This document shows positions 1 to 64,000 of a stretch of DNA of 64,000 nt, one piece after another. Source of the stretch: Comamonadaceae bacterium (GTDB lineage: Bacteria > Pseudomonadota > Gammaproteobacteria > Burkholderiales > Burkholderiaceae_C); the NCBI GenBank assembly GCA_947478725.1, contig CANJWZ010000001.1, positions 186,001 to 250,000 on the forward strand, read 5' to 3'. Below the pieces are notes generated by a model, which was given only the letters and a program-made list of their open reading frames with translations, was not told where the DNA came from and did no database searches. The stretch's first letter is position 1. Every line of letters starts with the position of its first letter. A program made the position numbers and the translations under genes.

Positions 1-338
1 GGCAACTCCAGAAGCCGGGCCAGTTCCGTCAGTTGTTCTTTGCTGGCATTGATGTCTTCAGGAATGGCCCAGATGCTGGGCGCAGGAACACTGGAGGCCA
101 GTATCAGCCCATTGCGGTCCAAAATGCGGCCGCGATTGGCGGGCAGCTCCAGCGTTCGTACAAACCGGACCTCGCCCTGCCTTTGAAAGAACTCATTTCC
201 CAGGACCTGCACGTAGGCCGCGCGGCCAGCGAGCCCGGCAAAAGCCAGTGCAATCGCTGCCACAACAAATTTGCTGCGCCAGACAGGCGTCTTGCTGGCC
301 AGCAAAGGGCTGGACGTGTACTGCACACTGCGGCTCAT
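1..338 (-). CDS. ftsI: Penicillin-binding protein 3 (FtsI), N-terminal part, cut by window edge
   Basis: FtsI is the septal peptidoglycan transpeptidase. Only the first 112 or so codons are present; the frame stays open to base 1. The visible protein starts [13 protein letters not shown], has one membrane segment at about residues 24-40 (FVVAAIALAFAGLAGRAAYV), and then the class B PBP signature R-G-R-I-L-D-R-N-G at about 74-82. Its ATG overlaps the ftsL stop in an ATGA arrangement, which fixes the start and matches the conserved mraZ-rsmH-ftsL-ftsI order. The catalytic domain lies outside the window. Confidence 0.93.
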   Translation of the reverse strand, partial: MSRSVQYTSSPLLASKTPVWRSKFVVAAIALAFAGLAGRAAYVQVLGNEFFQRQGEVRFVRTLELPANRGRILDRNGLILASSVPAPSIWAIPEDINASKEQLTELARLLEL

Positions 339-625
339 TTTGTGACTCCCGTCACGGTGCCATCTTTTTGCGACACGTACTGCGTGATGGCTGGTGTCAC
401 CGTACGCATCTGTAGCTGGTCCTTGGCCAGTTTTTCAACGCGCAGTGGCGTCGCCTGGGCCCGTTTTTCAACTTGCAGACGCTCGTTTTCCGCTTCAAGC
501 ACGCGGTTTTTGGTGGTCGCTTTTTCAAGCTCAACAAACAGCCTGCGTGACTCGTACTGGGTACGCACCAGATACAGCGCACTCGCCAAAACTGCGACCA
601 AGAGCACCAGATTGAGCCGCGTCAT
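335..625 (-). CDS. ftsL: Cell division protein FtsL
   Basis: This is a small bitopic division protein of 96 residues that acts with FtsB and FtsQ to activate septal wall synthesis. It has a short N-terminus, one membrane segment at about residues 3-19 ([17 protein letters not shown]), and then a heptad-like coiled-coil region rich in E, K, L and R (about 28-70), as expected for FtsL. Sequence conservation in FtsL is weak, so the call rests on size, topology and position. It overlaps rsmH by 4 bases upstream and ftsI by 3-4 bases downstream, implying translational coupling in the division operon. Confidence 0.92.
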
Positions 626-1545
626 GCAGGCACCTCCGTGCGTTCGGCAATGCGCATCACGGCACTGCGTGCGCGCGGGTTGGCGGCTATTTCAGCTTCA
701 CCCGGTTTGATGCGTCCCAGTGCATTCAGGCGCATCGCCTTGGGAGCCGCAAACGGCGCCCGGCGGTCAAACACTTCGCGCGAGTGCTCGGCGATGAATT
801 GCTTGACGATGCGGTCTTCTAGCGAATGAAAACTGATCACGACCAACCGGCCTCCAGGTTGTAAAACGTTGAGTGACGCCGCTAACGCCTGACTGAGCTC
901 TTCAAGCTCGGCGTTGATGAAAATCCGAAAAGCCTGAAACGTGCGCGTAGCCGGGTCCTTGCCCGGCTCGCGGGTTTTGACCGCGCCAGCCACGATTTGG
1001 GCCAACTCATGGGTGCGCTTGATGCTCCCCCGCTCCTGCCTTGCACGATCAATCGCCTTTGCAATCGGCCCAGCAAACCGTTCTTCTCCATAGTCACGAA
1101 TCACCTCCGTGATGCTTTCTACTGACGCATCGGCAAGCCACTCGGCCACGTTCTGGCCACGGGTGGTGTCCATTCGCATGTCCAGGGGTCCGTCCCCCCG
1201 AAACGAAAATCCTCGCGCTGCGTTGTCGATTTGGGGCGAACTGATGCCCAGGTCCATCAGCAGGCCTGCAGCGCTTGACGCTGCCAGGTTGGCGAGCTGA
1301 TAGAAGCCCTCGTGGCGAATTGAAAATCGCGGGTCGCTGATGGCGGCCGCCTCCAGAACCGCCTCCGGATCCTTGTCGAAAGCCGTCAGCTTTCCATGAG
1401 CCGAGAGTTGCGAAAGAATCAGCCGGGAGTGTCCGCCGCGCCCGAAGGTCGCGTCGATGTAGTGTCCGTCTGGCAAGATGCGAAGCGCTGCAACTGCTTC
1501 GTTCAACAAGACGGTGCGGTGTGTCCATGGGTCCTGCACCATCAT
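622..1545 (-). CDS. rsmH: 16S rRNA (cytosine(1402)-N(4))-methyltransferase
   Basis: RsmH (MraW) methylates N4 of C1402 in 16S rRNA using S-adenosylmethionine. The 307-residue protein has the family opening [10 protein letters not shown], the SAM-binding motif [10 protein letters not shown] (about residues 32-41), [13 protein letters not shown] (about 95-107) and the C-terminal signature [16 protein letters not shown] (about 235-250). Length is typical. Its ATG lies four bases after the mraZ stop and its stop overlaps the ftsL start, so it is the second gene of the operon. Confidence 0.97.
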
Positions 1546-1549
1546 CTTT

Positions 1550-1978
1550 CTAAAACGAGAAGTCCCTGAAGACGTCAGGCATGTCGCCTTTCATCTGCTC
1601 GGATTCTTGTGCTGTGTAGGTTGATGCATCCCAAAGTTCAAAATAGCCGCCCATGCCAAGCAACACGGTGTCTTTGCTAATGCCCGCTGCTGCGCGCAGC
1701 TCTGGCGACACCAGTACGCGTCCGGTCGCATCCATGTCGACATCCATCGCGTTGCCCAGAAAGATCCGCTTCCACCACTGCGCCTGCATGGGCAGGGAGG
1801 CAATCCGGTCGCGGAATTTTTCCCACTCGTTGCGCGGGAAAATCATCAGGCAGCCGTGTGGGTGCCGGGTGATGGTGAGCTGGCTGCTACTGGTCGCGCT
1901 GAGCACGTCACGATGCCGAGTCGGTATTGACAGCCGACCCTTGGTATCGAGAGCTAACGAAGACGCACCTTGAAACAC
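1550..1978 (-). CDS. mraZ: Transcriptional regulator MraZ, GTG start
   Basis: MraZ is a DNA-binding repressor of the division and wall cluster and the first gene of that operon. I place the start at the GTG at 1978, giving 142 residues beginning [16 protein letters not shown] after the start residue. A Shine-Dalgarno AAGGA lies about 11 bases upstream, and the length matches close relatives. An in-frame start at 2011 would add 11 residues with no support and would run into the operator. Two SpoVT/AbrB-like repeats are visible: [15 protein letters not shown] (about 11-25) and [14 protein letters not shown] (about 83-96). Confidence 0.92.
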
Positions 1979-2384
1979 GCTTAAAAGTCCTTGAAAAACA
2001 GTTTTCACCACTAAATTGCACTTCTTACCACTTTAGCAGGAAAGATCTGGCAAGTAAGCGGTTTCAAACAAATTTTTTCAATGAAATCAAGGACTTAGAG
2101 GCAACATGAAAAATTAATAAAAACGAAAAGTGTTCTAAATTAAGCACTTAGCGCATGTAGTGAAAGTATTTGTTTAAGCCAAGCAGTATGGCGAGTCATT
2201 TTTTGAGCGGGTAGAACCGTCAAAAAAAGCCGACTTTAAAAAGCGGGTTTTTATACGCAAGCCCGGGTTTGGCACAAAACTTCATTCAATATCAGCCGGC
2301 ACTGGGAGATATTCGGTCGTCCTGGATGCACTGGCTGACCCGGCATCAGCTGGGCACCAAAGACAGCGATAGGTGAAATCGCTG
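1979..2384. other. Intergenic region between mraZ and the accessory cluster
   Basis: This A/T-rich stretch contains the MraZ box and presumably the division-cluster promoter. It also has a 10-bp inverted repeat AAGTCCTTGA (1985-1994) / TCAAGGACTT (2087-2096). I found no convincing ORF, no clear -35/-10 pair and no classical terminator for the preceding genes. G+C-poor runs such as 2103-2130 contrast with the flanking genes. Confidence 0.5.
2007..2031 (-). promoter_or_regulatory. MraZ box: three GTGNN direct repeats at 10-bp spacing
   Basis: Read on the minus strand, GTGGT, GTGCA and GTGGT occur at 2031-2027, 2021-2017 and 2011-2007. Each is separated by five bases, 29 bases upstream of the proposed mraZ GTG. 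MraZ in E. coli binds three TGGGN repeats with 5-nt spacers in front of its own gene. The spacing here is exact, while the repeat core is GTGG/GTGC rather than TGGG. Autoregulation is inferred. Confidence 0.6.
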
Positions 2385-3779
2385 CTAGTCGACTCGCTCC
2401 ACCGCAGGCATGCCCCAAACGCCGTTCAGTGCATCGGGCTTGGGCCAGTAAAGCCGAGCGTTGAGTAAAAATGGCTGCCCCGCTTTGACTGGCAGCCAAT
2501 TACTGCTTTTGCCAGCGGCCGGCTCGTCGGCCTGGACCCACAAGTCTAGCGAGCCATCGGGGTTGTACACAAGTGAGTCACGGTCGCCGATGGCGTAGCG
2601 GCGCAAACGGTTATCAATCAGGAAATTGTCGCTGCCGTACGCTGTAACGGACCAGAACGCTTTGACGGGTGGCAGCTCTGCGGGCGTGAAGTGCAGGCGG
2701 TAGCGGTGGCTGCCGCTCAGGGGCTGCCCGGCGGCATCCACGCTGGTGTTGGGGTAGGTTGCGTCTGCCGGCAGATTTGCACCCAGTCCGACCATGGCGA
2801 CGACGGCGCGGGTGTTGTAGAAGGTGCCATAGTCGCCCAATATGGCTGGCGGCGTGGCCCAGCCGCGCACCAGATCACGTGGCTTTTTAAGTTCTTTGGC
2901 GACCTTGAAGTCTGCCAGCCAGCGGCCCAGGCTGATGGCTGCGAGGTCTAGCGCGCCCCAGTTTGGCGGCTGGCCAGGAGCCATGCCTATGCGTGAGAGT
3001 TTGACCAGCATCGGACCATCGGCGGCGGCTGGCGGGTTATCCACCATCAGCCGCGCGAGCCGGGTAAAAAATACCTCGGTACGCATGTCCTTCATCTGCT
3101 CCACGGGCGGGACAGGCTTGCTGCCCGCCGCTTGCCATGCCGGCTCAGTTGCAGGCTTGCCGGCCTGCCAGTCCGCCAGCAAGCGCAAGCTGATGCCGTC
3201 CTGCAGCGCATGCACCAGCGGGTAGTCGGCCGCGCCGTTGGTTTGCGTTCGACCGATCAGCCAAACTATTTGTGTGGGGGAGCGCAGCAGCGTGAGCCCA
3301 GCTGGCACCTGGCCGGCCCAATCACGACCGGCCAGTAAAAAGCGCCCGCCTGCAGTCCCTGTGGTGCGCGTGCCGGGTGCAGCGAAAACATGGGTCCAGG
3401 CATCCATGAAAGGCATGACTTCGTAGCGTTTGTCATTGGCCGCCATTTCAAACACCCACGGGCCTTTGGCCATGTCGATAAAGCCCGTCGTGTACAGGGT
3501 ATCGACATTCGGGCGCACCACATCTGTGAATCCCGCGTCAGGAAACTGGCGCACCTTGAGCAGCGTGTTCTCGGGTGCCAATGTCAGAGCGGCGTTGGCA
3601 CGTGTGACGTCCATGATGACCAGCGGGTAGCCAAAAATATAGGCCTCTGCACCCAAAACGATCTGCTCGGACTTGGCATACAACACAGCGCCAATGACAA
3701 GCGTCAGCGCCAGCAGGCCTGAAAAGATGCGCTTCAGTCGGGTCAGCCTGCGCGCAGCAGACAAGACGTGAGCTGTCAT
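2385..3779 (-). CDS. DUF1254/DUF1214 domain protein with N-terminal membrane anchor
   Basis: The family has no settled biochemical function; members often sit in catabolic or lipid-related clusters. The 464-residue protein has a basic N-terminus and one membrane segment (about residues 19-36, IFSGLLALTLVIGAVLYA). Next is a DUF1254 region (about 40-200: EAYIFGYPLVIMD, VRPNVDTLYTTGFID, VMPFMDAWTHVF) and a C-terminal DUF1214 region (about 340-455: LPPVKAFWSVTAYGSDNFL, NWLPVKAGQPFLLNARLYWP). It should be anchored in the inner membrane facing the periplasm. The start overlaps the FGE stop by 4 bases, and it is the last gene of the 2385-9648 operon. Confidence 0.85.
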   Translation of the reverse strand: MTAHVLSAARRLTRLKRIFSGLLALTLVIGAVLYAKSEQIVLGAEAYIFGYPLVIMDVTRANAALTLAPENTLLKVRQFPDAGFTDVVRPNVDTLYTTGFIDMAKGPWVFEMAANDKRYEVMPFMDAWTHVFAAPGTRTTGTAGGRFLLAGRDWAGQVPAGLTLLRSPTQIVWLIGRTQTNGAADYPLVHALQDGISLRLLADWQAGKPATEPAWQAAGSKPVPPVEQMKDMRTEVFFTRLARLMVDNPPAAADGPMLVKLSRIGMAPGQPPNWGALDLAAISLGRWLADFKVAKELKKPRDLVRGWATPPAILGDYGTFYNTRAVVAMVGLGANLPADATYPNTSVDAAGQPLSGSHRYRLHFTPAELPPVKAFWSVTAYGSDNFLIDNRLRRYAIGDRDSLVYNPDGSLDLWVQADEPAAGKSSNWLPVKAGQPFLLNARLYWPKPDALNGVWGMPAVERVD

Positions 3780-4816
3780 GGACCGGGTGCCAGCAGCACG
3801 GTGCGAAAGCCCAGATGGCTGGCACCCAGATCGTCGTCCTGCGGCTGGCGCGCACCAGAACGGTAACGCATGCAGTAGTCAGGCGAGCATAAAAATGAGC
3901 CGCCTTTGATCACGCGCTGCCTCGCAGAGACAGTGGCCATGCCGCGCGGCACCTGGTCGGGCGGGCCGCTAGCAGACTCGCCGTGGCCAGGCCGGTAGGC
4001 GTCTGACGTCAACTCCCACACGTTGCCAATCATGTCAAACAAGCCCAGCGCGTTGGGCGCGTAGCAGCCGACCGGAGCCAGCCCCACAAAGCCGTCTTCG
4101 CCCGAGTTGACGACGGGGAAAATGCCTTGCCAAGTGTTGGCCGCCTTGGGTTGCTCGTGGTCCCGGGCGGCTTGCGCCTGGCCTGCGCGCGCAGCCCATT
4201 CCCATTGCGCTTCGCTGGGCAGGGACCTACCCTTCCATTGCGCGTAGGCTTTGGCATCGGCAAAGCTCACAGCCACCACGGGAAACGATTCGTGCGCTTC
4301 AATACTGGTGGCCGGGCCGCCCGGGTGCCGCCAGTTGGCACCGGCTACATAGCGCCACCACTGCGTGGCGCTGCCCTGGGTGTTGACGTCTTTCGGCATC
4401 ACAAACACAACGGCGCCTGGCTGGCGCATGTCAGCTGGCAGGCCCGGGTACAGCTTGAGATCAGGGCCACGTTCGGCCTCTGTGATGTAGCCAGCGGCTT
4501 TTACAAATTCTGCAAACTCAGCGTTGGTGACTTCAGTGCGGTCCATCCAGAAACCCGCCACGCTGGTTTTGCGAAGGGGCTGCTCTTCCGGGTAAACCGT
4601 GTCGCCAAGCTCAAAACTGCCAGCGGGCACCCAGACCATGCCGGGGTGCGGGCTGGCCGCAAGCTGAACGGGCAAAGCGCACGACATCTTTTCGGGCGTA
4701 GCGCGTTTTGCGGTGGGTCCCTGTTGATGTTGGGTGGACCACCACAGCCATGCAGCGGCCACCAGCAACAGAGCGACACTCGTCGACCAGAAGATTTTTG
4801 TTTTTCGCACAGACAT
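3776..4816 (-). CDS. Formylglycine-generating enzyme (SUMF1/FGE family), membrane-anchored
   Basis: FGE converts the Cys of a sulfatase C-x-P-x-R motif to C-alpha-formylglycine, using O2 and copper. The 346-residue protein has a basic start (MSVRKTK), one membrane segment (about 9-26) and an FGE-sulfatase domain from about residue 57 (GMVWVPAGSFELGD) to the C-terminus (GASHLGFRTV). The decisive feature is GGSFLCSPDYCMRYR (305-319): Cys310 and Cys315 correspond to the catalytic pair of characterised FGEs, whereas the many SUMF1-like proteins that are not FGEs usually lack it. It is co-transcribed with sulfatase 1, six bases after the GST gene. The N-terminal anchor with positive residues first predicts a periplasm-facing catalytic domain. 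Confidence 0.88.
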   Translation of the reverse strand: MSVRKTKIFWSTSVALLLVAAAWLWWSTQHQQGPTAKRATPEKMSCALPVQLAASPHPGMVWVPAGSFELGDTVYPEEQPLRKTSVAGFWMDRTEVTNAEFAEFVKAAGYITEAERGPDLKLYPGLPADMRQPGAVVFVMPKDVNTQGSATQWWRYVAGANWRHPGGPATSIEAHESFPVVAVSFADAKAYAQWKGRSLPSEAQWEWAARAGQAQAARDHEQPKAANTWQGIFPVVNSGEDGFVGLAPVGCYAPNALGLFDMIGNVWELTSDAYRPGHGESASGPPDQVPRGMATVSARQRVIKGGSFLCSPDYCMRYRSGARQPQDDDLGASHLGFRTVLLAPGP

Positions 4817-4822
4817 GGGGGG

Positions 4823-5923
4823 CTACTCCGGAATCACACGCAACCCAGAGCGGCGCAAGCGTGGAATGTTCAGCTCTAAAAAATCGCTTCCCCCCACGCT
4901 GCCCAGCCAGTCGCGCACTTGCGCCTGTCCCTGCGCGTTGGTTGCATGGTAAACATCCAGGGTGCGCTGCGCCATCCACAGCGTGTAGGGCATGGCGACC
5001 CGGCGAAAGCGGCCTTCGCCCATGGGCATCTCGACATCATCGAGGCCGCGCGGCAGGGCCTTGCCGGGTGTCAAGCCGGGCAGCGCTGCCAAGACCTGCC
5101 GGTTGATGCCCTCAAGCATGGGCAAAAATTCCTTGAAGATGATGCAAAAAATCGTCTCCAGCGTGGGCGCGATGCGGTCATCTGCAAGCCACTCGTCGTG
5201 GCCCTTGGTTTGGACAGGATGCGCCATCCGGTCTATCCAAGCGCGCAAGTGCGGGCGCGGCGCAATCAGCATGCGTGCGGGCCAGGGGTCGCGTCCCAAG
5301 TGGCCGTACATGCTGCCGACCAGACCAAAATCACCGACACCGGGGCGGCCACCGAACAGATACGGCTGCTGCTCAAAATGAGCATCCAGCAAGTCCAGCA
5401 TCTGTGCCATCCAGCTGTCCATCAACTCATGCTGCTCAGGTCGCACGCCCACCGACGGCAGATAGCCGCGCAGCGTGCTGGCAACATAAGCGGCAGCGCG
5501 GCGCTGAACAAAGGCCGGAAACTGCGGCAGTAAAGCATGGCCGGCTTCTTTTTCAAACAAGGCGTAGTTCTCGGGATAGGTCCAGCGGGTGTGCATGGCC
5601 ATGGGTATCCACCACTCGTCACCCCAGGCTTCCATCAGCGACGACGCAAAGCGCTGCACCGGCGTGGACGGTTCAACCGGGTGATGGGGGTACACGGCCT
5701 CCATACGGTCCATGATGATGCTGGAGTCCTGTATCCACTCCCCTTCGGGCGTGCACAACACCGGCATCACCGCTGCGCCAGTTTTGCGTTTGATGCGCCG
5801 CATCAGCGTCAGCAAGCTCACCGGCTGGTCTACAAAGGGAATCTGCTTGTAACGCAGATAACAAAGCACCTTGCCCGTGAAGTAGGAAAGGTGCCAGCCG
5901 TAAAGCGTTAACTTTTGATGCAC
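4823..5923 (-). CDS. Glutathione S-transferase-like protein
   Basis: The protein has 366 residues, longer than classical GSTs (about 200-250). An N-terminal thioredoxin-like domain (about 1-80: LTLYGWHLSYFTGKVLCYLRY, then MPVLCTPEGEWIQDSSIIMD) carries the cis-Pro and Glu/Asp-Ser glutathione-binding pattern. A helical C-terminal domain includes PYLFGGRPGVGDFGLVG (about 187-203), the usual GST N-capping region. An extra helical tail follows to residue 366. Conjugation of an electrophile such as an epoxide or halide would suit this cluster, but no substrate can be read from sequence. It overlaps the SRPBCC gene by 16 bases and ends six bases before FGE. Confidence 0.82.
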   Translation of the reverse strand: MHQKLTLYGWHLSYFTGKVLCYLRYKQIPFVDQPVSLLTLMRRIKRKTGAAVMPVLCTPEGEWIQDSSIIMDRMEAVYPHHPVEPSTPVQRFASSLMEAWGDEWWIPMAMHTRWTYPENYALFEKEAGHALLPQFPAFVQRRAAAYVASTLRGYLPSVGVRPEQHELMDSWMAQMLDLLDAHFEQQPYLFGGRPGVGDFGLVGSMYGHLGRDPWPARMLIAPRPHLRAWIDRMAHPVQTKGHDEWLADDRIAPTLETIFCIIFKEFLPMLEGINRQVLAALPGLTPGKALPRGLDDVEMPMGEGRFRRVAMPYTLWMAQRTLDVYHATNAQGQAQVRDWLGSVGGSDFLELNIPRLRRSGLRVIPE

Positions 5924-6411
5924 GTCGATATCGATTCTTTTGAATGCTTGCCGCCAAAGCGCTTGGTCAAATTGGCAATGTACTGCTTGAGCAACTTCTC
6001 GTTTTCGCCAAGCACGATGGGCGCAACGACGCTCTTCATCAGTGCGGGCAGTGGCACCTGCAGCTCGCCGCGGCTGGTCAGCACCAGATGGGTGAAATTC
6101 TTTTTGTCAGTGATGGCCCAGCTACCGCCCACCTGGGCGTTGCCCGCGCCGGCAATTGGCGTCCAGACGACGCTGCACTTCTTTTGATCGACCACATAGT
6201 GGCACGCATAGACGGTTTGCATCGTCATTTGCGCGGGCCCCACCTTGTCCAGCTCCCAGCGGTAGCAGTTGCCACCCAGATCCACCAGTTTGTGCAGTTT
6301 AGGGAAAAAGCTGGCCGATGCCGGCACGTCAGACAGCACGTCAAACACGTCAGCAGCAAGTGCGCTGACTTCAAACTCATAAGCGATCTCAAAAAGAACG
6401 GTCATGGCCAT
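5908..6411 (-). CDS. SRPBCC (START/polyketide-cyclase fold) family protein
   Basis: This 167-residue protein has the SRPBCC pattern: an N-terminal strand (IAYEFEVSALAADVFDVLSDV), a Pro/Phe-rich loop after it (FFPKLHKLVDLGG), central strands (YRWELDKVG, SVVWTPIAGAGNAQVGGSW) and a long C-terminal helix (VAPIVLGENEKLLKQYIANL). Such proteins bind hydrophobic ligands; some are cyclases or hydroxylase components. A lipid or aromatic ligand would fit the operon, but this is inference. No signal peptide is seen. It lies 32 bases after sulfatase 1 and overlaps the next gene by 16 bases. Confidence 0.75.
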   Translation of the reverse strand: MAMTVLFEIAYEFEVSALAADVFDVLSDVPASASFFPKLHKLVDLGGNCYRWELDKVGPAQMTMQTVYACHYVVDQKKCSVVWTPIAGAGNAQVGGSWAITDKKNFTHLVLTSRGELQVPLPALMKSVVAPIVLGENEKLLKQYIANLTKRFGGKHSKESISTCIKS

Positions 6412-6443
6412 GGGATGCTTGTGTGAACATGGTCCGAAAGACC

Positions 6444-8117
6444 CTAGTTATACCAATAGGTGTACTCGTCTTGCGGCGACTCCTTTTGGTCCAGTGTTTT
6501 GTCTATGGTGATCGGCAGCCCAATAAAAGACGGCCACAGCGGCGCTGGCATGTTCGCATGGTGCGCCTGCAGTACGGCTTTTAACTGCGCCAGTTTTTGC
6601 GGCTCGGTGGCGGCGAGATTGAGCTTCTCGGTCGGGTCGGCATGGAGGTTAAACAGCCAATCTTTTTTGGGCCTTTCAGACGCGATGAGTTTCCAGCCAC
6701 CGTCCTGCACCGTGCGGTAAGGGCCATCACGCCAGAACAGCGGGCGCGGCGGCTGGGGTGCTTGCTGCGCGGCATTCTTGCCCAGAAAGGGCAGCAGGTT
6801 AACGCCGTCCATCACCCGGTCGGTTGGCAATCTGCCCCCAGCAGCCGCTACCACCGTGGGCAGGATGTCGATGTTGGACACGGGCTGTTTGTACTGCGTT
6901 CCCGCAGCGATACGCCCTGGCCACTTGGCCACATAGGGCACATGCAAACCGCCTTCGAATTGCGTCAGCTTCCATCCGCGGTAGGGTTGGTTGACCTCGG
7001 GTATGCCAAGGTAGCCGGGTGCTCCGTTGTCACTGGTAAAGATGACGATGGTGTTGTCATCAAGGCCCTCTTCGCGCAGCGTCTGCAGCACGCGGCCTAC
7101 GCTGCGGTCAACCGACTTGACCATGGCCGCATACACGCGCCGTCTGTGGTCAGGGATGTTGGGCAGCGCGTCGTAGTCGGCCTTGCTGGCCTGCAGTGGC
7201 GTGTGCACCCCCCAGTGAGCCAGGTACATGAAAAAGGGCTGGTTCTTGTTACGTTTGATGGCCGTGACCGCCTCGTCGGTAAAGTAGTCGGTCAGGTATT
7301 TGGCTGGCTCAAACCACTTGCCGCCGTTGTAGCTCACACCAAAACGCATGTTGGGCCAGAGAAATTTGTCGATCGGGTCAAAGTCCTGTTTGGCATTGAC
7401 AACCCTGGCGTCTTTCTCGGGCAGGTAAAGACCGCTTTCCATGAACAGGCTCTCGTCAAAACCCTGGTTGTTGGGCCGCATCTCGGGCGTGCTGCCCAAG
7501 TGCCATTTGCCGATATGGATGGTGTGGTACGCGCGCGCCTTGAGCAGCTCGGCCACGGTCTGCTCAGACGGCGGCATACCCAGATCACTGAATTTTTTGG
7601 CGTCAGCAGCCTGTTGCTTGTCGACAAGCGCCGGGCGAAGCCTGGTGGGGTCGGCATAGAGTTCGCCCGCCACGCGCGCCATGGCACCGGGCGTTGGCGT
7701 GAACTCAACCCCAAAGCGCCACGGGTAACGCCCCGTCATCAGCGCGGCGCGCGACACGGTGCACACCGCAGCAGCGGCATAGCCCTGGTCAAAGCGTACA
7801 CCGTCACGGGCGATCGCATCGATATGGGGCGTGGGTACGCCCTGCGCCCCGTGACCGCCGCCATAAGTGGTGACGTCGTTGAAGCCGAGATCGTCCGCAA
7901 GGATGACAATGATGTTGGGGGGGCGCTGCGCCAGCGGCTTGTCGGCCTGCGTCGGTCCGGCCACCCAAGGCACTGGGCGGTTCGCATCACGCGGATTGAT
8001 GATGTCGGTGTACCAGCCCAGTGAGTACTGCAAGAAATAGATCCGGTTGACATAGGCCACAGCGGCGATGCCGGCCAACACCACGACAGTGGCACCCAGG
8101 GTTTTGCGGAAATTCAT
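6444..8117 (-). CDS. Sulfatase 1 (alkaline-phosphatase superfamily), non-canonical C-T-V-S-R motif
   Basis: A type I sulfatase of 557 residues. It has an uncleaved-looking N-terminal membrane segment (about 8-24) followed by PPNIIVILADDLGFND (66-81), where Asp75 and Asp76 are metal ligands. The active-site region is Cys119-T-V-S-R-AALMTGR. The canonical motif is C-x-P-x-R, and here the Pro is Val; the rest of the signature, including the downstream TGR, is intact. Further motifs are HIGKWHLG (about 200-207), HWGVHTPLQA (about 298-307) and FTSDNGAPG (about 356-364). The fold is that of an arylsulfatase, anchored on the periplasmic side. It is a paralogue of the 9996-11678 gene. Confidence 0.9.
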   Translation of the reverse strand: MNFRKTLGATVVVLAGIAAVAYVNRIYFLQYSLGWYTDIINPRDANRPVPWVAGPTQADKPLAQRPPNIIVILADDLGFNDVTTYGGGHGAQGVPTPHIDAIARDGVRFDQGYAAAAVCTVSRAALMTGRYPWRFGVEFTPTPGAMARVAGELYADPTRLRPALVDKQQAADAKKFSDLGMPPSEQTVAELLKARAYHTIHIGKWHLGSTPEMRPNNQGFDESLFMESGLYLPEKDARVVNAKQDFDPIDKFLWPNMRFGVSYNGGKWFEPAKYLTDYFTDEAVTAIKRNKNQPFFMYLAHWGVHTPLQASKADYDALPNIPDHRRRVYAAMVKSVDRSVGRVLQTLREEGLDDNTIVIFTSDNGAPGYLGIPEVNQPYRGWKLTQFEGGLHVPYVAKWPGRIAAGTQYKQPVSNIDILPTVVAAAGGRLPTDRVMDGVNLLPFLGKNAAQQAPQPPRPLFWRDGPYRTVQDGGWKLIASERPKKDWLFNLHADPTEKLNLAATEPQKLAQLKAVLQAHHANMPAPLWPSFIGLPITIDKTLDQKESPQDEYTYWYN

Positions 8118-8126
8118 GAATGGTGC

Positions 8127-9005
8127 CTAGAGACTCGTGTTTATCTTATTCTTTGCGATGCCACCTGCAGCGCGCAGCATCTTCTGGGCGGTTTCAACAC
8201 CGGCGTTCTGGTTCTGGCCGGTGACGAGACGACCGTCCACGACCGTGAGGTTGGCAAAGGGCTCCAATGCCGCACTGGCGCTTTCAAACAGCGCGCCTGC
8301 TGCGCGCAGCTCGCGCTCGGGATGCTGTGGCGTGATGGTGATACCCAGTTGTTTGACCTGCCGGTTGGTGACTGCGGTGAGGTGTTTGCCTTTGACCAGC
8401 GGCTGGCCAGTGACATCCGTGGCCAGCAGCAAGCCCAATGGCCCGTGGCAAACGCCGCCCATGACTTTGCCCGCGGCCCAGGCCTGCGTGATCTTCTGGC
8501 CCAGCACGGTCGAGGTACCGAGGTCATAGGCAGCGCCCCAGCCACCGGCCAGAAAGATGATGTCGTACTGCGTGAAGTCAATCGCATCAATCTTCATCGA
8601 GGCTTTGACCTGGGCCTGAAAGACCGTATCTTTCAGGTAGCGTTTGTCAGACGGTGCTGCCAGAAACCAGCGAAACGAGTCGGGCTCAATCGGGATGGCA
8701 CCACCTTGAATGCTGGCCACGTCCACCTTCATGCCGGCCTCAAGAAACTCATAGTAAGGCGCGGTCATCTCTGAGCCAAAGACGCCCGTGGCCTTACCGC
8801 CTGCCCCTAGCGTGGCCTGGCTGGTGGTGATGATCAGTGCCTTGCCGCCAGGCAAAGTGTGGAAATCGCCGTGATAGGCCGGATGCAGACCAAACGCCCT
8901 GAGGGTGGCCGGCAGTGCCAGCCAGGCAAACAGCGCCAGCACTGTAACGACGATGAAAAAGAGGGTGGTCATGCGTTTATTTGGCAAAGGGTTGAAGGAA
9001 TACAA
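8127..9005 (-). CDS. DJ-1/PfpI family protein with N-terminal membrane segment
   Basis: The 292-residue protein has a class I glutamine-amidotransferase-like fold of the Hsp31/PfpI type. It contains LIITTSQ (about 57-63), the conserved Glu region FGSEMTAPYYEF (76-87), FLAGGWGAAYDL (151-162) and the nucleophile elbow GGVCHGPLG with Cys186-His187. A hydrophobic N-terminal helix (about 13-33) suggests membrane anchoring or export. Family members act as glyoxalase-III/deglycase, chaperone or hydratase; this one cannot be assigned. An alternative start is Met12 (8972). It sits 9 bases before sulfatase 1 and 13 bases after the DUF1330-like gene. Confidence 0.85.
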   Translation of the reverse strand: MYSFNPLPNKRMTTLFFIVVTVLALFAWLALPATLRAFGLHPAYHGDFHTLPGGKALIITTSQATLGAGGKATGVFGSEMTAPYYEFLEAGMKVDVASIQGGAIPIEPDSFRWFLAAPSDKRYLKDTVFQAQVKASMKIDAIDFTQYDIIFLAGGWGAAYDLGTSTVLGQKITQAWAAGKVMGGVCHGPLGLLLATDVTGQPLVKGKHLTAVTNRQVKQLGITITPQHPERELRAAGALFESASAALEPFANLTVVDGRLVTGQNQNAGVETAQKMLRAAGGIAKNKINTSL

Positions 9006-9018
9006 GCCAGTTGACTTG

Positions 9019-9648
9019 CTAGCGCGCCAGCAGATAAATCAAAGCGCCGAAAAAAACCAGCGCAGTGGCCATCAAGCCTCGGACAAAAACAAGACTGACA
9101 AGCGGCTTGACCGGAAAGACATGTGTCTTTTCTATGGCCGCCCATTTGTGAACGGTCAGGCCAGCTTTTTGAACCACCAAGGCAAAGCGTAAAAAGTCGC
9201 GGCGACTGCGGTAACGCACCATGGCGACGTAATGCCAGGCATCGGCTCCTTCAGGTTCGACGAATTGCCCGCATCGCTTCGCCACAAAAACCGGATGGTT
9301 GCCGAATCTCAGCAAGGGCCATAAGATCGCCTTTCCCCAACGCATGTCGGCCTTGCGGGCGTCGTCATCGTAGGCACCAGCTGGTGGATAGGCTGGTGGA
9401 TAAGCCGCTCTGGGTCGATGCCGAACCAGGTTCTGCATGACAAACTCCTTACCGTCATCGTTGGCCAGCAGCAGCCGAACCTCAGCGACCGCCGCGCTGT
9501 CCCTTTCACTTCGGGCGTGGGCATTGAGCTCAGCCAAGAAGTGCTCGATCTCAGCAGGTGACAGGGGCCGGCCACTACCACCATACCAAGCCAAAAACAG
9601 GCCGTAGATCACGGCCAGCGGGATAGCGATGGACAGCAGCAGTGTCAT
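9019..9648 (-). CDS. DUF1330-like protein with two membrane segments
   Basis: The 209-residue protein has a membrane segment at each end (about 2-21 and 188-206). The central part resembles DUF1330 dimeric alpha/beta-barrel proteins: KEFVMQNLVRHRP (about 67-79) and YVAMVRYRSRRDFLRFA (about 140-156), followed by a HKWAAIEKT element. The DUF1330 call is from pattern memory and is moderate. It is the first intact gene of the minus-strand operon. A degenerate copy of its 5' half lies at 11719-11850, next to the intact PF10118 gene. Confidence 0.6.
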   Translation of the reverse strand: MTLLLSIAIPLAVIYGLFLAWYGGSGRPLSPAEIEHFLAELNAHARSERDSAAVAEVRLLLANDDGKEFVMQNLVRHRPRAAYPPAYPPAGAYDDDARKADMRWGKAILWPLLRFGNHPVFVAKRCGQFVEPEGADAWHYVAMVRYRSRRDFLRFALVVQKAGLTVHKWAAIEKTHVFPVKPLVSLVFVRGLMATALVFFGALIYLLAR

Positions 9649-9651
9649 GGC

Positions 9652-9810
9652 CTAGGCCTGCTGCCCAACGATGAAGAACAGCTCGCCCACAGGACAGCTT
9701 ATAGACACGACATTGACGAACGCTGACTTCAAAGCGTCACCACCACACCAGCGCTTTTCAAAAGGCGTGGTGAGGTCAACCCATAGCTTTCTAACTGCAA
9801 GTTCGGACAT
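9652..9810 (-). pseudogene. Internally deleted remnant of a PF10118 metal-dependent hydrolase gene
   Basis: This 52-codon ORF reads MSELAVRKLWVDLTTPFEKR through PVGELFFI and then ends directly in VGQQA. The full-length gene at 11856-12686 starts MTDLVVRRLLVDLSTPFPGR through PVGEQYFI and ends in VGQQA after about 220 further codons. The remnant keeps both ends and has lost the middle in frame, including all the E-x-x-H metal-ligand motifs. The downstream bases CTAGGCCTGCTGCCCAAC are also shared by both copies. It may still be translated but should lack activity. Confidence 0.8.
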
Positions 9811-9877
9811 GAAAATATTTTTAGAGGACCGAGGGTTTTGGATAGCTTCTCGACACTTAAGTATTTTGCTATATTTT

Positions 9878-9895
9878 CCATACATGAATGTATGT
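9878..9895. promoter_or_regulatory. TetR-type operator, site A
   Basis: The sequence CCATACATGAATGTATGT has arms ACATACAT-type symmetrical around a short spacer and matches the perfect site B (14523-14540) at 13 of 18 positions, including TACAT and TGTAT at the same spacing. It lies between the minus-strand operon and sulfatase 2, which read away from it. Confidence 0.6.
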
Positions 9896-9995
9896 TTTTA
9901 TGTCATTCTTGTTTTTAAAGTGTTTTTTCTGATTTGGAGCAAAAGTCTGGGGTCTTACCATCCAAGCTTCTGAAACCCGCCTCTATGGGCCACCT

Positions 9996-11678
9996 ATGCT
10001 GAAGAAAATTGTCATTGCTTTTGGATTGTTGATTTCAGCCGTCGTGTTGGTGGTTGGCGGGCTTTATGTCAAAGGCGGGCAAGCAGAGGTGCTTTTGTGG
10101 GTGGTCAAACTCTTCATCAGACAAGAGCATGCGCCCAACAGGGAAGTCACTTGGGCCATTCCAAAAGGCAAGTCGGCAAGTCCTGAAGCCAGTACCGGCA
10201 TCAAACCACCCAATATCATTTTGATTGTGGCCGATGACTTGGGCTACAACGACATCAGTTTGAACGGTGGCGGCCTTGCCAAAGGCAGCGTGCCCACCCC
10301 CTTTATCAACAGCTTGGCGCAGCAAGGTGCCAATTTTGAAACCAGCTATTCGGGCAATGCCACCTGTGCACCTTCACGTGCCGCCATGATGACCGGACGC
10401 TATCCCACTCGCTTTGGCTATGAGTTCACGCCAACGCCCAAGCAGTTCATGAAAGTCGTTGGCCACTACAAGGGCCCCAACCAAGTGCATGACACCATTT
10501 ATCACGCTGATCGTGAAAAAGACCTCATCCCCTACGAAACCATGGGGCTGCCGCGTTCAGAAATCACGATGGCCAAGTTGCTCAAGGGGCAAGGTTATAG
10601 AACGCTGCATGTGGGCAAGTGGCATTTGGGCGATGCACCAGAATTTAGAGCCTATGCGCATGGCTTTGACGAGTCTTTGTCCTTTCCGCATGCCAGCTCT
10701 CTTTTCTTGCCAGAGAAAGATCCCAATGTGGTGAACGCTCAGCAATCTTTTGACATCATTGATAAATTTCAATGGGCCGCAGGCAGTTTTGGCATGCGCT
10801 TTAACAGCAGCGAACTCTTCAAGCCTAAGCGTTATGTGACAGATTACCTCACTGACGAAGCCGAAAAAGCCATTGATGCCAATCGCAATCAGCCCTTCTT
10901 TCTTTACCTGGCTTACACCGCGCCGCATACGCCATTGCAAGCCACCAAAGAAGACTACGCGGCACTGTCGCACATTGAAGACCACACATTGCGTGTGTAT
11001 GCCGCCATGGTTCGCAACCTAGACCGCAACATTGGCCGTGTGCTGCAAACACTGAAAGACAAAGGCTTGGACGACAACACCATTGTGATTTTTACCAGCG
11101 ACAACGGCGGTGCACATTACGTCGGCCTTGATGGTTTGAACAGTCCGTACCGCGGTTGGAAGGCCACGTTTTTTGAAGGCGGTATTCGGGTTCCCTTGTT
11201 CATGCGTTGGCCTGCAGGCATTCCCAAAGGTGTGAAGCCGCAACTGCCAGTCAACCACATGGACATCTTCACCACGGTGGCCGCTGCCACCGGCGCCAAG
11301 TTGCCCACTGACAGGCCGATGGATGGCATTAACTTGTTACCCCAAATCGCCAAGCCCACTGACAAAGGACCCGACCGCTCTTTGTTCTGGCGAACCGACA
11401 CGTATCGGGTGATTCGAAAAGGCGACTGGAAATTGCAGGTGACGCAAAACCCCAAAAAAGACTGGCTCTACCACCTGGCCGCAGACCCGACCGAAAAAGT
11501 CAATTTGGCAACCCAAGAACCCGCCAGAGTGGCCAGCATGAAGAAAGAGTTAGAAGCCTTCAATGCCACGCAAGTCAAGCCTAACTGGCCTTCCATGGCC
11601 GAGGCTGCCATCAGCATTGATAAAAATCTTCGGCAAACATCGCTGCCAACTGATGAGTACATTTACTACGGTAACTGA
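9996..11678 (+). CDS. Sulfatase 2 (alkaline-phosphatase superfamily), canonical C-A-P-S-R
   Basis: Type I sulfatase of 560 residues, clearly paralogous to sulfatase 1 along its length. N-terminal membrane segment at about 5-22; PPNIILIVADDLGYND (71-86) gives the metal ligands Asp80 and Asp81. The active-site motif Cys124-A-P-S-R-AAMMTGR is canonical for conversion to formylglycine by FGE. Other motifs: HVGKWHLG, FTSDNGGAHY, and GGIRVPLFMRWP in the second half. Its base composition is visibly lower in G+C than its neighbours, and it reads opposite to sulfatase 1 between two gene remnants, which suggests insertion or rearrangement. Operator A lies about 100 bases upstream. The Shine-Dalgarno site is weak. 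Confidence 0.92.
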   Translation: MLKKIVIAFGLLISAVVLVVGGLYVKGGQAEVLLWVVKLFIRQEHAPNREVTWAIPKGKSASPEASTGIKPPNIILIVADDLGYNDISLNGGGLAKGSVPTPFINSLAQQGANFETSYSGNATCAPSRAAMMTGRYPTRFGYEFTPTPKQFMKVVGHYKGPNQVHDTIYHADREKDLIPYETMGLPRSEITMAKLLKGQGYRTLHVGKWHLGDAPEFRAYAHGFDESLSFPHASSLFLPEKDPNVVNAQQSFDIIDKFQWAAGSFGMRFNSSELFKPKRYVTDYLTDEAEKAIDANRNQPFFLYLAYTAPHTPLQATKEDYAALSHIEDHTLRVYAAMVRNLDRNIGRVLQTLKDKGLDDNTIVIFTSDNGGAHYVGLDGLNSPYRGWKATFFEGGIRVPLFMRWPAGIPKGVKPQLPVNHMDIFTTVAAATGAKLPTDRPMDGINLLPQIAKPTDKGPDRSLFWRTDTYRVIRKGDWKLQVTQNPKKDWLYHLAADPTEKVNLATQEPARVASMKKELEAFNATQVKPNWPSMAEAAISIDKNLRQTSLPTDEYIYYGN

Positions 11679-11718
11679 GCGCATGCGCGAGCCACCCATT
11701 TCGGTGTCATTGCCAGTC

Positions 11719-11850
11719 CTACGCCCCTTCAGCTTCGACGAATTTTCCCTCGGTTTGAGCAGGCGCTAGGGGCTGGCCACTGCCACGATACCAAGCCAAA
11801 AACAGGCCTTAGATCACTGCCCGCAGGATAGCGATGGACAGCAGCAGGTC
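11719..11850 (-). pseudogene. Degenerate remnant of the DUF1330-like gene
   Basis: On the plus strand 11741-11872 closely matches 9541-9669, the 5' end of the intact gene at 9019-9648 plus the junction after it. The copy carries a TAC-to-TAA change (minus strand, near 11809) giving a stop, and a one-base deletion beside the start codon. A short match CTTCAGSTTCGACGAATT at 11720-11740 corresponds to about 9250-9268 of the intact gene, so an internal segment was deleted as well. Confidence 0.72.
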
Positions 11851-11855
11851 ATGGC

Positions 11856-12686
11856 CTAGGCCTGCTGCCCAACCAGGGAGAACTGCGCGGCGTTGTCCCG
11901 TAGCCATTGTTTTGAAAGCGCCCCATCATGCTGGCTAGGGTGAAAGGTGGGCGAAAAATAGTCGCGCCACAAACCGTAGTTGCTGCGCACCAAGCCGTCT
12001 TTGGCGAACAGCAGCCTGGCGCCGCTGCGCCAGCTACGCCAGCTCAACAGGCTGCCGTCATGCCAGAGATTGCGCACGGTTTGGCGTATCACGTCTGTCA
12101 GGAACACAAACGTGATGTAGCGAAAGATTCGCACACGCCAAGCATGATTGCCACTGACCGCTTGGTAAATATCAAAGGCGGTGCAGCGATGCTCGGACTC
12201 TTCCGCACTGTGCCAAAGCCACATGGTTTTCAGCCTTGGATCGGCACCGGCCAGCGCCTCAGGGTGACGCAACATCCAGTCGGCAAAAATAGCCGTGAAG
12301 TGCTCCGTGGCAGCGGTGGCGGCAACATGCATGCGTAGATCACGATGGGCGTTGGCCTTGAGTCGCCTCAAGGCGCGCCGCTCAATTTCGTTGCGATAGC
12401 CCAGGTTTTCCAAATGGCTGTTGAACAAAAAGTGAATCCTTCTGTGCGTGGCCTCTTGTCCGGCAAAGCCCTTGACCTCGGCCGCGTACTTGTCCTGCTC
12501 TGACGCCGGCAGGGCCTTCAAGCCATTGCGCACCGAGTCAATAAAGTACTGCTCGCCCACTGGAAAGCTCATCGACAGAGCGTTGAAGAAGGCAGAGCGG
12601 AACGCATCACCGCCGTTCCACCGACCGGGAAAAGGTGTGCTCAGGTCAACCAACAGGCGGCGTACTACTAAATCGGTCATGGTCAT
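11856..12686 (-). CDS. PF10118 metal-dependent hydrolase family protein
   Basis: The protein has 276 residues, mostly helical. Motifs look like a ferritin-type di-iron site: GQEATHRRIHFLF (about 90-102), ATEHFTAIFADW (about 134-145) and WHSAEESEHRCTAFDIY (about 163-179). The family is annotated as metal-dependent hydrolase, but the reaction is not established. A hydroxylase or oxygenase role is possible from the E-x-x-H pattern, which is inference. It follows the acyl-CoA ligase gene by 72 bases on the same strand and is probably co-transcribed. A truncated paralogue lies at 9652-9810. The start may instead be Met3 (12680). Confidence 0.82.
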   Translation of the reverse strand: MTMTDLVVRRLLVDLSTPFPGRWNGGDAFRSAFFNALSMSFPVGEQYFIDSVRNGLKALPASEQDKYAAEVKGFAGQEATHRRIHFLFNSHLENLGYRNEIERRALRRLKANAHRDLRMHVAATAATEHFTAIFADWMLRHPEALAGADPRLKTMWLWHSAEESEHRCTAFDIYQAVSGNHAWRVRIFRYITFVFLTDVIRQTVRNLWHDGSLLSWRSWRSGARLLFAKDGLVRSNYGLWRDYFSPTFHPSQHDGALSKQWLRDNAAQFSLVGQQA

Positions 12687-12758
12687 TGTCTCAACAGTCG
12701 GTTCATGGTTTTGAAGGCTTCATGAAATTTCAACATTTTTGCGGGCGAGCGACCTCGC

Positions 12759-14429
12759 TCAGACCCGCTCGCGCAGCTCGCGCCGCAAAATCTTACCCAC
12801 ATTGCTTTTCGGCAACTCGTCCATGAACTCAATTTCACGTGGCATTTTGTAAGCGGTCAGATTTTCGCGGCAATGCCGGATGAGATCTTCTTTCGTCAAG
12901 TCAGCTGTTTTCTTGACCACATAAATCAGCACCGACTCACCCGAATGTTGGCTCGGCTTGCCAACAGCCGCCACTTCCAAAACGCCCGGGTGCATCATCA
13001 CGACATCTTCGATTTCATTCGGGTAGACATTAAAGCCGGACACCAGAATCACGTCTTTGAGGCGGTCGACCAACTTGAGGAAACCATTGCCATCCATCAC
13101 CGCGACATCACCGGTGCGTAAAAAGCCATCCGCCGTCATCACCGCAGCGGTTTCAAGAGGCCGCTGCCAGTAGCCCTGCATCACTTGGGGACCGCGCACG
13201 CAGAGCTCTCCGGCTTCACCCACAGGCAGTTCTTTGCCATCTGCGTTGCGAATGGACACCTCGGTAGAGGGAACCGGCAGGCCAATGCTGCCGTTGAAGG
13301 CTTTCAGGTCTAGCGGGTTCACGGTGACGGTGGGTGAGCACTCGGTCAGCCCATAACCTTCAATCAGCGGGGTGTGGGTAATGTGCTGCCAGCGCTCTGC
13401 AACAGCGCGCTGCACTGCCGCACCGCCGCCGATGGCAACGCGCAGCTGGCTGAAATTTACTTTTGCGAAGTCTGGGTTATTGACCAGGCCATTGAACAGC
13501 GTGTTCACAGCAGGCAACGAGACAAAGCGGTAGCGGCTCAATACTTTGACAAAGGCCGGAATGTTGCGAGGGTCGGCCACCAGCACGTTGGTGCCGCCCA
13601 TACCAACAAAGCCCAGGCACGTCCCCAGCGCGAAGATGTGGTACAGCGGAATGGCCGTGATGCTGATCAGGTCGGCGTTTTTATCCAAAAAGGGCTCAAA
13701 CCAGACCTGGCCCTGTTTGGCATTGGCAAGGATGTTGAGGTGGGTCAGCATCGCGCCCTTTGATACGCCCGTGGTTCCGCCGGTGTACTGCAAAAAAGCA
13801 AGGTCGTTGGGCTGGATATCGACCGGTTTAAATGCAGCCACCGCGCCACGTGCCAACATGCCTAGATACGTCACGCTGCCCGGCAAGCTGTACGCGGGCA
13901 CCATTTTTTTAACCTTGCGGACCAGAAAGTTGCCCAGCACCCGTTTAGGCCACGGCATCATGTCGGCCAGGCCTGTGACCACCACATGTTTAACGGCGGT
14001 GTTTTTGATGACCTTGGCCAGCGTGTGCGCAAAAACGTCAACGATGACCATCGCCTCTGCGCCTGAATCCCTGAGCTGGTGCTCCAGTTCGCGGGCGGTG
14101 TACATCGGATTCACGTTGACCACCACATAACCCGCACGCAACAGGCCGAACAGGCAGACCGGATATTGCAGCAAATTGGGCATCATCAAGGCAACGCGTG
14201 CGCCTTGGGCCAGCTTGAGTTCGGACTGAAAATAGGCGGCCACCCGTTCCGAGAGCTTGTCCAGCTGGCTGTAAGTCATCGCTACACCGGTGGATCCGCT
14301 GATAAACGCGTCACGATCTGCGTACTGTCTGGTGGCATCAGCGAAATATTGCGCAATGGAATGCAGCGCACCCAGGTCAATGTTTTCAGGGACTCCCGCA
14401 GAGTAGCTTTTGAGCCAGATTTTTTCCAT
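12759..14429 (-). CDS. Long-chain fatty-acid--CoA ligase (FadD-like)
   Basis: This 556-residue ANL-superfamily ligase activates a carboxylic acid as acyl-AMP and then acyl-CoA. The AMP-binding P-loop LQYTGGTTGVSKGAM lies at about 213-227, YGLTECSP near 350, and the hinge/A8 region LRTGDVAVMDGNGFLKLVDRLKD near 430-450. PKSNVGKILRREL at the C-terminus holds the catalytic Lys. It resembles FadD of medium/long-chain type. In the cluster it would feed an acid product into beta-oxidation. Operator B overlaps its predicted -10 box about 110 bases upstream. Confidence 0.93.
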   Translation of the reverse strand: MEKIWLKSYSAGVPENIDLGALHSIAQYFADATRQYADRDAFISGSTGVAMTYSQLDKLSERVAAYFQSELKLAQGARVALMMPNLLQYPVCLFGLLRAGYVVVNVNPMYTARELEHQLRDSGAEAMVIVDVFAHTLAKVIKNTAVKHVVVTGLADMMPWPKRVLGNFLVRKVKKMVPAYSLPGSVTYLGMLARGAVAAFKPVDIQPNDLAFLQYTGGTTGVSKGAMLTHLNILANAKQGQVWFEPFLDKNADLISITAIPLYHIFALGTCLGFVGMGGTNVLVADPRNIPAFVKVLSRYRFVSLPAVNTLFNGLVNNPDFAKVNFSQLRVAIGGGAAVQRAVAERWQHITHTPLIEGYGLTECSPTVTVNPLDLKAFNGSIGLPVPSTEVSIRNADGKELPVGEAGELCVRGPQVMQGYWQRPLETAAVMTADGFLRTGDVAVMDGNGFLKLVDRLKDVILVSGFNVYPNEIEDVVMMHPGVLEVAAVGKPSQHSGESVLIYVVKKTADLTKEDLIRHCRENLTAYKMPREIEFMDELPKSNVGKILRRELRERV

Positions 14430-14522
14430 GCTTTAGTTCTGGGTGACTGGTTGACCACTTCGCCTCAACATCTCTAGAAAGCGATCAGGTCTGACGACGA
14501 TAGGTTTTAAGTTGACCCGCTT

Positions 14523-14565
14523 CAATACATTAGTGTATTGTAAAAATAGACGAGGTTGACATCAA
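14523..14565 (-). promoter_or_regulatory. Promoter of the acyl-CoA ligase gene with TetR-type operator site B
   Basis: On the minus strand TTGATG (14565-14560), a 17-base spacer and TACAAT (14542-14537) form a good sigma-70 promoter. The 18-bp site CAATACATTAGTGTATTG at 14523-14540 is a perfect dyad (CAATACA-N4-TGTATTG) and overlaps the -10 box, a position suited to repression. Confidence 0.68.
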
Positions 14566-14601
14566 TTTTTAGGAGCTGACGCACACGTTACAAGGCGCCT
14601 A

Positions 14602-14639
14602 TTGACAGGCTACTTGGCGTTCAATACAGTGATGTACTG
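14602..14639 (+). promoter_or_regulatory. Promoter of the desaturase/SDR genes with TetR-type operator site C
   Basis: TTGACA (14602-14607), a 17-base spacer and TACAGT (14625-14630) form a promoter reading toward the sterol-desaturase gene. The dyad CAATACAGTGATGTACTG (14622-14639) matches site B at 14 of 18 positions and covers the -10 box. Sites B and C lie back to back in one divergent region. Confidence 0.68.
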
Positions 14640-14719
14640 TGCAGCTTTTAGCTGGACGCTTAAACGTGTTTTTCATGCCAACGCGCGTCACGATCGTCAT
14701 CCCTCCAACAAGACCTACG

Positions 14720-15571
14720 ATGCAAACACAAACTGTGCAACTGTTGGCTGTTTTTTCTGTGCTGGGCAGCTTCGCGCTGGCCGAGCTTGTGCAAAGGCGC
14801 TTCTTTGCACCGGAAGCCACACGTGAAGACAACCGACTCGACATCGCTGTCACGCTGATCTTTCCGCTGATCGCCGGGGCTGTGGTGGCTGCCGCCAACG
14901 CTTTGTGCGTCTGGTTGATGCCAGAGCAACGCGACGCCCTGGCTGGCTGGCCGGTATGGCAAATGGTGCTGGTGTTGTTGCTGGCAGACGACCTGACCCA
15001 GTACTTTTGGCACCGACTGAGTCACACCTCCTTCATGTGGCCCCTGCACCGCGCCCACCACTCCGCCGCTTATATGAGTGTGCGTATCGTCTACCGCAAC
15101 AATGCCTTTTACTACGCGCTGATGCCGGGCCTGTGGCTGTCGGGTGTGCTCATTTACCTTGGGTTTGGTTGGGTCTACGTGGTCTATTCCATCGTCAAGC
15201 TGTCCGTGATCATTGGCGCGCATTCTGCCGTGCGCTGGGACCAGTGGCTGTACCGTTACCGCGTGCTGCGCCCGCTGGCCTGGGTGGTCGAGCGAACCAT
15301 TTCGACTCCCGCTACCCACTATGCGCACCATGCCTTGGTGCAGGACGACGGCGTGGGTCACTACACCGGCAATTACGGCAATTTGCTTTTTTTCTGGGAC
15401 GTGCTGTTTGGTACCGCACACATCACGCGGCGCTACCCGCCGGCCTATGGCCTGACGGATGACCGGGCGCACGGGCCAGAGTCCTGGCTAACGCAGCTTG
15501 TGTACCCGCTCAAGCGTTCACGCCGCGCTGAAACCGTGCTTGGCAACGCCTCACACCAGCCACCGAAATAG
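14720..15571 (+). CDS. Fatty-acid hydroxylase / sterol desaturase family membrane protein
   Basis: An integral-membrane di-iron oxygenase candidate of about 283 residues. Histidine boxes are complete: HRLSH (98-102), HRAHH (110-114), a lone His168 and HYAHH (200-204), between hydrophobic segments at about 5-24, 42-64, 80-95 and 135-165. Family members hydroxylate or desaturate fatty acids, sterols or carotenoids; the substrate here is unknown. The frame is open from 14639, but that start would lie in the operator. I chose the Met at 14720; 14675 is an alternative, and neither has a strong ribosome site. The SDR gene follows after 31 bases. Confidence 0.85.
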   Translation: MQTQTVQLLAVFSVLGSFALAELVQRRFFAPEATREDNRLDIAVTLIFPLIAGAVVAAANALCVWLMPEQRDALAGWPVWQMVLVLLLADDLTQYFWHRLSHTSFMWPLHRAHHSAAYMSVRIVYRNNAFYYALMPGLWLSGVLIYLGFGWVYVVYSIVKLSVIIGAHSAVRWDQWLYRYRVLRPLAWVVERTISTPATHYAHHALVQDDGVGHYTGNYGNLLFFWDVLFGTAHITRRYPPAYGLTDDRAHGPESWLTQLVYPLKRSRRAETVLGNASHQPPK

Positions 15572-15602
15572 CCTCTGGCATCAAACTTTCAGGAAATTTC
15601 GC

Positions 15603-16493
15603 ATGACATGGCTGACTGGCAAGACGGTGGTGATCACCGGCGCTGCATCCGGCATAGGCGAGGCGCTGGCCCACGCGCTGGCCGGTCAGGGCGCGCGGCT
15701 GCTGCTGGCCGATGTGGACGCAGACCGCCTCGAAGCGGTGGCCAGCAGCGTCCGGCTGACAGGGGCGACATGCCTGACTCAGCTTTGCGATGTGTCACAG
15801 GTCTCGGCATTAGAAGCGCTGGCCGAGCTTGCGCTGCGCGAGCTGGGCGGCGCGGACGTGCTCATCAACAATGCGGGCGTGGCGCTGGTCGCGCCGGTGC
15901 AAAGCCTGTCGCTGACCGACGCGCACTGGCTGATGGACATCAACTTTTGGGGCGTGGTGCATGGCTGCCGCGCCTTCACCCCGCAATTGCAGGCGCGCCC
16001 AGACGGCACCATCGTCAACCTGTCGAGTGTCTTTGCCATGGTGTCGCTACCCACCCAGTCGATCTACAACGCCAGCAAGGCGGCCGTGCGCGCATTCTCG
16101 GATGCGTTGCGCGAAGAGTTGCGCAAAAAGCCAGGCAATGCTCACAACGCGGAAAGCGCACATGGCGTACGCGTGCTGTGCGTGCATCCCGGCGGCATCC
16201 GCACACGGCTGGTGACGCAGGCGCGGCTAGGTGACATCTCCTCCGTCGCCGAGAGCCCACAAGCCCTGCAGGCGCAGTTTAAGGGGGTGGCCCGTACCAG
16301 CGCCGACCAAGCCGCCGCCGCCATCGTCCAGGCACTGCGCGATGGCAGAACACGCCTGCTCATAGGCGCAGATGCGCGTCTGGGTGACTGGCTGTTTCGC
16401 CTGGCACCGGGCCGGGCTTCGGCCTGGTTTTCAGCGCTGGCGCTATGGGGTCAGCACCAGATCAAGCGGCGCATGGCTCAAAAACCTACCTGA
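15603..16493 (+). CDS. Short-chain dehydrogenase/reductase
   Basis: A classical SDR of 296 residues. TGAASGIG (12-19) binds the nucleotide, NNAG lies at 89-92, and the catalytic set is Ser141/142 with Tyr155-x3-Lys159 (YNASK). A longer C-terminal part (about 200-296) resembles the SDRs found beside EthA/MymA-type monooxygenases. The start at 15603 follows AGGAAA by about eight bases; upstream in-frame codons lie inside the previous gene. A likely role is oxidation of an alcohol made by the neighbouring hydroxylase or BVMO, which is inference from context. Confidence 0.9.
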   Translation: MTWLTGKTVVITGAASGIGEALAHALAGQGARLLLADVDADRLEAVASSVRLTGATCLTQLCDVSQVSALEALAELALRELGGADVLINNAGVALVAPVQSLSLTDAHWLMDINFWGVVHGCRAFTPQLQARPDGTIVNLSSVFAMVSLPTQSIYNASKAAVRAFSDALREELRKKPGNAHNAESAHGVRVLCVHPGGIRTRLVTQARLGDISSVAESPQALQAQFKGVARTSADQAAAAIVQALRDGRTRLLIGADARLGDWLFRLAPGRASAWFSALALWGQHQIKRRMAQKPT

Positions 16494-16538
16494 GGCGCTG
16501 GTTTTTACAGCTCCATGAACGGCCAGTAGATATCGCGA

Positions 16539-17201
16539 TCATGCAGTTTTTGCGCCCAGGCGCCGCTTTGCAGGCGATACGGGCAAAGTCTGGCCCTGCT
16601 GATGAATCAGGTAGATGGCGATGATGCCCGAGAGGTAGCTGCTGACTTGCGGCGGGTTCCCGGGCCGGCTCATGGCCTGGTAACTGCCGACGATCGCCAG
16701 ATAAAACAGGGCCGCCAGTTCGGTCGATTTTTTCTTGTCGCCTGTCAGGCGCAAAAACTTTTGCTCAAACAGGTCCATGCGCGCCTGGTCGACCTCTGCC
16801 AGCATTTTGGCGACTCGGTCATCGCGCCGGCCCAGACCGCGCAAGGCCAGCTCAAAACGGATGTTCTCCAAATCAGCGCCGGCATGGGCCAGGGCGACCT
16901 CCAGCAGATGCTCCAGGTCAGCCTTGGGGTCGGCTGTAGTCTGGGCAACGGCGCCCAGCTGATCACCGAGTGCGATTTCGCGCTGCAGCCAGCGGGCCAG
17001 CAAAGCGGCAATCAGGTCGGCATGGTCGGCGAAGTGCCAGTAAAAGCTGCCGCGCGTCACGCCCAGCGTCTCGGCAATCATCAGCACCTTGGCCTTGTCA
17101 AAGCCACCCTCGACCACTGCATTAAAGGCAGCGTCGAGCCAGTCATCGCGGGTCAGGCGGGGGGCGTCAGCTCGCTTGCCTGATTTTTTCTTTGCTGTCA
17201 T
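16539..17201 (-). CDS. TetR/AcrR family transcriptional regulator, probable regulator of the cluster
   Basis: The 220-residue protein starts MTAKKKSGKRADAPRLTRDD. An N-terminal TetR helix-turn-helix spans about residues 16-65 (WLDAAFNAVVEGGFDKAKV, LGVTRGSFYWHFADHADLI), followed by a helical ligand and dimer domain. The open frame extends to 17378, but that N-terminus runs through the operators and has non-coding composition; the Met at 17201 precedes a normal TetR start. The gene is divergent from the 17340 operon and faces two copies of the 18-bp dyad also found at 9.9 and 14.5 kb. Repression relieved by a pathway intermediate is inferred. Confidence 0.9.
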   Translation of the reverse strand: MTAKKKSGKRADAPRLTRDDWLDAAFNAVVEGGFDKAKVLMIAETLGVTRGSFYWHFADHADLIAALLARWLQREIALGDQLGAVAQTTADPKADLEHLLEVALAHAGADLENIRFELALRGLGRRDDRVAKMLAEVDQARMDLFEQKFLRLTGDKKKSTELAALFYLAIVGSYQAMSRPGNPPQVSSYLSGIIAIYLIHQQGQTLPVSPAKRRLGAKTA

Positions 17202-17260
17202 GAAATTATTGTCTGTTGATTGAACAACCAGATGGGTGCCAATGGAAAATAAAAATCGAT

Positions 17261-17278
17261 CCGTACACTCATGTATTG
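17261..17278. promoter_or_regulatory. TetR-type operator, site D
   Basis: CCGTACACTCATGTATTG matches site B at 13 of 18 positions and keeps the TACA-N4-TGTA core. It lies in the tetR/17340 divergent region. Confidence 0.55.
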
Positions 17279-17299
17279 TTATGATACATTCGGATTTTT

Positions 17300-17317
17300 C
17301 AAAACAGCAGTGTATTG
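17300..17317. promoter_or_regulatory. TetR-type operator, site E
   Basis: CAAAACAGCAGTGTATTG matches site B at 15 of 18 positions; the left half is AACA instead of TACA and the right half is perfect. It lies 22-40 bases before the 17340 start, so binding should block that promoter or early elongation. Confidence 0.55.
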
Positions 17318-17339
17318 ATGGCACAAAAATAAAAGTGTG

Positions 17340-18644
17340 ATGTCGCTTAAAAGTCTGCTCATGCCTGCCGTCAGCCAATGGTTCCTCTCACGGGACCGAT
17401 TGATGAAGCAGCGTGCGCGCGCCGAACGGGCGCGGGTGAACCGGGGCGAAGCGCACCAGGTCCACTACTTTCACCAGGTTGACGACCCCTACAGCGCGCT
17501 GGCCGCAGCCTGCCTGCCACGCTTGCTGGAACGCTATGACATCGCCATCACCGCGCATGTGGTCGGCCCGCCACCCGACAGCGCAGCGGCTGAGCGTGAC
17601 AAGCTGATCGCCTACAGCCGCAAGGACGCGCAGCTGCTGGCCAGTCGCTGGGGCATGACGTTTGAAGACCACGGCGCGCAACCCGCGCCGGATGATGTGA
17701 GCCTGGCCACGCGCCTGCTGGTCGCCAGCATCCAGAACGGGCGCTTCGTTGAAGTGGCGGGGCAAATCTCGTCAGACCTTTGGCACCACCCGGCCGCATT
17801 GGCTGAGGGCGGCGCAGCCGTTGAGCTGGCCGATGCGGATCGGCATGTGACCGAGTCCAACACACTGCGCCAGCACTTGGGCCACTACCTGGGTGCAACT
17901 TTTTTTTATGGCGGTGAATGGTATTGGGGCATTGACCGACTGCACCACCTGGAGCTCAGGCTGAAAGCGCTGGGCGCTCAACACGCTGGTGCGCTCGATG
18001 TGATGTTTCCGCCGAGCACGGACTTGCAAGATTCAGTGCCGATCAATCGTCCACCGGCCATCGATTTTTATGTCTCGCTGCGTAGCCCCTACTCTGCCAT
18101 CGCCGCGCCAAGGGTGTTCGAGCTAGGCCGGCGCACTGGGGCAAAAGTGCGGCTGCGCTTTGTGCTGCCGATGGTCATGCGCGGCCTGCCGGTGCCGCGC
18201 AACAAACGCCTGTACATCAGCCAGGACGCAGCGCGCGAAGCCTGGGTGCGCCGCGTTGACTTTGGCCGATTGAATGACCCGATCGGTAAGCCCACAGCGC
18301 GTGGCCTGGCCCTGATACCTTTTGCCGAGCGTCATGGCAAGGGCGAAAGCTTCCTGCTGTCATTCATGCGTGGGGTCTGGGCCGAAGGCATCAATGCGGG
18401 CAGCGACAGCGGCTTGCGCAACATCGTTGAGCGCGCCGACCTTGACTGGAGCCAGGCCCGCCTGGCCTTGAAAGACCAGGGCTGGCGCAAGACAGCGGAG
18501 CAAAACCGTCAAGACCTGTTCAGCCTGGGTTTATGGGGCGTGCCCTCGTTTCACGTCGGCGACGTGGCAGTCTGGGGCCAGGATCGTTTGTGGGCCGTGG
18601 AAGACGAATTATTAAAAGGAAGTCAAGCATGTTCTTTGTCCTGA
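17340..18644 (+). CDS. Double DsbA-fold (2-hydroxychromene-2-carboxylate isomerase-like) protein
   Basis: The 434-residue protein appears to hold two copies of the DsbA/HCCA-isomerase (GST kappa) fold. Domain 1 (about 40-235) begins YFHQVDDPYSALAA and domain 2 (about 240-425) begins DFYVSLRSPYSAIAA. In HCCA isomerase the Ser of the S-P-Y-S element is catalytic with glutathione; domain 2 keeps it, while domain 1 has Asp in its place. No CxxC is present, so it is not a disulfide oxidoreductase. ATG at 17340 is chosen; a GTG at 17337 is adjacent. It is the first gene of the plus-strand operon, and the next gene overlaps by 16 bases. Confidence 0.78.
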   Translation: MSLKSLLMPAVSQWFLSRDRLMKQRARAERARVNRGEAHQVHYFHQVDDPYSALAAACLPRLLERYDIAITAHVVGPPPDSAAAERDKLIAYSRKDAQLLASRWGMTFEDHGAQPAPDDVSLATRLLVASIQNGRFVEVAGQISSDLWHHPAALAEGGAAVELADADRHVTESNTLRQHLGHYLGATFFYGGEWYWGIDRLHHLELRLKALGAQHAGALDVMFPPSTDLQDSVPINRPPAIDFYVSLRSPYSAIAAPRVFELGRRTGAKVRLRFVLPMVMRGLPVPRNKRLYISQDAAREAWVRRVDFGRLNDPIGKPTARGLALIPFAERHGKGESFLLSFMRGVWAEGINAGSDSGLRNIVERADLDWSQARLALKDQGWRKTAEQNRQDLFSLGLWGVPSFHVGDVAVWGQDRLWAVEDELLKGSQACSLS

Positions 18645-18889
18645 AAGCCGTGTGCCTGGGTATTTATGCGCTCGCCATGGCAGGTTTGGCAGGCCTGCTG
18701 CCCAGTGGTCTTGCGGGCAGCATGCAGACGATTGCGCTGGTGATGTTGGCGGTCCATGTTGTCGAGCTGGCGGTCATGTTCAAGCATGTCAAGCGCTACC
18801 CCGGCCCGCTCGCCATCAGCATTGTGCTGGCCATGCTGTTTGGCCTGTTGCACTGGAAGCCGCTGGCTGACGCCGCCAAGAAAGGCTAG
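18629..18889 (+). CDS. Small integral membrane protein, DUF1145-like
   Basis: An 86-residue protein with three predicted membrane segments (about 4-24, 33-50 and 60-76). A short cytoplasmic loop, MFKHVKRYPGP, gives the pattern I associate with DUF1145/YhhL proteins. Function is unknown. The ATG at 18629 is preceded by AAAGGAAG, a good ribosome site, and overlaps the end of the preceding gene. Sulfatase 3 begins 4 bases after its stop. Position in the operon suggests a membrane accessory role, but nothing in the sequence proves it. Confidence 0.7.
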   Translation: MFFVLKAVCLGIYALAMAGLAGLLPSGLAGSMQTIALVMLAVHVVELAVMFKHVKRYPGPLAISIVLAMLFGLLHWKPLADAAKKG

Positions 18890-18893
18890 CGCC

Positions 18894-20693
18894 ATGCGCC
18901 GCCGGATAGACACACAGTTGCTGATCATGGCGTTGGCCTTTTGCGGGTTTTCCTTCGCTGGCAGCGCCCTTGCTGACGAAAAAAAGCGGCCCAACATCGT
19001 CGTGCTGCTGGCAGACGACTGGGGCTTTAGCGATGTGGGTGCGTTTGGCGGCGAAATTGCCACGCCCCACCTGGATGACCTGGCACGGCGCGGGATGCGG
19101 TTTTCAAATTTTCACGTGAGCGCGTCGTGCTCGCCGACCCGCGCCATGCTGCTGACCGGGGTCGACAACCACCGCAATGGCGTGGGCAATATGCGGGAGA
19201 CGATTCCCCGGTCGCATGTGGGCAAGCCCGGCTACCTGAGCGTGCTGGACACCAATGTCGTCACCATTGCCAGCCTGCTCAAAGACAGCGGTTACCGCAC
19301 CTACGTGGCTGGCAAGTGGCATGTCGGCAAGGAAGCGCACAACCTGCCGCCGGCGCGCGGCTTTGAGCGCTCCATCATTCAGGGGGACAGTGGCTCGGAC
19401 AACTGGGAAACCGGCAAGCGCTACCTGGACCTGGCCGACACGGTGAGTTGGTTTGAAGACGGCAAGACAGCCGTCATGCCGACGGATTACTACTCATCGA
19501 AGTTCTTTGTCGACAAGATGCTGGCGTACATCCAGTCCGGCGCGAAAGACAAGAAGCCTTTTTTTGCCTATGTTGCGTTTCAGGCCAATCACATTCCACT
19601 GCAGGCACCCAAAGAGTTTGTTGACAAATACAAAGGGAAATATGACAAGGGCTGGACGGCACTGCGCCAGGCGCGGCGCGACAAGGCCATCGAACTGGGG
19701 CTGATACCCAAAGACGCCCCCATGGTGACCATGAGCACCACCGCCAACTGGGACGCGCTGAGCGACAAGGACAAGCAATACCAGGCCAGACGAATGGAGG
19801 TCTACGCCGCCATGGCCGATGCGATGGACGCTCAGGTTGGCCGCTTGGTTGCTTACCTGAAGGATGTTGGCGAGTATGACAACACGGTGTTTGTCTTCAT
19901 GTCCGACAACGGTGCTGAAGCGTCTGACCCCTACGCCGTCCTTGCCGGTCGGCTTTGGTTGGACTGGAAGTACAACAAGTCCATCGAACAGCTGGGTGCC
20001 AAAGGGGCTTACAGCATCATTGGGCCAAGCTGGGCCAGCGCTGCGGCATCACCGCTGAGCACCTACAAGTTTTATTCAGGCGAAGGCGGTATCCGCGTGC
20101 CGCTGATCATCTCGGGCGCGGCCAACATGCAGCGCAACCAGATTTTCAGCGGTCTGGCGCACATCAACGACATCGCGCCTACCTTGCTGGAACTGGCGCA
20201 GGTGGCCCGGCCGAACGGGAATTACAAAGGCCAAGCCGTCGAGCCCATGACAGGCAGCAGCCTGCTGCCGGTGCTCAAAGGACAAGCGCAGCAGGTCCAC
20301 GCCGCAGATAAGGCCATTGGCTATGAACTGTCAGGCAACCAGGCCGTCTTCAAGGGCGATCTCAAGCTGATTAAGAATATTCCTCCCGTCGGTGATGGGC
20401 TATGGCATCTTTACGATATTCGCAACGATCCGGGCGAGACCAAGGACCTACAAAGCCAAATGCCCGACATCTTCGCAGCGATGCAGGCCGACTACGCGGC
20501 TTACGCCAAAGCCAATGGCGTGCTGCCTATGCCTGAGAACTATGACCCGATACAGCAAGTACTGATCAACGCCCTCGTTAACGTTTACCTGCCACGCTTT
20601 GAACGCATCGGGCTGCCCATTCTGGCTGCTGGGCTTTTACTCGTGGCCGCTTTTGTGCTGGTACGCCGACGTCGCCGGATGCAGGCCCCGTGA
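18894..20693 (+). CDS. Sulfatase 3 (arylsulfatase), exported, canonical C-S-P-T-R, C-terminal membrane tail
   Basis: A 599-residue type I sulfatase. The true start is the ATG at 18894, after which a cleavable signal peptide is seen (MRRRIDTQLLIMALAF to about ALA27). RPNIVVLLADDWGFSD (32-47) gives Asp41 and Asp42, and Cys79-S-P-T-R-AMLLTG is the canonical formylglycine motif. Further motifs are VAGKWHVGK and FMSDNGAEASD. It is only distantly related to sulfatases 1 and 2 and has an insert typical of larger arylsulfatases. A C-terminal hydrophobic helix followed by RRRRR (about 573-596) predicts anchoring with the catalytic domain in the periplasm. The next gene overlaps by four bases. Confidence 0.92.
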   Translation: MRRRIDTQLLIMALAFCGFSFAGSALADEKKRPNIVVLLADDWGFSDVGAFGGEIATPHLDDLARRGMRFSNFHVSASCSPTRAMLLTGVDNHRNGVGNMRETIPRSHVGKPGYLSVLDTNVVTIASLLKDSGYRTYVAGKWHVGKEAHNLPPARGFERSIIQGDSGSDNWETGKRYLDLADTVSWFEDGKTAVMPTDYYSSKFFVDKMLAYIQSGAKDKKPFFAYVAFQANHIPLQAPKEFVDKYKGKYDKGWTALRQARRDKAIELGLIPKDAPMVTMSTTANWDALSDKDKQYQARRMEVYAAMADAMDAQVGRLVAYLKDVGEYDNTVFVFMSDNGAEASDPYAVLAGRLWLDWKYNKSIEQLGAKGAYSIIGPSWASAAASPLSTYKFYSGEGGIRVPLIISGAANMQRNQIFSGLAHINDIAPTLLELAQVARPNGNYKGQAVEPMTGSSLLPVLKGQAQQVHAADKAIGYELSGNQAVFKGDLKLIKNIPPVGDGLWHLYDIRNDPGETKDLQSQMPDIFAAMQADYAAYAKANGVLPMPENYDPIQQVLINALVNVYLPRFERIGLPILAAGLLLVAAFVLVRRRRRMQAP

Positions 20694-21946
20694 ACGCAGC
20701 CGGTTACCTGGCAAGCCCCTGGCCCTGTGAAGACGGCGGCCCAGCGCGGCTGCAGACGCCACGCAGTGGTGCCGGACTGGCCCTGCGCGCCGGACAGGCG
20801 CTGGCCTGCGTCACCCGCAACACCTTGATGTCCACCATGACCGTGCTGGGCGCGCCAGGCGAGGTCTACCTGCTGACGCATTCGGTGATACGGGCCAAGC
20901 TGGGTCTGCCGACCACGGCGCGCGTGGAGCGGATTGATCCGCACAGCCTGAAGACTGTTTGCCGTTCACCGCGTCTGGCTGGTGGCCCGATGTGGCCGGG
21001 CGGCATGGCGATTCACCGCAACGGTGATATTTACGTGGTGTATGGCCGTTACGCGCATCGCCTGAACCGGGCCTGCGAGCCCCTGGCGTCGCTACAACTG
21101 CCGGTCAATCAGCCCTACAACTCTTTCGTCATCCTGGACAACGGCCTGATCATTACCAAGAATCTGTCGGATTCGACCAATGCTTTGCTGACGGTTATTG
21201 ACGCCGAGTCCATGACACTGGCCTGCCCCGACACCGAATGCGACCAGCCCTCGATTGCGCGCCTGAGCGCGACCGGAAACACGGTTTACGTGGTCGGCGT
21301 TCACGCCATTTTTCGCTACCACTGGGATGAGCCATCGCGTCGTTTGCTGCTCGACGCAAACTGGCGCTTCGACTACATCGCCGCCAGCCAGCAGAGCTAC
21401 GGATGGGACGTGGTGCTGGACGGTCAACATGCCTGGTTCATGGACAACGGTAAACACAGTTATGTCGTCAAGATGGTGGGCGCTGGCGTCAGTGCCACTG
21501 CGAACCGGCTGATACGCGTGTCCATGCAGGACGCCAGCGACCACCAGACGCTGCTGGTCAGCGGCCTGCCGGGCGGCAGTATCACGAACCCGCCGCTTTA
21601 TGACCTGAAACGTCATATCGTCATCGGCTACGACTCGGCCAATTGCCATCTACAGGCCTGGCGTTTTGACACCGACTCCTTAGCCCTGACACCGCTGTGG
21701 CACAAGCAACCCTTCGGCTGCGCCAGTCACATGATTCTTTACCCGGACACGGGCGAGCTGCTGATCAACGACTACCGCAGACATGGCGAAGAAGTCGTGG
21801 TGCTGAAGATTGAATCGGGCGACGAAATTGCTCGCGTTCGCAGCGGCGGCATTACCCAAGGCGTGGTGTTTCCATCCGTCGGCTGGGGTCGCGATTTTTA
21901 CTGGTCCTCCATGGGACGACTGGCCCGTATTTTTGTGCGCGAATAA
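20690..21946 (+). CDS. Propeller-like protein of unknown function
   Basis: The 418-residue protein has many short strand-like repeats of beta-propeller character, e.g. GDIYVVYGRYAHRLN, NTVYVVGVHAIFRYH, HAWFMDNGKHSYVVKM and GELLINDYRRHGEEVVVL. I recognise no enzyme motif and no signal peptide. It starts at a GTG overlapping the stop of sulfatase 3 (GTGA), so the two are translationally coupled. It could be a cytoplasmic lactonase-like (SMP-30/strictosidine-synthase-like) propeller acting on a BVMO lactone product, but no lactonase residues can be assigned, so this is only a suggestion. Confidence 0.6.
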   Translation: MNAAGYLASPWPCEDGGPARLQTPRSGAGLALRAGQALACVTRNTLMSTMTVLGAPGEVYLLTHSVIRAKLGLPTTARVERIDPHSLKTVCRSPRLAGGPMWPGGMAIHRNGDIYVVYGRYAHRLNRACEPLASLQLPVNQPYNSFVILDNGLIITKNLSDSTNALLTVIDAESMTLACPDTECDQPSIARLSATGNTVYVVGVHAIFRYHWDEPSRRLLLDANWRFDYIAASQQSYGWDVVLDGQHAWFMDNGKHSYVVKMVGAGVSATANRLIRVSMQDASDHQTLLVSGLPGGSITNPPLYDLKRHIVIGYDSANCHLQAWRFDTDSLALTPLWHKQPFGCASHMILYPDTGELLINDYRRHGEEVVVLKIESGDEIARVRSGGITQGVVFPSVGWGRDFYWSSMGRLARIFVRE

Positions 21947-21988
21947 CTCTTCATCACTCTGACTACACGAACGACCAGAAATGCCCGT

Positions 21989-23458
21989 ATGACCATTGAA
22001 CACTTTGACGTCCTGATCGTTGGCGCAGGCCTGTCCGGCATAGGCGCAGCCGCGCAGATTAAAAAGAATTGCCCCGAGCGCAGCTTTGCGATTGTCGAAG
22101 GGCGCCAGACGCTAGGCGGCACCTGGGACCTGTTTCGCTATCCGGGCATACGCTCTGACTCGGACATGTACACGCTGGGCTATGCCTTCAAGCCCTGGAC
22201 AGAAGACAAATCGATTGCCGACGGTGCGACCATCCTCAAGTACATTGACGACACAGCGCGTGACTACGGCATTGCCCCGCACATCCACTATGGACACAGG
22301 GTAAAAAAGGCATCCTGGTCCACGCCAGATGCCCGCTGGACTCTTGAGATCGAAAAAGGCACCGACGGTTCACCACAAGAATGCGTGACGCTCAGCTGCA
22401 ATTTCTTGTATGTCTGCAGCGGCTACTACAACTACGAGCAGGGCTACACGCCGGCCTTCCCCGGCGCAGAGCTGTTTGCCGGTCGCATGGTGCATCCCCA
22501 ACAATGGAAAGCTGATATTGACTACACCAACAAGCAGGTGATCGTGATTGGCAGCGGTGCCACGGCCGTCACGTTGGTGCCGTCGATGGCAGAAAAGGCC
22601 GCGCACGTCACCATGCTGCAGCGATCACCGAGCTATGTGGTGGCGCGTCCCGCGAAAGACCGCATGGCCCAACGAATGAACCAGTATTTGCCAGCCCGCT
22701 TGGCCTATGGCATCACGCGCTGGAAAAACGTTTTGCTGGGCACGCTGTTTTTCAGGCTTTCCAAACGCCATCCCGAGTTCATCAAAAAAATGATCCTTGA
22801 AGGCGTCAAAAAGTTCGTTGGGCCCAACTGTGATGTGGAAAAACACTTCACACCCAGCTACAAGCCCTGGGATCAGCGCCTGTGCCTGGTGCCCAACGCC
22901 GACCTGTTCAAGGCCATACGCAAGGGCACGGCCTCGGTAGTCACAGACCATATCGAGAGCTTCACTGAACAAGGTATCAAGCTGCGCTCTGGTCAGGAGC
23001 TGAAGGCCGATGTGATCGTCACCGCCACCGGTCTGGATTTGCTCGCAATGGGCGGCATGATGCTGATGGTGGACAACCAGCCCATCGCGCTGAACAAGAC
23101 CATGAGCTACAAGGGCATGATGCTCAACGGCGTGCCCAACCTCGTTTACGTTACGGGTTATACCAATGCGTCATGGACCTTGAAGGCGGACCTGGTGGGC
23201 GACTATGCTTGCCGCCTGCTCAACACCATGTCCCGCAAGGGCTGGCGGCAATGCACACCGATCCTCAATGATCCGCGTGTGAAGGAAGAAAGCTGGATTG
23301 ATTTCACCTCCGGCTACATTCAGCGCTCGCTGCATAAGTTCCCGACCCAGGGCAATCGCAAACCCTGGCGGCTGCATCAAAACTATGCTCTGGACCTGTT
23401 CACACTGCGCTTTGGTGCTGTTGAAGACGGCACCCTGGTTTTTTCAAAAGGTGCTTGA
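21989..23458 (+). CDS. Flavin-containing Baeyer-Villiger-type monooxygenase (EthA/MymA/AlmA-like)
   Basis: A 489-residue class B flavoprotein monooxygenase. It has FAD Rossmann VGAGLSGIG (11-19), GGTWDLFRYPGIRSDSDMY (43-61), the BVMO fingerprint F163-A-G-R-M-V-H169-P-Q-Q-W173, and NADPH Rossmann GSGATA (188-193). From memory it closely resembles mycobacterial EthA and AlmA-type enzymes throughout, which act on ketones, sulfides or long-chain alkanes. In context it may insert oxygen into a ketone made by the SDR, but the direction is inferred. The residue after the fingerprint Trp is Lys rather than the usual Pro or Asp. The start follows the propeller gene by 42 bases. Confidence 0.93.
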   Translation: MTIEHFDVLIVGAGLSGIGAAAQIKKNCPERSFAIVEGRQTLGGTWDLFRYPGIRSDSDMYTLGYAFKPWTEDKSIADGATILKYIDDTARDYGIAPHIHYGHRVKKASWSTPDARWTLEIEKGTDGSPQECVTLSCNFLYVCSGYYNYEQGYTPAFPGAELFAGRMVHPQQWKADIDYTNKQVIVIGSGATAVTLVPSMAEKAAHVTMLQRSPSYVVARPAKDRMAQRMNQYLPARLAYGITRWKNVLLGTLFFRLSKRHPEFIKKMILEGVKKFVGPNCDVEKHFTPSYKPWDQRLCLVPNADLFKAIRKGTASVVTDHIESFTEQGIKLRSGQELKADVIVTATGLDLLAMGGMMLMVDNQPIALNKTMSYKGMMLNGVPNLVYVTGYTNASWTLKADLVGDYACRLLNTMSRKGWRQCTPILNDPRVKEESWIDFTSGYIQRSLHKFPTQGNRKPWRLHQNYALDLFTLRFGAVEDGTLVFSKGA

Positions 23459-23459
23459 C

Positions 23460-24542
23460 ATGAAAAAGTCCTCTCGTTCTTTTATCCTTTCTATCTTGGC
23501 GCTGGTGGTCATGGCGCTCGCTGCGGCCTTTGCATTTCGCGTGCCCATCAGCATGGCGATCGCTGGAAAAGTGGCCGCCTACCGCTTAGGTATTGACGCC
23601 ATGAACGACCTGCCGGATGGTTTGCACGTTGGCCTGTGCGGCGCAGGCTCGCCCTTCCCCGACGACAAGCGCAGTGGCCCCTGTACGCTGGTGGTGGCGG
23701 GCAAACAGCTGTTTGTGGTGGATACAGGCAGCGGCAGCGCGCGCAACATTGGCAAAATGGGTTTTCAGCATGGACGCATCAATGCCATCTTGCTGACGCA
23801 CTTTCATTCCGACCATATTGACGGTCTGGGTGAGTTGTTGTTGCAACGCTGGGGCTCGGCTGCCAATACCGCACCTGTCCCGGTGTACGGAGCGAGCGGT
23901 GTTGAAACCGTGCTGGCCGGCTTCATGCAAGCCTACAGCCAGGACCGGGACTATCGGGTGGCGCACCACGGCGATGCCACCGTGCCCGCCAGCGGCTTTG
24001 GCGGCAAGGCTGTGCCTTTCGTCCCAGGTGCCGATGGCAGGGTCGTGCTGCTGAAGGACGCGAACCTGGAAATCACCGCCTTCACGGTCGACCACGGCCC
24101 GGTACACCCAGCCGTCGGCTACCGGTTTGTCTACAAGGGCCGCAGCGTGGTCATCAGTGGTGACACCAAAAAATCAGCCGCGGTGCAGCGCGAAGCAGCC
24201 GGTGTGGACCTGCTCATACATGAAGCGCTGTCCGGGCCGCTCACAGCCCTGCTGAAAGACGGCGCTGCCAAAGCTGGGCGTGTGAACCTGGTCAAAATAT
24301 TTGCTGACATCCCGAACTACCACGCCTCACCCGAAGAAGCCGCTGAGACAGCGCGCGACGCAAAGGTGGGCTACTTGCTGCTCAACCACATCGCGCCGCC
24401 ACTGCCGCTGCCTGGCCTTGAGAAAGCGTTTCTGGGTGCGGCTTCTGACATTTACAGTGGCCCCATTCGCATCGGCGCTGACGGCGACTTTGTGAGCCTG
24501 CCTGCCGCGTCCACCGACATCAAAGTGAGCCGACGCTTTTGA
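23460..24542 (+). CDS. Metallo-beta-lactamase-fold hydrolase, membrane-anchored
   Basis: The 360-residue protein has an N-terminal membrane segment or signal (about 7-27). Its MBL domain carries GLCGAGSPFPDDKRSGPCTL (58-77), VVDTGSGSA and the metal motif His114-F-His116-S-Asp118-His119, with ISGDTKKS later and NHIAPP near the end. The N-terminal glycine/proline strand and the zinc motif are like RNase Z-type MBLs. The arylsulfatase of Pseudoalteromonas carrageenovora also belongs to that group, so a further sulfatase or a lactonase are both possible. The start codon is one base past the BVMO stop. Confidence 0.85.
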   Translation: MKKSSRSFILSILALVVMALAAAFAFRVPISMAIAGKVAAYRLGIDAMNDLPDGLHVGLCGAGSPFPDDKRSGPCTLVVAGKQLFVVDTGSGSARNIGKMGFQHGRINAILLTHFHSDHIDGLGELLLQRWGSAANTAPVPVYGASGVETVLAGFMQAYSQDRDYRVAHHGDATVPASGFGGKAVPFVPGADGRVVLLKDANLEITAFTVDHGPVHPAVGYRFVYKGRSVVISGDTKKSAAVQREAAGVDLLIHEALSGPLTALLKDGAAKAGRVNLVKIFADIPNYHASPEEAAETARDAKVGYLLLNHIAPPLPLPGLEKAFLGAASDIYSGPIRIGADGDFVSLPAASTDIKVSRRF

Positions 24543-24544
24543 CC

Positions 24545-25465
24545 ATGCAAAACCTGCCCCGTGTGACCCAAGTGCTGCGCACCCCTGAAGCGCGCTTTGC
24601 CAACCTGCCCGACTTTGCCTACACGCCCCACTACACCGAGGTCGGCGGCGTGCGCATCGCTCACATCGATGAAGGTCCACGCGACGCGCCCACCGTGCTG
24701 CTGATGCATGGTGAGCCGACCTGGTCGTTTTTGTACCGCAAGATGATTCCGGTGCTGCTGGACGCTGGCATGCGGGTGGTGGCGCCTGACCTGGTGGGTT
24801 TTGGCCGCTCTGACAAACCCGCCCACAAGTCTGACTACTCGTACCTGTTCCACGTGCAATGGATGAGCGCTTGGCTGCAAGCCAATGACTTGCAGAATGT
24901 CACGCTGTTTTGCCAGGACTGGGGCTCGCTGATAGGCTTGCGCATGGTGGCCGAAGCGCCCGAGCGATTCGCGCGCATTGTGCTGGCCAACGGCGGGTTG
25001 CCCACCGGTATGGAAGAAGTGCCGCGCGCCTTCAAGATCTGGCGTGCATTTTCAAGGTACAGCCCGTGGTTTCCCATCGGCCGCATCGTCAAGACTGGCT
25101 GCGTGGCTGGCTTGAGTCCAGAGGAGGTGGCGGCCTACGACGCGCCCTTCCCGTCGCGCCGCTACAAAGTCGCGGCCCGGCTGTTTCCGGGTTTTGTTCC
25201 CACCACCCCGCAAGACCCTGAGCGGCAAAACAATGAGCGCGCCTGGGAGCTGTTCAAGCGCTGGGATAAGCCCTTTCTGACATTGTTCAGTAGCCGTGAC
25301 CCGGTGACGCGCGGTGGCCATCAAGTCTGGCAAGAATTGGTGCCAGGCGCACAAGGCCAAGCGCACGCTATCACGCGTCAAGCTGGACATTTTTTACAGG
25401 AAGACAAAGGCGTTGAAGTGGCCCATGCCATCGTCAGTTTTATGAAAGTTGGGCCGAAGGACTAG
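24545..25465 (+). CDS. Haloalkane dehalogenase-like alpha/beta hydrolase (HLD-I type)
   Basis: A 306-residue alpha/beta-hydrolase. HGEPTW (55-60) provides the oxyanion and halide region, CQDWGS has nucleophile Asp125 followed by Trp126, and the acid and base are Asp252 (SSRDPVTR) and His282 (AGHFLQED). Asp rather than Ser as nucleophile with the neighbouring Trp is the pattern of DhlA-type haloalkane dehalogenases. The natural substrate is unknown; sulfate-ester or epoxide hydrolysis cannot be excluded. A start at 24545 follows the MBL stop by two bases. The last gene of the plus operon, it overlaps the convergent STAS gene by four bases. Confidence 0.85.
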   Translation: MQNLPRVTQVLRTPEARFANLPDFAYTPHYTEVGGVRIAHIDEGPRDAPTVLLMHGEPTWSFLYRKMIPVLLDAGMRVVAPDLVGFGRSDKPAHKSDYSYLFHVQWMSAWLQANDLQNVTLFCQDWGSLIGLRMVAEAPERFARIVLANGGLPTGMEEVPRAFKIWRAFSRYSPWFPIGRIVKTGCVAGLSPEEVAAYDAPFPSRRYKVAARLFPGFVPTTPQDPERQNNERAWELFKRWDKPFLTLFSSRDPVTRGGHQVWQELVPGAQGQAHAITRQAGHFLQEDKGVEVAHAIVSFMKVGPKD

Positions 25466-27282
25466 TCATGCCGGGTCATCACTTTGGCGTGTTCAGTGAT
25501 GCCTATCACGTTGAAAAAGGCCGCAACCAGCCGGTTCACGTCGGAAAACTGCACGGCTCGACCTTCCGATTGGCGAGCCGATACCCAGTTGAGCAGCGCG
25601 CCAGCCGCTGAAAAATCGACACGAATCAGCCTGGCACAGGAAATCACCATGATGTCCGCACCCATCAGTTTGGTTTCCAGTTTTTCCAGAGTCGTTAGGG
25701 CATCGCCTTCGATCTGGCCCGACAGATCAATCGACATCAGCTTGGCCGTTTGCGATGACAAAGCATCCATGTGCGTGTCGCCGTCTTGGAAGCTCAGGCT
25801 TGACGGCGCGAAGTCGCGCGACACCTCACCGATGATGGTATTGCCAAAAATGGGCAGCCCCTGCTTGTCCACGGATTTGTAGTCGCAGCGCGCTGTTTCC
25901 CACGAGGGCGGAGAGACTTCGTAGGTGACACAAAAGTCCAGCGCAGCCAGCTCAAACTCGTCAGGGCGGTGCGCTAGCCGCAGCGCCTCCATGCGCAATT
26001 GCCACCAAGCCTGTTGTGTGTCGCGCTGACCCGAGGGCGTTGCCTGCTGAAGAACCTTTTGCAATTGGTCAGCACCGATAAAACGCAGTTGTACAGGCTG
26101 TGCCGACCAACCGACGAAAACTTGGGTCAACGCCTCCACCGCAAGTGGTTCAATGGTTTTGAGATGGCTCCAGTCAAGATGCCATGGCATCGGCGCTTTG
26201 GCCAGTGCGGCCTTCAATGCGGCGGTTGTGTGAATGCCGACAGAGGACGGACAAATCCAGTCAGCGACGGACCCATTTCCGGCGACGGAGATGGCTGGCA
26301 CTGACATGGCCTTGACCATGTCCGGCATCGAAAACCAGTGCGGTGCCGAGCGGTCAAACTTCTGTACAAACTTCAGTGCGGCGTTTTCAAATTTTTCTTG
26401 TTGATCCGTCGCGCGATAAAGGTCAAATAGGGCCATCCAGGCTTCTGACTGGCCTGCCCGCGAGCCGCCGGGAGCCAGCATTTCCTGCAGGCCCGCCTCG
26501 GCACCGATGTCATCGCCATTGGCAAAACGGATGGAGGCTTCTTCGAGTTCTGCATCGTGGGCAATCTCTGACACATCGATGGCCATGATGTTGCTGTAAC
26601 CAAAACCAGATGCACCGCCTTCGTAGTTTTGGCCTAACAAGCCTCCAATGACCAGCGGCTTGAGCCGCTTGACCGTCGAGTCAGCGGCGATCACAGCCTG
26701 TTTGGCTGGAACAGCAGGTGTTTCGCTCTGGGGTAGCAAGCCAATAGGCTCAGTGGGCAGGTAATCTTGCTGCAAAAGCGGCAAGGTATTGCCCAGCATC
26801 GGTATCTGCAATGGGGGTGGCCTGGCTCCATGAGATGGGGCGGTCGAGCCTGCAAGACCCGCCCCATCCAGTAAGTTGGTCGAGGCGGCAGCCTTTGCAG
26901 AGGGGAGTGACGATAACTTGTCCGGCTTGGTTTTCCACCACTGCATGGACATCTGGGCTTCGATTTCATCGATCTTTTTCAGCGTCTTGGCACGGTCATC
27001 CTGCTTGGACGGCATGCTGCTATGAAAAAAAGAAGGCTCCGCAGATGGGTCCTGGCCCATCATGGCCTCGCGCTTGCGCATTTTGCGCAACATGTCGAAT
27101 TCCCGCTTGCGCACAAAATCATTTCTTTGCCTGCGCTCAATCATCTCCTTGAGCAGCTGCCTGCTGACGGCTTCGTCACGGTCGGTTTCTTTGGCGTCCA
27201 GATCAGTCCAGCTGGTTGCAGGATTGCGGACAAACTTCACCATCTTGGCAAGCAAACCCGGTGAGGTGTCTTGTTTTGCCAT
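25462..27282 (-). CDS. STAS-domain protein of unknown role
   Basis: A 606-residue soluble protein. The N-terminal third is charged and coiled-coil-like (RQLLKEMIERRQRNDFVRKR, KTLKKIDEIEAQM) followed by a low-complexity region. The middle contains tetratricopeptide-like helices (LYRATDQQEKFENAALKFV). The C-terminal part (about 490-600) is a STAS/MlaB-like domain: LMSIDLSGQIEGDALTTLEK, VISCARLIRVDFSAAGALL. The ISCARLIRVDFSAAG segment matches the anti-sigma-antagonist strand and helix. Proteins of this build occur near hslUV/dksA in Comamonadaceae, to my knowledge. It lies 46 bases after dksA and is possibly co-transcribed with it. Confidence 0.75.
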   Translation of the reverse strand: MAKQDTSPGLLAKMVKFVRNPATSWTDLDAKETDRDEAVSRQLLKEMIERRQRNDFVRKREFDMLRKMRKREAMMGQDPSAEPSFFHSSMPSKQDDRAKTLKKIDEIEAQMSMQWWKTKPDKLSSLPSAKAAASTNLLDGAGLAGSTAPSHGARPPPLQIPMLGNTLPLLQQDYLPTEPIGLLPQSETPAVPAKQAVIAADSTVKRLKPLVIGGLLGQNYEGGASGFGYSNIMAIDVSEIAHDAELEEASIRFANGDDIGAEAGLQEMLAPGGSRAGQSEAWMALFDLYRATDQQEKFENAALKFVQKFDRSAPHWFSMPDMVKAMSVPAISVAGNGSVADWICPSSVGIHTTAALKAALAKAPMPWHLDWSHLKTIEPLAVEALTQVFVGWSAQPVQLRFIGADQLQKVLQQATPSGQRDTQQAWWQLRMEALRLAHRPDEFELAALDFCVTYEVSPPSWETARCDYKSVDKQGLPIFGNTIIGEVSRDFAPSSLSFQDGDTHMDALSSQTAKLMSIDLSGQIEGDALTTLEKLETKLMGADIMVISCARLIRVDFSAAGALLNWVSARQSEGRAVQFSDVNRLVAAFFNVIGITEHAKVMTRHD

Positions 27283-27328
27283 GATGTGATCGTTAGAAGG
27301 TGCTTACTCGATGGGCAGGGTCAACGCG

Positions 27329-28522
27329 TCAATCACCAAACATTTTCTGCTTCAGCTCGCGTCTTTGCTGAGCCTCCAGCGACAGGCTGGCAGTAGGCCG
27401 AGCCATGAGCCGACCGACGCCGATCGGCTCGCCGGTTTCATCACAGTAGCCATAGTCACCAGAATCAATGCGGGCAATCGACTGCTCGATTTTTTTCAAC
27501 AGCTTGCGCTCCCGGTCACGGGTACGCAGTTCGAGGGCGTGTTCTTCCTCAATCGTGGCGCGGTCGGCCGGGTCTGGCACCACGACCGTGTCTTCACGCA
27601 GGTGTTCTGTTGTGGCACCGGCACTGTTGTGAATATCCTGTTTCAGGATGGACAGCTTATGGCGGAAAAAGGCCATTTGCGTATCGTTCATGTACTCCGC
27701 ATCAGGCATGGCGTTGACTTCTTCTTCGGTCAGCGTCTCAGGGGTCTTGGTCTTCCAGTTGTTCGCTAGTTTGGGGTCTTTTTTGGCGGCCACATAGGGG
27801 TGCGGCGCGATCACGCGTTCGGTCATTGTTGAGTAACTGGCTTTTGCTGCGTCTGGCGCATGGGTAGGCACCATGGGTGCGGGGGGAGGCATATGAGCCA
27901 GCGCGCGCGACGAACTTCGGCGGCCTGGCTTCAGAGGTGGCGGGGGCGGCAAACCGTTGCTGACGGGAGCCGGTTTGGGGGCTGCCAGAGGGACAGCAGC
28001 GACTACAGGGATGGTTTTGGCCTTGGCGGTTGCGGCACTCTGAGCAGTTTTAGCTGCCGGCTTGGCAAGCACTTGGGGTACGGTGAGAGGCAGCTTTTGC
28101 TTGGCCGCTTGGGCGGCTGGCTTGGCAGCCGCCTTGACAACAGATTGTGCTTTGGGCAACGGCTTTTTGGCCACTGACTTGTTGGCGACTTTGGCGACCG
28201 GCTTTTTGGCGACTGGCTTGATGGCAGCTTTAACGGCTGGCTTTTTGGCAGTTGGCTTGGCCTTCAGAGGCGGCTTGGCGACTTTTTTGGCTACTGATTT
28301 GACAGGAGGTTTGACGGTTTTTGTGGGCTTCACGGCAACTTTGGGGGCGGGTTTGGCGCCCGGCTTGACCACCTTCGAGGGTGTTTTGGGTTTGGCTTTG
28401 ACGGTGGCTTTCACGTTGGCTTTCACGTTGGTTTTAGCCGCCGTTTTGCCTGCGGATGAGGTCGGCTTTGCTGGCTTTGCTGACTTTGCCGGTTTGACTG
28501 ATTTCGCTGGTTTTGCTTTCAT
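27329..28522 (-). CDS. dksA: DksA-family RNA polymerase-binding protein with long Lys/Ala/Pro N-terminal tail
   Basis: DksA binds the RNA polymerase secondary channel and potentiates ppGpp. The C-terminal part (about residues 245-397) has the DksA coiled coil (FFRHKLSILKQDIHNSAGAT, then LELRTRDRERKLLKKIEQSI). The remnant zinc-finger region reads GYCDETGEPIGVGRLMARP-TASLSLEAQ. Only the first of the four zinc cysteines remains (C-x-x-T, then S and A), as in zinc-independent DksA2-type proteins. About 230 N-terminal residues are a KPAKSAKPAK/KPVAK-type repeat tail like eukaryotic H1 or AlgP. AGAGGAGA precedes the ATG, and a TATAAT box lies about 80 bases upstream. Confidence 0.9.
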   Translation of the reverse strand: MKAKPAKSVKPAKSAKPAKPTSSAGKTAAKTNVKANVKATVKAKPKTPSKVVKPGAKPAPKVAVKPTKTVKPPVKSVAKKVAKPPLKAKPTAKKPAVKAAIKPVAKKPVAKVANKSVAKKPLPKAQSVVKAAAKPAAQAAKQKLPLTVPQVLAKPAAKTAQSAATAKAKTIPVVAAVPLAAPKPAPVSNGLPPPPPLKPGRRSSSRALAHMPPPAPMVPTHAPDAAKASYSTMTERVIAPHPYVAAKKDPKLANNWKTKTPETLTEEEVNAMPDAEYMNDTQMAFFRHKLSILKQDIHNSAGATTEHLREDTVVVPDPADRATIEEEHALELRTRDRERKLLKKIEQSIARIDSGDYGYCDETGEPIGVGRLMARPTASLSLEAQQRRELKQKMFGD

Positions 28523-28599
28523 TGTCTGTCTCCTCTGAGAAGCCGCCTCTGGGTGAGCCCCGGCAAGTGCGCGCGGCTGGGTATTTTGATCGGCGCGCG

Positions 28600-28605
28600 A
28601 TTATA
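28600..28605 (-). promoter_or_regulatory. Candidate -10 box of dksA with GC-rich discriminator
   Basis: On the minus strand a perfect TATAAT is followed at once by CGCGCGCC. A GC-rich discriminator is typical of stringently controlled promoters. No good -35 box was found at 16-18 bases; a perfect 7-bp hairpin GCCCGAG/CTCGGGC (28612-28627) occupies that place. Confidence 0.4.
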
Positions 28606-28727
28606 GCGGCTGCCCGAGCTCTCGGGCGACCTCAAAACCAAACCACTGAAGAATCAAGACGAACATGGCTTGTCATCAAGAAATGAGCGGTCTTTACAAA
28701 TGGCCTGCAGACTCACTCAAACTTGGC

Positions 28728-29798
28728 TCAAACCAGGCACTGTTCCAAGCCTTGCATGAAAATATCTTTCGGCAGATCAATGCCAATAAACACCATTTTG
28801 CTGGTCTTGGTCTCGCCATCTGCCCAGGCGGGTCCCAAGTCGCTGCCCATCAGCTGGTGCACCCCCTGAAAAATCACCTTGCGCTCGGTGCCTTCCATGT
28901 TGAGCACCCCTTTGTAGCGCAGCATACGCGGGCCGTAAATATTGACAATCGCGCCCAGAAAGTCTTCCAGTCTGGCCGGGCTGAAGGCCTTGTCTGAACG
29001 GAAGACAAAGCTTTTGACATCGTCATCATGCACATGGTGATGGCCCTGTTCAGCGGCATGGGAAGGATGGTCGCAATGCTCGCCATGAACGTGGTCATGG
29101 CCTTCGTGATTGTGGCCTTCGTGGTTGTGGCCATGGTCGTCGGCCTTCAGAAAGTCCGGGTCAATGTCAAGCTTGGCATTCAAATTGAAGCCGCGCAGGT
29201 CAAACACATCGGCGATCGCCACATCGCCAAAATGCACGGCTTTTTGTGGCGCACGCGGGTTCATGTGGGTCAGTCGGTGGGTCAATGCTTTGACCTCATC
29301 GGCTGTCGCCAGGTCGGTTTTACTGATGAATATCTGGTCGGCAAAGCCAATCTGGCGGCGTGCCTCCTGACGGTCATTGAGCTGGGCGTCGGCGTGTTTG
29401 GCATCGACCAGGGTCAGAATCGAGTCCAGCAGGTACTGTTCGGCAATTTCTTCGTCCATAAAAAACGTTTGCGCCACCGGGCCGGGGTCGGCCAGGCCGG
29501 TGGTCTCAATCACGACCCGGTCAAATACCAGCTCGCCCTTGCGCTTTTTTTCGGCCAGCGTTTGGAGCGTGTCCCTCAGGTCTTCGCGAATCGAACAGCA
29601 AATGCAGCCGTTGTTCATCTGGATGATGTTTTCCTGCGTGTCGTTGACCAGAATCTCGTTGTCGATGTTTTCTTCGCCAAACTCGTTTTCGATCACGGCA
29701 ATTTTTTGGCCGTGGGCTTCGGTCAAAACGCGCTTCAAAAGCGTGGTTTTGCCTGAACCCAGAAAGCCGGTGAGGATGGTGACGGGAATCAAACTCAT
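28728..29798 (-). CDS. G3E-family (CobW/COG0523) GTPase, probable zinc metallochaperone
   Basis: A 356-residue P-loop GTPase. Walker A is GFLGSGKT (about 11-18), the metal-binding motif GCICCSIR (CxCC) lies at about 64-71, and SKTDLA gives base recognition. A His-rich loop (about 218-258: GHNHEGHNHEGHDHVHGEHC and HHHVHDDD) separates it from the CobW C-terminal domain (about 263-350). This build fits the zinc-transfer (ZNG1/ZigA/YjiA) branch rather than cobalamin synthesis. It lies upstream of a zinc-ligand-poor DksA, a pairing known from zinc-limitation regulons, although no Zur box was recognised here. Confidence 0.9.
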   Translation of the reverse strand: MSLIPVTILTGFLGSGKTTLLKRVLTEAHGQKIAVIENEFGEENIDNEILVNDTQENIIQMNNGCICCSIREDLRDTLQTLAEKKRKGELVFDRVVIETTGLADPGPVAQTFFMDEEIAEQYLLDSILTLVDAKHADAQLNDRQEARRQIGFADQIFISKTDLATADEVKALTHRLTHMNPRAPQKAVHFGDVAIADVFDLRGFNLNAKLDIDPDFLKADDHGHNHEGHNHEGHDHVHGEHCDHPSHAAEQGHHHVHDDDVKSFVFRSDKAFSPARLEDFLGAIVNIYGPRMLRYKGVLNMEGTERKVIFQGVHQLMGSDLGPAWADGETKTSKMVFIGIDLPKDIFMQGLEQCLV

Positions 29799-29896
29799 GG
29801 TGTGCGCCTAAAAATCAGAAAATGAATCAAGCCCAGAGTTTAGCGACCACGGCAAATGCCGGCGCGGCACCGGGCATTGCGGCAAAGCAGTCGAAG

Positions 29897-29970
29897 TGTT
29901 CCTGATTTAGGAACTACCCGAGCATGAAATCATTGGTCTAGAGGCTGATTTGGCACCTGAAAATGACCTT
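29897..29970 (+). repeat. Interspersed Comamonadaceae-type repeat, copy 1 (intergenic)
   Basis: A small stem (TTCCTGATTTAGGAA, 29899-29913) is followed by ATCATTGGTCTAGAGGC and TTTGGCACCTGAAAA. This is the same order of elements as the copy at 33991-34055 (ATTCATTGGCCTACAGCC, TTTGATACCTGA). Confidence 0.55.
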
Positions 29971-30022
29971 TTTAGCCCGTTGAGGCCTGTTTTCAAGATG
30001 CGGGGCGGGCAAAACAGTCTTG

Positions 30023-31321
30023 TCAGTCCGGCAGGTTCAAGGGGCTTGCCAGCACCTTGTCAATGCGTTTGCCGTCCAGGTCAACCACCTCAAAGCGCCA
30101 ACCCGCGCAATCGACCCGATCGGCCGTCGCCAGCAAGCGGCCAGACACGGCCTGCAGCAACCCCGCCACGGTGTTGTAGCGACCCTTGTCTTCGGCAGGC
30201 AGGTCCTTGATGTCCAGCCGGGCCTTGAGCTCGGATACCGGCATCACCCCGTCAATGAGCCAACTTCCGTCATCCCGCCGGGTAGCCCAGGCATCTATTT
30301 GGGCACCAGGCTGCAGTTCACCCGTGATGGCCTCCAACATGTCCAACGGCGTGACCAGGCCCTGCACCACACCGTATTCATCGACCACAAACACCATGCG
30401 GCTGGACTTGGCGCGAAACTGCTCCAGCAGCTCCATGCCCGTCAGCGTTTCAGGCACAAACACGGCCGCAGTTGCATGCCCGCCGATACGTTCGCCCTGT
30501 GGCTGCGCATCCGCGCCACGCAAAGCCAGCAATCTGGCCACGCTGATCACACCCACCACCTCGTCAAGGCTACCCCGGCACACGGGGTACCACGAGTGAC
30601 CCGTGACGCCGGCCTTTTGAATCGCTTCGTCTGCGGTGTCGGCGGCGTCCAGCCACTCGATGTCCGAGCGCGGCAACATCAGCGACGTGAGTAACCGGTC
30701 GTCCAGCAAAAACACGTTTTGCACCATCTGATGTTCATGCTCTTCAATCAGTCCCGCGTCAACGCCTTCCTCCAGGCTGGCGGTGATTTCTTCTTCGGTC
30801 ACGCCGCGGCCTGCCGTGTTGTCGACTCGCAGCAGCTTGAGCACAGCGTGGGTGCTGAAGGACAGCAGTTTGACAAACGGCTTGGCCGCGCTGGCCACCC
30901 ACATCATGGGGCGGGCCACCAGCCGGGCAGCTGTTTCGGGGTACAGCTGGCCGATGCGCTTGGGCACCAGCTCGCCAAACACAATCGTGATGTAAGTGAT
31001 GATGGCCACGACCAAGGCCGTCGCGGTGATGTCTGAGGCGCGCAGGGGCATGCCCAAGCTCTGCATCCACACCGACAGGTTGCCACTGAACGCCGCCTCG
31101 CCAATGATGCCGTTGAGCATGCCAATCGAGGTGATGCCCACCTGAACCGATGACAAGAATTGGGTCGGGTTGTCCATCAGGCCCAGCGCTGCCTCGGCCC
31201 CTTTGTCGCCCGACTCGGCCATGGCTGCCAGCCTGGCCTTGCGGCTTGACGACAGGGCCATCTCCGACATGGCAAACACGCCGTTGAGCAATGTCAAAAA
31301 GGCAATCAGCAAAAAGTCCAT
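30023..31321 (-). CDS. CNNM/CorC-type transporter: DUF21, CBS pair, CorC_HlyC domain
   Basis: A 432-residue inner-membrane protein often annotated hemolysin family or HlyC/CorC, now linked to Mg2+/Co2+ transport. DUF21 membrane domain at about 1-190 (MDFLLIAFLTLLNGVFAMSE, SSVQVGITSIGMLNGIIGEA, AIITYITIVFGELVPKRI). The CBS pair lies at about 205-335 (VFLLDDRLLTSLMLPRSDIE, RMVFVVDEYGVVQGLVTPLD) and the CorC_HlyC domain at about 345-425. The GELVPKR signature is intact. The gene is divergent from apaH with a 23-base gap, so their promoters must overlap. Confidence 0.92.
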   Translation of the reverse strand: MDFLLIAFLTLLNGVFAMSEMALSSSRKARLAAMAESGDKGAEAALGLMDNPTQFLSSVQVGITSIGMLNGIIGEAAFSGNLSVWMQSLGMPLRASDITATALVVAIITYITIVFGELVPKRIGQLYPETAARLVARPMMWVASAAKPFVKLLSFSTHAVLKLLRVDNTAGRGVTEEEITASLEEGVDAGLIEEHEHQMVQNVFLLDDRLLTSLMLPRSDIEWLDAADTADEAIQKAGVTGHSWYPVCRGSLDEVVGVISVARLLALRGADAQPQGERIGGHATAAVFVPETLTGMELLEQFRAKSSRMVFVVDEYGVVQGLVTPLDMLEAITGELQPGAQIDAWATRRDDGSWLIDGVMPVSELKARLDIKDLPAEDKGRYNTVAGLLQAVSGRLLATADRVDCAGWRFEVVDLDGKRIDKVLASPLNLPD

Positions 31322-31344
31322 GCGTCTTCAAGCAAAATAAACAC

Positions 31345-32181
31345 ATGTCAATGTACCTGATTGGCGACCTGCAAGGTTGCGATGTGCCATTTCAGCGTCT
31401 GCTGGAGTCGGTCAACTTTTCGCCCAGCCGCGACACCCTCTATATGCTGGGTGATCTGGTCAACCGGGGGCCAGATTCATTGGCCGTGCTGCGCCGGCTG
31501 AGCGCGCTGGGCGATGCGGCGCAATGCCTGCTGGGCAACCATGACCTGCATTTGCTGGGCGTGTGGCAAGGCGTTCGTGCTGGCAGCAAGGGCGACACAC
31601 TGGCGCAACTGCTGGCCGCGCCTGACTGCGCCGATCTGCTGCACTGGCTGCGGCACCGGCCCCTGGCGATCGCGTCGCACGGCTGGCTGATGGTGCATGC
31701 CGGCGTGCTGCCGCAGTGGACAAGGGCGCAAACGCTGGCCCTGGCCGGCGAGCTGGAGCAGCAGTTGCGTGCGGATGACTTCAAATACTTTTTAACCCAG
31801 CTGTTTGGCAACCAGCCCGGGCCATGGCACGACGGCTTGCAGGGCGCTGAACGCTGGCGGGTCATCGTCAACGCCCTGACCCGCCTGCGCTTTTGCACGA
31901 ACGCGGGCGAGATGGAGTTCAGCATCAAGGGCGGCCAGGCAGACGCACCGCCGGGCTATTCACGCTGGTTTGAGGTGCCGGGTCGGGCAACACTTGACCA
32001 GCCGATTGCTTTTGGCCATTGGTCAACCCTGAACGCTGGGCAAACCCTGCACCGCAACACACTGGCGCTGGACACAGGCTGCGTATGGGGCGGTTGCCTG
32101 ACAGCAGCCCGACTGGGGCCTCGCGCTGGCGAATTTGAACTGATGCAGGTCCCCTGCGAGCAGCAGCAGCGGCCTGGCTAG
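31345..32181 (+). CDS. apaH: Bis(5'-nucleosyl)-tetraphosphatase, symmetrical
   Basis: ApaH hydrolyses Ap4A to two ADP and can act on Np4-capped RNA. The 278-residue protein has the calcineurin-like metallophosphatase motifs GDLQGC (about 7-12), GDLVNRGPDS (about 35-44) and GNHDLH (about 66-71), with HAGVLPQW and DTGCVWGG near the end, all as in the family. Start at 31345 (MSMYLIGD) is chosen; 31351 is equally possible. The frame is open to 31291, but that would run into the divergent gene. Confidence 0.95.
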   Translation: MSMYLIGDLQGCDVPFQRLLESVNFSPSRDTLYMLGDLVNRGPDSLAVLRRLSALGDAAQCLLGNHDLHLLGVWQGVRAGSKGDTLAQLLAAPDCADLLHWLRHRPLAIASHGWLMVHAGVLPQWTRAQTLALAGELEQQLRADDFKYFLTQLFGNQPGPWHDGLQGAERWRVIVNALTRLRFCTNAGEMEFSIKGGQADAPPGYSRWFEVPGRATLDQPIAFGHWSTLNAGQTLHRNTLALDTGCVWGGCLTAARLGPRAGEFELMQVPCEQQQRPG

Positions 32182-32388
32182 CTTGCGGGGCAGGTCAATA
32201 CATCGCTGCGCTCATGCGCAGGCTGTCGGCATCTAGCCATTGAAGAACGGCGACACCAAGGGGGACGTCAACACGACGGGTGAATCGTTGGCGCATTCAC
32301 GCAGATGAAGAGAAAAAAGCGCCACACACTGCCAGACGGCGGGCAAAGCATGTGTCGGTAAGCGCTGACGGATCGCGCCCCAGGAGAC

Positions 32389-33837
32389 TTATCCGACGAG
32401 CTTGAACAACGCGGCGACTTTTTTCTTGGGCTTGATGTTGGCAGACAGACTGCGCGTCGGGTTGGCTTTGGCGGCGGCCTCCCAGGCGGGCTGGGCATCA
32501 GTGGCAACAGTGCTCTCGTAGGGCTGGTCAAAAAACGGGTCGCGCGGTGCGGCGGCCTGACGGTGCGGTGGCGCTTCACGCCGCTCTCTAAATTCTCTGG
32601 GCTCGCGGCGCTCTGGCCGTTCACGCGGCGCTGCATCGTCGGCTTGGCGGTACATGCGTCTGCCATCGTTGATGCGCTGGTGCTCGCCAGGCGCCTCGTC
32701 AAAGGCAAAAGGCTCCAGCTCGATTTTGGTTTTGATGAGCTTTTCAATGTCTGTCACCAGCCGCTGGTCGCTGCTGGCCACAAAACTGACGGCCAAGCCA
32801 GAGGCCCCAGCCCGACCAGTGCGGCCAATGCGGTGCACATAGTCTTCGGCATTGAAAGGCACGTCAAAGTTGAACACCGCTGGCACATCTTTGATGTCCA
32901 GCCCGCGCGCTGCCACATCGGTACACACCAGCAAGTCAACTTCGCCGCTTTTGAAGGCTTCGAGGGCTTTCAGGCGTTCCTCCTGGCTTTTGTCGCCATG
33001 CAGGGCGGTGGTTTTCAGGCCTTCTTTCTCAAGCGAGCGTGCCAGGCGGGCGCAACCCAGCTTGCTGTTGACGAACACAAAAGCCTGCTTCATGCCGCGG
33101 GTTTTTAACACCTGGTGCAAGGCACGTCGCTTGTCGTCTGCGCCCACGCTGTAAAAATGCTGCTCCACCGTCGATGCGGTGGCGTTTGAGCGTGCCACTT
33201 CAATCGTCACCGGGTCTTGCAGATAGCTGGACGCCAGGCGCTTGATTTCAGGGGAGAAGGTGGCCGAAAACAGCAGCGTGATGCGCTGCTTGGGCAGGTA
33301 ACTCAAAATGCGCTGCAAGTCGGGCAAAAAGCCAATGTCGAGCATGCGGTCGGCTTCATCGAGCACCACATATTCAACCTGGTTTAACACCGCGTTTTTG
33401 GCTTCAATGTGGTCCAGCAAGCGGCCTGGCGTAGCGACCAGCACTTCGACGCCTTTTTTCAGCTCGGCGGTTTGGCCCTTCATGTCCATGCCGCCAAAAA
33501 CCACCGCGCTGTTCAAGTGGGTGTATTTGGCGTAAAGCTTGACCTGCTCGGCCACCTGCACCGCCAGCTCACGGGTGGGCAGCAACACCAAGGCGCGCAC
33601 CGGGTGCCGCGCTGGCGAGGTGGACGCGTTTTCGTGCTTCATCATGCGCTGCAGCAGCGGCAAGGCAAAAGCGGCCGTTTTACCGGTCCCGGTTTGCGCT
33701 GCGCCCATCACGTCACGCCCCTCCAGAACCACCGGAATGGCCTGCTCCTGGATGGGGGTCATGGTTTCGTAGCCCATCTCGGCAACGGCGCGGGCCAGCT
33801 GGGGAGCGAGCGAAAGATTGGAAAAGTTAGAGGTCAT
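32389..33837 (-). CDS. rhlE: DEAD-box ATP-dependent RNA helicase, RhlE type
   Basis: A 482-residue helicase. Motifs in order: Q-motif region MTPIQEQAIP, motif I AQTGTGKT (about 46-53), PTRELA, TPGRLLDHIE, DEADRMLDIGF (about 159-169), SAT, then domain 2 motifs including TDVAARGLDIKDVPAVFNFD and HRIGRTGRAG. The C-terminal tail (about 385-482) is R/E/P-rich, typical of RhlE, and ends with a basic KPKKKVAAL segment. RhlE assists ribosome assembly and RNA decay. I see no terminator in the 207 bases between it and the convergent apaH gene. Confidence 0.93.
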   Translation of the reverse strand: MTSNFSNLSLAPQLARAVAEMGYETMTPIQEQAIPVVLEGRDVMGAAQTGTGKTAAFALPLLQRMMKHENASTSPARHPVRALVLLPTRELAVQVAEQVKLYAKYTHLNSAVVFGGMDMKGQTAELKKGVEVLVATPGRLLDHIEAKNAVLNQVEYVVLDEADRMLDIGFLPDLQRILSYLPKQRITLLFSATFSPEIKRLASSYLQDPVTIEVARSNATASTVEQHFYSVGADDKRRALHQVLKTRGMKQAFVFVNSKLGCARLARSLEKEGLKTTALHGDKSQEERLKALEAFKSGEVDLLVCTDVAARGLDIKDVPAVFNFDVPFNAEDYVHRIGRTGRAGASGLAVSFVASSDQRLVTDIEKLIKTKIELEPFAFDEAPGEHQRINDGRRMYRQADDAAPRERPERREPREFRERREAPPHRQAAAPRDPFFDQPYESTVATDAQPAWEAAAKANPTRSLSANIKPKKKVAALFKLVG

Positions 33838-33990
33838 GTAGCCTGCTATTGTCGCATTTTGGGCGTTTTACCAGCTTTCGCCTGTCCAAACGCTGTCAAC
33901 AGCTTGTTCAGGCTGCTTTTTGCAGCCATCAGCATCTTTCAGCAGGGACTTGACGACAAAGCTGTGATGTTGAAAAAATGGCTGTGCAAT

Positions 33991-34055
33991 CACTATTATT
34001 TTAATAGCTTTTGACCCAAGTATTCATTGGCCTACAGCCTTATTTGATACCTGAG
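33991..34055 (+). repeat. Interspersed repeat, copy 2 (intergenic, rhlE-rlmI)
   Basis: CTATTATTTTAATAGCTTTTG is followed by GTATTCATTGGCCTACAGCC and TTTGATACCTGA. The CTATT/AATAG stem, the ATTCATTGGCC core and the end segment recur at 61582-61645 and other sites in this window. Confidence 0.65.
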
Positions 34056-34094
34056 CACGACGCATTTTGTCGTGCCGGCCTTTGGAGGCCAATG

Positions 34095-35309
34095 TCAAGC
34101 CTGCATTTTGACCAGAACCATCCCTTTGAGGTACTCCCCCTCAGGAAAGGTCACCGTCATCGGATGGTCTGGCGCGCCTCCCATGCGTTCGGTGATGTAA
34201 GCATCCACACCCGCATCCAAGCCTGCCCCGGCGACGATCTTGTGAAACAAATCGGCGCTGATGCCGCCTGAACAGGAATAGGTGAACAGTGCACCGCCAG
34301 GCTCGAGCAGCATCAGGGCCAGGCGGTTGATGTCTTTGTAGGCCCGGGCGGCGCGCTCGGCATGAAAGGCGGTGGGGGCAAATTTGGGCGGGTCGAGCAC
34401 GATGGCGTCAAAGGTCACCCCGTCCTTTAAAAACTGGCGCAACGCGGCGTTGACGTCGGCATCCATCATGGTGGTGCGGCTGGCGTCAAAACCGTTCAGC
34501 GCGACGTTGGCCACCGCACGCTCGATCGCCGGGCCAGACGAGTCAATCGACGTGACGTGCGCTGCGCCGCCACTCAAAGCTGCCACCGTGAAGCCGCCTG
34601 TGTAGCTGTAGCAATTCAACACACGCTTGAAAGCCATGCGGCGGGCGTACTGGCTGAACTTGTGGCGGCTGTCCCGCTGGTCCAGATAAAACCCGGTTTT
34701 GTGGCCACTGGCCACGTCCAGGCTGAGCTTCCAGTCGTGTTCCGTCAGGATGATGTCGGTGCTGCCAGACCCCGCGAGCCAACCGGTCGCTTCGGGCAGG
34801 CCTTCAAGTGAGCGAACACCTGCGTCTGAGCGCTCATACAGCCTGGTCAAGCCGGTTTGCTTGAGCAATGCGTCCACAATCACGCCCTTGAAGCGCTCTG
34901 ACCCGCAGCTGGAGAACTGCGCCACCAGCGTATCGCCATACCTGTCCACCACCAGACCAGGCAGGCCGTCAGATTCGCCATGGATCAGCCTGATGCCATC
35001 GCTTTTGATGTCAAAAAGGCTTCTAGCCCTTATGGTTCTTGCACAAGCAGCTATAAAAAACGAAGCGTCGATGCGCTGTGCCTCGTCAAAGCTCCAGACC
35101 CGTGCGCGGATTTTGGACTGCGGGCTGTAAGCCGCCCAGCCCAAAAACTGGCCCTCATGGCTTTCAATGCGCACTGTCTCGCCCGCCTCGGCCAAGCCCA
35201 CACCACCCCCGCCCGTCGCCAGGGCGCCGTCAAACACCCAGGGGTGGCGGCGCAGCAGGGATTTTTCTTTTCCGGGTTTCAGACGCAGTGATTTCATGGC
35301 CTTATTCAT
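34095..35309 (-). CDS. rlmI: Class I SAM-dependent rRNA methyltransferase, RlmI type
   Basis: RlmI makes m5C1962 in 23S rRNA. The 404-residue protein has an N-terminal PUA domain (about 5-80: LKPGKEKSLLRRHPWVFDGA) and a methyltransferase domain with VLNCYSYTGGFTVAAL (about 213-228) for SAM binding. The catalytic region is VLDPPKF (about 305-311), with YSCSGG near residue 350. Residues about 83-101 (FFIAACARTIRARSLFDIK) derive from an in-frame repeat copy (35006-35065) and contain codons rare here (ATA, AGA, AGG). Tandem start ATGs at 35309 and 35297 each follow an AAGGCC-containing repeat. Confidence 0.9.
   Translation of the reverse strand: MNKAMKSLRLKPGKEKSLLRRHPWVFDGALATGGGGVGLAEAGETVRIESHEGQFLGWAAYSPQSKIRARVWSFDEAQRIDASFFIAACARTIRARSLFDIKSDGIRLIHGESDGLPGLVVDRYGDTLVAQFSSCGSERFKGVIVDALLKQTGLTRLYERSDAGVRSLEGLPEATGWLAGSGSTDIILTEHDWKLSLDVASGHKTGFYLDQRDSRHKFSQYARRMAFKRVLNCYSYTGGFTVAALSGGAAHVTSIDSSGPAIERAVANVALNGFDASRTTMMDADVNAALRQFLKDGVTFDAIVLDPPKFAPTAFHAERAARAYKDINRLALMLLEPGGALFTYSCSGGISADLFHKIVAGAGLDAGVDAYITERMGGAPDHPMTVTFPEGEYLKGMVLVKMQA
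35006..35065 (-). repeat. Interspersed repeat, copy 3, in frame inside rlmI
   Basis: Minus-strand reading TTTTTTATAGCTGCTTGTGC, then CCATAAGGGCTAGAAGCCTTTTTGACATC is the repeat in the gene's own orientation. No frameshift or stop results; it encodes about 20 residues of the rlmI product. Confidence 0.65.
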
Positions 35310-35422
35310 GGCCTTATTGTCAGGCTGACCCTGACCCTGAATGGGTACCGCTCAAAGATAAGTTATTCAGGCCAGTGCCGAGTCGTCGTTAAACGCTGTT
35401 CTTGCCAAACTGCCGCGCTGCG

Positions 35423-36397
35423 CTACTTGTCGGGCGTGGTTCTGGTCGCTCTGGGGTGTGCCGCGTCGTAGACACGGGCCAGATGCTGAAAATCAAGCCG
35501 TGTATACACCTGCGTGGTGGTGATGTTGGCGTGGCCCAGCAGCTCCTGTACGGCCCGCAAGTCGCCGCTGGACTGCAGCACATGGCTGGCAAAAGAGTGG
35601 CGCAGCATGTGCGGGTGCACCGGCGTGGCCAAACCCGCCTGCAAGGAACGCTGTTTGAGCCGTACCCGGATGTGTTGTGGGCTCAGACGCTGGCCGCGCT
35701 CATTGATGAACAGGGCGGCGTCAGTTTTAGCCCACTGCGCGCGCTGGCTGACCCATTCAGCCAAGGCAGCCAGCGCCTTGCTGCCCACTGGCACGCTGCG
35801 CTTTTTGCTGCCTTTGCCCAGCACATGCGCCTCAGCGTTTTGGCGGTCAACCCAGCCGCGGGCATCCTTGCCATCCTGCACATCCAGCCCCACCAGTTCG
35901 CCAATCCGCAAGCCGCAACCGTAGAGCAGTTCAGTGATGCAGTGGTCACGCGCCTCCCGGATCGGGTGGCTGTCTTCAGACCTGAAGCTGGCCAGTTGCA
36001 CCGCCTCTTCGACGCCCAGCGCCTTGGGCAGCGGCTTGGGCACCTTGGGGGCGCGCACATCCTGCACCGGGTTGCTGGGCACCAGGCCCTCGCGCCCCAA
36101 CCAGCTATAGAAACCGCGCCAGCCCGACAGAATCAGCGCGATGCCGCGCGCCGTGCGGCCGGCGCTGTGCATGTGGGCCACCCAGCGGCGAATATGTGTG
36201 TTTTGTACCGATTGCAGCGACACACCGGCAGCCAGCGCGCTGGTTTGAAGTTTTTGCAGGTCGGCGGCATACAGCGCCACGGTGCGCTGGGCCAGACGCT
36301 TTTCAACCCGCACATGCGCCAGGTAACGCACGGCGAGCGGGTCAAACTCAAAGACGCTGCCCTGATCGGTGTGATCTGCCTGCGCTTGGGCGGCCAT
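35423..36397 (-). CDS. xerC: Site-specific tyrosine recombinase XerC
   Basis: XerC works with XerD on the dif site to resolve chromosome dimers. The 324-residue protein has an N-terminal SAM-like core-binding domain (about 15-105) and a catalytic domain with the full set. These are Arg in YGCGLRIGELVGLD, the H-x-x-R box in HPHMLRHSFASH, His in LLGHANITTTQ and nucleophile Tyr in QVYTRLDF. Slightly longer than E. coli XerC (298). It follows the DUF484 gene by five bases; dapF-DUF484-xerC is the conserved order. Confidence 0.95.
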   Translation of the reverse strand: MAAQAQADHTDQGSVFEFDPLAVRYLAHVRVEKRLAQRTVALYAADLQKLQTSALAAGVSLQSVQNTHIRRWVAHMHSAGRTARGIALILSGWRGFYSWLGREGLVPSNPVQDVRAPKVPKPLPKALGVEEAVQLASFRSEDSHPIREARDHCITELLYGCGLRIGELVGLDVQDGKDARGWVDRQNAEAHVLGKGSKKRSVPVGSKALAALAEWVSQRAQWAKTDAALFINERGQRLSPQHIRVRLKQRSLQAGLATPVHPHMLRHSFASHVLQSSGDLRAVQELLGHANITTTQVYTRLDFQHLARVYDAAHPRATRTTPDK

Positions 36398-36402
36398 GGG
36401 GG

Positions 36403-37101
36403 CTAAGCGGCGGTGGTTTGTGGCAGCAAACGGGTCAGGGCCGCGCCGGCCAGATCGCCAATTTGCGCCAGGAAATCGGTCCCCATCGCAGCATGAAAGC
36501 GCTGCGGGTCGGTAGAGGCCATCACCAGCATGCCAAAGGCTTCCTGCGCACCGTCTTCACGCAGGGGAATCATGGCGATCGACATCGCCATGGCCGGTTC
36601 AGGCAGCCAGTTGGCCGCCTCAAAACTTGAATTCATGCCGCAATACGGCGCGCCGAGTGAGGACGCAAAAGTCTGCGCATCGCTGCTCGCGCCGGAGGCA
36701 AATGGCTCGCCGGTGAACACGCCATTGACACGCCAGAGCTTGATGGCCGCCTGCGGAATGGCAAACTGGCCCTTGAGTTCATGCACGATGGTGTCGGGCA
36801 AGTCACGCGCATGCGCCGTGAGCAGCAGGTTGCGCGTGCAGCGCTGCAGCTTGCCAGCAATGGCCACGTTTTCCTGCCCGTGGCGAATCATGTCGACCAT
36901 CCTGGCTTCAAGGATTTTGATCTTGTCACGCAGCAGCTCTGCCTGACGCTCCTGCAAGCTCACCGCGCGGCTACCGTGGCCGCTGGACAATTGCACCGTG
37001 CCAAGCAGTTCAGCGTGACGCTCGAAAAAGTCCGGCGTATTGGCCAGGAAATTGGCGATATCGTCTTCCGTGATGGGATTGTTATGGTCAGTTGGGTTCA
37101 T
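36403..37101 (-). CDS. DUF484 (GAF-like) family protein
   Basis: A 232-residue cytoplasmic protein. The family opening ITEDDIANFLANTPDFFERH (about 9-28) precedes SLQERQAELLRDKIKILEAR, a coiled coil, and then a GAF-like domain from about 90 to 225 (AIPQAAIKLWRV, PLREDGAQEAFGMLVMASTD). Biochemical role is not established. Genes of this family lie between dapF and xerC in many proteobacteria, exactly as here, so the call is firm although the function is not. Confidence 0.9.
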   Translation of the reverse strand: MNPTDHNNPITEDDIANFLANTPDFFERHAELLGTVQLSSGHGSRAVSLQERQAELLRDKIKILEARMVDMIRHGQENVAIAGKLQRCTRNLLLTAHARDLPDTIVHELKGQFAIPQAAIKLWRVNGVFTGEPFASGASSDAQTFASSLGAPYCGMNSSFEAANWLPEPAMAMSIAMIPLREDGAQEAFGMLVMASTDPQRFHAAMGTDFLAQIGDLAGAALTRLLPQTTAA

Positions 37102-37225
37102 GGTGGGATTGTGATGGTTTTGCTGGGGAAACTATATAACGAGCCCAGCGAAGGGCCGCCCCTGGCAAGGTCAGCCCCCTGGTGGGGCAGCGCTGTACGC
37201 GAGGCAACAAGCGTGGGGACATCAT

Positions 37226-38107
37226 TTATGGAATATCAATCTCAGACTCAAAAACGGTGATTGCGGGCCCCGTCATCGTGACGGACTGGTCCAGCTCGCC
37301 AGACCACTCGATCGTCAGCACGCCGCCGCGCGTTTGCACGTCGACCACGCTGCCCAGCAGCCCAAGGCGAATGCCCGCCACCACCGCCGCGCAAGCCCCT
37401 GTGCCGCAGGCCAGCGTCTCGCCCGCACCGCGCTCGTAGACGCGCAGGCGGACGGTATGGCGATTGACGATCTGCATGAAGCCAGCGTTGACGCGCTTGG
37501 CAAAGCGCGCATGGCCTTCAATCAGGGGGCCCAGCTCGCGCACTGGCGCGGTCTCGACATCGTCGACCAGCAGCACGGCATGCGGGTTTCCCATCGACAA
37601 GACTGCTATGAATACAGGAGCTTCTGGTGCTTGAATTGAGGGCGCTAAAGCCACATTCAATGGCCACTTTTGCCAGGAATGGATGGTTTGCGGGCTGAGT
37701 CCCGCCGCATCAAACGGCACTTGGGCCAAGTCGAAGACCGGTGCGCCCATATCGACTGTCACACGGCCATCGCTTTGCAGGGTCAGGGTCAAAACGCGGT
37801 TCATGGTTTGCACCCGCAGCGTCGACTTGTCGGTCAAGCCCTGCTCACGCGCAAAGCGCACAAAGCAGCGCGCGCCGTTGCCGCAATGCTCCACTTCACC
37901 ACCATCGGCATTGTGAATCACGTACGCAAAATCAACCGCAGGCGTTGGGGCGGGCCGTACCGACAAAATCTGGTCTGCACCCACACCGAAGTGACGGTCA
38001 GCCAAAAACCGGTACTGCGCTGGCGTCAAACCCAGCAGGCCGCGCGTTTCATCAAGCACCACAAAGTCGTTGCCCGCGCCCTGCATTTTTGTGAATTTCA
38101 CTTTCAT
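37226..38107 (-). CDS. dapF: Diaminopimelate epimerase
   Basis: DapF converts LL- to meso-diaminopimelate for lysine and peptidoglycan. The 293-residue protein has both catalytic Cys motifs: HCGNGARCF (about 75-83) and [10 protein letters not shown] (about 233-242). It opens with [16 protein letters not shown]. About 20 residues before SMGNPHAV (residues about 149-168, [20 protein letters not shown]) coincide with an in-frame repeat copy (37603-37665) in a region where family members are shorter. The insert lies in a surface loop near strand ends in known structures, so activity is likely kept; this last point is inference. Confidence 0.95.
37603..37665 (+). repeat. Interspersed repeat, copy 4, in frame inside dapF (antisense)
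   Basis: Plus-strand reading TGCTATGAATACAGGAGCTT, then GGTGCTTGAATTGAGGGCGCTAAAGCC. It lies antisense to dapF and encodes part of its product without a stop. Confidence 0.55.
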
Positions 38108-38159
38108 GGCCGGATTATCGCGCTACGCTATGGTTTTAAACACTCTTTGAAGACAAGCC

Positions 38160-38705
38160 ATGCGCATACCCGACTGGACCCCCTCAGCCAAACCCCAACC
38201 CAACGACCTGGTGCAAGCTATTTTGAAACGCCGTGGCGGCGAACTGCTCAACCTCGACAAAGCCCTGCTGTGGAGCGAACCGCTGGCACGCGGCTGGAAC
38301 GTGTACCTCAAAGCCGTGCGCACCGACCTGCCCACCAGTTGGAAGCTGCGCGAGCTGGGCATTTGCACCGTTGCGCTGCTGACAGGCGCAGCGTACGAAT
38401 ACCACCACCACGCACCCGATTTTTTAAAGGCTGGCGGCACGGAGGCTGAACTCGATGCCTTGGAGCAGATTTGCAAGGCAGATCCGCGTTTGGCCGCATC
38501 ACATCAAGCGCTGGGTGCTGTTGAAAGCATCGTGGTTCAATACGCCGCGCAAATGACGCTGGATGTCAAAGTCACAGACGCCGTGTTTGGGCAGCTCAAG
38601 CAGCATTTCGACACGACGCAAATCGTCGAGCTGACCGCCGCCATTGCCACCTACAACATGGTGGCCCGGTTTTTGGTGGCGATGGGGGTGTCGCCAGAGG
38701 TGTGA
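38160..38705 (+). CDS. Carboxymuconolactone-decarboxylase-like (AhpD-fold) protein
   Basis: A 181-residue helical protein with the CMD/AhpD pattern: RELGICTVALLTGAAYEYHHHAPDFLKAGGT (residues about 65-95, with Glu-Tyr-His-His in the active-site helix) and a later helix ELTAAIATYNMVARFL. There is no CxxC, so it is not a peroxidase of the AhpD type; it is nearer 4-carboxymuconolactone decarboxylase. The substrate is unknown. It is divergent from dapF and ends one base before the convergent Bug gene. Confidence 0.8.
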   Translation: MRIPDWTPSAKPQPNDLVQAILKRRGGELLNLDKALLWSEPLARGWNVYLKAVRTDLPTSWKLRELGICTVALLTGAAYEYHHHAPDFLKAGGTEAELDALEQICKADPRLAASHQALGAVESIVVQYAAQMTLDVKVTDAVFGQLKQHFDTTQIVELTAAIATYNMVARFLVAMGVSPEV

Positions 38706-39695
38706 TCAGTCGGCCTTGATGTTGTTGTCCTTGACCACCTTGGCCCAGATGTCCATCTGCTTGTCAATGAAAACGCGCGCTGCCTCAGGGGTGCCACCAA
38801 TCACATCAATGCCCTGTGCATCGAGCTTTTTAGCGATGTCCGGGTTTTTTAAAACGGTGTTCAGCGCGTCGTTCATGCGTTTCAAAATATCTGGCGGGGT
38901 TTTGGCTGGGGCCAGCACGGCCCACCAGGCAGGGGCTTCAAAACCGGGGTAGCCACTTTCGGCCACCGTGGGCACATTGGGCAAGTCGGGGCTGCGCTTG
39001 CTGCTGGTCACGACCAGCGGGCGCATGCGGCCACTGTCAATGTGCGGCTTGGTCACAAACACCGAGCCAATCGATAAGGGGACGTGGCCAGCCACCGCAT
39101 CGTTCATCAGCGGGCCACCGCCTTTGTACGGGATGTGGGCCCAGTCGATGCCGCCGTTTTTACCCAGCAGCGTCATGGCCACATGGCCCAGGCTGCCCGA
39201 GCCAATGCTGCCGTAGCTGACGTTCTTTTTGGCTTTGGTGGCTGCCACCACGTCAGCAAAGGTTTTGTACTCGCTACCGGCAAAGGTGGCCAGCACCATC
39301 GGTGATGTGCCCACCAGCACGATGGGCGACAAGTCTTTTTTGCTGTCAAACGGCATGTTGGGAATGAGCGCCGGATTGACGCCGTGGGTGTCAAACACCA
39401 CCGCGAAGGTGTAGCCGTCTGGCGGGGCTGCGGCTACTGCGGCAGCGCCGATGGAGCCGGATGCGCCGCCCTTGTTTTCAACAATCACGGTTTGGCCCAG
39501 GGCGGTTTGCAAGGGCACCTGCAAAATGCGCGCGACCTGATCCACCGAGCCGCCCGGCGGGAACACCGCCACCAATTTGATCGGGCCGCGTGTCGGCCAG
39601 GCAGGCGTTGTTTGCGCTACGGCAGTTGTCGACAACACGGCAGTCGTCCCGATCAGGCAGGCCCAAAAAGAAAAGCGCTTTATCAACATGGTCAT
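38706..39695 (-). CDS. Bug/TctC-family periplasmic substrate-binding protein
   Basis: A 329-residue protein. The N-terminal signal peptide (about 1-27, FWACLIGTTAVLSTTAVAQT) is followed by the Bug signature WPTRGPIKLVAVFPPGGSVD (about 33-52) and GASGSIGAAAVAAAPPDGYT (about 83-102). DLPNVPTVAESGYPGFEAPAWW occurs near 240-260. Such proteins bind carboxylates for TctAB transporters or sensors, but no tctAB lies here, so it is an orphan receptor. The start codon is only 20 bases from that of the divergent NUDIX gene. Confidence 0.93.
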   Translation of the reverse strand: MTMLIKRFSFWACLIGTTAVLSTTAVAQTTPAWPTRGPIKLVAVFPPGGSVDQVARILQVPLQTALGQTVIVENKGGASGSIGAAAVAAAPPDGYTFAVVFDTHGVNPALIPNMPFDSKKDLSPIVLVGTSPMVLATFAGSEYKTFADVVAATKAKKNVSYGSIGSGSLGHVAMTLLGKNGGIDWAHIPYKGGGPLMNDAVAGHVPLSIGSVFVTKPHIDSGRMRPLVVTSSKRSPDLPNVPTVAESGYPGFEAPAWWAVLAPAKTPPDILKRMNDALNTVLKNPDIAKKLDAQGIDVIGGTPEAARVFIDKQMDIWAKVVKDNNIKAD

Positions 39696-39715
39696 CTCCG
39701 TGATTAAATGATGTC

Positions 39716-41404
39716 ATGGTAAGACCAAATCAACTACTCCAACCTACGCGAGAACCCGTAGCGCTGCGCCCCGCCGCCACCGTTTTGCTGCTGCGCGATG
39801 GCGAGCACGGCATCGAAGTGCTGATGACGCGCCGTTCCATGACAGCCAGCTTTGCGCCGGGCGCTTACGTGTTTCCGGGCGGCGGCATTGATGCCGCAGA
39901 CAGTGCGGCACACCGCCAATCCACCCGCAGGCCGACCCAAAGTGACCTGCACCTGACGCAAGCCATTGCTGCCATTCGGGAAAGTTTTGAAGAACTTGGC
40001 GTGCTGCTGGCGCGCCGTGCTGATGGAAGCCACATCACCACCGCCGACATTGCCGCATTGGACCGAAAAGCGCCGTTTGCCGCGCAGTGCCAGGCGCGCG
40101 GCTTGACCTTGGCCGGCGCTGACGTTTTTGTGCTCGCCCATTGGATCACCGACCGCGACTTGCCGCGGCGCTTTGACGTGCCGTTTCTGGTCGCCCGTAT
40201 GCCAGAAGGCCAAGAGCCTGTGGCTGACGAGTCAGAGCAATTCGAGCCCGAATGGATACGCCCAGCCGATGCGCTTGCCAAGCACGCAGCGGGCAACTTT
40301 TTAATGATCTTCCCGACCATTCGCACGCTGGAGCGCTTGCAACACTACGCCAGCGTGGACGCCGTTTTAAATGCTTGCAAAGGTGAAAAGCCGCTGTGGA
40401 CATCCTGTCCACGGGCCGGCTTTCTGAAAGGCCAGACGGCACGCTACATGGAGCATGAATCGCCCTTCGGTGAGCTGGCGCTGACCAGCCCGGACGGACA
40501 GGTCGTGCACACGCTGGACTGGCAAAGCGATGCGCCCGTCAAGCTGCTCAAAAACCTCATGCGCCTGACCGCCCCCAACCCGGGCGTGATGACCGGGCCC
40601 GGCACCAACAGCTATCTGGTGGGCGATGCGCTGTCCGGCTATATCGCCATCGACCCCGGTCCGGCCGATGCCGACCACCTACAGCGGCTCTATCAGGCCG
40701 CTGGCGGCGACATCCGCCTGATTGTGTGCACCCACTCTCACCCCGACCATTCACCCGGTGCGCGGCCATTGCAAGCGCTGTGCGAGGCGGCAGGCAGGCG
40801 GCCGCTGATCGCAGGCTTGCCATCCGCCGACACCGCGCGTGCAGACAGCGCCTTCACACCAGACTGGACGCTATCGAATAATGAGCTGCTCAACCACATA
40901 TCTCAGGGTCAAAAGCCCGATTTGATACCTGAAAACAGCCAAAACGGGCACACGTTGAAGGTTTTATTCACCCCAGGCCATGCGGCCAACCACCTGTGCC
41001 TGGTGTTGCTTGAAGACGGCCTGCTGTTCAGTGGCGACCATATTCTGAACGGCAGCACCACGGTCATCAATCCGCCAGATGGCAACATGAATGCCTACTT
41101 GGATTCTTTGGACTTGTTGAGCCAGGCCTGCGATGAAAACGCGATCGAATTCATCCTGCCCGCCCATGGCTACGCGATTGGCCAGGCCAAAACCGCGATT
41201 GCACAACTCAAGGCGCATCGCCTGAAACGCGAAGCCAAAATCATCGGTGTGATGCAAGCGCTGCCTGATGGCACGCTGGATGACTGGGTCCCGCTGGCCT
41301 ACGACGATGTGGATCAGCGCCTCTGGCCGGTGGCCAAGCGTTCATTGCTGGCGCATGTGGAGCGACTTCAATCGACGCCCCTGTCGGGAAAAATAAAAGT
41401 GTGA
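39716..41404 (+). CDS. NUDIX hydrolase fused to metallo-beta-lactamase-fold domain
   Basis: A 562-residue fusion. The N-terminal NUDIX domain (about 15-200) has GAYVFPGGGIDAAD and AAIRESFEELGVLL, matching the G-x5-E-x7-R-E-x2-E-E-x-G box with an insertion. The C-terminal MBL domain (about 265-555) has GPGTNSYLVG, the metal motif THSHPDHSPG (about 341-350), GHAANHLCLVLLEDGLLFSGDH and LPAHG, resembling LACTB2-like hydrolases. Residues about 386-408 derive from an in-frame repeat (40870-40936). The NUDIX part suggests CoA or nucleotide clean-up; no substrate can be assigned. The last four bases overlap the 3' end of rnpB. Confidence 0.88.
   Translation: MVRPNQLLQPTREPVALRPAATVLLLRDGEHGIEVLMTRRSMTASFAPGAYVFPGGGIDAADSAAHRQSTRRPTQSDLHLTQAIAAIRESFEELGVLLARRADGSHITTADIAALDRKAPFAAQCQARGLTLAGADVFVLAHWITDRDLPRRFDVPFLVARMPEGQEPVADESEQFEPEWIRPADALAKHAAGNFLMIFPTIRTLERLQHYASVDAVLNACKGEKPLWTSCPRAGFLKGQTARYMEHESPFGELALTSPDGQVVHTLDWQSDAPVKLLKNLMRLTAPNPGVMTGPGTNSYLVGDALSGYIAIDPGPADADHLQRLYQAAGGDIRLIVCTHSHPDHSPGARPLQALCEAAGRRPLIAGLPSADTARADSAFTPDWTLSNNELLNHISQGQKPDLIPENSQNGHTLKVLFTPGHAANHLCLVLLEDGLLFSGDHILNGSTTVINPPDGNMNAYLDSLDLLSQACDENAIEFILPAHGYAIGQAKTAIAQLKAHRLKREAKIIGVMQALPDGTLDDWVPLAYDDVDQRLWPVAKRSLLAHVERLQSTPLSGKIKV
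40870..40936 (+). repeat. Interspersed repeat, copy 5, in frame inside the NUDIX-MBL gene
   Basis: CGCTATCGAATAATGAGCTG leads to GGGTCAAAAGCCCGATTTGATACCTGA. The end TTTGATACCTGA is identical to copy 2. It reads through in frame and adds about 22 residues between two MBL strands. Confidence 0.65.
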
Positions 41405-41779
41405 AGCCCGCCGATAAGCCGGATTTTGTGCGCTGAGGCGTTTTTCAACGCCGCAGTGTGACCGCCATTAATCTGGGCCGGGAGTCGCCTACCCGGCTCG
41501 GTGCTACCTACCCGCCAGCTCAGCGGACCGCCTCAATGCTGGCCTATTTGGTATTGCTGCGCGTAGAGATTGCCCGTTTCACCCGGCAGTCAAGTTGCCC
41601 TGACTGCCGACTCGTCTCTGTTGCTCTGATCCTCACCTCACGGTGGAGAGGTGTTACCTCCTACGCTGTCCTGTGCAGTCCGGACGTTCCTCCAGTGCGG
41701 GGTTTCCCCCACAACAACTTTCGTTGCTGTCCCTTGCAAATTGCTCGAGTTGCACCAGCGGCGGTCTGGCGTGCTTCAC
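41401..41779 (-). ncRNA. rnpB: RNase P RNA (class A)
   Basis: The minus strand starts GTGAAGCACGCCAGACCGCC and ends GGCTTATCGGCGGGCTTCAC; the two ends pair as stem P1. The conserved core is visible: GAGGAACGTCCGGACTGCAC near the 5' third, AGGAGGTAACACC, and GGGTAGGTAGCACCGAGCC, then AATCCGGCTTATCGGC at the 3' end. About 379 nt, normal for a betaproteobacterium. A GATAAT -10 box (41791-41786) ends six bases before the inferred 5' end. It provides the tRNA 5'-processing ribozyme. Confidence 0.96.
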
Positions 41780-41843
41780 GGCGTGATTATCGGCGCAACT
41801 TAAAATGCAGCTTGATCCGAAAAACAGATCCACGAAAGTTGCC

Positions 41844-43466
41844 ATGATCCGCATCACCGAACTCAAGCTGCCGCTTGACCACGACGAGCACGCGCTGCCT
41901 GCGCTGATCGTCAAAACGCTGGGTATCGCCCCTAGCGATCTCATCAGCCACACCGTCTACAAACGCAGTTACGACGCGCGCAAGCAAAAGCTGCTGCTGG
42001 TGTACATCTGTGATGTAGAGCTGGCCGCCTCGCTCGAAGCGCCGCTGCTCAAACGGTTTGAAACGCATCCGCACATTCGCCCCACGCCCGACCAGAACTA
42101 CTACCCGGTGGTGCAAATCAATGCAGCGCCTGCATTGAGACCGGTTGTCGTCGGCTTTGGCCCCTGCGGTATTTTTGCAGCGCTACTGCTGGCGCAAATG
42201 GGCTTCAAGCCGATCGTGCTGGAGCGGGGTAAAAAAGTGCGTGAACGCACGCAAGACACCTGGGGACTGTGGCGCAAAAGTACCTTGAACCCGGAATCGA
42301 ACGTGCAATTTGGCGAAGGCGGCGCGGGCACGTTTTCCGACGGCAAGTTGTGGAGCCAGATCAAGGACCCGCGGCACCTGGGACGCAAGGTCATGATGGA
42401 ATTCGTCAAAGCCGGCGCACCGCCCGAGATTTTGCTGGTCAGCAAGCCGCACATTGGTACCTTCAAACTGGTCAAGGTGGTCGAGCACATGCGTGAGCAA
42501 ATCATTGCGCTGGGCGGCGAGGTGCGATTTGAGCAGCGTGTCAGTGATGTGCTGATTGAAAACGGCTGCATTCGCGGGCTGACGGTGCAAAACCTGAATG
42601 ACAGCACGCAATACGAGATGCACGCAGACCACGTTGTGCTGGCACTCGGCCACAGCTCGCGCGACACGGTGGCCATGCTGCATCAGCGCGGCGTTTACAT
42701 GGAGGCCAAACCGTTTTCCATCGGCTTTCGCATTGAGCACCCGCAAGGCGTGATTGACCGCGCGCGGCTTGGCCAGCATGCCGGCCACCCGCTGCTGGGC
42801 GCGGCAGACTACAAGCTGGTGCACCACGCCGCCAATGGTCGCAGCGTTTATAGCTTTTGCATGTGCCCCGGCGGCACGGTGGTGGCCGCCACATCGGAGC
42901 CAGGCCGGGTAGTGACCAACGGCATGAGCCAGTACTCGCGCAATGAGCGCAACGCCAATGCCGGTATCGTGGTGGGCATATCGCCGGCTGACTACCCCGG
43001 CAGTCCGCTGGCCGGCATTGAATTTCAACGCCAGTTGGAGACCCATGCCTACGCCCTGGGCGGCAGCAACTACCAGGCCCCCGGCCAGTTGGTCGGCGAC
43101 TTTATTGCCGGCAAGCCGTCTACCCAACTCGGCAGCGTTGAACCGTCTTACAAACCGGGCGTGTTGTTGGGCGATTTACATAGCGCCCTGCCCGCTTACG
43201 CCATTGCCGCCGTGCGCGAGGCGCTGCCCGTATTCGGCAAAAAGATTCGCGGTTTTGACATGCATGACGCTGTGCTGACGGGCGTTGAGACCCGAACCTC
43301 GTCACCCGTCAAAATCAACCGTGGCGACGACTTTCAAAGCTTGAACGTCAAGGGCCTGTACCCGGCCGGTGAAGGCGCCAGTTATGCGGGCGGTATCTTG
43401 TCGGCTGGCGTCGATGGCATTGAAGTGGCTGAGGCTGTGGCCATCAGCATCACAAGGCCGCGATAA
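41844..43466 (+). CDS. COG2509 FAD-dependent oxidoreductase (uncharacterised)
   Basis: A 540-residue flavoprotein. After an N-terminal alpha/beta region (about 1-95, MIRITELKLPLDHDE), the FAD Rossmann motif is VVVGFGPCGIFAALLLA (about 103-119). It is followed by QFGEGGAGTFSDGKL (about 156-170), the COG2509 signature, and the C-terminal YPAGEGASYAGGILSAGVDG (about 509-528). Function is unknown across the family. ATG 41844 is chosen because upstream frame extends into the rnpB promoter. proQ follows with an overlap at TAATG. Confidence 0.88.
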   Translation: MIRITELKLPLDHDEHALPALIVKTLGIAPSDLISHTVYKRSYDARKQKLLLVYICDVELAASLEAPLLKRFETHPHIRPTPDQNYYPVVQINAAPALRPVVVGFGPCGIFAALLLAQMGFKPIVLERGKKVRERTQDTWGLWRKSTLNPESNVQFGEGGAGTFSDGKLWSQIKDPRHLGRKVMMEFVKAGAPPEILLVSKPHIGTFKLVKVVEHMREQIIALGGEVRFEQRVSDVLIENGCIRGLTVQNLNDSTQYEMHADHVVLALGHSSRDTVAMLHQRGVYMEAKPFSIGFRIEHPQGVIDRARLGQHAGHPLLGAADYKLVHHAANGRSVYSFCMCPGGTVVAATSEPGRVVTNGMSQYSRNERNANAGIVVGISPADYPGSPLAGIEFQRQLETHAYALGGSNYQAPGQLVGDFIAGKPSTQLGSVEPSYKPGVLLGDLHSALPAYAIAAVREALPVFGKKIRGFDMHDAVLTGVETRTSSPVKINRGDDFQSLNVKGLYPAGEGASYAGGILSAGVDGIEVAEAVAISITRPR

Positions 43467-44188
43467 TGCAGGCCATGCAAAATACCGCCCCTGAACAGAT
43501 GCTTGACGCCAGCGCCACCGCCGTGCCTGCCGAACCAAAACGAAAACAACACGCTCCGCGCCAAGCGCGCGAGGTGAACCCGGTGCTAGAAAAGTTGTTT
43601 GAGCTCTACCCCAATCTCTTCGGTGCGAAGTTTTTGCCGCTCAAACTCGGCATCTTTCACGACCTGCTGGCACGCCACCCGGAGGTGTTCAAGAAAGACG
43701 AGCTCAAGCTGGCGATGGGCCAGCACGCCCGGTCGACCCGTTACCTCGAATGCGTCGCCGCCGGACTGGCGCGGCATGACCTGGACGGCGTGGCGGTCGA
43801 GCCTGTGGCACCCGAGCATGTGCATCACGCGATTCTGGAGGTCTTTCGCCGGCGACAAGCCCGGTCCAAAGACGACTTGCGGCCACGCCTGCGCGTACTG
43901 CTCAAGCAGGCGATTGAAAACTCAGGCCTGGCGCTGGACGATTACGCGGCACGGGTACGGGTTCAGGACGAGGCGACCAATGCGCTGCTGGACGACGCCA
44001 TGGCCGAGCTGAAGGCCGAGGCCGCCAAACGCGAAGCGCTGATGACAACCTTCAAAGCCAGCGGCAAAACCGAGGCCGAATTTGCCGACATGTACGGCAT
44101 GGACTTGAAGCTGGTCAGCAGCGTGCTGGCCAGAGTACGGGCAGAAGAAGCCAGCAAAAACCATCCGTCCACTGACGCGTTGACATGA
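43466..44188 (+). CDS. proQ: ProQ/FinO-family RNA chaperone
   Basis: A 240-residue protein. A short Pro/Lys-rich N-terminal tail precedes the FinO/ProQ domain (about 38-150), with FELYPNLFGAKFLPLKLGIF, LGMGQ-type helix ELKLAMGQHARSTRYLECV and RRRQARSKDDLR. It is followed by a helical C-terminal extension to 240. ProQ binds structured sRNAs and mRNA 3' ends. No Tudor-like domain of the E. coli type is evident. The start overlaps the COG2509 stop by one base, and a strong terminator lies directly after the stop. Confidence 0.85.
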   Translation: MQAMQNTAPEQMLDASATAVPAEPKRKQHAPRQAREVNPVLEKLFELYPNLFGAKFLPLKLGIFHDLLARHPEVFKKDELKLAMGQHARSTRYLECVAAGLARHDLDGVAVEPVAPEHVHHAILEVFRRRQARSKDDLRPRLRVLLKQAIENSGLALDDYAARVRVQDEATNALLDDAMAELKAEAAKREALMTTFKASGKTEAEFADMYGMDLKLVSSVLARVRAEEASKNHPSTDALT

Positions 44189-44213
44189 AAAAAGGCCTGG
44201 AAAGGCCTTTTTT
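44188..44213 (+). terminator. Rho-independent terminator after proQ, symmetrical
   Basis: AAAAAAGGCCT-GGAA-AGGCCTTTTTT forms an 11-bp stem with a GGAA loop and T-run on both strands. It can end proQ transcription and possibly also htpX from the other side. Confidence 0.9.
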
Positions 44214-44221
44214 ACATAACA

Positions 44222-44275
44222 TCGAGCGCAAGCCCAACAGATCTATGGGCTAGCAGCTCCTGATTCAGGAGCGCT
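44222..44275 (-). repeat. Interspersed repeat, copy 6 (intergenic, proQ-htpX), diverged
   Basis: Minus-strand CTCCTGAATCAGGAGCTGCT, then GGGCTTGCGC. The stem and AGCTGCT element match the family, but the core is diverged, so this is a weaker member. Confidence 0.4.
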
Positions 44276-44286
44276 CCTGCACCTGA

Positions 44287-45165
44287 TCAGACGCGGCCAG
44301 ACTGCGCATTTTGCAGCGCCGCAATGCGCTCTTCAATCGGTGGATGGGTTGAGAACAGCTTGCCAATGCCGCCGGTGATACCCATGGCCGCCACCGACTT
44401 GGGCAACTCACCAGGCACCATGCCGCCCAGACGGGCCAGCGCATTCATCATGGGTTGAGTTTTGCCCATCAATTGCGCGGCACCTGCATCGGCGCGAAAC
44501 TCGCGATGCCGCGAGAACCACGACACCACCATGTGAGCGGCCACACCCAGGATGATGTCCATCACGATGGTCGTGATGTAGTAACCCATGCCGGGGCCAT
44601 CGTTGGTATTTTTCAGGATAACCTTGTCAACAAAGTAGCCCACGACGCGGCTGATAAACACCACAAAGGTGTTCATCACACCCTGAATCAGGGTCATGGT
44701 GACCATGTCGCCGTTGGCAATGTGGGCGACTTCGTGGCCAATAACCGCTTCAATTTCTTCCCGCGTCATGCCTTGCAGCAAGCCGGTCGACACAGCAACC
44801 AGGGCAGAGTTTTTGAATGCGCCTGTGGCGAATGCGTTGGGCTCACCTTCAAAAATACCCACTTCAGGCATGCCAATATTGGCTTTGTCGGCAAACTTTT
44901 TGACGGTATCCACAATCCAGGCTTCGTCGGCATTTTGCGGCTCGTTGATAACGCGCACACCCGAACTCCACTTGGCGACGGGCTTGCTGATCAGCAGCGA
45001 AATAAATGCGCCGCCAAAACCCATGATCAGGGAAAAACCCAGCAGCGAGGTGAGGTTCAGGCCTTGCCCCGTGATGAACCGATTCAGACCCAATACGTTG
45101 ACAATGATGCCAAGCACCAACACAACGGCGAGGTTGGTCAATACAAATAGAAAAATACGTTTCAT
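44287..45165 (-). CDS. htpX: Membrane zinc metalloprotease HtpX
   Basis: HtpX is a membrane protein quality-control protease. The 292-residue protein begins [23 protein letters not shown] lies about eight bases upstream of 45165, which decides against the longer frame to 45228. It has two N-terminal membrane segments (about 4-24 and 35-54), the zinc motif [11 protein letters not shown] (HExxH, about 139-149), two further hydrophobic segments (about 155-220), and the third ligand region [13 protein letters not shown]. It ends with [14 protein letters not shown] as usual. Confidence 0.95.
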
Positions 45166-45251
45166 AAAATCTCCGAATGGAAGTGGACTCTGCAAATGAC
45201 GATGTCGGAAGCGGTCACCCAGACCCAAGGGCTATCAAGAACTGCTGACCG

Positions 45252-46004
45252 TCAAGAACCTGGAGTTCTCGTTATTTTGCTGATTTTCTGTTTTTCCGGG
45301 CGAAATACAAGTATGTCCCCGTAAAAACAAGGGTTCTCGTTGTCTGGCCACCAGCCGGGCACCCCCAAAACGGGAAGTGCTGTGAACGGTTTACTCGCCA
45401 GTTTGTCGGCAGTGATATCGCCTGCCATCCAGGCATCCAAGTCTGCTATTGACTTTATAGCTGGTTGAGCAATATATACGTGGGCCGTGATAGGTTTTCT
45501 TGGGTAAACAAGCTTTTCAAGAAGCGCGTGGCCAAACAACAGCACCTGCGCCTGAAGCCACATTGGCCGCAACTCAACAAACAGCCGCTGCCAGTCTCTG
45601 GCGATCAGCGCGTCCCACAGCGGTTGCGGCGCCAGCAAAAAAGCGGCGTTTTCGTCAAACAGAGTCAGTGCGTCGCGTACCGGGCCGCGCACTTGTTGCA
45701 CACCATCGATGGCCAGTTGCGCCGCTTGCAACTGGTTGAGCTTTTTTTTCGTCTGGGGAAAGGTCAACCAGACCAACCCATTGAAAAAGTCGTGCAGGTT
45801 GTCGCGTGTGGGGACGGTTTGGGTGTCAAAGATAAATTGCTCGTAGGCTTGGCCGTCTGGCAACGCAGATTGACTGACGAAGCGAACGGGTGACGGGGCT
45901 GCTGAGTTCAGTGCCTGTGCAACGCCACTGTCTGGCACGACCAAAGCGTTGGCCGCATAAGGCGCAAGCCAAGGCGCAGCCCAATCAATCACAGGCCGGG
46001 TCAC
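45252..46004 (-). CDS. DUF3025 domain protein
   Basis: A 250-residue soluble protein with DUF3025 features: [11 protein letters not shown] at the start, then [34 protein letters not shown] (about 54-87), [12 protein letters not shown] and [19 protein letters not shown] near the end. Function unknown. Residues about 174-187 ([14 protein letters not shown]) coincide with a repeat copy (45443-45490). It overlaps the pyrC stop by four bases and is probably co-transcribed with pyrC. Confidence 0.82.
45443..45490 (+). repeat. Interspersed repeat, copy 7, in frame inside the DUF3025 gene (antisense)
   Basis: TGCTATTGACTTTATAGCTG is followed by TTGAGCAATATATACGTGGGC. The stem and AGCTG element match the family. 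It has no stop in the host frame and uses rare ATA codons. Confidence 0.5.
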
Positions 46005-47044
46005 ACCATGCGCCAGGCAAGGCTTTCCCCGCTGCGCAGCGGCTTGAGCTGGCCTTCTCCAAACGCAAAACTCTCGGGCGGTGTCCAGCTTTCTTTCTTC
46101 AAAGTCACGGTGCCGGTGTTGCGCGGCAAGCCGTAAAAGTCAGCGCCATTGAAGCTGGCAAAAGCCTCCAGCTTGTGCAGTGCGCCGGCCGCTTCAAAAG
46201 CCTCGGCGTACATCTCCATGGCAGCATGGGAGGTATAGCAGCCTGCGCAGCCGCTGGCGTGCTCTTTCAAATGCGCAGGGTGCGGCGCGCTGTCGGTGCC
46301 AAGGAAAAATCGTGTGTTCTCGCTCACCGCCGCTTCAACCAGCGCCAGCCGATGCGTTTCGCGTTTGAGTACCGGCAAACAGTAGTAGTGAGGCCTGATA
46401 CCCCCTATAAATATAGCGTTGCGGTTGTACAGCAAGTGGTGGGCGGTGATGGTGGCGCCGGTGTATGGACCGGCATCACGCACATAGTGCGCAGCGTCCT
46501 TGGTGGTGATGTGCTCGAACACGATCTTGAGTTCCGGAAAGTCGCGGCGCAGCGGAATCAGCTGCGTGTCAATAAACACGGCTTCCCGGTCAAACAGGTC
46601 AATGTCAGGCGACGTCACCTCCCCATGCACCAGCAGCAGCAGGCCTTCCGTTTGCATCGCCTCCAGCGTTTTGTAGGTTTTACGCAGGTCGGTCACACCG
46701 GCATCGCTGTTGGTGGTGGCGCCTGCCGGATACAGCTTGGCCGCCACGACCCCTGCGTCTTTGGCGCGCCTGATTTCGTCGGTCGGCAAGTTGTCGGTCA
46801 GGTACAGCGTCATCAATGCCTCGAAAGACACTCCGGCCGGCACGGCAGCCTGAATGCGGCTTTTGTAGGCCAGCGCCTGTGCTGCGGTCGTCACGGGCGG
46901 ACGCAGGTTGGGCATGATGATGGCTCTGGCAAATTGCGCGGCCGTGTGCGGCACGACAGTGTGCAGCGCATCGCCGTCGCGGACATGCAGGTGCCAGTCG
47001 TCGGGGCGGGTGATGGTGAGGGATTCAATAGCGGTGGGTGTCAT
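46001..47044 (-). CDS. pyrC: Dihydroorotase (PyrC type)
   Basis: PyrC closes N-carbamoyl-aspartate to dihydroorotate in pyrimidine synthesis. The 347-residue protein has the metal motif [13 protein letters not shown] (about 12-24), [10 protein letters not shown], the carboxylated-lysine region [12 protein letters not shown] (about 102-113) and LLVHGEV. It also carries [26 protein letters not shown] and the catalytic Asp in GTDSAPH. Length and order match E. coli PyrC. The DUF3025 gene follows with a four-base overlap. Confidence 0.96.
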
Positions 47045-47131
47045 GGTTCAAATTGTCGCATCGCTACCCCCTCTCCGAAAAAACCAGATCATGGCAATGA
47101 AACAGGCATCAAATATGCCTCACATCATTAG

Positions 47132-47162
47132 TTGTGCACAATAACTGTACAAATGTGCACAA
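47132..47162. promoter_or_regulatory. Pair of GntR-type palindromes upstream of the Bug-puuE operon
   Basis: TTGTGCACAA (47132-47141, perfect) and ATGTGCACAA (47153-47162) are spaced 21 bases centre to centre, with CTGTACAA between them. FCD-type GntR repressors often bind TTGTNNACAA-like sites. The operon they precede contains a GntR gene. Confidence 0.55.
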
Positions 47163-47217
47163 TAATGGTTCGTGCCAGCCGGGGCTACCGGTGCTTTGAC
47201 TCCAAATAGGTGCTTTG

Positions 47218-48222
47218 ATGACCACTTTTAACCTCCGCCGTCTGGCCTTGACGAGCACTTGCATCGCCTGCGCGGCTTTGGCAACCCTGTGGGTGCCTGC
47301 CGCCCACGCGCAGACCGCTGCCTACCCCGACAAACCCGTCCGCATCATCGTGCCCTTCCCGCCGGGCGGCGCAGCCGATATTTTTGCGCGCCTGATCGGG
47401 CAAAAGTATGGCGAACTGTGGGCTGGCAAACAGGCCGTGGTGATTGATAACCGCGCTGGGGCCAGCGGCATCATTGGCAGTGAGGCGGCGGCCAAGTCTG
47501 CGCCTGATGGCTACACCCTGCTGATGGTGACCATCGGCCACGCAGTCAATCCCTTCATGTTCAACAAACTGCCTTACGACACCAAAAAGGACTTCGTCCC
47601 TATCGGCATCATCGCCAATGTGCCCAGCATTGTGGTGGTCGGCCCGTCAGCTGAAGGCAAAACTTTCAAGGACTTTATGGCCAATGCCAAAGCCAAGCCG
47701 GGCGTGGTGAAGTTCGCCAGCTCGGGTGCGGGCACCACCAGCCACATTGGTGCGGCATTGATGGAGTCGATGGCCAACGTAGACATGCTGCATGTGCCGT
47801 ACAAGGGTGCCGCGCCAGCCCTGCAAGACGTGATGGGCGGGCGCGTGGACATGTCGGTAGACATTATTTTGTCTTCATTGCAGCTGGTACAAGGCAGCAA
47901 ATTACGCGCGCTAGCCATCACCAGTGCCAAGCGCTCACCACTGCTGCCTGATGTGCCCACGGTGGCTGAATCTGGCTTGCCAGGCTATGACTTCACGGCC
48001 TGGTACATGTTGCTGGCACCCAGCGGTACGCCTGCGCCTATTCTTACCAAACTCAATGAAGACCTGCGTCGCATGGCGGCCATGCCAGACGTACGCAGCA
48101 AAATTGAAGGCATGGGCGGCGTGGTGGTCAGCCCGACATTAAAAGAAACCAATGATCTGCTCAATGGTGATTTTGACCGCTGGAGCAAGGTCGCCAAAGA
48201 ACGCAACATCAAGGCTGAGTGA
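47218..48222 (+). CDS. Bug/TctC-family periplasmic substrate-binding protein, first gene of the puuE operon
   Basis: A 334-residue protein with a signal peptide (about 1-32, ending VPAAHAQT). The Bug signature YPDKPVRIIVPFPPGGAADI (about 36-55) is followed by GASGIIGSEAAAKSAPDGYT and LLPDVPTVAESGLPGYDFTAWY near 240-262. The likely ligand is a carboxylate or ureide related to the downstream PuuE and racemase, by context only. The puuE start follows the stop without a gap. No TctA or TctB gene is near. Confidence 0.93.
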   Translation: MTTFNLRRLALTSTCIACAALATLWVPAAHAQTAAYPDKPVRIIVPFPPGGAADIFARLIGQKYGELWAGKQAVVIDNRAGASGIIGSEAAAKSAPDGYTLLMVTIGHAVNPFMFNKLPYDTKKDFVPIGIIANVPSIVVVGPSAEGKTFKDFMANAKAKPGVVKFASSGAGTTSHIGAALMESMANVDMLHVPYKGAAPALQDVMGGRVDMSVDIILSSLQLVQGSKLRALAITSAKRSPLLPDVPTVAESGLPGYDFTAWYMLLAPSGTPAPILTKLNEDLRRMAAMPDVRSKIEGMGGVVVSPTLKETNDLLNGDFDRWSKVAKERNIKAE

Positions 48223-49116
48223 ATGCAAAGCATCTCCATGCGGGACTTGAAAGGCTACGGCCAAAACCTGCCCAAGCTACGCTGGCCGCAGCATGAGCGG
48301 GTAGCGGTTTCTTTTGTGCTGAACTTTGAAGAAGGCGCGGAGTTTTCAATCAGCGATGGCGATGACCGCAACGAAGCCGTCTACGAGGTGACTGACAGGC
48401 AAGGGGTGGCCGATGCCTGCATTGACTCGCATTTTGAGTACGGTACGCGCGTCGGTTACTGGCGCATTGCCGATCTGTTTGAGCGGTTTGGTGTGCCCTT
48501 TACCTTGAGCGCCTGCGGCAGAGCGGTGGAGCGCTCACCATGGCTGGCGCTTGATGCCACACAGCGCGGCCATGAAGTATCAGCCCACGGCTACCGCTGG
48601 GAAAAGCATCTTGAGATGGACGAAGCCACAGAACGCGCCAGCATTCAGGCGACTGTCAAAGCCGTTCTTGAAGCGACTGGCAACCCGCCCGTGGGCTGGC
48701 ACACCCGTTCCAGCCCCAGCCCGAACACGCGCAGGCTGCTGGCAGAAAGTGGTTTTTTGTACGACAGCGATGCGTACAACGACGACACGCCCTACTTTGT
48801 GCCGGTCAACGGTAAGCGCCACCTCGTGTTGCCGTATGCGTTTGACACCAACGACATGCACTTTCAGCACACCGACCGCTTTGGAACGGGCCGCGACTTC
48901 AGCCAGTATGTGTGCGATGCGTACGATTGGCTGGCGCGCGAAGGCGAACACAAGCCGCGTATGCTGTCGGTGGGTTTGCACCTTCGCATGATTGCCCGGC
49001 CAGGACGCATAGGGGCGCTAGAACACATCTTGCAGCACATCACGCAGTGCAAAACAGCATGGGTCACAACACGCAGAGCCATTGCTGAACACTGGATTCA
49101 TACCAACCCGGTTTAA
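48223..49116 (+). CDS. puuE: PuuE-type allantoinase / polysaccharide-deacetylase-fold amidohydrolase
   Basis: A 297-residue NodB-fold hydrolase. Motifs match PuuE allantoinases: VSFVLNFEEGAEFSISDGD (about 27-45), YWRIADLFERFGVPFTLSACG (about 80-100), GHEVSAHGYRW (about 114-124, replacing the H-x3-H metal site of deacetylases), GWHTRSSPSPNTRRLL and SVGLHLRMIARPGR. In PuuE these lack the metal ligands. Allantoin hydrolysis is a likely reaction, and the neighbouring racemase-like gene suits it. Its 3' end is separated from gntR by only 10 bases. Confidence 0.85.
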   Translation: MQSISMRDLKGYGQNLPKLRWPQHERVAVSFVLNFEEGAEFSISDGDDRNEAVYEVTDRQGVADACIDSHFEYGTRVGYWRIADLFERFGVPFTLSACGRAVERSPWLALDATQRGHEVSAHGYRWEKHLEMDEATERASIQATVKAVLEATGNPPVGWHTRSSPSPNTRRLLAESGFLYDSDAYNDDTPYFVPVNGKRHLVLPYAFDTNDMHFQHTDRFGTGRDFSQYVCDAYDWLAREGEHKPRMLSVGLHLRMIARPGRIGALEHILQHITQCKTAWVTTRRAIAEHWIHTNPV

Positions 49117-49126
49117 AGTTGGTGGC

Positions 49127-49828
49127 ATGAAAAAACCCAGTGACACTGTTTATGCCACCCTCAGCCAAGCGCTGCTGACGGGCGCATTACCCGCCGGCAC
49201 CCAACTGATAGAAACACGCGTGGCAGCCATTTTTGGTGTCAGTCGTGAACGGGTGCGAAAGGCCTTGCACCAGCTGGGCCACGAGCGACTCTTGGAGCTG
49301 GTGCCCAACAAAGGGGCTTTTGTCAAAGCGCCCACACTTGAGCAGGCGCGCGACATCTACGAAGCACGTCGGGTGTTAGAGGGCGGCATTGTGGCTCGGC
49401 TGGCGGGCCGCATGTCGTTACAACAGCTTGATGGTTTGCGTGCTCACCTGGCGGCCGAGCAAGCTGCATCCACCAGAGGCGACAGGGCAGCCAGCATCCG
49501 GCTGTCAGGTGAGTTTCATTTGCTGCTGGCCGAGGCTACCGGTAGCGATGCGGTCATCCACGATTTGCGTGAACTTGTCAGCCGCACATCCATGCTGGTC
49601 GCGCTCTTTGAAGAAAGCCATGCATCACACTGCGGCTGTGAGGAGCACGAAGCGATTTTGAAACAGCTGGCGCTGGGCGATGTCAATGGCGTGCTCAACG
49701 CCACCTACGCGCACTTGTCCCTGATTGAAACGCGCCTGCAATACCGCAAGCCCGCTGCACCAGTAGAAGCCGAAGAAGTCCTCAAGCGCGCGTGGCTGAG
49801 CGCTGCCGTGCACAGCCAGGGCGACTAA
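49127..49828 (+). CDS. GntR-family regulator, FCD subfamily
   Basis: The 233-residue protein starts MKKPSDTVYATLSQALLTGA. A winged helix-turn-helix spans about 1-70 (LPAGTQLIETRVAAIFGVSR, ERVRKALHQLGHERLLELV) and an FCD ligand domain about 80-215 (YEARRVLEGGIVARLAGR, FHLLLAEATGSD, EEHEAILKQLALGD). ATG at 49127 has GGTGG in front; an earlier in-frame start (49082) lies inside puuE. It probably controls its own operon through the palindromes at 47132-47162; the effector may be a ureide. Confidence 0.92.
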   Translation: MKKPSDTVYATLSQALLTGALPAGTQLIETRVAAIFGVSRERVRKALHQLGHERLLELVPNKGAFVKAPTLEQARDIYEARRVLEGGIVARLAGRMSLQQLDGLRAHLAAEQAASTRGDRAASIRLSGEFHLLLAEATGSDAVIHDLRELVSRTSMLVALFEESHASHCGCEEHEAILKQLALGDVNGVLNATYAHLSLIETRLQYRKPAAPVEAEEVLKRAWLSAAVHSQGD

Positions 49829-49831
49829 CGC

Positions 49832-50479
49832 ATGCGTATTTTGGTCATCAACCCCAACAGCACAGCTGCCATGACGACACACGTGGCGAAGCAACTGAAA
49901 ATACATTTAGAGCCGCAAGCGCACATCCTGCAACGCACCGCCACAAATGGCCCGCCGGTGATAGCCACGCAGCAGGCGTTTGATGAGGCCGCGCAACTGG
50001 CAAGTGCTGTTTTGAAAAAGACGCAACATGAAGGCGAGCTGTTTGACAAAGTACTGCTCGCCTGCTTTGGCGACCCCGGCATCGAGGCCATGGGCTTGAT
50101 AACAAAGCAGCCCGTTGTCGGGCTGGCGCGCGCATCCATGGAAGTCGCAGAACACATGAACAAGCCCTATTCAGTGGTGACCGCAGGCACGGCCTGGGAA
50201 GCCATTCTTGTGCAATGTTTCAAGCAATGGGGTGCGAGCGGTTTGTTTCGCGGCGTGCAGGTGATGGGCGGAACGGGGCTGGATGTTTTTAATAACCCGC
50301 TAGCGGCCCTGCCCGCCGTGCAACGCGCCATCACCACAGCACGTCTGGCGGGTGCTGAAAACATTATTTTGGGGGGTGCGGTGTTTGCAGGCTACAAGTC
50401 CTTGATGCAAGACAGCAGTATCGACACACATGGTTTGCTGGACTGCGTTGAGTGCGCGGCTGAAGCGCTGATGCGTTGA
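49832..50479 (+). CDS. Asp/Glu/hydantoin racemase-family protein lacking the second Cys
   Basis: The 215-residue protein opens RILVINPNSTAAMT, typical of hydantoin/allantoin racemases. Cys78 in LLACFGDPG matches the first catalytic Cys. The second site normally reads L-G-C-A-G; here it is L-G-G182-A-V, so the paired Cys is absent. It may therefore not racemise, and could act as a decarboxylase- or isomerase-like member. The context with PuuE suggests allantoin or hydantoin metabolism. The start is three bases after the gntR stop. Confidence 0.8.
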   Translation: MRILVINPNSTAAMTTHVAKQLKIHLEPQAHILQRTATNGPPVIATQQAFDEAAQLASAVLKKTQHEGELFDKVLLACFGDPGIEAMGLITKQPVVGLARASMEVAEHMNKPYSVVTAGTAWEAILVQCFKQWGASGLFRGVQVMGGTGLDVFNNPLAALPAVQRAITTARLAGAENIILGGAVFAGYKSLMQDSSIDTHGLLDCVECAAEALMR

Positions 50480-50506
50480 TCGCGCACGGCCCGGCAACCA
50501 TTCTTT

Positions 50507-50532
50507 CAAAAGCCCCGCGAGCGGGGCTTTTG
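50507..50532. terminator. Bidirectional rho-independent terminator, racemase/gltL
   Basis: CAAAAGCCCCGC-GA-GCGGGGCTTTTG is a symmetric strong stem with T-runs on both strands between the convergent racemase and gltL genes. Confidence 0.9.
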
Positions 50533-50548
50533 AACCGGGTGAGCAGCT

Positions 50549-51292
50549 TCAGTGCGCCAGAATTTTGTTCAAAAAATCCTTGGTGCGCGGCTGGCGGTTT
50601 TCAGGATGCTGGAAGAACTCATCGGTTGAGCAATCCTCTAAAATTTTGCCGCCGACGTCCATGAAAATCACGCGGCTGCCAACCTTTTTGGCAAAACCCA
50701 TTTCGTGCGTGACCACCAGCATGGTCATGCCTTCTTTGGCCAGGTCCATCATGCAGTCGAGCACCTCGCCGACCATTTCAGGGTCGAGTGCCGAGGTGGG
50801 CTCGTCAAACAGCATGGCAATCGGGTCCATGCTGAGGGCTCTGGCAATGGCCACACGCTGCTGCTGGCCGCCTGACAACTGGCCAGGAAACTTGTCTTTG
50901 TGCAGCATCAGGCCCACACGGTCAAGGTACTTCAGGCCATGTGCTTTGGCTTCCTCGGGCTTGCGGCCCAGTACCTTCATTTGCGCCAGGGTGAGGTTTT
51001 CCGTCACGTTCAAGTGCGGAAACAGTTCAAAGTTTTGAAACACCATACCGACCCGGCTGCGTAGTTTGGGCAGATCGGTCTTCGGGTCATGCACAGCCTG
51101 GCCGTCTACAAAAATCTGACCTTTCTGAAACGGCTCCAGCGCATTGATGGTTTTGATCAGTGTTGATTTGCCCGAGCCCGACGGCCCGCAAACCACCACC
51201 ACTTCGCCCTTGTTGATGCTGGTGGTGCAATTGTTCAAAACCTGCACCGTGCCGTACCACTTGGACACTTCTTTCATTTCAATCATCGCCAT
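50549..51292 (-). CDS. gltL: Glutamate/aspartate-type ABC transporter ATP-binding protein
   Basis: The 247-residue ATPase has Walker [10 protein letters not shown] (about 37-45), the Q-loop [11 protein letters not shown], signature [15 protein letters not shown] (about 132-146), Walker [14 protein letters not shown] and the switch His in VVTHEMG. It is a polar amino-acid importer subunit (GltL/GlnQ). ATG at 51292 is preceded by GGAG at eight bases; the longer frame would start with a TTG. It is the last gene of gltIJKL on this strand. Confidence 0.94.
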
Positions 51293-51340
51293 CTTTTTCT
51301 CCAATACGTATTTGTTTGTGTTGCCAGTTGGTTCAACAGA

Positions 51341-52027
51341 TCAACGGATGATCGCAATTTTGGTTTGCAGGCGTTTGACCATGTAAGACAGGCCAAAGCA
51401 CATCACAAAGTAAACCACAGCGGCCAGCAGATAGGCCTCTTCGGGCCGGCCGTAAATTTTGCCGGCGGTGCTGAAACCCTTGAGCAGGTCATACGCGCCA
51501 ATAGCGTACACCAGTGAGGTGTCCTGAAACAAGATGATGGTCTGCGTCAGCAAAATTGGCACCATGTTGCGAAAGGCTTGCGGCAAGATGATGAGCTTCA
51601 TGTTTTGCGAATAGGTCATGCCGAGCGCCCGACCGGCGTTGACTTGTCCCTGCGAAATGGACTGGATGCCGGCTCGCATGATCTCGCTGAAATAAGCGGC
51701 CTCGAACGCCACAAAAGTGATGATGGCCGAAATCTCGGCCCGGTTGTTGGCACCGCCCGGTATGGCTGCATAAAAACCGGCGGGTACCAGCAAGAAGAAC
51801 CACAAGATCACCATCACCAGCGGCACAGAACGCATGCCGTTGACGTAAATGGCGGCAGGCACCGTCAAAAACCGCTTTCCTGACAACCGCATCAAGGCCA
51901 GGATGGTGCCCAGAACAATGCCGCCAATGGTGGCAATGATGGTCAGCTGAATGCTGAACCAAAAGCCCTTGATGACGAACTTCGAAATGATGTCCCAGCT
52001 TAAAAAGGAAAGGTCAAGTCCAAACAT
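51341..52027 (-). CDS. gltK: Glutamate/aspartate ABC transporter permease (GltK type)
   Basis: The 228-residue permease begins MFGLDLSFLSWDIISKFVIK. Several membrane segments are seen (about 18-40, 60-85, 95-115, 185-210) with the EAA loop GRALGMTYSQNMKLIILPQA (about 137-156) that contacts the ATPase. The pairing with gltJ and gltL identifies it as the second permease. The start is one base after the gltJ stop. The alternative start at 52057 lies inside gltJ. Confidence 0.93.
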   Translation of the reverse strand: MFGLDLSFLSWDIISKFVIKGFWFSIQLTIIATIGGIVLGTILALMRLSGKRFLTVPAAIYVNGMRSVPLVMVILWFFLLVPAGFYAAIPGGANNRAEISAIITFVAFEAAYFSEIMRAGIQSISQGQVNAGRALGMTYSQNMKLIILPQAFRNMVPILLTQTIILFQDTSLVYAIGAYDLLKGFSTAGKIYGRPEEAYLLAAVVYFVMCFGLSYMVKRLQTKIAIIR

Positions 52028-52028
52028 G

Positions 52029-52751
52029 TCAATGCCCCCCGCCGCTTGCGCCAGCAATCACCATGCCCGGGATTTGAACCCGCTTTTCAACAAAGGCGCA
52101 GATCCGGTTGACGGCAAATGCAGAGACGGCATAGGCCAGCGTGACTGCCAGGTAAATTTCAATGCCGCGCGATGTCTCTTCCTGCGCCTGCATGGCAAAC
52201 ATGGTCAACTCGGCAATGGACACTGCAAAAGCGACAGATGAGTTTTTCAGCAAGTTCATAGACTCGCTGGTCAGTGGCGGAATGATGATGCGAAAAGCCA
52301 TCGGCAGGAGCACATAGCGGTAAGTTTGCGCCGTGCTAAACCCCATGGCCATACCGGCATAACGCTGGCCGCGCGGCAGCGCCTGAATACCCGCCCGAAA
52401 TTGCTCAGCGATTCGGGCTGATGTGAAAAAGCCGAGCGCGAAAACCACCAGAATAAAGCTGGGCAGCCCTTTCATCAGTGGAAAGATCTTGGGCACAACA
52501 AAGTACCAGATGAAGATCTGTACCAACAGCGGAATGTTGCGAAACAACTCTACCCACGCATTGGCCAGCTTGACCAGCCATGGACTGTTGGGCAGCGTGC
52601 GCAACGTACCGACCAGTGCGCCCACCACCATGGCCACAACCCAGGAAGCACCTGCCACCGACAGCGTCCAGCCCCAGGCGTCAAACATCCACTGCAGATA
52701 GGTACGGCCACCGCCATCATCGTTTAAAAATACTCTCCAGTCCCAATTCAT
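52029..52751 (-). CDS. gltJ: Glutamate/aspartate ABC transporter permease (GltJ type)
   Basis: The 240-residue permease begins MNWDWRVFLNDDGGGRTYLQ. It has HisM-type membrane segments (about 30-55, 80-100, 105-125, 195-215), ELFRNIPLLVQIFIWYFVVP and the EAA loop region QRYAGMAMGFSTAQTYRYVL. It follows gltI after a 133-base gap that contains a hairpin, so expression may be lower than that of the binding protein. Confidence 0.93.
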   Translation of the reverse strand: MNWDWRVFLNDDGGGRTYLQWMFDAWGWTLSVAGASWVVAMVVGALVGTLRTLPNSPWLVKLANAWVELFRNIPLLVQIFIWYFVVPKIFPLMKGLPSFILVVFALGFFTSARIAEQFRAGIQALPRGQRYAGMAMGFSTAQTYRYVLLPMAFRIIIPPLTSESMNLLKNSSVAFAVSIAELTMFAMQAQEETSRGIEIYLAVTLAYAVSAFAVNRICAFVEKRVQIPGMVIAGASGGGH

Positions 52752-52824
52752 GAACGCTCCATGGTGTTGTTATTGCGTGGCCAGCCGAGGGCTCGCATTC
52801 AAATTCAGGCGGCTTGAAACGACA

Positions 52825-52855
52825 AACCCCGCCGGTTGAATCCAATGGCGGGGTT
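52825..52855 (-). terminator. Intercistronic hairpin between gltI and gltJ
   Basis: A perfect AACCCCGCC/GGCGGGGTT stem with a 13-base loop. Only a short T-run follows on the minus strand, so partial termination or 3'-end stabilisation of the gltI message is likely. Confidence 0.65.
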
Positions 52856-52884
52856 CGTGCTCAAACCTTCAACCAGACAGAAAA

Positions 52885-53784
52885 TTACTTCTTGGCGTAA
52901 TCTTCCATGGGCTTGTCGTTGGGATTGGCCCAGGCAGCCTTGGTGCTTTCGCTGGCGGCGTAACCGACGCGTGTGTTTTTAGGTGGAATGGGCTGCAAGA
53001 ACCACTTGTCCCACAATTTGGCCATCTCGCCGGACTTCATCATCTCCTTGACGGTGTCATCGCCAATTTTCTTGAACGCCGTATCGTCCTTGCGAATCAT
53101 GATGGCAATCGGCTCGACGCTCAGCACTTCACCAACCAGTTTGAAATCAGCCGGGTTTTTGGCGATCGCAATATTGCCAGCCAGAATGGCGCCGTCCATC
53201 ACGAAGGCTTCAGCACGGCCAGACTCAAGCAACAGGAAGCTGTCTGAATGGTCTTTGCCAAAAACTTCCTTGAAGTCGATGTTGCTGGCTCGCTCGTTTT
53301 TGCGCAAGGTCTGAACTGATGTGGTGCCGGTGGTGGTGGCCACGTTTTTGCCGTTCAACTGGGTGATCGAGGTGATTCCTGAGTTGGCTTTCACGGCGAT
53401 GCGCACTTCTTCAACAAAAGTGGTGGGCAGGAAAGCCACGTCTTTTTGGCGGGTGGCGTTATTGGTGGTGGAGCCACATTCGACGTCAACCGTGCCGTTT
53501 TGCACCAGCGGAATGCGGTTTTGTGACGTCACAGGCTGATATTTGACTTCCAGCTTGCGGCCGGCAGCTTTCTCAAGGTTGGCGATGATCTTGTTGCACA
53601 CCTCAATGTGATATCCAGCATATTTGCCGTCACCCAGCGTGTACGACAACGCACCAGACGAATCACGAACACCCATCGTGATCACGCCTGAGGCTTTGAC
53701 TTTGGCCACTGTGTCGGTGGCCTGAGCAAAGACGCCACAGGTAGCGAACATGGCAAATGTTAGGGCAGCGAGTTTTAATTTCAT
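52885..53784 (-). CDS. gltI: Glutamate/aspartate ABC transporter periplasmic binding protein
   Basis: A 299-residue exported protein. The signal peptide starts MKLKLAALTFAMFATCGVFA (about 1-20); the mature part has TVAKVKASGVITMGVRDSSG, YHIEVCNKIIANLEK and VECGSTTNNATRQKDVAF, characteristic of GltI. Mature cysteines recall the single disulfide of GltI. ATG 53784 has AGGAT upstream; the longer frame to 53820 is rejected. A possible sigma-54 promoter lies 164 bases upstream. Confidence 0.94.
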   Translation of the reverse strand: MKLKLAALTFAMFATCGVFAQATDTVAKVKASGVITMGVRDSSGALSYTLGDGKYAGYHIEVCNKIIANLEKAAGRKLEVKYQPVTSQNRIPLVQNGTVDVECGSTTNNATRQKDVAFLPTTFVEEVRIAVKANSGITSITQLNGKNVATTTGTTSVQTLRKNERASNIDFKEVFGKDHSDSFLLLESGRAEAFVMDGAILAGNIAIAKNPADFKLVGEVLSVEPIAIMIRKDDTAFKKIGDDTVKEMMKSGEMAKLWDKWFLQPIPPKNTRVGYAASESTKAAWANPNDKPMEDYAKK

Positions 53785-54104
53785 ATGAGATCCTATAAAA
53801 GAAAGGTAACAACTGAGCATTTTAGGGAGCAGGTTCAGGGTTTGCCCAAAGGTTTACCCGAGCTTGATGCACCATTGTGTGCGCCCTGCGGCATCCATCA
53901 CCGATATAGTGCGCACCTGAATTTTTGCCGAATCAAGTTAACAGTCAAGCAGTCTTTGTGCCAGAAACGAGCACGGGGGCCAGCATGCGAAATCAATGTT
54001 CTCTCAAAAATCCAGAGGTGCCTAACTGTAAGTTTGAAGCGCTTGCAAAGCAAATGCCAAATCTCAAATGGTTTATGCGTTTTTTTTATAGGCGATCAGG
54101 GTTG
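53785..54104. other. Intergenic region between gltI and the LysR gene
   Basis: 320 bases without a supported ORF. It holds the candidate sigma-54 promoter and, between it and gltI, the palindrome GTGCGCAC (53913-53920) and TGCACCATTGTGTGCG (53868-53883). The latter resembles half of an NtrC-type TGCACC-N4-TGGTGCA site. No terminator for the LysR gene was seen. Confidence 0.45.
53948..53963 (-). promoter_or_regulatory. Candidate sigma-54 promoter of gltI
   Basis: On the minus strand TGGCACAAAGACTGCT matches the consensus TGGCACRNNNNTTGCW at every fixed position but one, with GG and GC at the right spacing. It reads toward gltI. Amino-acid transporter control by RpoN is well known in Pseudomonas. 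Confidence 0.45.
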
Positions 54105-55049
54105 CTACTTAGACGCCGTTTTTGGACGGGTTTGAGATTCGAGGTAAGTCCACAGCGCCTGGGCAGAGCTTTTGGCGGCCGAGCTCAGTGCTGGGCGTTC
54201 CCGGTAAACGCGAATGTCCATGGCCATGTCCAGCCCGGTATGTGACGGCTGGGCCGCACTGACCAGCTTTTTGGCACGCAGCTCCTTTTTAACGGCACTG
54301 AAAGGCAAAAACGCAATGCCGTGCCCTTCCAGTGCCATGGCCTTCAGACCCTCCGCCATGTCGGTCTCGTACACCCGGTCCAGGTGAATGGCGGTGCTGG
54401 ATTGCTTCAAAATCAGATCCACCACGCGGCCCAGATACGCGCCCGGTGCATACCCCAAATACGGCAAAGGCTGCCCGGCCCGGCCCGGCAGTTTGTACAG
54501 CGGCTCGCCTTCTGCATTGGGTTTAACGTAAGGTGCCAGCACTTCTTGCCCGAGCGTGACCATTTCATAACGGTTCGGGTCAAGCTGAAAAGGCTGGGAG
54601 TCGTGATGATAGGCAATCAGCAGGTCGCAGCTGCCCTCCACCAGACGCAGCACCGCGTCGTGCACATTCAGCGCAATCAGTCGGCTTTTGAGGGGGCCAA
54701 ACTTTTCACTCAAGGAGCTGACCCAGGCTGGGAAAAAGGTAAAGGCCATCGTATGCGGTACCGCAAATTCAATCACGTCCTGCCCAGCGGATGCATGGCC
54801 GCGCAACATGGCCCGGGTGGACTGCAAGGCCTGCAACATTTCAAGCGACTGGTTGTACAGCGTTTCGCCAGCCGGCGTGAGCCGCGTCGGGTACGAGGAG
54901 CGGTCTACCAAGTCAGTGCCAGCCCACGCCTCCAGCGCCTGAATTCGGCGCGAAAAAGCCGGCTGGGTGACATGCCGCAACGTCGCCGAACGGCTGAAAC
55001 TGCGGGTTTCAGCCAGGCTGACAAAGTCTTCTAGCCATTTGGTTTCCAT
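54105..55049 (-). CDS. LysR-family transcriptional regulator
   Basis: A 314-residue regulator. The N-terminal winged HTH is METKWLEDFVSLAETRSFSR, SATLRHVTQPAFSRRIQALE (about 1-60), with LTPAGETLY after it. The periplasmic-binding-like effector domain follows (about 90-300). Start at 55049 is chosen because METKWLEDF is the usual LysR opening; the frame to 55112 runs through non-coding sequence. It ends 320 bases from gltI and could regulate the transporter, though it is not divergent from it. Confidence 0.9.
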   Translation of the reverse strand: METKWLEDFVSLAETRSFSRSATLRHVTQPAFSRRIQALEAWAGTDLVDRSSYPTRLTPAGETLYNQSLEMLQALQSTRAMLRGHASAGQDVIEFAVPHTMAFTFFPAWVSSLSEKFGPLKSRLIALNVHDAVLRLVEGSCDLLIAYHHDSQPFQLDPNRYEMVTLGQEVLAPYVKPNAEGEPLYKLPGRAGQPLPYLGYAPGAYLGRVVDLILKQSSTAIHLDRVYETDMAEGLKAMALEGHGIAFLPFSAVKKELRAKKLVSAAQPSHTGLDMAMDIRVYRERPALSSAAKSSAQALWTYLESQTRPKTASK

Positions 55050-55113
55050 GACCTGATTATGCGACTTTTCCAGCGCCTCAAGACCACTGAAATTCCTATA
55101 GTCACACCCCAAT

Positions 55114-55175
55114 TCGCTATGCTTTTAAGAGCTATTTATCAAGGTATTTACTGGCTTTTAGCCTCATTCGACACC
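55114..55175 (+). repeat. Interspersed repeat, copy 8 (intergenic, LysR-TA)
   Basis: CGCTATGCTTTTAAGAGCTA, then GGTATTTACTGGCTTTTAGCC and ATTCGACACC. Same order of stem, core and end segment as other copies. Confidence 0.6.
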
Positions 55176-55280
55176 AATTAATTTTGCGTGTTTTGCACGT
55201 GTTTCTGCCAATCACGCCACGGCCCAATTGCTCATGTAGCACAGGCGTGCTACAGTTCCAGTCAATCTACGAAAGTACCT

Positions 55281-55565
55281 GTGTCCACCACCACCATCCG
55301 CCTGCCTGTTGACATCAAAGCCCGTATCGCCCAAGTGGCTTCAATGGCTGACACCAATGCGCACAGCTTCATTTTGCAAGCCATTACCGACAAGCTGGCA
55401 GTGGCTGAGCAGCAGGCTGAATTTCAGTCAGTGGCTCAACAACGTTACGCCAAAATTGCCAATAGCGGTCAAGCCATTGCCTGGGCAGACATGCGCCACT
55501 ACCTGCAAGAGCGAGCATCTGGCACACCAATAGCGAAACCCAAGGCCCGCAGGCTGGGCGTTTGA
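55281..55565 (+). CDS. CopG/ParD-like antitoxin, GTG start
   Basis: A 94-residue protein starting at the GTG 55281. STTTIRLPVDIKARIAQVAS (about 2-21) is a ribbon-helix-helix strand and helix of the CopG type, followed by NAHSFILQAITDKLAVAEQQ. The C-terminal part is basic and would wrap the toxin. The frame is open upstream to 55188, but that part is Cys-rich and lacks a ribosome site. Its stop overlaps the toxin start, as usual in such pairs. Confidence 0.82.
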   Translation: MSTTTIRLPVDIKARIAQVASMADTNAHSFILQAITDKLAVAEQQAEFQSVAQQRYAKIANSGQAIAWADMRHYLQERASGTPIAKPKARRLGV

Positions 55566-55876
55566 CCGCCGTGGCCACCCTGGAGCTGGCACCGGAAATC
55601 ACGGAAGACTTTGACCGGATTTTTGAACATTTCGCAGATTACAACCCCGACAGCGCCCTTGAGAGAATCACGGAGATCATCGAAGGTCTGGATTTCTTGA
55701 GCCGCCACCCGATGATTGGACGGCCTGTTGCAGGCGGCCTGCGTGAGTTGGTATTGGGTACTAAAAAACGGGGTTATCTGGCGCTGTACAGATACTCGCA
55801 AGAGCTGGAAATGGTGTTCATACTGGCCATTCGCAGCCAACGCGAAGCTGGGTATGTAAGGCAAGACTCAATGTAA
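55562..55876 (+). CDS. ParE/RelE-superfamily toxin
   Basis: A 104-residue protein, with TTG (55562) or GTG (55571) as start. The ParE-type fold is seen in ITEDFDRIFEHFADYNPDSA, GLDFLSRHPMIGRPVAGGLR and ELVLGTKKRGYLALYRYSQE, ending in a strand FILAIRSQREAGY. ParE toxins inhibit gyrase and RelE toxins cleave mRNA; which applies is not readable. It overlaps the antitoxin gene by four bases and ends 13 bases before the convergent ABC gene. Confidence 0.83.
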   Translation: MTAVATLELAPEITEDFDRIFEHFADYNPDSALERITEIIEGLDFLSRHPMIGRPVAGGLRELVLGTKKRGYLALYRYSQELEMVFILAIRSQREAGYVRQDSM

Positions 55877-55889
55877 GCGCGAGTGCGCA

Positions 55890-57719
55890 TCACTCCGCAC
55901 TCTGTTGCAAGTTCCACATCCTGGCGTATTTTTGGTCCTGAGCCAGCAGTTCGGCATGCGTACCGCGCTCCACAATGCAGCCGTCCTCCATCACCAAAAT
56001 CTCATGCGCATCCACCACCGTGGACAGGCGATGGGCAATGACCAGCGTGGTCTTGTTTTGCGCTGCGGCCCGCAACTCGCCCTGAATGGCACGCTCGTTG
56101 GCTGAATCAAGCGCCGAGGTGGCTTCGTCGAAGATCACCACCGGCGGGTTTTTCAGCAGCGTGCGGGCGATGGCCACGCGCTGCTTTTCACCGCCTGACA
56201 GCTTTAACCCGCGCTCGCCCACCATGGTCTGGTAGCCCTTTGGCGTGCTGGTGATGAAGTCGTGAATCCGGGCAGACCTGGCGGCCTCTTCAACCTGCTG
56301 CCTTGATGCACCCGTTTGTCCATAGGCGATGTTGTATTCGACCGTGTCGTTGAACAGCACGGTGTCTTGCGGCACGATACCAATGGCTTGCCGCACGCTG
56401 GCCTGGGTGACCTGCTTGATGTCTTGCCCGGCAATGGTGATGCGGCCCTGCTGCACGTCATAAAACCTGAACAGCAACCGTGCCAGCGTCGATTTACCTG
56501 CGCCCGATGACCCCACCACGGCAACCGTTTTACCGGGCGGGATCTCAAAGCTCACCTCCTTCAAAATGGGCCTGGCCGCGTCGTAGGAAAAGCTGACATT
56601 TTCAAACTTAACCGCCGGCGAAGTGCTGATCTGTATCGGCTGCGCACCGGGCACATCGGCAATCTCCCGTTCTTTTTCCATCAGCGTGAACATCTTGTCC
56701 AGGTCGGTCAGGCTTTGCTTGATCTCGCGGTAAATCACACCCAAAAATCCGAGTGGAATATAAAGCTGGATCATGAAAGCGTTGACCATGACCAGGTCGC
56801 CCAGCGTCATGCGGCCATCCACCACGCCCTGTGTAGCGCGCCACAGCATGGCCACCAGGCCCACAGCAATGATGAGCTGCTGGCCGGTGTTGAGCATGCT
56901 GAGCGTGCGCTGGCTCTTGATGGCGGCTTTGCGGTAGCGCTCCAGGTTTTCGTCATAGCGCCTGGCTTCAAAGTCTTCGTTGTTGAAGTACTTGACGGTT
57001 TCGTAATTCAACAGCGAGTCAATCGCCCGGCTGTGCGCTGACGAGTCGAGCTCGTTCATCTGCTTGCGAAACTTGCTGCGCCACTCGGTCACGGTGACGG
57101 TAAAGGTGACGTAGCAGGCCAGTGCGGCCAGGGTGATCCAGGCAAACCACACGTCAAACTTGACAGCCAGAATGCTGAGCACCAGGCCCACTTCAATCAG
57201 CGTGGGGATGATGCTGTACAGAGAATACGAGATCAGCGACTGCACGCCGCGTGTGCCGCGTTCGATGTCCCGTGTCATGCCGCCGGTCTGACGCTCCAGA
57301 TGAAAGCGCAAGCTGAGCGCATGCAGGTGCCGAAAGACCTGTAGCGAGATCTTGCGCGACGCACCCTCGGTTGCTTTTGCAAAAACCAGCTCACGCAGCT
57401 CGGTGAACAACGATGTTGACAAGCGCAGCAGGCCGTAGCCCAGCAGCAGCGCGGCAGGCACCACCAGCAGCGCCTGTGTGTCGCCGGGCTTGATGTTCAT
57501 GGTGTCGACCAAATTCTTCAGCAACAACGGCACACCCACATTGCCCAGCTTGGCACCCACCATGAAGGTCAGGGCGGCGAGCACGCGCCATTTGTAGTCC
57601 CAGAGATAGGGGAACAAGCGTTTTAGCGTGTCCCAGTCAGAACGGGCAGGGGCGGCAGGGCCAGTGGTTGTGAGCGTTGGATCTGGTGTATGAGGGGCGC
57701 TTGGAGCCATGGAACGCAT
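55890..57719 (-). CDS. Atm1-like ABC exporter (fused permease-ATPase)
   Basis: A half-transporter of about 609 residues. The N-terminal membrane domain has six predicted helices (about 45-330), with FHLERQTGGMTRDIERGTRG and LLNYETVKYFNNEDFEARRY typical of the Atm1/HMT1 branch. The ATPase has Walker A VGSSGAGKST, signature LSGGEKQRVAIARTLL, Walker B VVIFDEATSALD and the switch His in IAHRLST. Atm1 proteins export glutathione-derived or metal-glutathione compounds. ATG 57719 was chosen; the open frame starts at a TTG (57734), and Met at 57710 is also possible. Confidence 0.92.
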   Translation of the reverse strand: MRSMAPSAPHTPDPTLTTTGPAAPARSDWDTLKRLFPYLWDYKWRVLAALTFMVGAKLGNVGVPLLLKNLVDTMNIKPGDTQALLVVPAALLLGYGLLRLSTSLFTELRELVFAKATEGASRKISLQVFRHLHALSLRFHLERQTGGMTRDIERGTRGVQSLISYSLYSIIPTLIEVGLVLSILAVKFDVWFAWITLAALACYVTFTVTVTEWRSKFRKQMNELDSSAHSRAIDSLLNYETVKYFNNEDFEARRYDENLERYRKAAIKSQRTLSMLNTGQQLIIAVGLVAMLWRATQGVVDGRMTLGDLVMVNAFMIQLYIPLGFLGVIYREIKQSLTDLDKMFTLMEKEREIADVPGAQPIQISTSPAVKFENVSFSYDAARPILKEVSFEIPPGKTVAVVGSSGAGKSTLARLLFRFYDVQQGRITIAGQDIKQVTQASVRQAIGIVPQDTVLFNDTVEYNIAYGQTGASRQQVEEAARSARIHDFITSTPKGYQTMVGERGLKLSGGEKQRVAIARTLLKNPPVVIFDEATSALDSANERAIQGELRAAAQNKTTLVIAHRLSTVVDAHEILVMEDGCIVERGTHAELLAQDQKYARMWNLQQSAE

Positions 57720-57764
57720 AAGGGACAATCTCAATCTTTGTTAGTTTTGCCATAGATTGTGCCT

Positions 57765-58235
57765 ATGAACCCCGAATCAAGCCGTCACTCAAGTTCTCAT
57801 GCCCCAGAGTTGCTGACGACGCCCACCGTGGCGCTGCCGGTTGACAAGGAGCTGGTGCTCAAGGTCATTCCCATGCCAGCGGATTGCAACGCCAACGGCG
57901 ATATTTTTGGTGGCTGGGTCATGGCCCAGGTCGACTTGGCCGGCGCTGTGGTGCCCGCCCGCTACGTCAATGGCCGGATGGCCACCGTTGCGGTGAACCA
58001 GTTTATTTTCAAGCAGCCTGTCCGGGTTGGCGATATTTTGAGCTTTTTTGCCGAGGTCACCCGCATCGGCAACACCTCTGTGACGGTACAGGTCGAGGTG
58101 TATGCAGAGCGTTTTCACAGCCAGAAAAAGTATGTGAAAGTGACCGAGGCCAGTCTGACCTACGTCGCCATCGACGATGCGGGCCGGCCGCGCAAAATTG
58201 AGAACAGAGTCGAAAAAACTCAGGAAACGATGTAA
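57765..58235 (+). CDS. Acyl-CoA thioesterase, YciA type
   Basis: The 156-residue hotdog thioesterase has the YciA core KVIPMPADCNANGDIFGGWVMAQVDLAG (about 31-58), where Asn-Gly-Asp and the following Asp are active-site residues. VNQFIFKQPVRVGDILSFFAEV follows. It should hydrolyse short to long acyl-CoA in the cytoplasm. The gene ends 16 bases inside the 3' end of the convergent thioesterase gene. Confidence 0.92.
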   Translation: MNPESSRHSSSHAPELLTTPTVALPVDKELVLKVIPMPADCNANGDIFGGWVMAQVDLAGAVVPARYVNGRMATVAVNQFIFKQPVRVGDILSFFAEVTRIGNTSVTVQVEVYAERFHSQKKYVKVTEASLTYVAIDDAGRPRKIENRVEKTQETM

Positions 58236-58714
58236 ACCCCGTTGCCGGTCGCCAGCAGCTTGCCGTCAGCGCCCAAAAATTCCATGCGCGTGTTGGCAAT
58301 GCGTGCACCCAGGCGGATGACCTGTGCACGGATTTCAAAATGTGTGCTGATGCCAGGCCGCAGGTAGTCAATTCGCAGGTCAATCGTTCCCAATTTTGAA
58401 AACCGCACCGCGTGCTGCTCCACGCTTTCGCCGTTGTAGCGGGCACACAGCGCGGCCGTAACCGCGAAGCCACCCGTGGTGTCCAGCGCAGCGCTGATCA
58501 CACCGCCATGCAGCCGCCCTTGGCTAAAGTTACCTACCAGCTCGTTTCGCATGGCCATGCTGGCAGACACATGCGTCCCGGTCACCACATTCATCTTGAG
58601 GCCCAACAGCTTATTAAAGACGATTTTTTCTTCATAGAGGTGTTTCAGGCTGGCAAGAATTTCAGCTTCAAATTCATGGGCTTTATTCATCGGAGCGGGC
58701 GGTGATTCAATCAT
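58220..58714 (-). CDS. Hotdog thioesterase family protein (YigI-like)
   Basis: A 164-residue protein with the PaaI/YigI hotdog pattern: MRNELVGNFSQGRLHGGVISAALDTTGGFAV (about 61-91), with HGG before the long helix, then RIDYLRPGISTHFEIRAQVI and TRMEFLGADGKLLATGNGVYIV. The substrate is unknown; an acyl-CoA is likely. The start at 58714 (MIESPPAP) has no strong ribosome site; Met at 58690 is an alternative. It overlaps the YciA-type gene by 16 bases tail to tail. Confidence 0.82.
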   Translation of the reverse strand: MIESPPAPMNKAHEFEAEILASLKHLYEEKIVFNKLLGLKMNVVTGTHVSASMAMRNELVGNFSQGRLHGGVISAALDTTGGFAVTAALCARYNGESVEQHAVRFSKLGTIDLRIDYLRPGISTHFEIRAQVIRLGARIANTRMEFLGADGKLLATGNGVYIVS

Positions 58715-59007
58715 GGGGTGATTGTCACCCAGCAACGCCGTATGCTTGCTTGTACGCAAACCGTTGATCCATGAATATCGCAGAGTGCTCCTGCGCGACC
58801 CAAAATTGCCCCGCGCCCTGCTGCCCGCTGACTGGCAGGGCTCTCGTGCACGCCATTTGTGCGAAGCGTTTTAGGCGCGCAGGCTGACAGGTACAAAGGC
58901 ATGTCTGCTGGCACAGGTTTAAACACTTGATCAAAAACTGGGCAAAATGAGCCGCTAGAAGTCAGGCGGCTGACTCACGATCACACTAAAACCAACCAGA
59001 CACTGTC

Positions 59008-59811
59008 ATGACAACCCATTCATCAAGCCAACCGGTCGCCATCATCACTGGGGCTGCGCGCGGCATTGGCCTGGCTTGCGCCAAATGGTTCTTAGCGCGT
59101 GGCTACCGGGTTGCGTTGCTCGACATTGACAACGCGGAGCTCCAACAGGCGGGCGCAGCCTTGCGCGAATCCGCACGCGTCTTGGCGCTGCACTGTGATG
59201 TGGCCAGTCCAGCCTCGGTCACAACGGCAATCGACCGGGTCAGCAGCACATTTGGCCGCATCGATGCGCTGGTCAACAATGCAGGTGTCGCGGTTTTCAA
59301 GCCGCTGCTGGAGCACACCTTTGAAGAATGGCGGCAGGTGATGTCGGTCAACCTCGATGGTGCCTTTTTATGCACCCAAGCCTGTGCGCCAGTGATGCTC
59401 AGAAATGCCGGCGATCAGGCCAAAGCTGCTGGTGGCTGTGGCGCCGTTGTCAATATCGCGTCCATTTCAGGCTTGCGGGCCAGCACGCTGCGGGTGGCCT
59501 ACGGCACCAGCAAGGCGGCCATCATTCATTTGACAAAACAGCAAGCCGTCGAGCTGGGCAACATGGGAATTCGCGTCAACGCCATTGCACCCGGCCCGGT
59601 CGATACCGACATGGCCAAGAAGGTGCATAGCGCAGCCATACGGGCCGACTACGCTGATGCCATTCCGTTGGTGCGCTACGGCACGCCCGAAGAAATTGCA
59701 GAAGGGGTGGGCTTTTTATGCAGCCCGGCGGCCAGCTACATCAATGGCCAGACGCTGGCGGTGGATGGCGGATTTGACGCCGCTGGCATTGGTTTGCCGT
59801 CGCTGCGTTAG
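59008..59811 (+). CDS. Short-chain dehydrogenase/reductase, FabG-like
   Basis: A 267-residue classical SDR. TGAARGIG (about 14-21) binds the nucleotide, LVNNAGVAVF follows near 88, the catalytic Ser is in IASISG, and Tyr/Lys in YGTSKAA (about 168-174). The C-terminal end YINGQTLAVDGGFDAAG is typical of FabG/3-hydroxyacyl reductases. In the surrounding fatty-acid block it may be a 3-hydroxyacyl-CoA or 3-oxoacyl-ACP enzyme. The 293-base gap before it has no supported gene. Confidence 0.92.
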   Translation: MTTHSSSQPVAIITGAARGIGLACAKWFLARGYRVALLDIDNAELQQAGAALRESARVLALHCDVASPASVTTAIDRVSSTFGRIDALVNNAGVAVFKPLLEHTFEEWRQVMSVNLDGAFLCTQACAPVMLRNAGDQAKAAGGCGAVVNIASISGLRASTLRVAYGTSKAAIIHLTKQQAVELGNMGIRVNAIAPGPVDTDMAKKVHSAAIRADYADAIPLVRYGTPEEIAEGVGFLCSPAASYINGQTLAVDGGFDAAGIGLPSLR

Positions 59812-59819
59812 CCCCAGTT

Positions 59820-59880
59820 CGCTACATTCTTAGTAGCTGATAGCATAGATATTCATTGACCCAGAAGGCCTTTTTCTAAT
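59820..59880 (+). repeat. Interspersed repeat, copy 9 (intergenic, SDR-enoyl-CoA hydratase)
   Basis: CGCTACATTCTTAGTAGCTG, then ATATTCATTGACCCAGAAGGCC. The stem and the ATTCATTG core are shared with copies 2 and 10. Confidence 0.6.
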
Positions 59881-59896
59881 GGATTTGGCTGTTGAT

Positions 59897-60676
59897 TTAA
59901 ATCTGTGAAAAATCAGGCTTGCGCTTTTGCATGAACGCTGTAAAAGCCTCGCGCGCAGCGGGCTCGCTGAGCATTCGCCCAAAGCTCAGACTTTCATCAT
60001 GAATACGTTGTTTGACGGCACTGGCGTTGGCCTGCTTCATCAGGCGCTTGGTTTCGATGACGGATGACAGCGGCTTGGCGGCCAGCTTTTTGGCTTGTTG
60101 ATGCGCCAGAGCGCTCGCCTCGGCAGGCGGCACGATGCGGTTGATCAGGCCCATCTCCAGTGCCGTTTCAGCCGTAAAGGGCTCACCCAGCAGCAGCGCC
60201 TCGGCGGCGCGCGGGTAGCCCATCAGCTGCGGCACCAGCAGACTGGAGCCCGCTTCCGGGCACAGCCCCAAGTTGACAAACGGCATCGAGAAGGCCGCGT
60301 TGTCGCCTGCGTAAATCAGATCGCAATGCAGCAGCAGCGTGGTGCCAATGCCCACGGCCGGGCCACAGACAGCGGCCACGATAGGCTTTGTAAAAGCGCT
60401 GATGGCGTGCAGAAAACGAAACACCGGCGCGTCTTGCGTCGAGGGCGGTTTGTTTAAAAAATCGCCAATGTCATTGCCCGCTGAAAAAATCGTTTCATGG
60501 CCCTGAATGACCAGAACGCGCACAGCATCATTGCTTTCAGCCGCAATCAGCACATCAGCCATGGCCGCGTACATGACGGCAGTGATCGAATTTTTTCTAT
60601 CCAGGCGGTTGATGGTCAGGCTCAAGACGCCCGCGTCCAGGTGGGTGAGAATTTCGGGGATGGGGGAAGTCGTCAT
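59897..60676 (-). CDS. Enoyl-CoA hydratase/isomerase family protein
   Basis: A 259-residue crotonase. The oxyanion motif SAGNDIGDFL (about 66-75) and AVCGPAVGIGTTLLLHCDLI (about 102-121) are present, followed by FVNLGLCPEAGSSLLVPQLMG. The residue at the usual second-Glu position (CPEAGSS) is present. It resembles 2-(1,2-epoxy-1,2-dihydrophenyl)acetyl-CoA isomerase/PaaG-like and general fatty-acid crotonases. The gene shares a strand with the thioesterase and thiolase genes upstream and may belong to the same transcript. Confidence 0.9.
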   Translation of the reverse strand: MTTSPIPEILTHLDAGVLSLTINRLDRKNSITAVMYAAMADVLIAAESNDAVRVLVIQGHETIFSAGNDIGDFLNKPPSTQDAPVFRFLHAISAFTKPIVAAVCGPAVGIGTTLLLHCDLIYAGDNAAFSMPFVNLGLCPEAGSSLLVPQLMGYPRAAEALLLGEPFTAETALEMGLINRIVPPAEASALAHQQAKKLAAKPLSSVIETKRLMKQANASAVKQRIHDESLSFGRMLSEPAAREAFTAFMQKRKPDFSQI

Positions 60677-60748
60677 GGGTGTCTCAGGTTGTGCAACAGG
60701 TGAAATGTCATGAGTTTAAAGCGCCCGGCCGATCAATCCAGGCCGCCG

Positions 60749-61573
60749 CTATTCCTTGTAATAAACCAGCTGCGTACTGGTCGCCAGCAGGGTGCCATCT
60801 TCAGACCACAACTGCGCCGTCTGGTCAAAAAACCCGTGGCGAAAAGCCTGTGCCTGGGCCTGGCCCAGCAGGTAGCCGGTGCCCACATCTGACAGCTGGG
60901 CCTGGCTCGCATGAAAGTAGGTGGTCATCGACACGGTGCCAGCGGCGACCCGTTTGGCACGGCGCAGCCAGACTCTAGGGTAAAACACATCGGCCATGGC
61001 GGTCAGGGAGGCAAAGTCCAGCGGGCGCGGTGGCTCGTCGCGCATCCACAGCTGCGTCACACTGCTGGCCTCGCGGCCATCAAATTGCGCAGGACTCCTG
61101 CCATGAACGAAGCGCATATCGTATCGGTCAAACCAGACAGGCGCACCGTCGCGGCGGTCTTTCGTCGCCGCGTTCACTGGCGTCACCACCGGCATGGGCA
61201 TGTCATTGGCATGCCAGGTATCGCGCTTGAGTGCCGTCATGATGGTGGCTGTCATGGCGACTTCTGGCTGGCCTGTGGGATCGGTTTGACTCAAGGCAAT
61301 CACCCAGTGCTGGGTCGAGCGACTGGTGCGGGCAGGCGTGGCCGTGACGGTGAACGGGCCTTGCGTCGTGGCGCCCGCGTAGTTGACCGTCAAGGCCACG
61401 GGCTCGCCCAACAATGCCGGGTGCTGCATGACGGCCCGCACTGCCAAGGCTGCCGTGTAGCCGCCGAACGGGCCCACCATGTTCCAGTAATCAGGGGCGG
61501 TGGCGCCGGCGAAAGTGTTGGCAGCTTGGCCTGGCATCAGCTGCAGGGCCTGGTCAAACGGGTGATGGCTCAT
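60749..61573 (-). CDS. Acyl-CoA thioesterase, TesB-like (double hotdog)
   Basis: A 274-residue protein with TesB-family features: YWNMVGPFGGYTAALAVRAV (about 29-48), TPARTSRSTQHWVIALSQTD (about 78-97) and a second hotdog with WLRRAKRVAAGTVSMTTYFH and LLATSTQLVYYKE at the end. Conserved FGGY in the first hotdog is typical. The cellular role is acyl-CoA hydrolysis. Upstream lies a repeat copy, then the thiolase. Confidence 0.87.
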   Translation of the reverse strand: MSHHPFDQALQLMPGQAANTFAGATAPDYWNMVGPFGGYTAALAVRAVMQHPALLGEPVALTVNYAGATTQGPFTVTATPARTSRSTQHWVIALSQTDPTGQPEVAMTATIMTALKRDTWHANDMPMPVVTPVNAATKDRRDGAPVWFDRYDMRFVHGRSPAQFDGREASSVTQLWMRDEPPRPLDFASLTAMADVFYPRVWLRRAKRVAAGTVSMTTYFHASQAQLSDVGTGYLLGQAQAQAFRHGFFDQTAQLWSEDGTLLATSTQLVYYKE

Positions 61574-61581
61574 TTTTCAAA

Positions 61582-61645
61582 TGCTCTATTCTTGATAGCT
61601 ACTTGCGCTTGTATTCATTGGCCTGGAGGCCTACGACATATCCTA
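61582..61645 (+). repeat. Interspersed repeat, copy 10 (intergenic, TesB-thiolase)
   Basis: CTATTCTTGATAGCTACTTG then CGCTTGTATTCATTGGCCTGGAGGCC. It shares the core GTATTCATTGGCCT exactly with copy 2 and is the best-preserved intergenic member. Confidence 0.68.
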
Positions 61646-61693
61646 CAACATACCGTAATGCGATCTTTTGAGTTTTTTTCAGCCCATTTCTGA

Positions 61694-62893
61694 CTACACC
61701 CGCTCAAAAATACCCGCAGCGCCCTGCCCCATGCCCACGCACATCGTCACCATGCCGTACTTGAGCTGGTGGCGTTGCAAGGCATGAATCACGGTTGCCG
61801 CACGAATGGCACCCGTCGCGCCCAGCGGATGGCCAAGGGCAATCGCGCCGCCCATCGGATTGACCTTGGCGGGGTCCAGCCGCAGCGTGTTGATGACGGC
61901 CAGCGACTGCGCGGCAAAAGCCTCGTTCAGTTCAAACCAGTCAATGTCGTCCTGCGTCAAGCCGGCATAGCGCAGCGCAGCCGGAATCGCCTCAATCGGG
62001 CCAATGCCCATGATGTGCGGCGGCACGCCCTTGGCGGCGAAGCTGACAAAGCGTGCCAGCGGCTTGAGGCCAAACTGCTTGACGGCTTTTTCACTGGCCA
62101 GAATCAGCGCACCGGCGCCATCCGACGTTTGCGAGCTGTTGCCCGCCGTGACCGAGCCACGCGCTGCAAAAACCGTTTTGAGTTTTGCCAGGCCTTCGAC
62201 GGTGGTGTCAGGCCGTGCGCCTTCGTCCATGTTCACGGTGCGGGTGGTGGTGATGACTTCTCCGGTTGCCAGATTCGCGCTGCGGTCGGTGACTTCAACT
62301 GGCGTGATTTCGTTTGTGAACTCACCAGCCTGCTGCGCCTTGAGAGCCTTGATATGTGAGGCGTAGGCAAACTCGTCTTGCGCGGTACGCGAGACTTTCC
62401 ATTGCTGCGCGACCTTCTCGGCGGTCAGGCCCATGCCGTACGCAATGCCGATGTTTTCATCGTTTGCGAACATGGCGGGCGACAGTGACGGCGAGTTGCC
62501 CGACATGGGCACCATGCTCATACTTTCAACACCCGCTGCAATCATGACGTCAGCCTCACCGACACGAATGCGGTCCGCCGCCATTTGCACGGCCGACAGA
62601 CCCGACGCGCAGAAACGGTTCACCGTGATGCCGCCCACGCTGGTGGGCAGGCCGGCCAGCACCGCGCCAATACGCGCAATGTTCAGGCCCTGCGGGCCTT
62701 CAGGAATGGCGCAGCCGCAAATGATGTCTTCAATCGCTTTTGGGTCCAGCGTGGGCACCTGGGCCAGGGCTGCTTGCAAGGCCTTGACCAACAAGTCATC
62801 CGGTCGGGTGTTGCGGAAAAACCCGCGATGCGAACGGCCAATCGGCGTGCGGGTCGCGGCAACAATGTAGGCTTCTTGAATTTTTTTGCTCAT
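61694..62893 (-). CDS. Acetyl-CoA acyltransferase (3-ketoacyl-CoA thiolase)
   Basis: A 399-residue thiolase. Active Cys lies in NRFCASGLSAVQ (about 92), the His in GGAIALGHPLGATG (about 350) and the second Cys in CVGMGQGA (about 385). The N-terminus is SKKIQEAYIVAATRTPIGRS. AAGGA lies about 10 bases before the ATG at 62893, so the extra nine codons of the open frame are rejected. It cleaves 3-ketoacyl-CoA in beta-oxidation and is followed on the same strand by thioesterase and crotonase genes. Confidence 0.95.
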   Translation of the reverse strand: MSKKIQEAYIVAATRTPIGRSHRGFFRNTRPDDLLVKALQAALAQVPTLDPKAIEDIICGCAIPEGPQGLNIARIGAVLAGLPTSVGGITVNRFCASGLSAVQMAADRIRVGEADVMIAAGVESMSMVPMSGNSPSLSPAMFANDENIGIAYGMGLTAEKVAQQWKVSRTAQDEFAYASHIKALKAQQAGEFTNEITPVEVTDRSANLATGEVITTTRTVNMDEGARPDTTVEGLAKLKTVFAARGSVTAGNSSQTSDGAGALILASEKAVKQFGLKPLARFVSFAAKGVPPHIMGIGPIEAIPAALRYAGLTQDDIDWFELNEAFAAQSLAVINTLRLDPAKVNPMGGAIALGHPLGATGAIRAATVIHALQRHQLKYGMVTMCVGMGQGAAGIFERV

Positions 62894-62941
62894 GGTGAGT
62901 CCTTGTGCCTGCAGGGGCATTAAATATCGTTTTTGGTGGTT

Positions 62942-63448
62942 TCAGTTTTGGGTGGGGCGTTGAGAAGGAACCCAGGCCCAGATGAATTCACACTCGATGG
63001 GCTGGTTGCCCGATTCGTCAGTCACCGTCACAGCCACCGTGACTTCGCCTTTGGTGGTGCTGCGGATCAGCTCGCGCTGCACATCGCTGAGCGTGGCCAC
63101 CGCGCGCATGGCGCCCTGGCCGCGCTTTTTGAACTGCACGCGCATGTCTTTGACCACCGGAATGCAGTCATCACGCACGTTCATGCCAATCACCATCCCT
63201 GTGGCGGTTTCAGCAGCCAGCGTGCTGGCCACGGCATGGACGCCGCCGATATGGTTCTGTACCTTGTGGTTATTGGCCACCAAGATTTGCACGCTGCTGG
63301 CAGACATTTCTTCGTAGCGCAGCTTGGCTGTGCCGGTAAATGGCACGGCACGCCCCATCACCACGCTGCGAAACCAGAGGCGAGCAAAAGCTGGCACTTC
63401 ATTGAGGCGCTCAAGCTGGCGCTCCAGCCGATTGGGGGTGTGCGTCAT
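62942..63448 (-). CDS. DUF4442 / hotdog thioesterase-like protein
   Basis: A 168-residue protein of DUF4442 type: VPFTGTAKLRYEEMSASSVQ, then NHIGGVHAVASTLAAETATG (about 65-84), the hotdog helix with a conserved H-I-G-G-V-H, and VKDMRVQFKKRGQG. Members are thought to hydrolyse or bind acyl-CoA. It lies two bases after the dehydrogenase gene and 48 bases before the thiolase, in a beta-oxidation operon. Confidence 0.85.
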   Translation of the reverse strand: MTHTPNRLERQLERLNEVPAFARLWFRSVVMGRAVPFTGTAKLRYEEMSASSVQILVANNHKVQNHIGGVHAVASTLAAETATGMVIGMNVRDDCIPVVKDMRVQFKKRGQGAMRAVATLSDVQRELIRSTTKGEVTVAVTVTDESGNQPIECEFIWAWVPSQRPTQN

Positions 63449-63450
63449 AC

Positions 63451-64000
63451 TCAGTTGCGTACCGGCTTGCCAGTGGACATCATGCCCATGATGCGTTCTT
63501 GCGTTTTTGGATGCTCAAGCAGCGAGCAAAATGCCTTGCGTTCCAACGTCATCAAATACGCTTCAGTGACCAGCGTGCCGTTGTCAACATCGCCGCCGCA
63601 CACCACGCCGGCAATCAGGCTGGCGATGTGAAAGTCATGCGCGCTGATAAAGCCGCCATCGCGCATGTTGACGAGCTGGCCCTTGATGGTGGCCAGACCG
63701 TTGCGGCCCACCACAGGAAAGCTGCGTTTGACAGGCGCACGGTAGCCTGAGTCAAACATGGCCCGCGCTTCATTGATCGCCACAAACAGCAGCTCATTGA
63801 CATGCGGCACGATGACATCGCTGTCAAGCAAATAACCCAGCTTGCGGCTTTCAATGGCGCTGGTGCCTACTGTGGCCATGGCTGCGGCGGTGAAGCCTTC
63901 AAGCAAAAACGGCAGCATGTCTTTGTGGGTCGATTTGGCGGCGTTTTCTGCCGCGCGACGGGCAATATAGGCCAGGCCGCCCGCACCGGGTACCAGGCCC
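63451..64000 (-). CDS. 3-hydroxyacyl-CoA dehydrogenase/enoyl-CoA hydratase fusion, C-terminal part only
   Basis: The frame runs through the right edge; about 182 codons are visible. The sequence reads LVPGAGGLAYIARRAAEN, DMLPFLLEGFTAAAMATVG and ends LLEHPKTQERIMGMMSTGKP. This is the C-terminal tail of the roughly 800-residue FadN-type proteins, whose dehydrogenase domain precedes the crotonase domain. FadN supplies hydration and oxidation steps of beta-oxidation. Together with the thiolase after DUF4442 it forms a complete oxidation pair. Confidence 0.9.
   Translation of the reverse strand, partial: GLVPGAGGLAYIARRAAENAAKSTHKDMLPFLLEGFTAAAMATVGTSAIESRKLGYLLDSDVIVPHVNELLFVAINEARAMFDSGYRAPVKRSFPVVGRNGLATIKGQLVNMRDGGFISAHDFHIASLIAGVVCGGDVDNGTLVTEAYLMTLERKAFCSLLEHPKTQERIMGMMSTGKPVRN

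What the first reader, a model, noticed from the sequence alone, without database searches (positions are those of the whole stretch)
9878..17317. One 18-bp dyad in all three divergent regions of the cluster: a predicted TetR regulon
The same dyad, consensus CAATACATNANTGTATTG, occurs at 9878-9895, 14523-14540, 14622-14639, 17261-17278 and 17300-17317. These are exactly the three divergent intergenic regions of the 2.4-25.5 kb cluster. Site B is a perfect 18-bp palindrome apart from its 4-base centre. Sites B and C overlap the -10 boxes of promoters with 17-base spacers (TTGATG/TACAAT and TTGACA/TACAGT), and two copies face the TetR gene at 16539-17201. I saw none outside the cluster. One repressor probably controls about 20 genes.
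Basis: partly seen in the sequence, partly recalled or inferred. Interest (0 to 1): 0.88.

Follow-up and report, generated by a model that had tools for sequence, protein, structure and literature searches.

The report
TetR operator regulon of sulfatase cluster
Five copies of a short DNA palindrome sit in the three shared promoter regions of a 19-gene cluster and very probably mark where one TetR-type repressor controls the whole cluster; the same palindrome stands at matching genes in many related bacteria, and the genes look like a pathway for breaking down sulfated, perhaps fatty, compounds.

Summary
The five dyads are where stated and far beyond chance. The regulon reading is strongly supported by comparative genomics; nothing was tested at the bench. 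In 69 of 80 loci with an orthologous tetR the dyad lies within 400 bp upstream of tetR; without any matrix, TAC-N6-GTA is upstream in 60 of 80, any other spacing in at most 10. In 87 genomes of the genus, tetR and sulfatase 1 occur in the same seven, and a strict dyad pattern in 6 of those 7 against 2 of 80 others. A TetR paralogue with the same recognition helix has the same dyad at a FadD-like gene. Corrected half-site: C-M-R-TACA, that of AcrR and MbdR but 4 bp closer together. The dyads face six units, 19 genes: three cysteine-type sulfatases with a maturase, FadD, a Baeyer-Villiger monooxygenase, a haloalkane dehalogenase and tetR itself. One relative adds a beta-oxidation operon. Best reading: an autoregulated repressor of catabolism of a sulfated, probably lipid-like compound. 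Boldest reading not excluded: degradation of algal chlorosulfolipids.

The parts
9878..9895 (.). Operator dyad A, between the leftward operon starting at 9648 and the rightward sulfatase gene at 9996
   Evidence: leave-one-out score 17.5
14523..14540 (.). Operator dyad B, overlaps the end of the -10 of a leftward promoter (TTGATG-17-TACAAT) ahead of fadD
14622..14639 (.). Operator dyad C, covers the -10 of a rightward promoter (TTGACA-17-TACAGT) ahead of the fatty-acid-hydroxylase gene
17261..17278 (.). Operator dyad D, on the tetR side of the tetR/DsbA-like divergent gap
   Evidence: close relatives L025 and L026 keep a D/E pair 39 bp apart
17300..17317 (.). Operator dyad E, on the DsbA-like side of the same gap
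16539..17201 (-). tetR: the predicted autoregulated repressor (220 aa, helix VTRGSFYWHF)
2385..3779 (-). DUF1254/DUF1214 protein
3776..4816 (-). Formylglycine-generating (sulfatase-maturing) enzyme family
4823..5923 (-). Glutathione S-transferase family protein
5908..6411 (-). Weak polyketide-cyclase-like match
   Evidence: below the Pfam cut-off
6444..8117 (-). Sulfatase 2b (C-T-V-S-R motif read in the printed sequence)
8127..9005 (-). DJ-1/PfpI family protein
9019..9648 (-). Conserved protein without a Pfam family (U209), first gene left of dyad A
9996..11678 (+). Sulfatase 2a (CAPSR motif)
11856..12686 (-). PF10118 predicted metal-dependent hydrolase
12759..14429 (-). FadD-type long-chain acyl-CoA ligase, first gene left of dyad B
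14720..15571 (+). Fatty acid hydroxylase superfamily, first gene right of dyad C
15603..16493 (+). Short-chain dehydrogenase
17337..18644 (+). Protein with a DsbA-like thioredoxin domain, first gene right of dyads D/E
18756..20693 (+). Sulfatase 1 (CSPTR motif), best-scoring solved relative arylsulfatase 1hdh
20690..21946 (+). Conserved protein without a Pfam family (U418), predicted beta-propeller
21989..23458 (+). Flavin monooxygenase with the Baeyer-Villiger fingerprint FAGRMVHPQQW
23385..24542 (+). Metallo-beta-lactamase-fold hydrolase with a hydrophobic N-terminal stretch (read by eye)
24545..25465 (+). Haloalkane dehalogenase family, CQDWG / HGEPTW / GHFLQE motifs

Best explanation
The dyads are operators of the TetR-family protein encoded at 16539-17201. 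A dimer binds each 18-bp dyad and blocks promoters in three divergent gaps, so it represses six transcription units (19 genes) including its own gene. When the pathway substrate is present, an intermediate, most likely an acyl-CoA or other long-chain lipid-like compound, binds the repressor and releases it. The genes encode catabolism of a sulfated, probably lipid-like compound: sulfatases (with their maturase) remove sulfate; oxidoreductases, the Baeyer-Villiger enzyme, the dehalogenase and hydrolases process the carbon chain; FadD activates it and beta-oxidation finishes it. Shown by computation: the dyads, their conservation, their association with tetR and the cluster, enzyme families and key motifs. 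Inferred: binding, repression, operon limits, ligand and substrate. The confidence below is for the regulator part; I put a sulfated lipid-like substrate at about 0.5.
For: Upstream of orthologous tetR: 69 of 80 loci at matrix score 13 or more. Leaving out the two closest relatives, 67 of 78, against a mean of 0.58 (maximum 2) in 100 dinucleotide shuffles and a mean of 0.99 (maximum 31) in 500 symmetric column permutations of the matrix. Collapsed at 80% TetR identity, 36 of 41 groups have it upstream and 41 of 41 have a dyad somewhere in the locus. Matrix-free: TAC-N6-GTA upstream in 60 of 80 loci, other spacings 0-10. 103 of 137 dyads lie in divergent gaps against 13% of random positions. 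Strict pattern and tetR co-occur: genus 6 of 7 against 2 of 80, family sample 12 of 13 against 16 of 386, Fisher P 4e-7 and 1e-14. A TetR paralogue with the same VTRGSFYWHF helix has the same dyad between itself and a FadD-like gene (L161, L165), which ties dyad to helix. In L140 a dyad precedes a FabG-MaoC-thiolase-acyl-CoA-dehydrogenase operon. Enzyme evidence.
Against: No binding or expression data. 11 of 80 loci lack the dyad in front of tetR. 16 of 386 tetR-free family genomes have the strict pattern; the reversed pattern appears in 8 of the 399. One own-genome place outside the cluster, with 2 mismatches, scores 20.8 by the matrix, within the range of real sites when left out, though it lies between convergent gene ends. 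Column permutations that keep part of the motif reach 31 loci. The matrix was not run over the whole own genome. Best-scoring solved relatives of sulfatases 1 and 2a are an arylsulfatase and carrageenan sulfatases, so a lipid substrate is not read from them. Beta-oxidation genes are in few loci (acyl-CoA dehydrogenase in 6 of 46 long loci). The 80 loci are the best 80 of 562 and were found with the words RDDWLDAA and VTRGSFYW, so the helix is conserved among them partly by construction, and they are not independent.
Confidence: 0.88

Rival explanations
1. The dyads are real operators of a different regulator, and the resident TetR binds elsewhere.
For: 11 of 80 loci have tetR without a dyad in front of it, and in G125 and G136 the strict dyads are kilobases or a contig away from tetR.
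Against: Co-occurrence of dyad and tetR across 87 and 399 genomes, and the same dyad at a paralogue with the same recognition helix.
Confidence: 0.06
2. The TetR controls the cluster, but the pathway is not for sulfated lipids: for example sulfated steroids or terpenoids, sulfated aromatics or algal polysaccharide sulfates. (This rivals the substrate part only.)
For: Best-scoring solved relatives of sulfatases 1 and 2a are an arylsulfatase and carrageenan sulfatases; the best NCBIfam hit of the flavin monooxygenase is a pentalenolactone synthase, below its cut-off.
Against: FadD, WS/DGAT and beta-oxidation genes in some loci and the FadD-linked sister system; no glycoside hydrolase or ring-cleavage family among the window's cluster genes.
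Confidence: 0.4
3. The TetR is a multidrug-type sensor like AcrR or TtgR and the cluster is a detoxification set.
For: Best solved relatives by sequence are AcrR and TtgR, GST and DJ-1 genes are present, the half-site is shared with AcrR.
Against: Similarity is mainly in the DNA-binding domain; no efflux-pump family among the 19 genes; 40 of 46 long loci have a sulfatase.
Confidence: 0.06
4. The dyads are RNA hairpins or mobile-element ends, not operators.
For: They are inverted repeats in non-coding gaps.
Against: C spans a -10 box and B runs from a -10 box across the likely start, so neither would be transcribed whole; the arms of B are only 7 bp; half-sites keep fixed N6 spacing and fixed bases across loci.
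Confidence: 0.01

Closest known systems
MbdR regulon, anaerobic 3-methylbenzoate degradation, Azoarcus sp. CIB (PMC4424350; passages seen)
   Same: TetR-family repressor with operators at several promoters of one catabolic cluster including its own gene's, half-sites ATAC/GTAT, operators overlapping -10, -35 and start sites, released by the acyl-CoA intermediate 3-methylbenzoyl-CoA.
   Different: MbdR operator is ATAC-N10-GTAT; here the spacing is N6. Pathway genes differ.
AcrR of E. coli, 24-bp operator TACATACATTTGTGAATGTATGTA (PMC10597343; passages seen)
   Same: CATACA/TGTATG half-site; best solved sequence relative, mainly over the DNA-binding domain.
   Different: AcrR half-sites are 4 bp further apart (counted from the printed operator); AcrR is best known for efflux control.
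FadP and PsrA fatty-acid-degradation regulons (PMC5343134; passages seen)
   Same: TetR-family regulators of fatty acid degradation; FadP is predicted for Ralstonia, Burkholderia and Comamonadaceae.
   Different: FadP's motif could not be compared: the original paper is not held. Here the regulon is a patchy accessory sulfatase cluster.
Haloalkane dehalogenases 6f9o and 4mj3; arylsulfatase 1hdh
   Same: The window enzymes align over nearly the whole length or catalytic domain and keep the family motifs.
   Different: Substrates unknown here.

Membership tests
TetR-family autoregulated local repressor | TetR_N DNA-binding domain | tested here: met
   PF00440, E 1.9e-10
TetR-family autoregulated local repressor | All-helical TetR fold | tested here: met
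   Eight helices in a model of moderate confidence (mean pLDDT 72.6); top Foldseek hits are TetR-family regulators, TM 0.4-0.6
TetR-family autoregulated local repressor | Palindromic operator in its own divergent promoter region | tested here: met
   Dyads D and E; dyad upstream in 69 of 80 orthologous loci
TetR-family autoregulated local repressor | Protein binds the operator and is released by a ligand | not testable with these tools
   Needs gel shift, footprinting and ligand screens
AcrR/MbdR-type operator | ATAC/GTAT half-sites | tested here: met
   Pooled motif
AcrR/MbdR-type operator | N10 between ATAC and GTAT | tested here: not met
   ATAC-N6-GTAT in 26 and ATAC-N10-GTAT in 0 of 80 upstream regions
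FadP regulon | FadP motif and core fad targets | not tested
   Motif source not held
Type I (formylglycine) sulfatases | Cysteine-type active-site motif with a maturase nearby (definition recalled) | tested here: met
   CSPTR, CAPSR, CTVSR; FGE-family gene 3776-4816
Baeyer-Villiger monooxygenase | FxGxxxHxxxW fingerprint (recalled) | tested here: met
   10 of 10 members of the gene family and the relatives in L056 and L058
Haloalkane dehalogenase | Nucleophile Asp followed by Trp, and catalytic His motif (recalled) | tested here: met
   CQDWG in 18 of 18; GHF[LV]QE in 16 of 18, one of the other two being cut by the end of the fetched locus

The most novel reading that the evidence does not exclude
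The regulon is a bacterial pathway for chlorosulfolipids, the polychlorinated alkyl sulfates of freshwater chrysophyte algae. Sulfatases remove the sulfate esters, the haloalkane dehalogenase removes chlorine, SDR and Baeyer-Villiger monooxygenase turn the mid-chain alcohol into an ester that a hydrolase cuts, and FadD plus beta-oxidation finish the chain; the TetR senses an acyl intermediate. The paper searches made here listed no account of such a pathway (listings only, open-licence papers only).
Probability: 0.12. Interest if true: 0.85.

Novelty: new member of a known kind. Interest (0 to 1): 0.55.

Why it matters
It gives a sharply defined operator and a single regulator for an uncharacterised, patchily distributed catabolic cluster of Burkholderiales. 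The operator is a handle for genome scans: it already pointed to a beta-oxidation operon (L140) and to a chalcone-isomerase-like gene away from the cluster (L131, L132). The combination of sulfatases, haloalkane dehalogenase and Baeyer-Villiger enzyme under one switch makes the substrate question testable by induction. It also offers a case where an AcrR-type half-site is used at a spacing 4 bp shorter.

Tried and rejected
RNA hairpin or transposon end: rejected for position and fixed half-site spacing. Own-genome place C2:129092 (2 mismatches): between convergent gene ends, so not counted as a target. Strict-pattern places in G016 and G020: the same place in both, at the start of a gene that I read as folC (recalled), judged unrelated. 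The strict pattern in two more relatives of the order (G057, G048) lies inside called ORFs.

Of the 16 tetR-free family genomes with the pattern, 10 were fetched: G396 is a fragment with cluster genes; G228 and G252 lie beside a TetR paralogue and a FadD-like gene; G402 and G190 lie near the start of FadD-like genes; G316, G333, G262 and G449 are inside called ORFs; G465 precedes a TetR-like gene with another helix (by reading). Six (G329, G377, G444, G464, G502, G521) were not inspected.

In one search, 27 of 28 genomes have the strict pattern, 53 sites in all (reversed control 2), 4 of them off the cluster contig: two are the same Undibacterium place, upstream of a chalcone-isomerase-like gene and downstream of a TonB-receptor gene (so the receptor is not counted as a target), two lie inside called ORFs. 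Some of those genomes are the same as genus genomes (for example G061 and G015), so they are not independent.

FadP's motif could not be compared, its source not being held. Paper searches: for the regulon, searches found no paper with all terms; one search found 18, of which 10 were listed and none read. For chlorosulfolipid degradation, one search found 2 papers with all three terms (on membranes and octocorals, not read); two searches gave listings, of which one paper (PMC13413282) was seen in passages. Fold search for the TetR was uninformative on the ligand: AmtR, FadR, KstR2 and other chains at TM 0.4-0.6. A profile of U418 found no solved relative by sequence.
Full report
Observation. 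They stay the top five places of the window when each is left out of the matrix in turn. They lie in the three divergent gaps of a 19-gene cluster at 2385-25465: 9648/9996, 14429/14720 and 17201/17337 (the starts at 14720 and 17201 are ATG codons inside longer listed ORFs). Pooled over 122 sites found in 75 of 78 relatives' loci, the half-site is C[AC][AG]TACA followed mostly by C. Sites B and C overlap -10 boxes with 17-base spacers as claimed, although the promoter scan as a whole is near its chance level, 5 found against 3.2 expected.

Own genome. With a stricter pattern taken from many loci (CMRTACABNNVTGTAYKG) the genome has three places, all in the cluster (B, C, D); A and E fall outside that pattern. 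The one outside place with 2 mismatches scores 20.8 by the matrix but sits between two convergent gene ends. A full matrix scan of the genome was not possible.

Phylogenetic footprint. In 69 of 80 the window's matrix finds a dyad (score 13 or more) within 400 bp upstream of the start of the tetR match; the reversed matrix finds 4 hits in all 80 loci together. Without the two closest relatives it is 67 of 78, against a mean of 0.58 and a maximum of 2 in dinucleotide shuffles; permuting the matrix columns gives a mean of 0.99 but a maximum of 31. At score 15 the 78 loci hold 122 sites and the reversed matrix 2. The loci are not independent; collapsed at 80% TetR identity, 36 of 41 groups have the dyad upstream, and 41 of 41 have a dyad somewhere in the locus. 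A test without any matrix, TAC-N(k)-GTA for k from 0 to 16, gives 60 of 80 upstream regions at k=6 and 0-10 at every other spacing.

Eleven loci lack the dyad in front of tetR. In seven of them (L072, L076, L084, L090, L097, L098, L100) tetR faces a sulfatase-2 gene instead, and dyads stand beside the PF10118 gene in all seven and beside the DsbA-like gene in the five whose contig reaches it. So the dyad follows the target operons and not merely the tetR gene.

Presence and absence. In 87 genomes of the genus, tetR (E up to 1e-50) occurs in seven and sulfatase 1 (E up to 1e-100) in the same seven; the strict dyad occurs in six of these and in 2 of the 80 others, both at one unrelated place; the reversed pattern occurs in 1 of 87. 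The seventh, G018, has a looser copy scoring 18.7 (L037). In 399 genomes sampled from the family, tetR occurs in 13 and the strict dyad in 12 of these, against 16 of 386 without tetR; the reversed pattern occurs in 8 of the 399. Fisher P is 4e-7 and 1e-14, ignoring relatedness.

The exceptions help. Of the 16, ten were inspected. One (G396) is a fragment with the cluster's PF10118, U209 and sulfatase-2 genes. Two (G228, G252) have the dyad between a paralogous TetR, about 40% identical to cluster TetRs but with the same VTRGSFYWHF helix, and a FadD-like gene; G402, of the same genus as G228, also has two dyads at a FadD-like gene, and G190 one. The same helix with the same dyad supports the TetR as the reader of the site. 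Four of the ten are inside called ORFs and look like chance; one precedes a TetR-like gene with another helix.

Regulon. Over the window and 80 loci, 137 dyads score 15 or more; 132 are near a called gene start (57% of random positions are too) and 103 lie in divergent gaps (13% of random positions). First genes include tetR, a Phenol_MetA_deg-family gene, fadD, the DsbA-like gene, PF10118, sulfatase 1 and fatty-acid hydroxylase. In L140 a dyad precedes a FabG-MaoC-thiolase-acyl-CoA-dehydrogenase operon. In two Undibacterium genomes a perfect dyad away from the cluster lies upstream of a chalcone-isomerase-like gene and downstream of a TonB-receptor gene on the same strand. In Undibacterium pigrum further dyads stand before a Baeyer-Villiger/SDR pair, a GST-FGE-aldehyde-dehydrogenase-DUF1254-esterase run and a run with PF10118 whose other two genes I read as fadD and sulfatase from the printed starts.

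Gene content. Of 46 loci of 16 kb or more, 40 have a sulfatase, 37 U418, 33 the DsbA-like gene, 27 each FGE and DUF1254, 25 each PF10118 and the metallo-beta-lactamase-fold gene, 20 the haloalkane dehalogenase, 11 fadD, 10 the Baeyer-Villiger gene and 6 the acyl-CoA dehydrogenase; contig ends and the tblastn cut-off make these lower bounds. The window's sulfatases carry cysteine-type motifs, the dehalogenase its CQDWG, HGEPTW and GHFLQE motifs, the monooxygenase the FxGxxxHxxxW fingerprint; what these motifs mean is recalled. U418 has no Pfam family and is modelled as a beta-propeller at mean pLDDT 86.4, best Foldseek hits Rv3035 and tetrathionate hydrolase.

Mechanism. The best-supported reading is classical: a dimeric TetR repressor, autoregulated, sitting on or beside -10 boxes, released by a pathway intermediate. 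The closest worked example is MbdR, which represses promoters of one cluster through ATAC-N10-GTAT and is released by an acyl-CoA (PMC4424350, passages). AcrR's operator, as printed, has the same half-site at N10 (PMC10597343, passages). Here it is N6; ATAC-N10-GTAT occurs in none of the 80 upstream regions. That the TetR binds, represses, and is released by a lipid-like ligand is inference.

Substrate. Sulfatases with their maturase, acyl-CoA ligase, a dyad-linked beta-oxidation operon, wax-ester synthase genes in 5 of 80 loci and a FadD-linked sister system point to a sulfated lipid-like substrate, at about 0.5. Against this, the best-scoring solved relatives of sulfatases 1 and 2a are an arylsulfatase and carrageenan sulfatases. 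The dehalogenase and Baeyer-Villiger enzyme downstream of sulfatase 1 suggest the bolder idea of chlorosulfolipids, first described from the freshwater chrysophyte Ochromonas danica (PMC13413282, passages). That is a hypothesis with no direct test here.

Verdict. As regulation it is a new member of a well-known kind; the interest lies in the uncharacterised pathway it delimits.

Noticed in passing
L161:2932-5425, L165:4744-7220, L160:3164-5062: A paralogous TetR (about 40% identical, same VTRGSFYWHF helix; seen in L161 and L165) with the same dyad beside a FadD-like gene (a thiolase-like gene follows in L161), in other genera of the family: apparently a sister regulon of acyl-CoA metabolism.
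   Followed up: partly
L131:6811-6828 and L132:6861-6878: A perfect dyad in two Undibacterium genomes, away from the cluster, upstream of a chalcone-isomerase-like gene and downstream of a TonB-receptor gene.
   Followed up: partly
window 20690-21946: U418, a conserved protein of the cluster without any Pfam family (37 of 46 long loci), modelled as a beta-propeller.
   Followed up: partly
window 622-2385 and 25462-27282: The cluster lies beside MraZ- and MraW-family genes (622-2011) and a STAS-domain gene; sulfatase 1 occurs in only 7 of 87 genomes of the genus, so the cluster looks like an accessory insertion.
   Followed up: no
L157:7050-7718, L159:3893-4600: A gene that reads like a second, different TetR-type regulator lies near the sulfatase operon in two genus relatives.
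   Followed up: no
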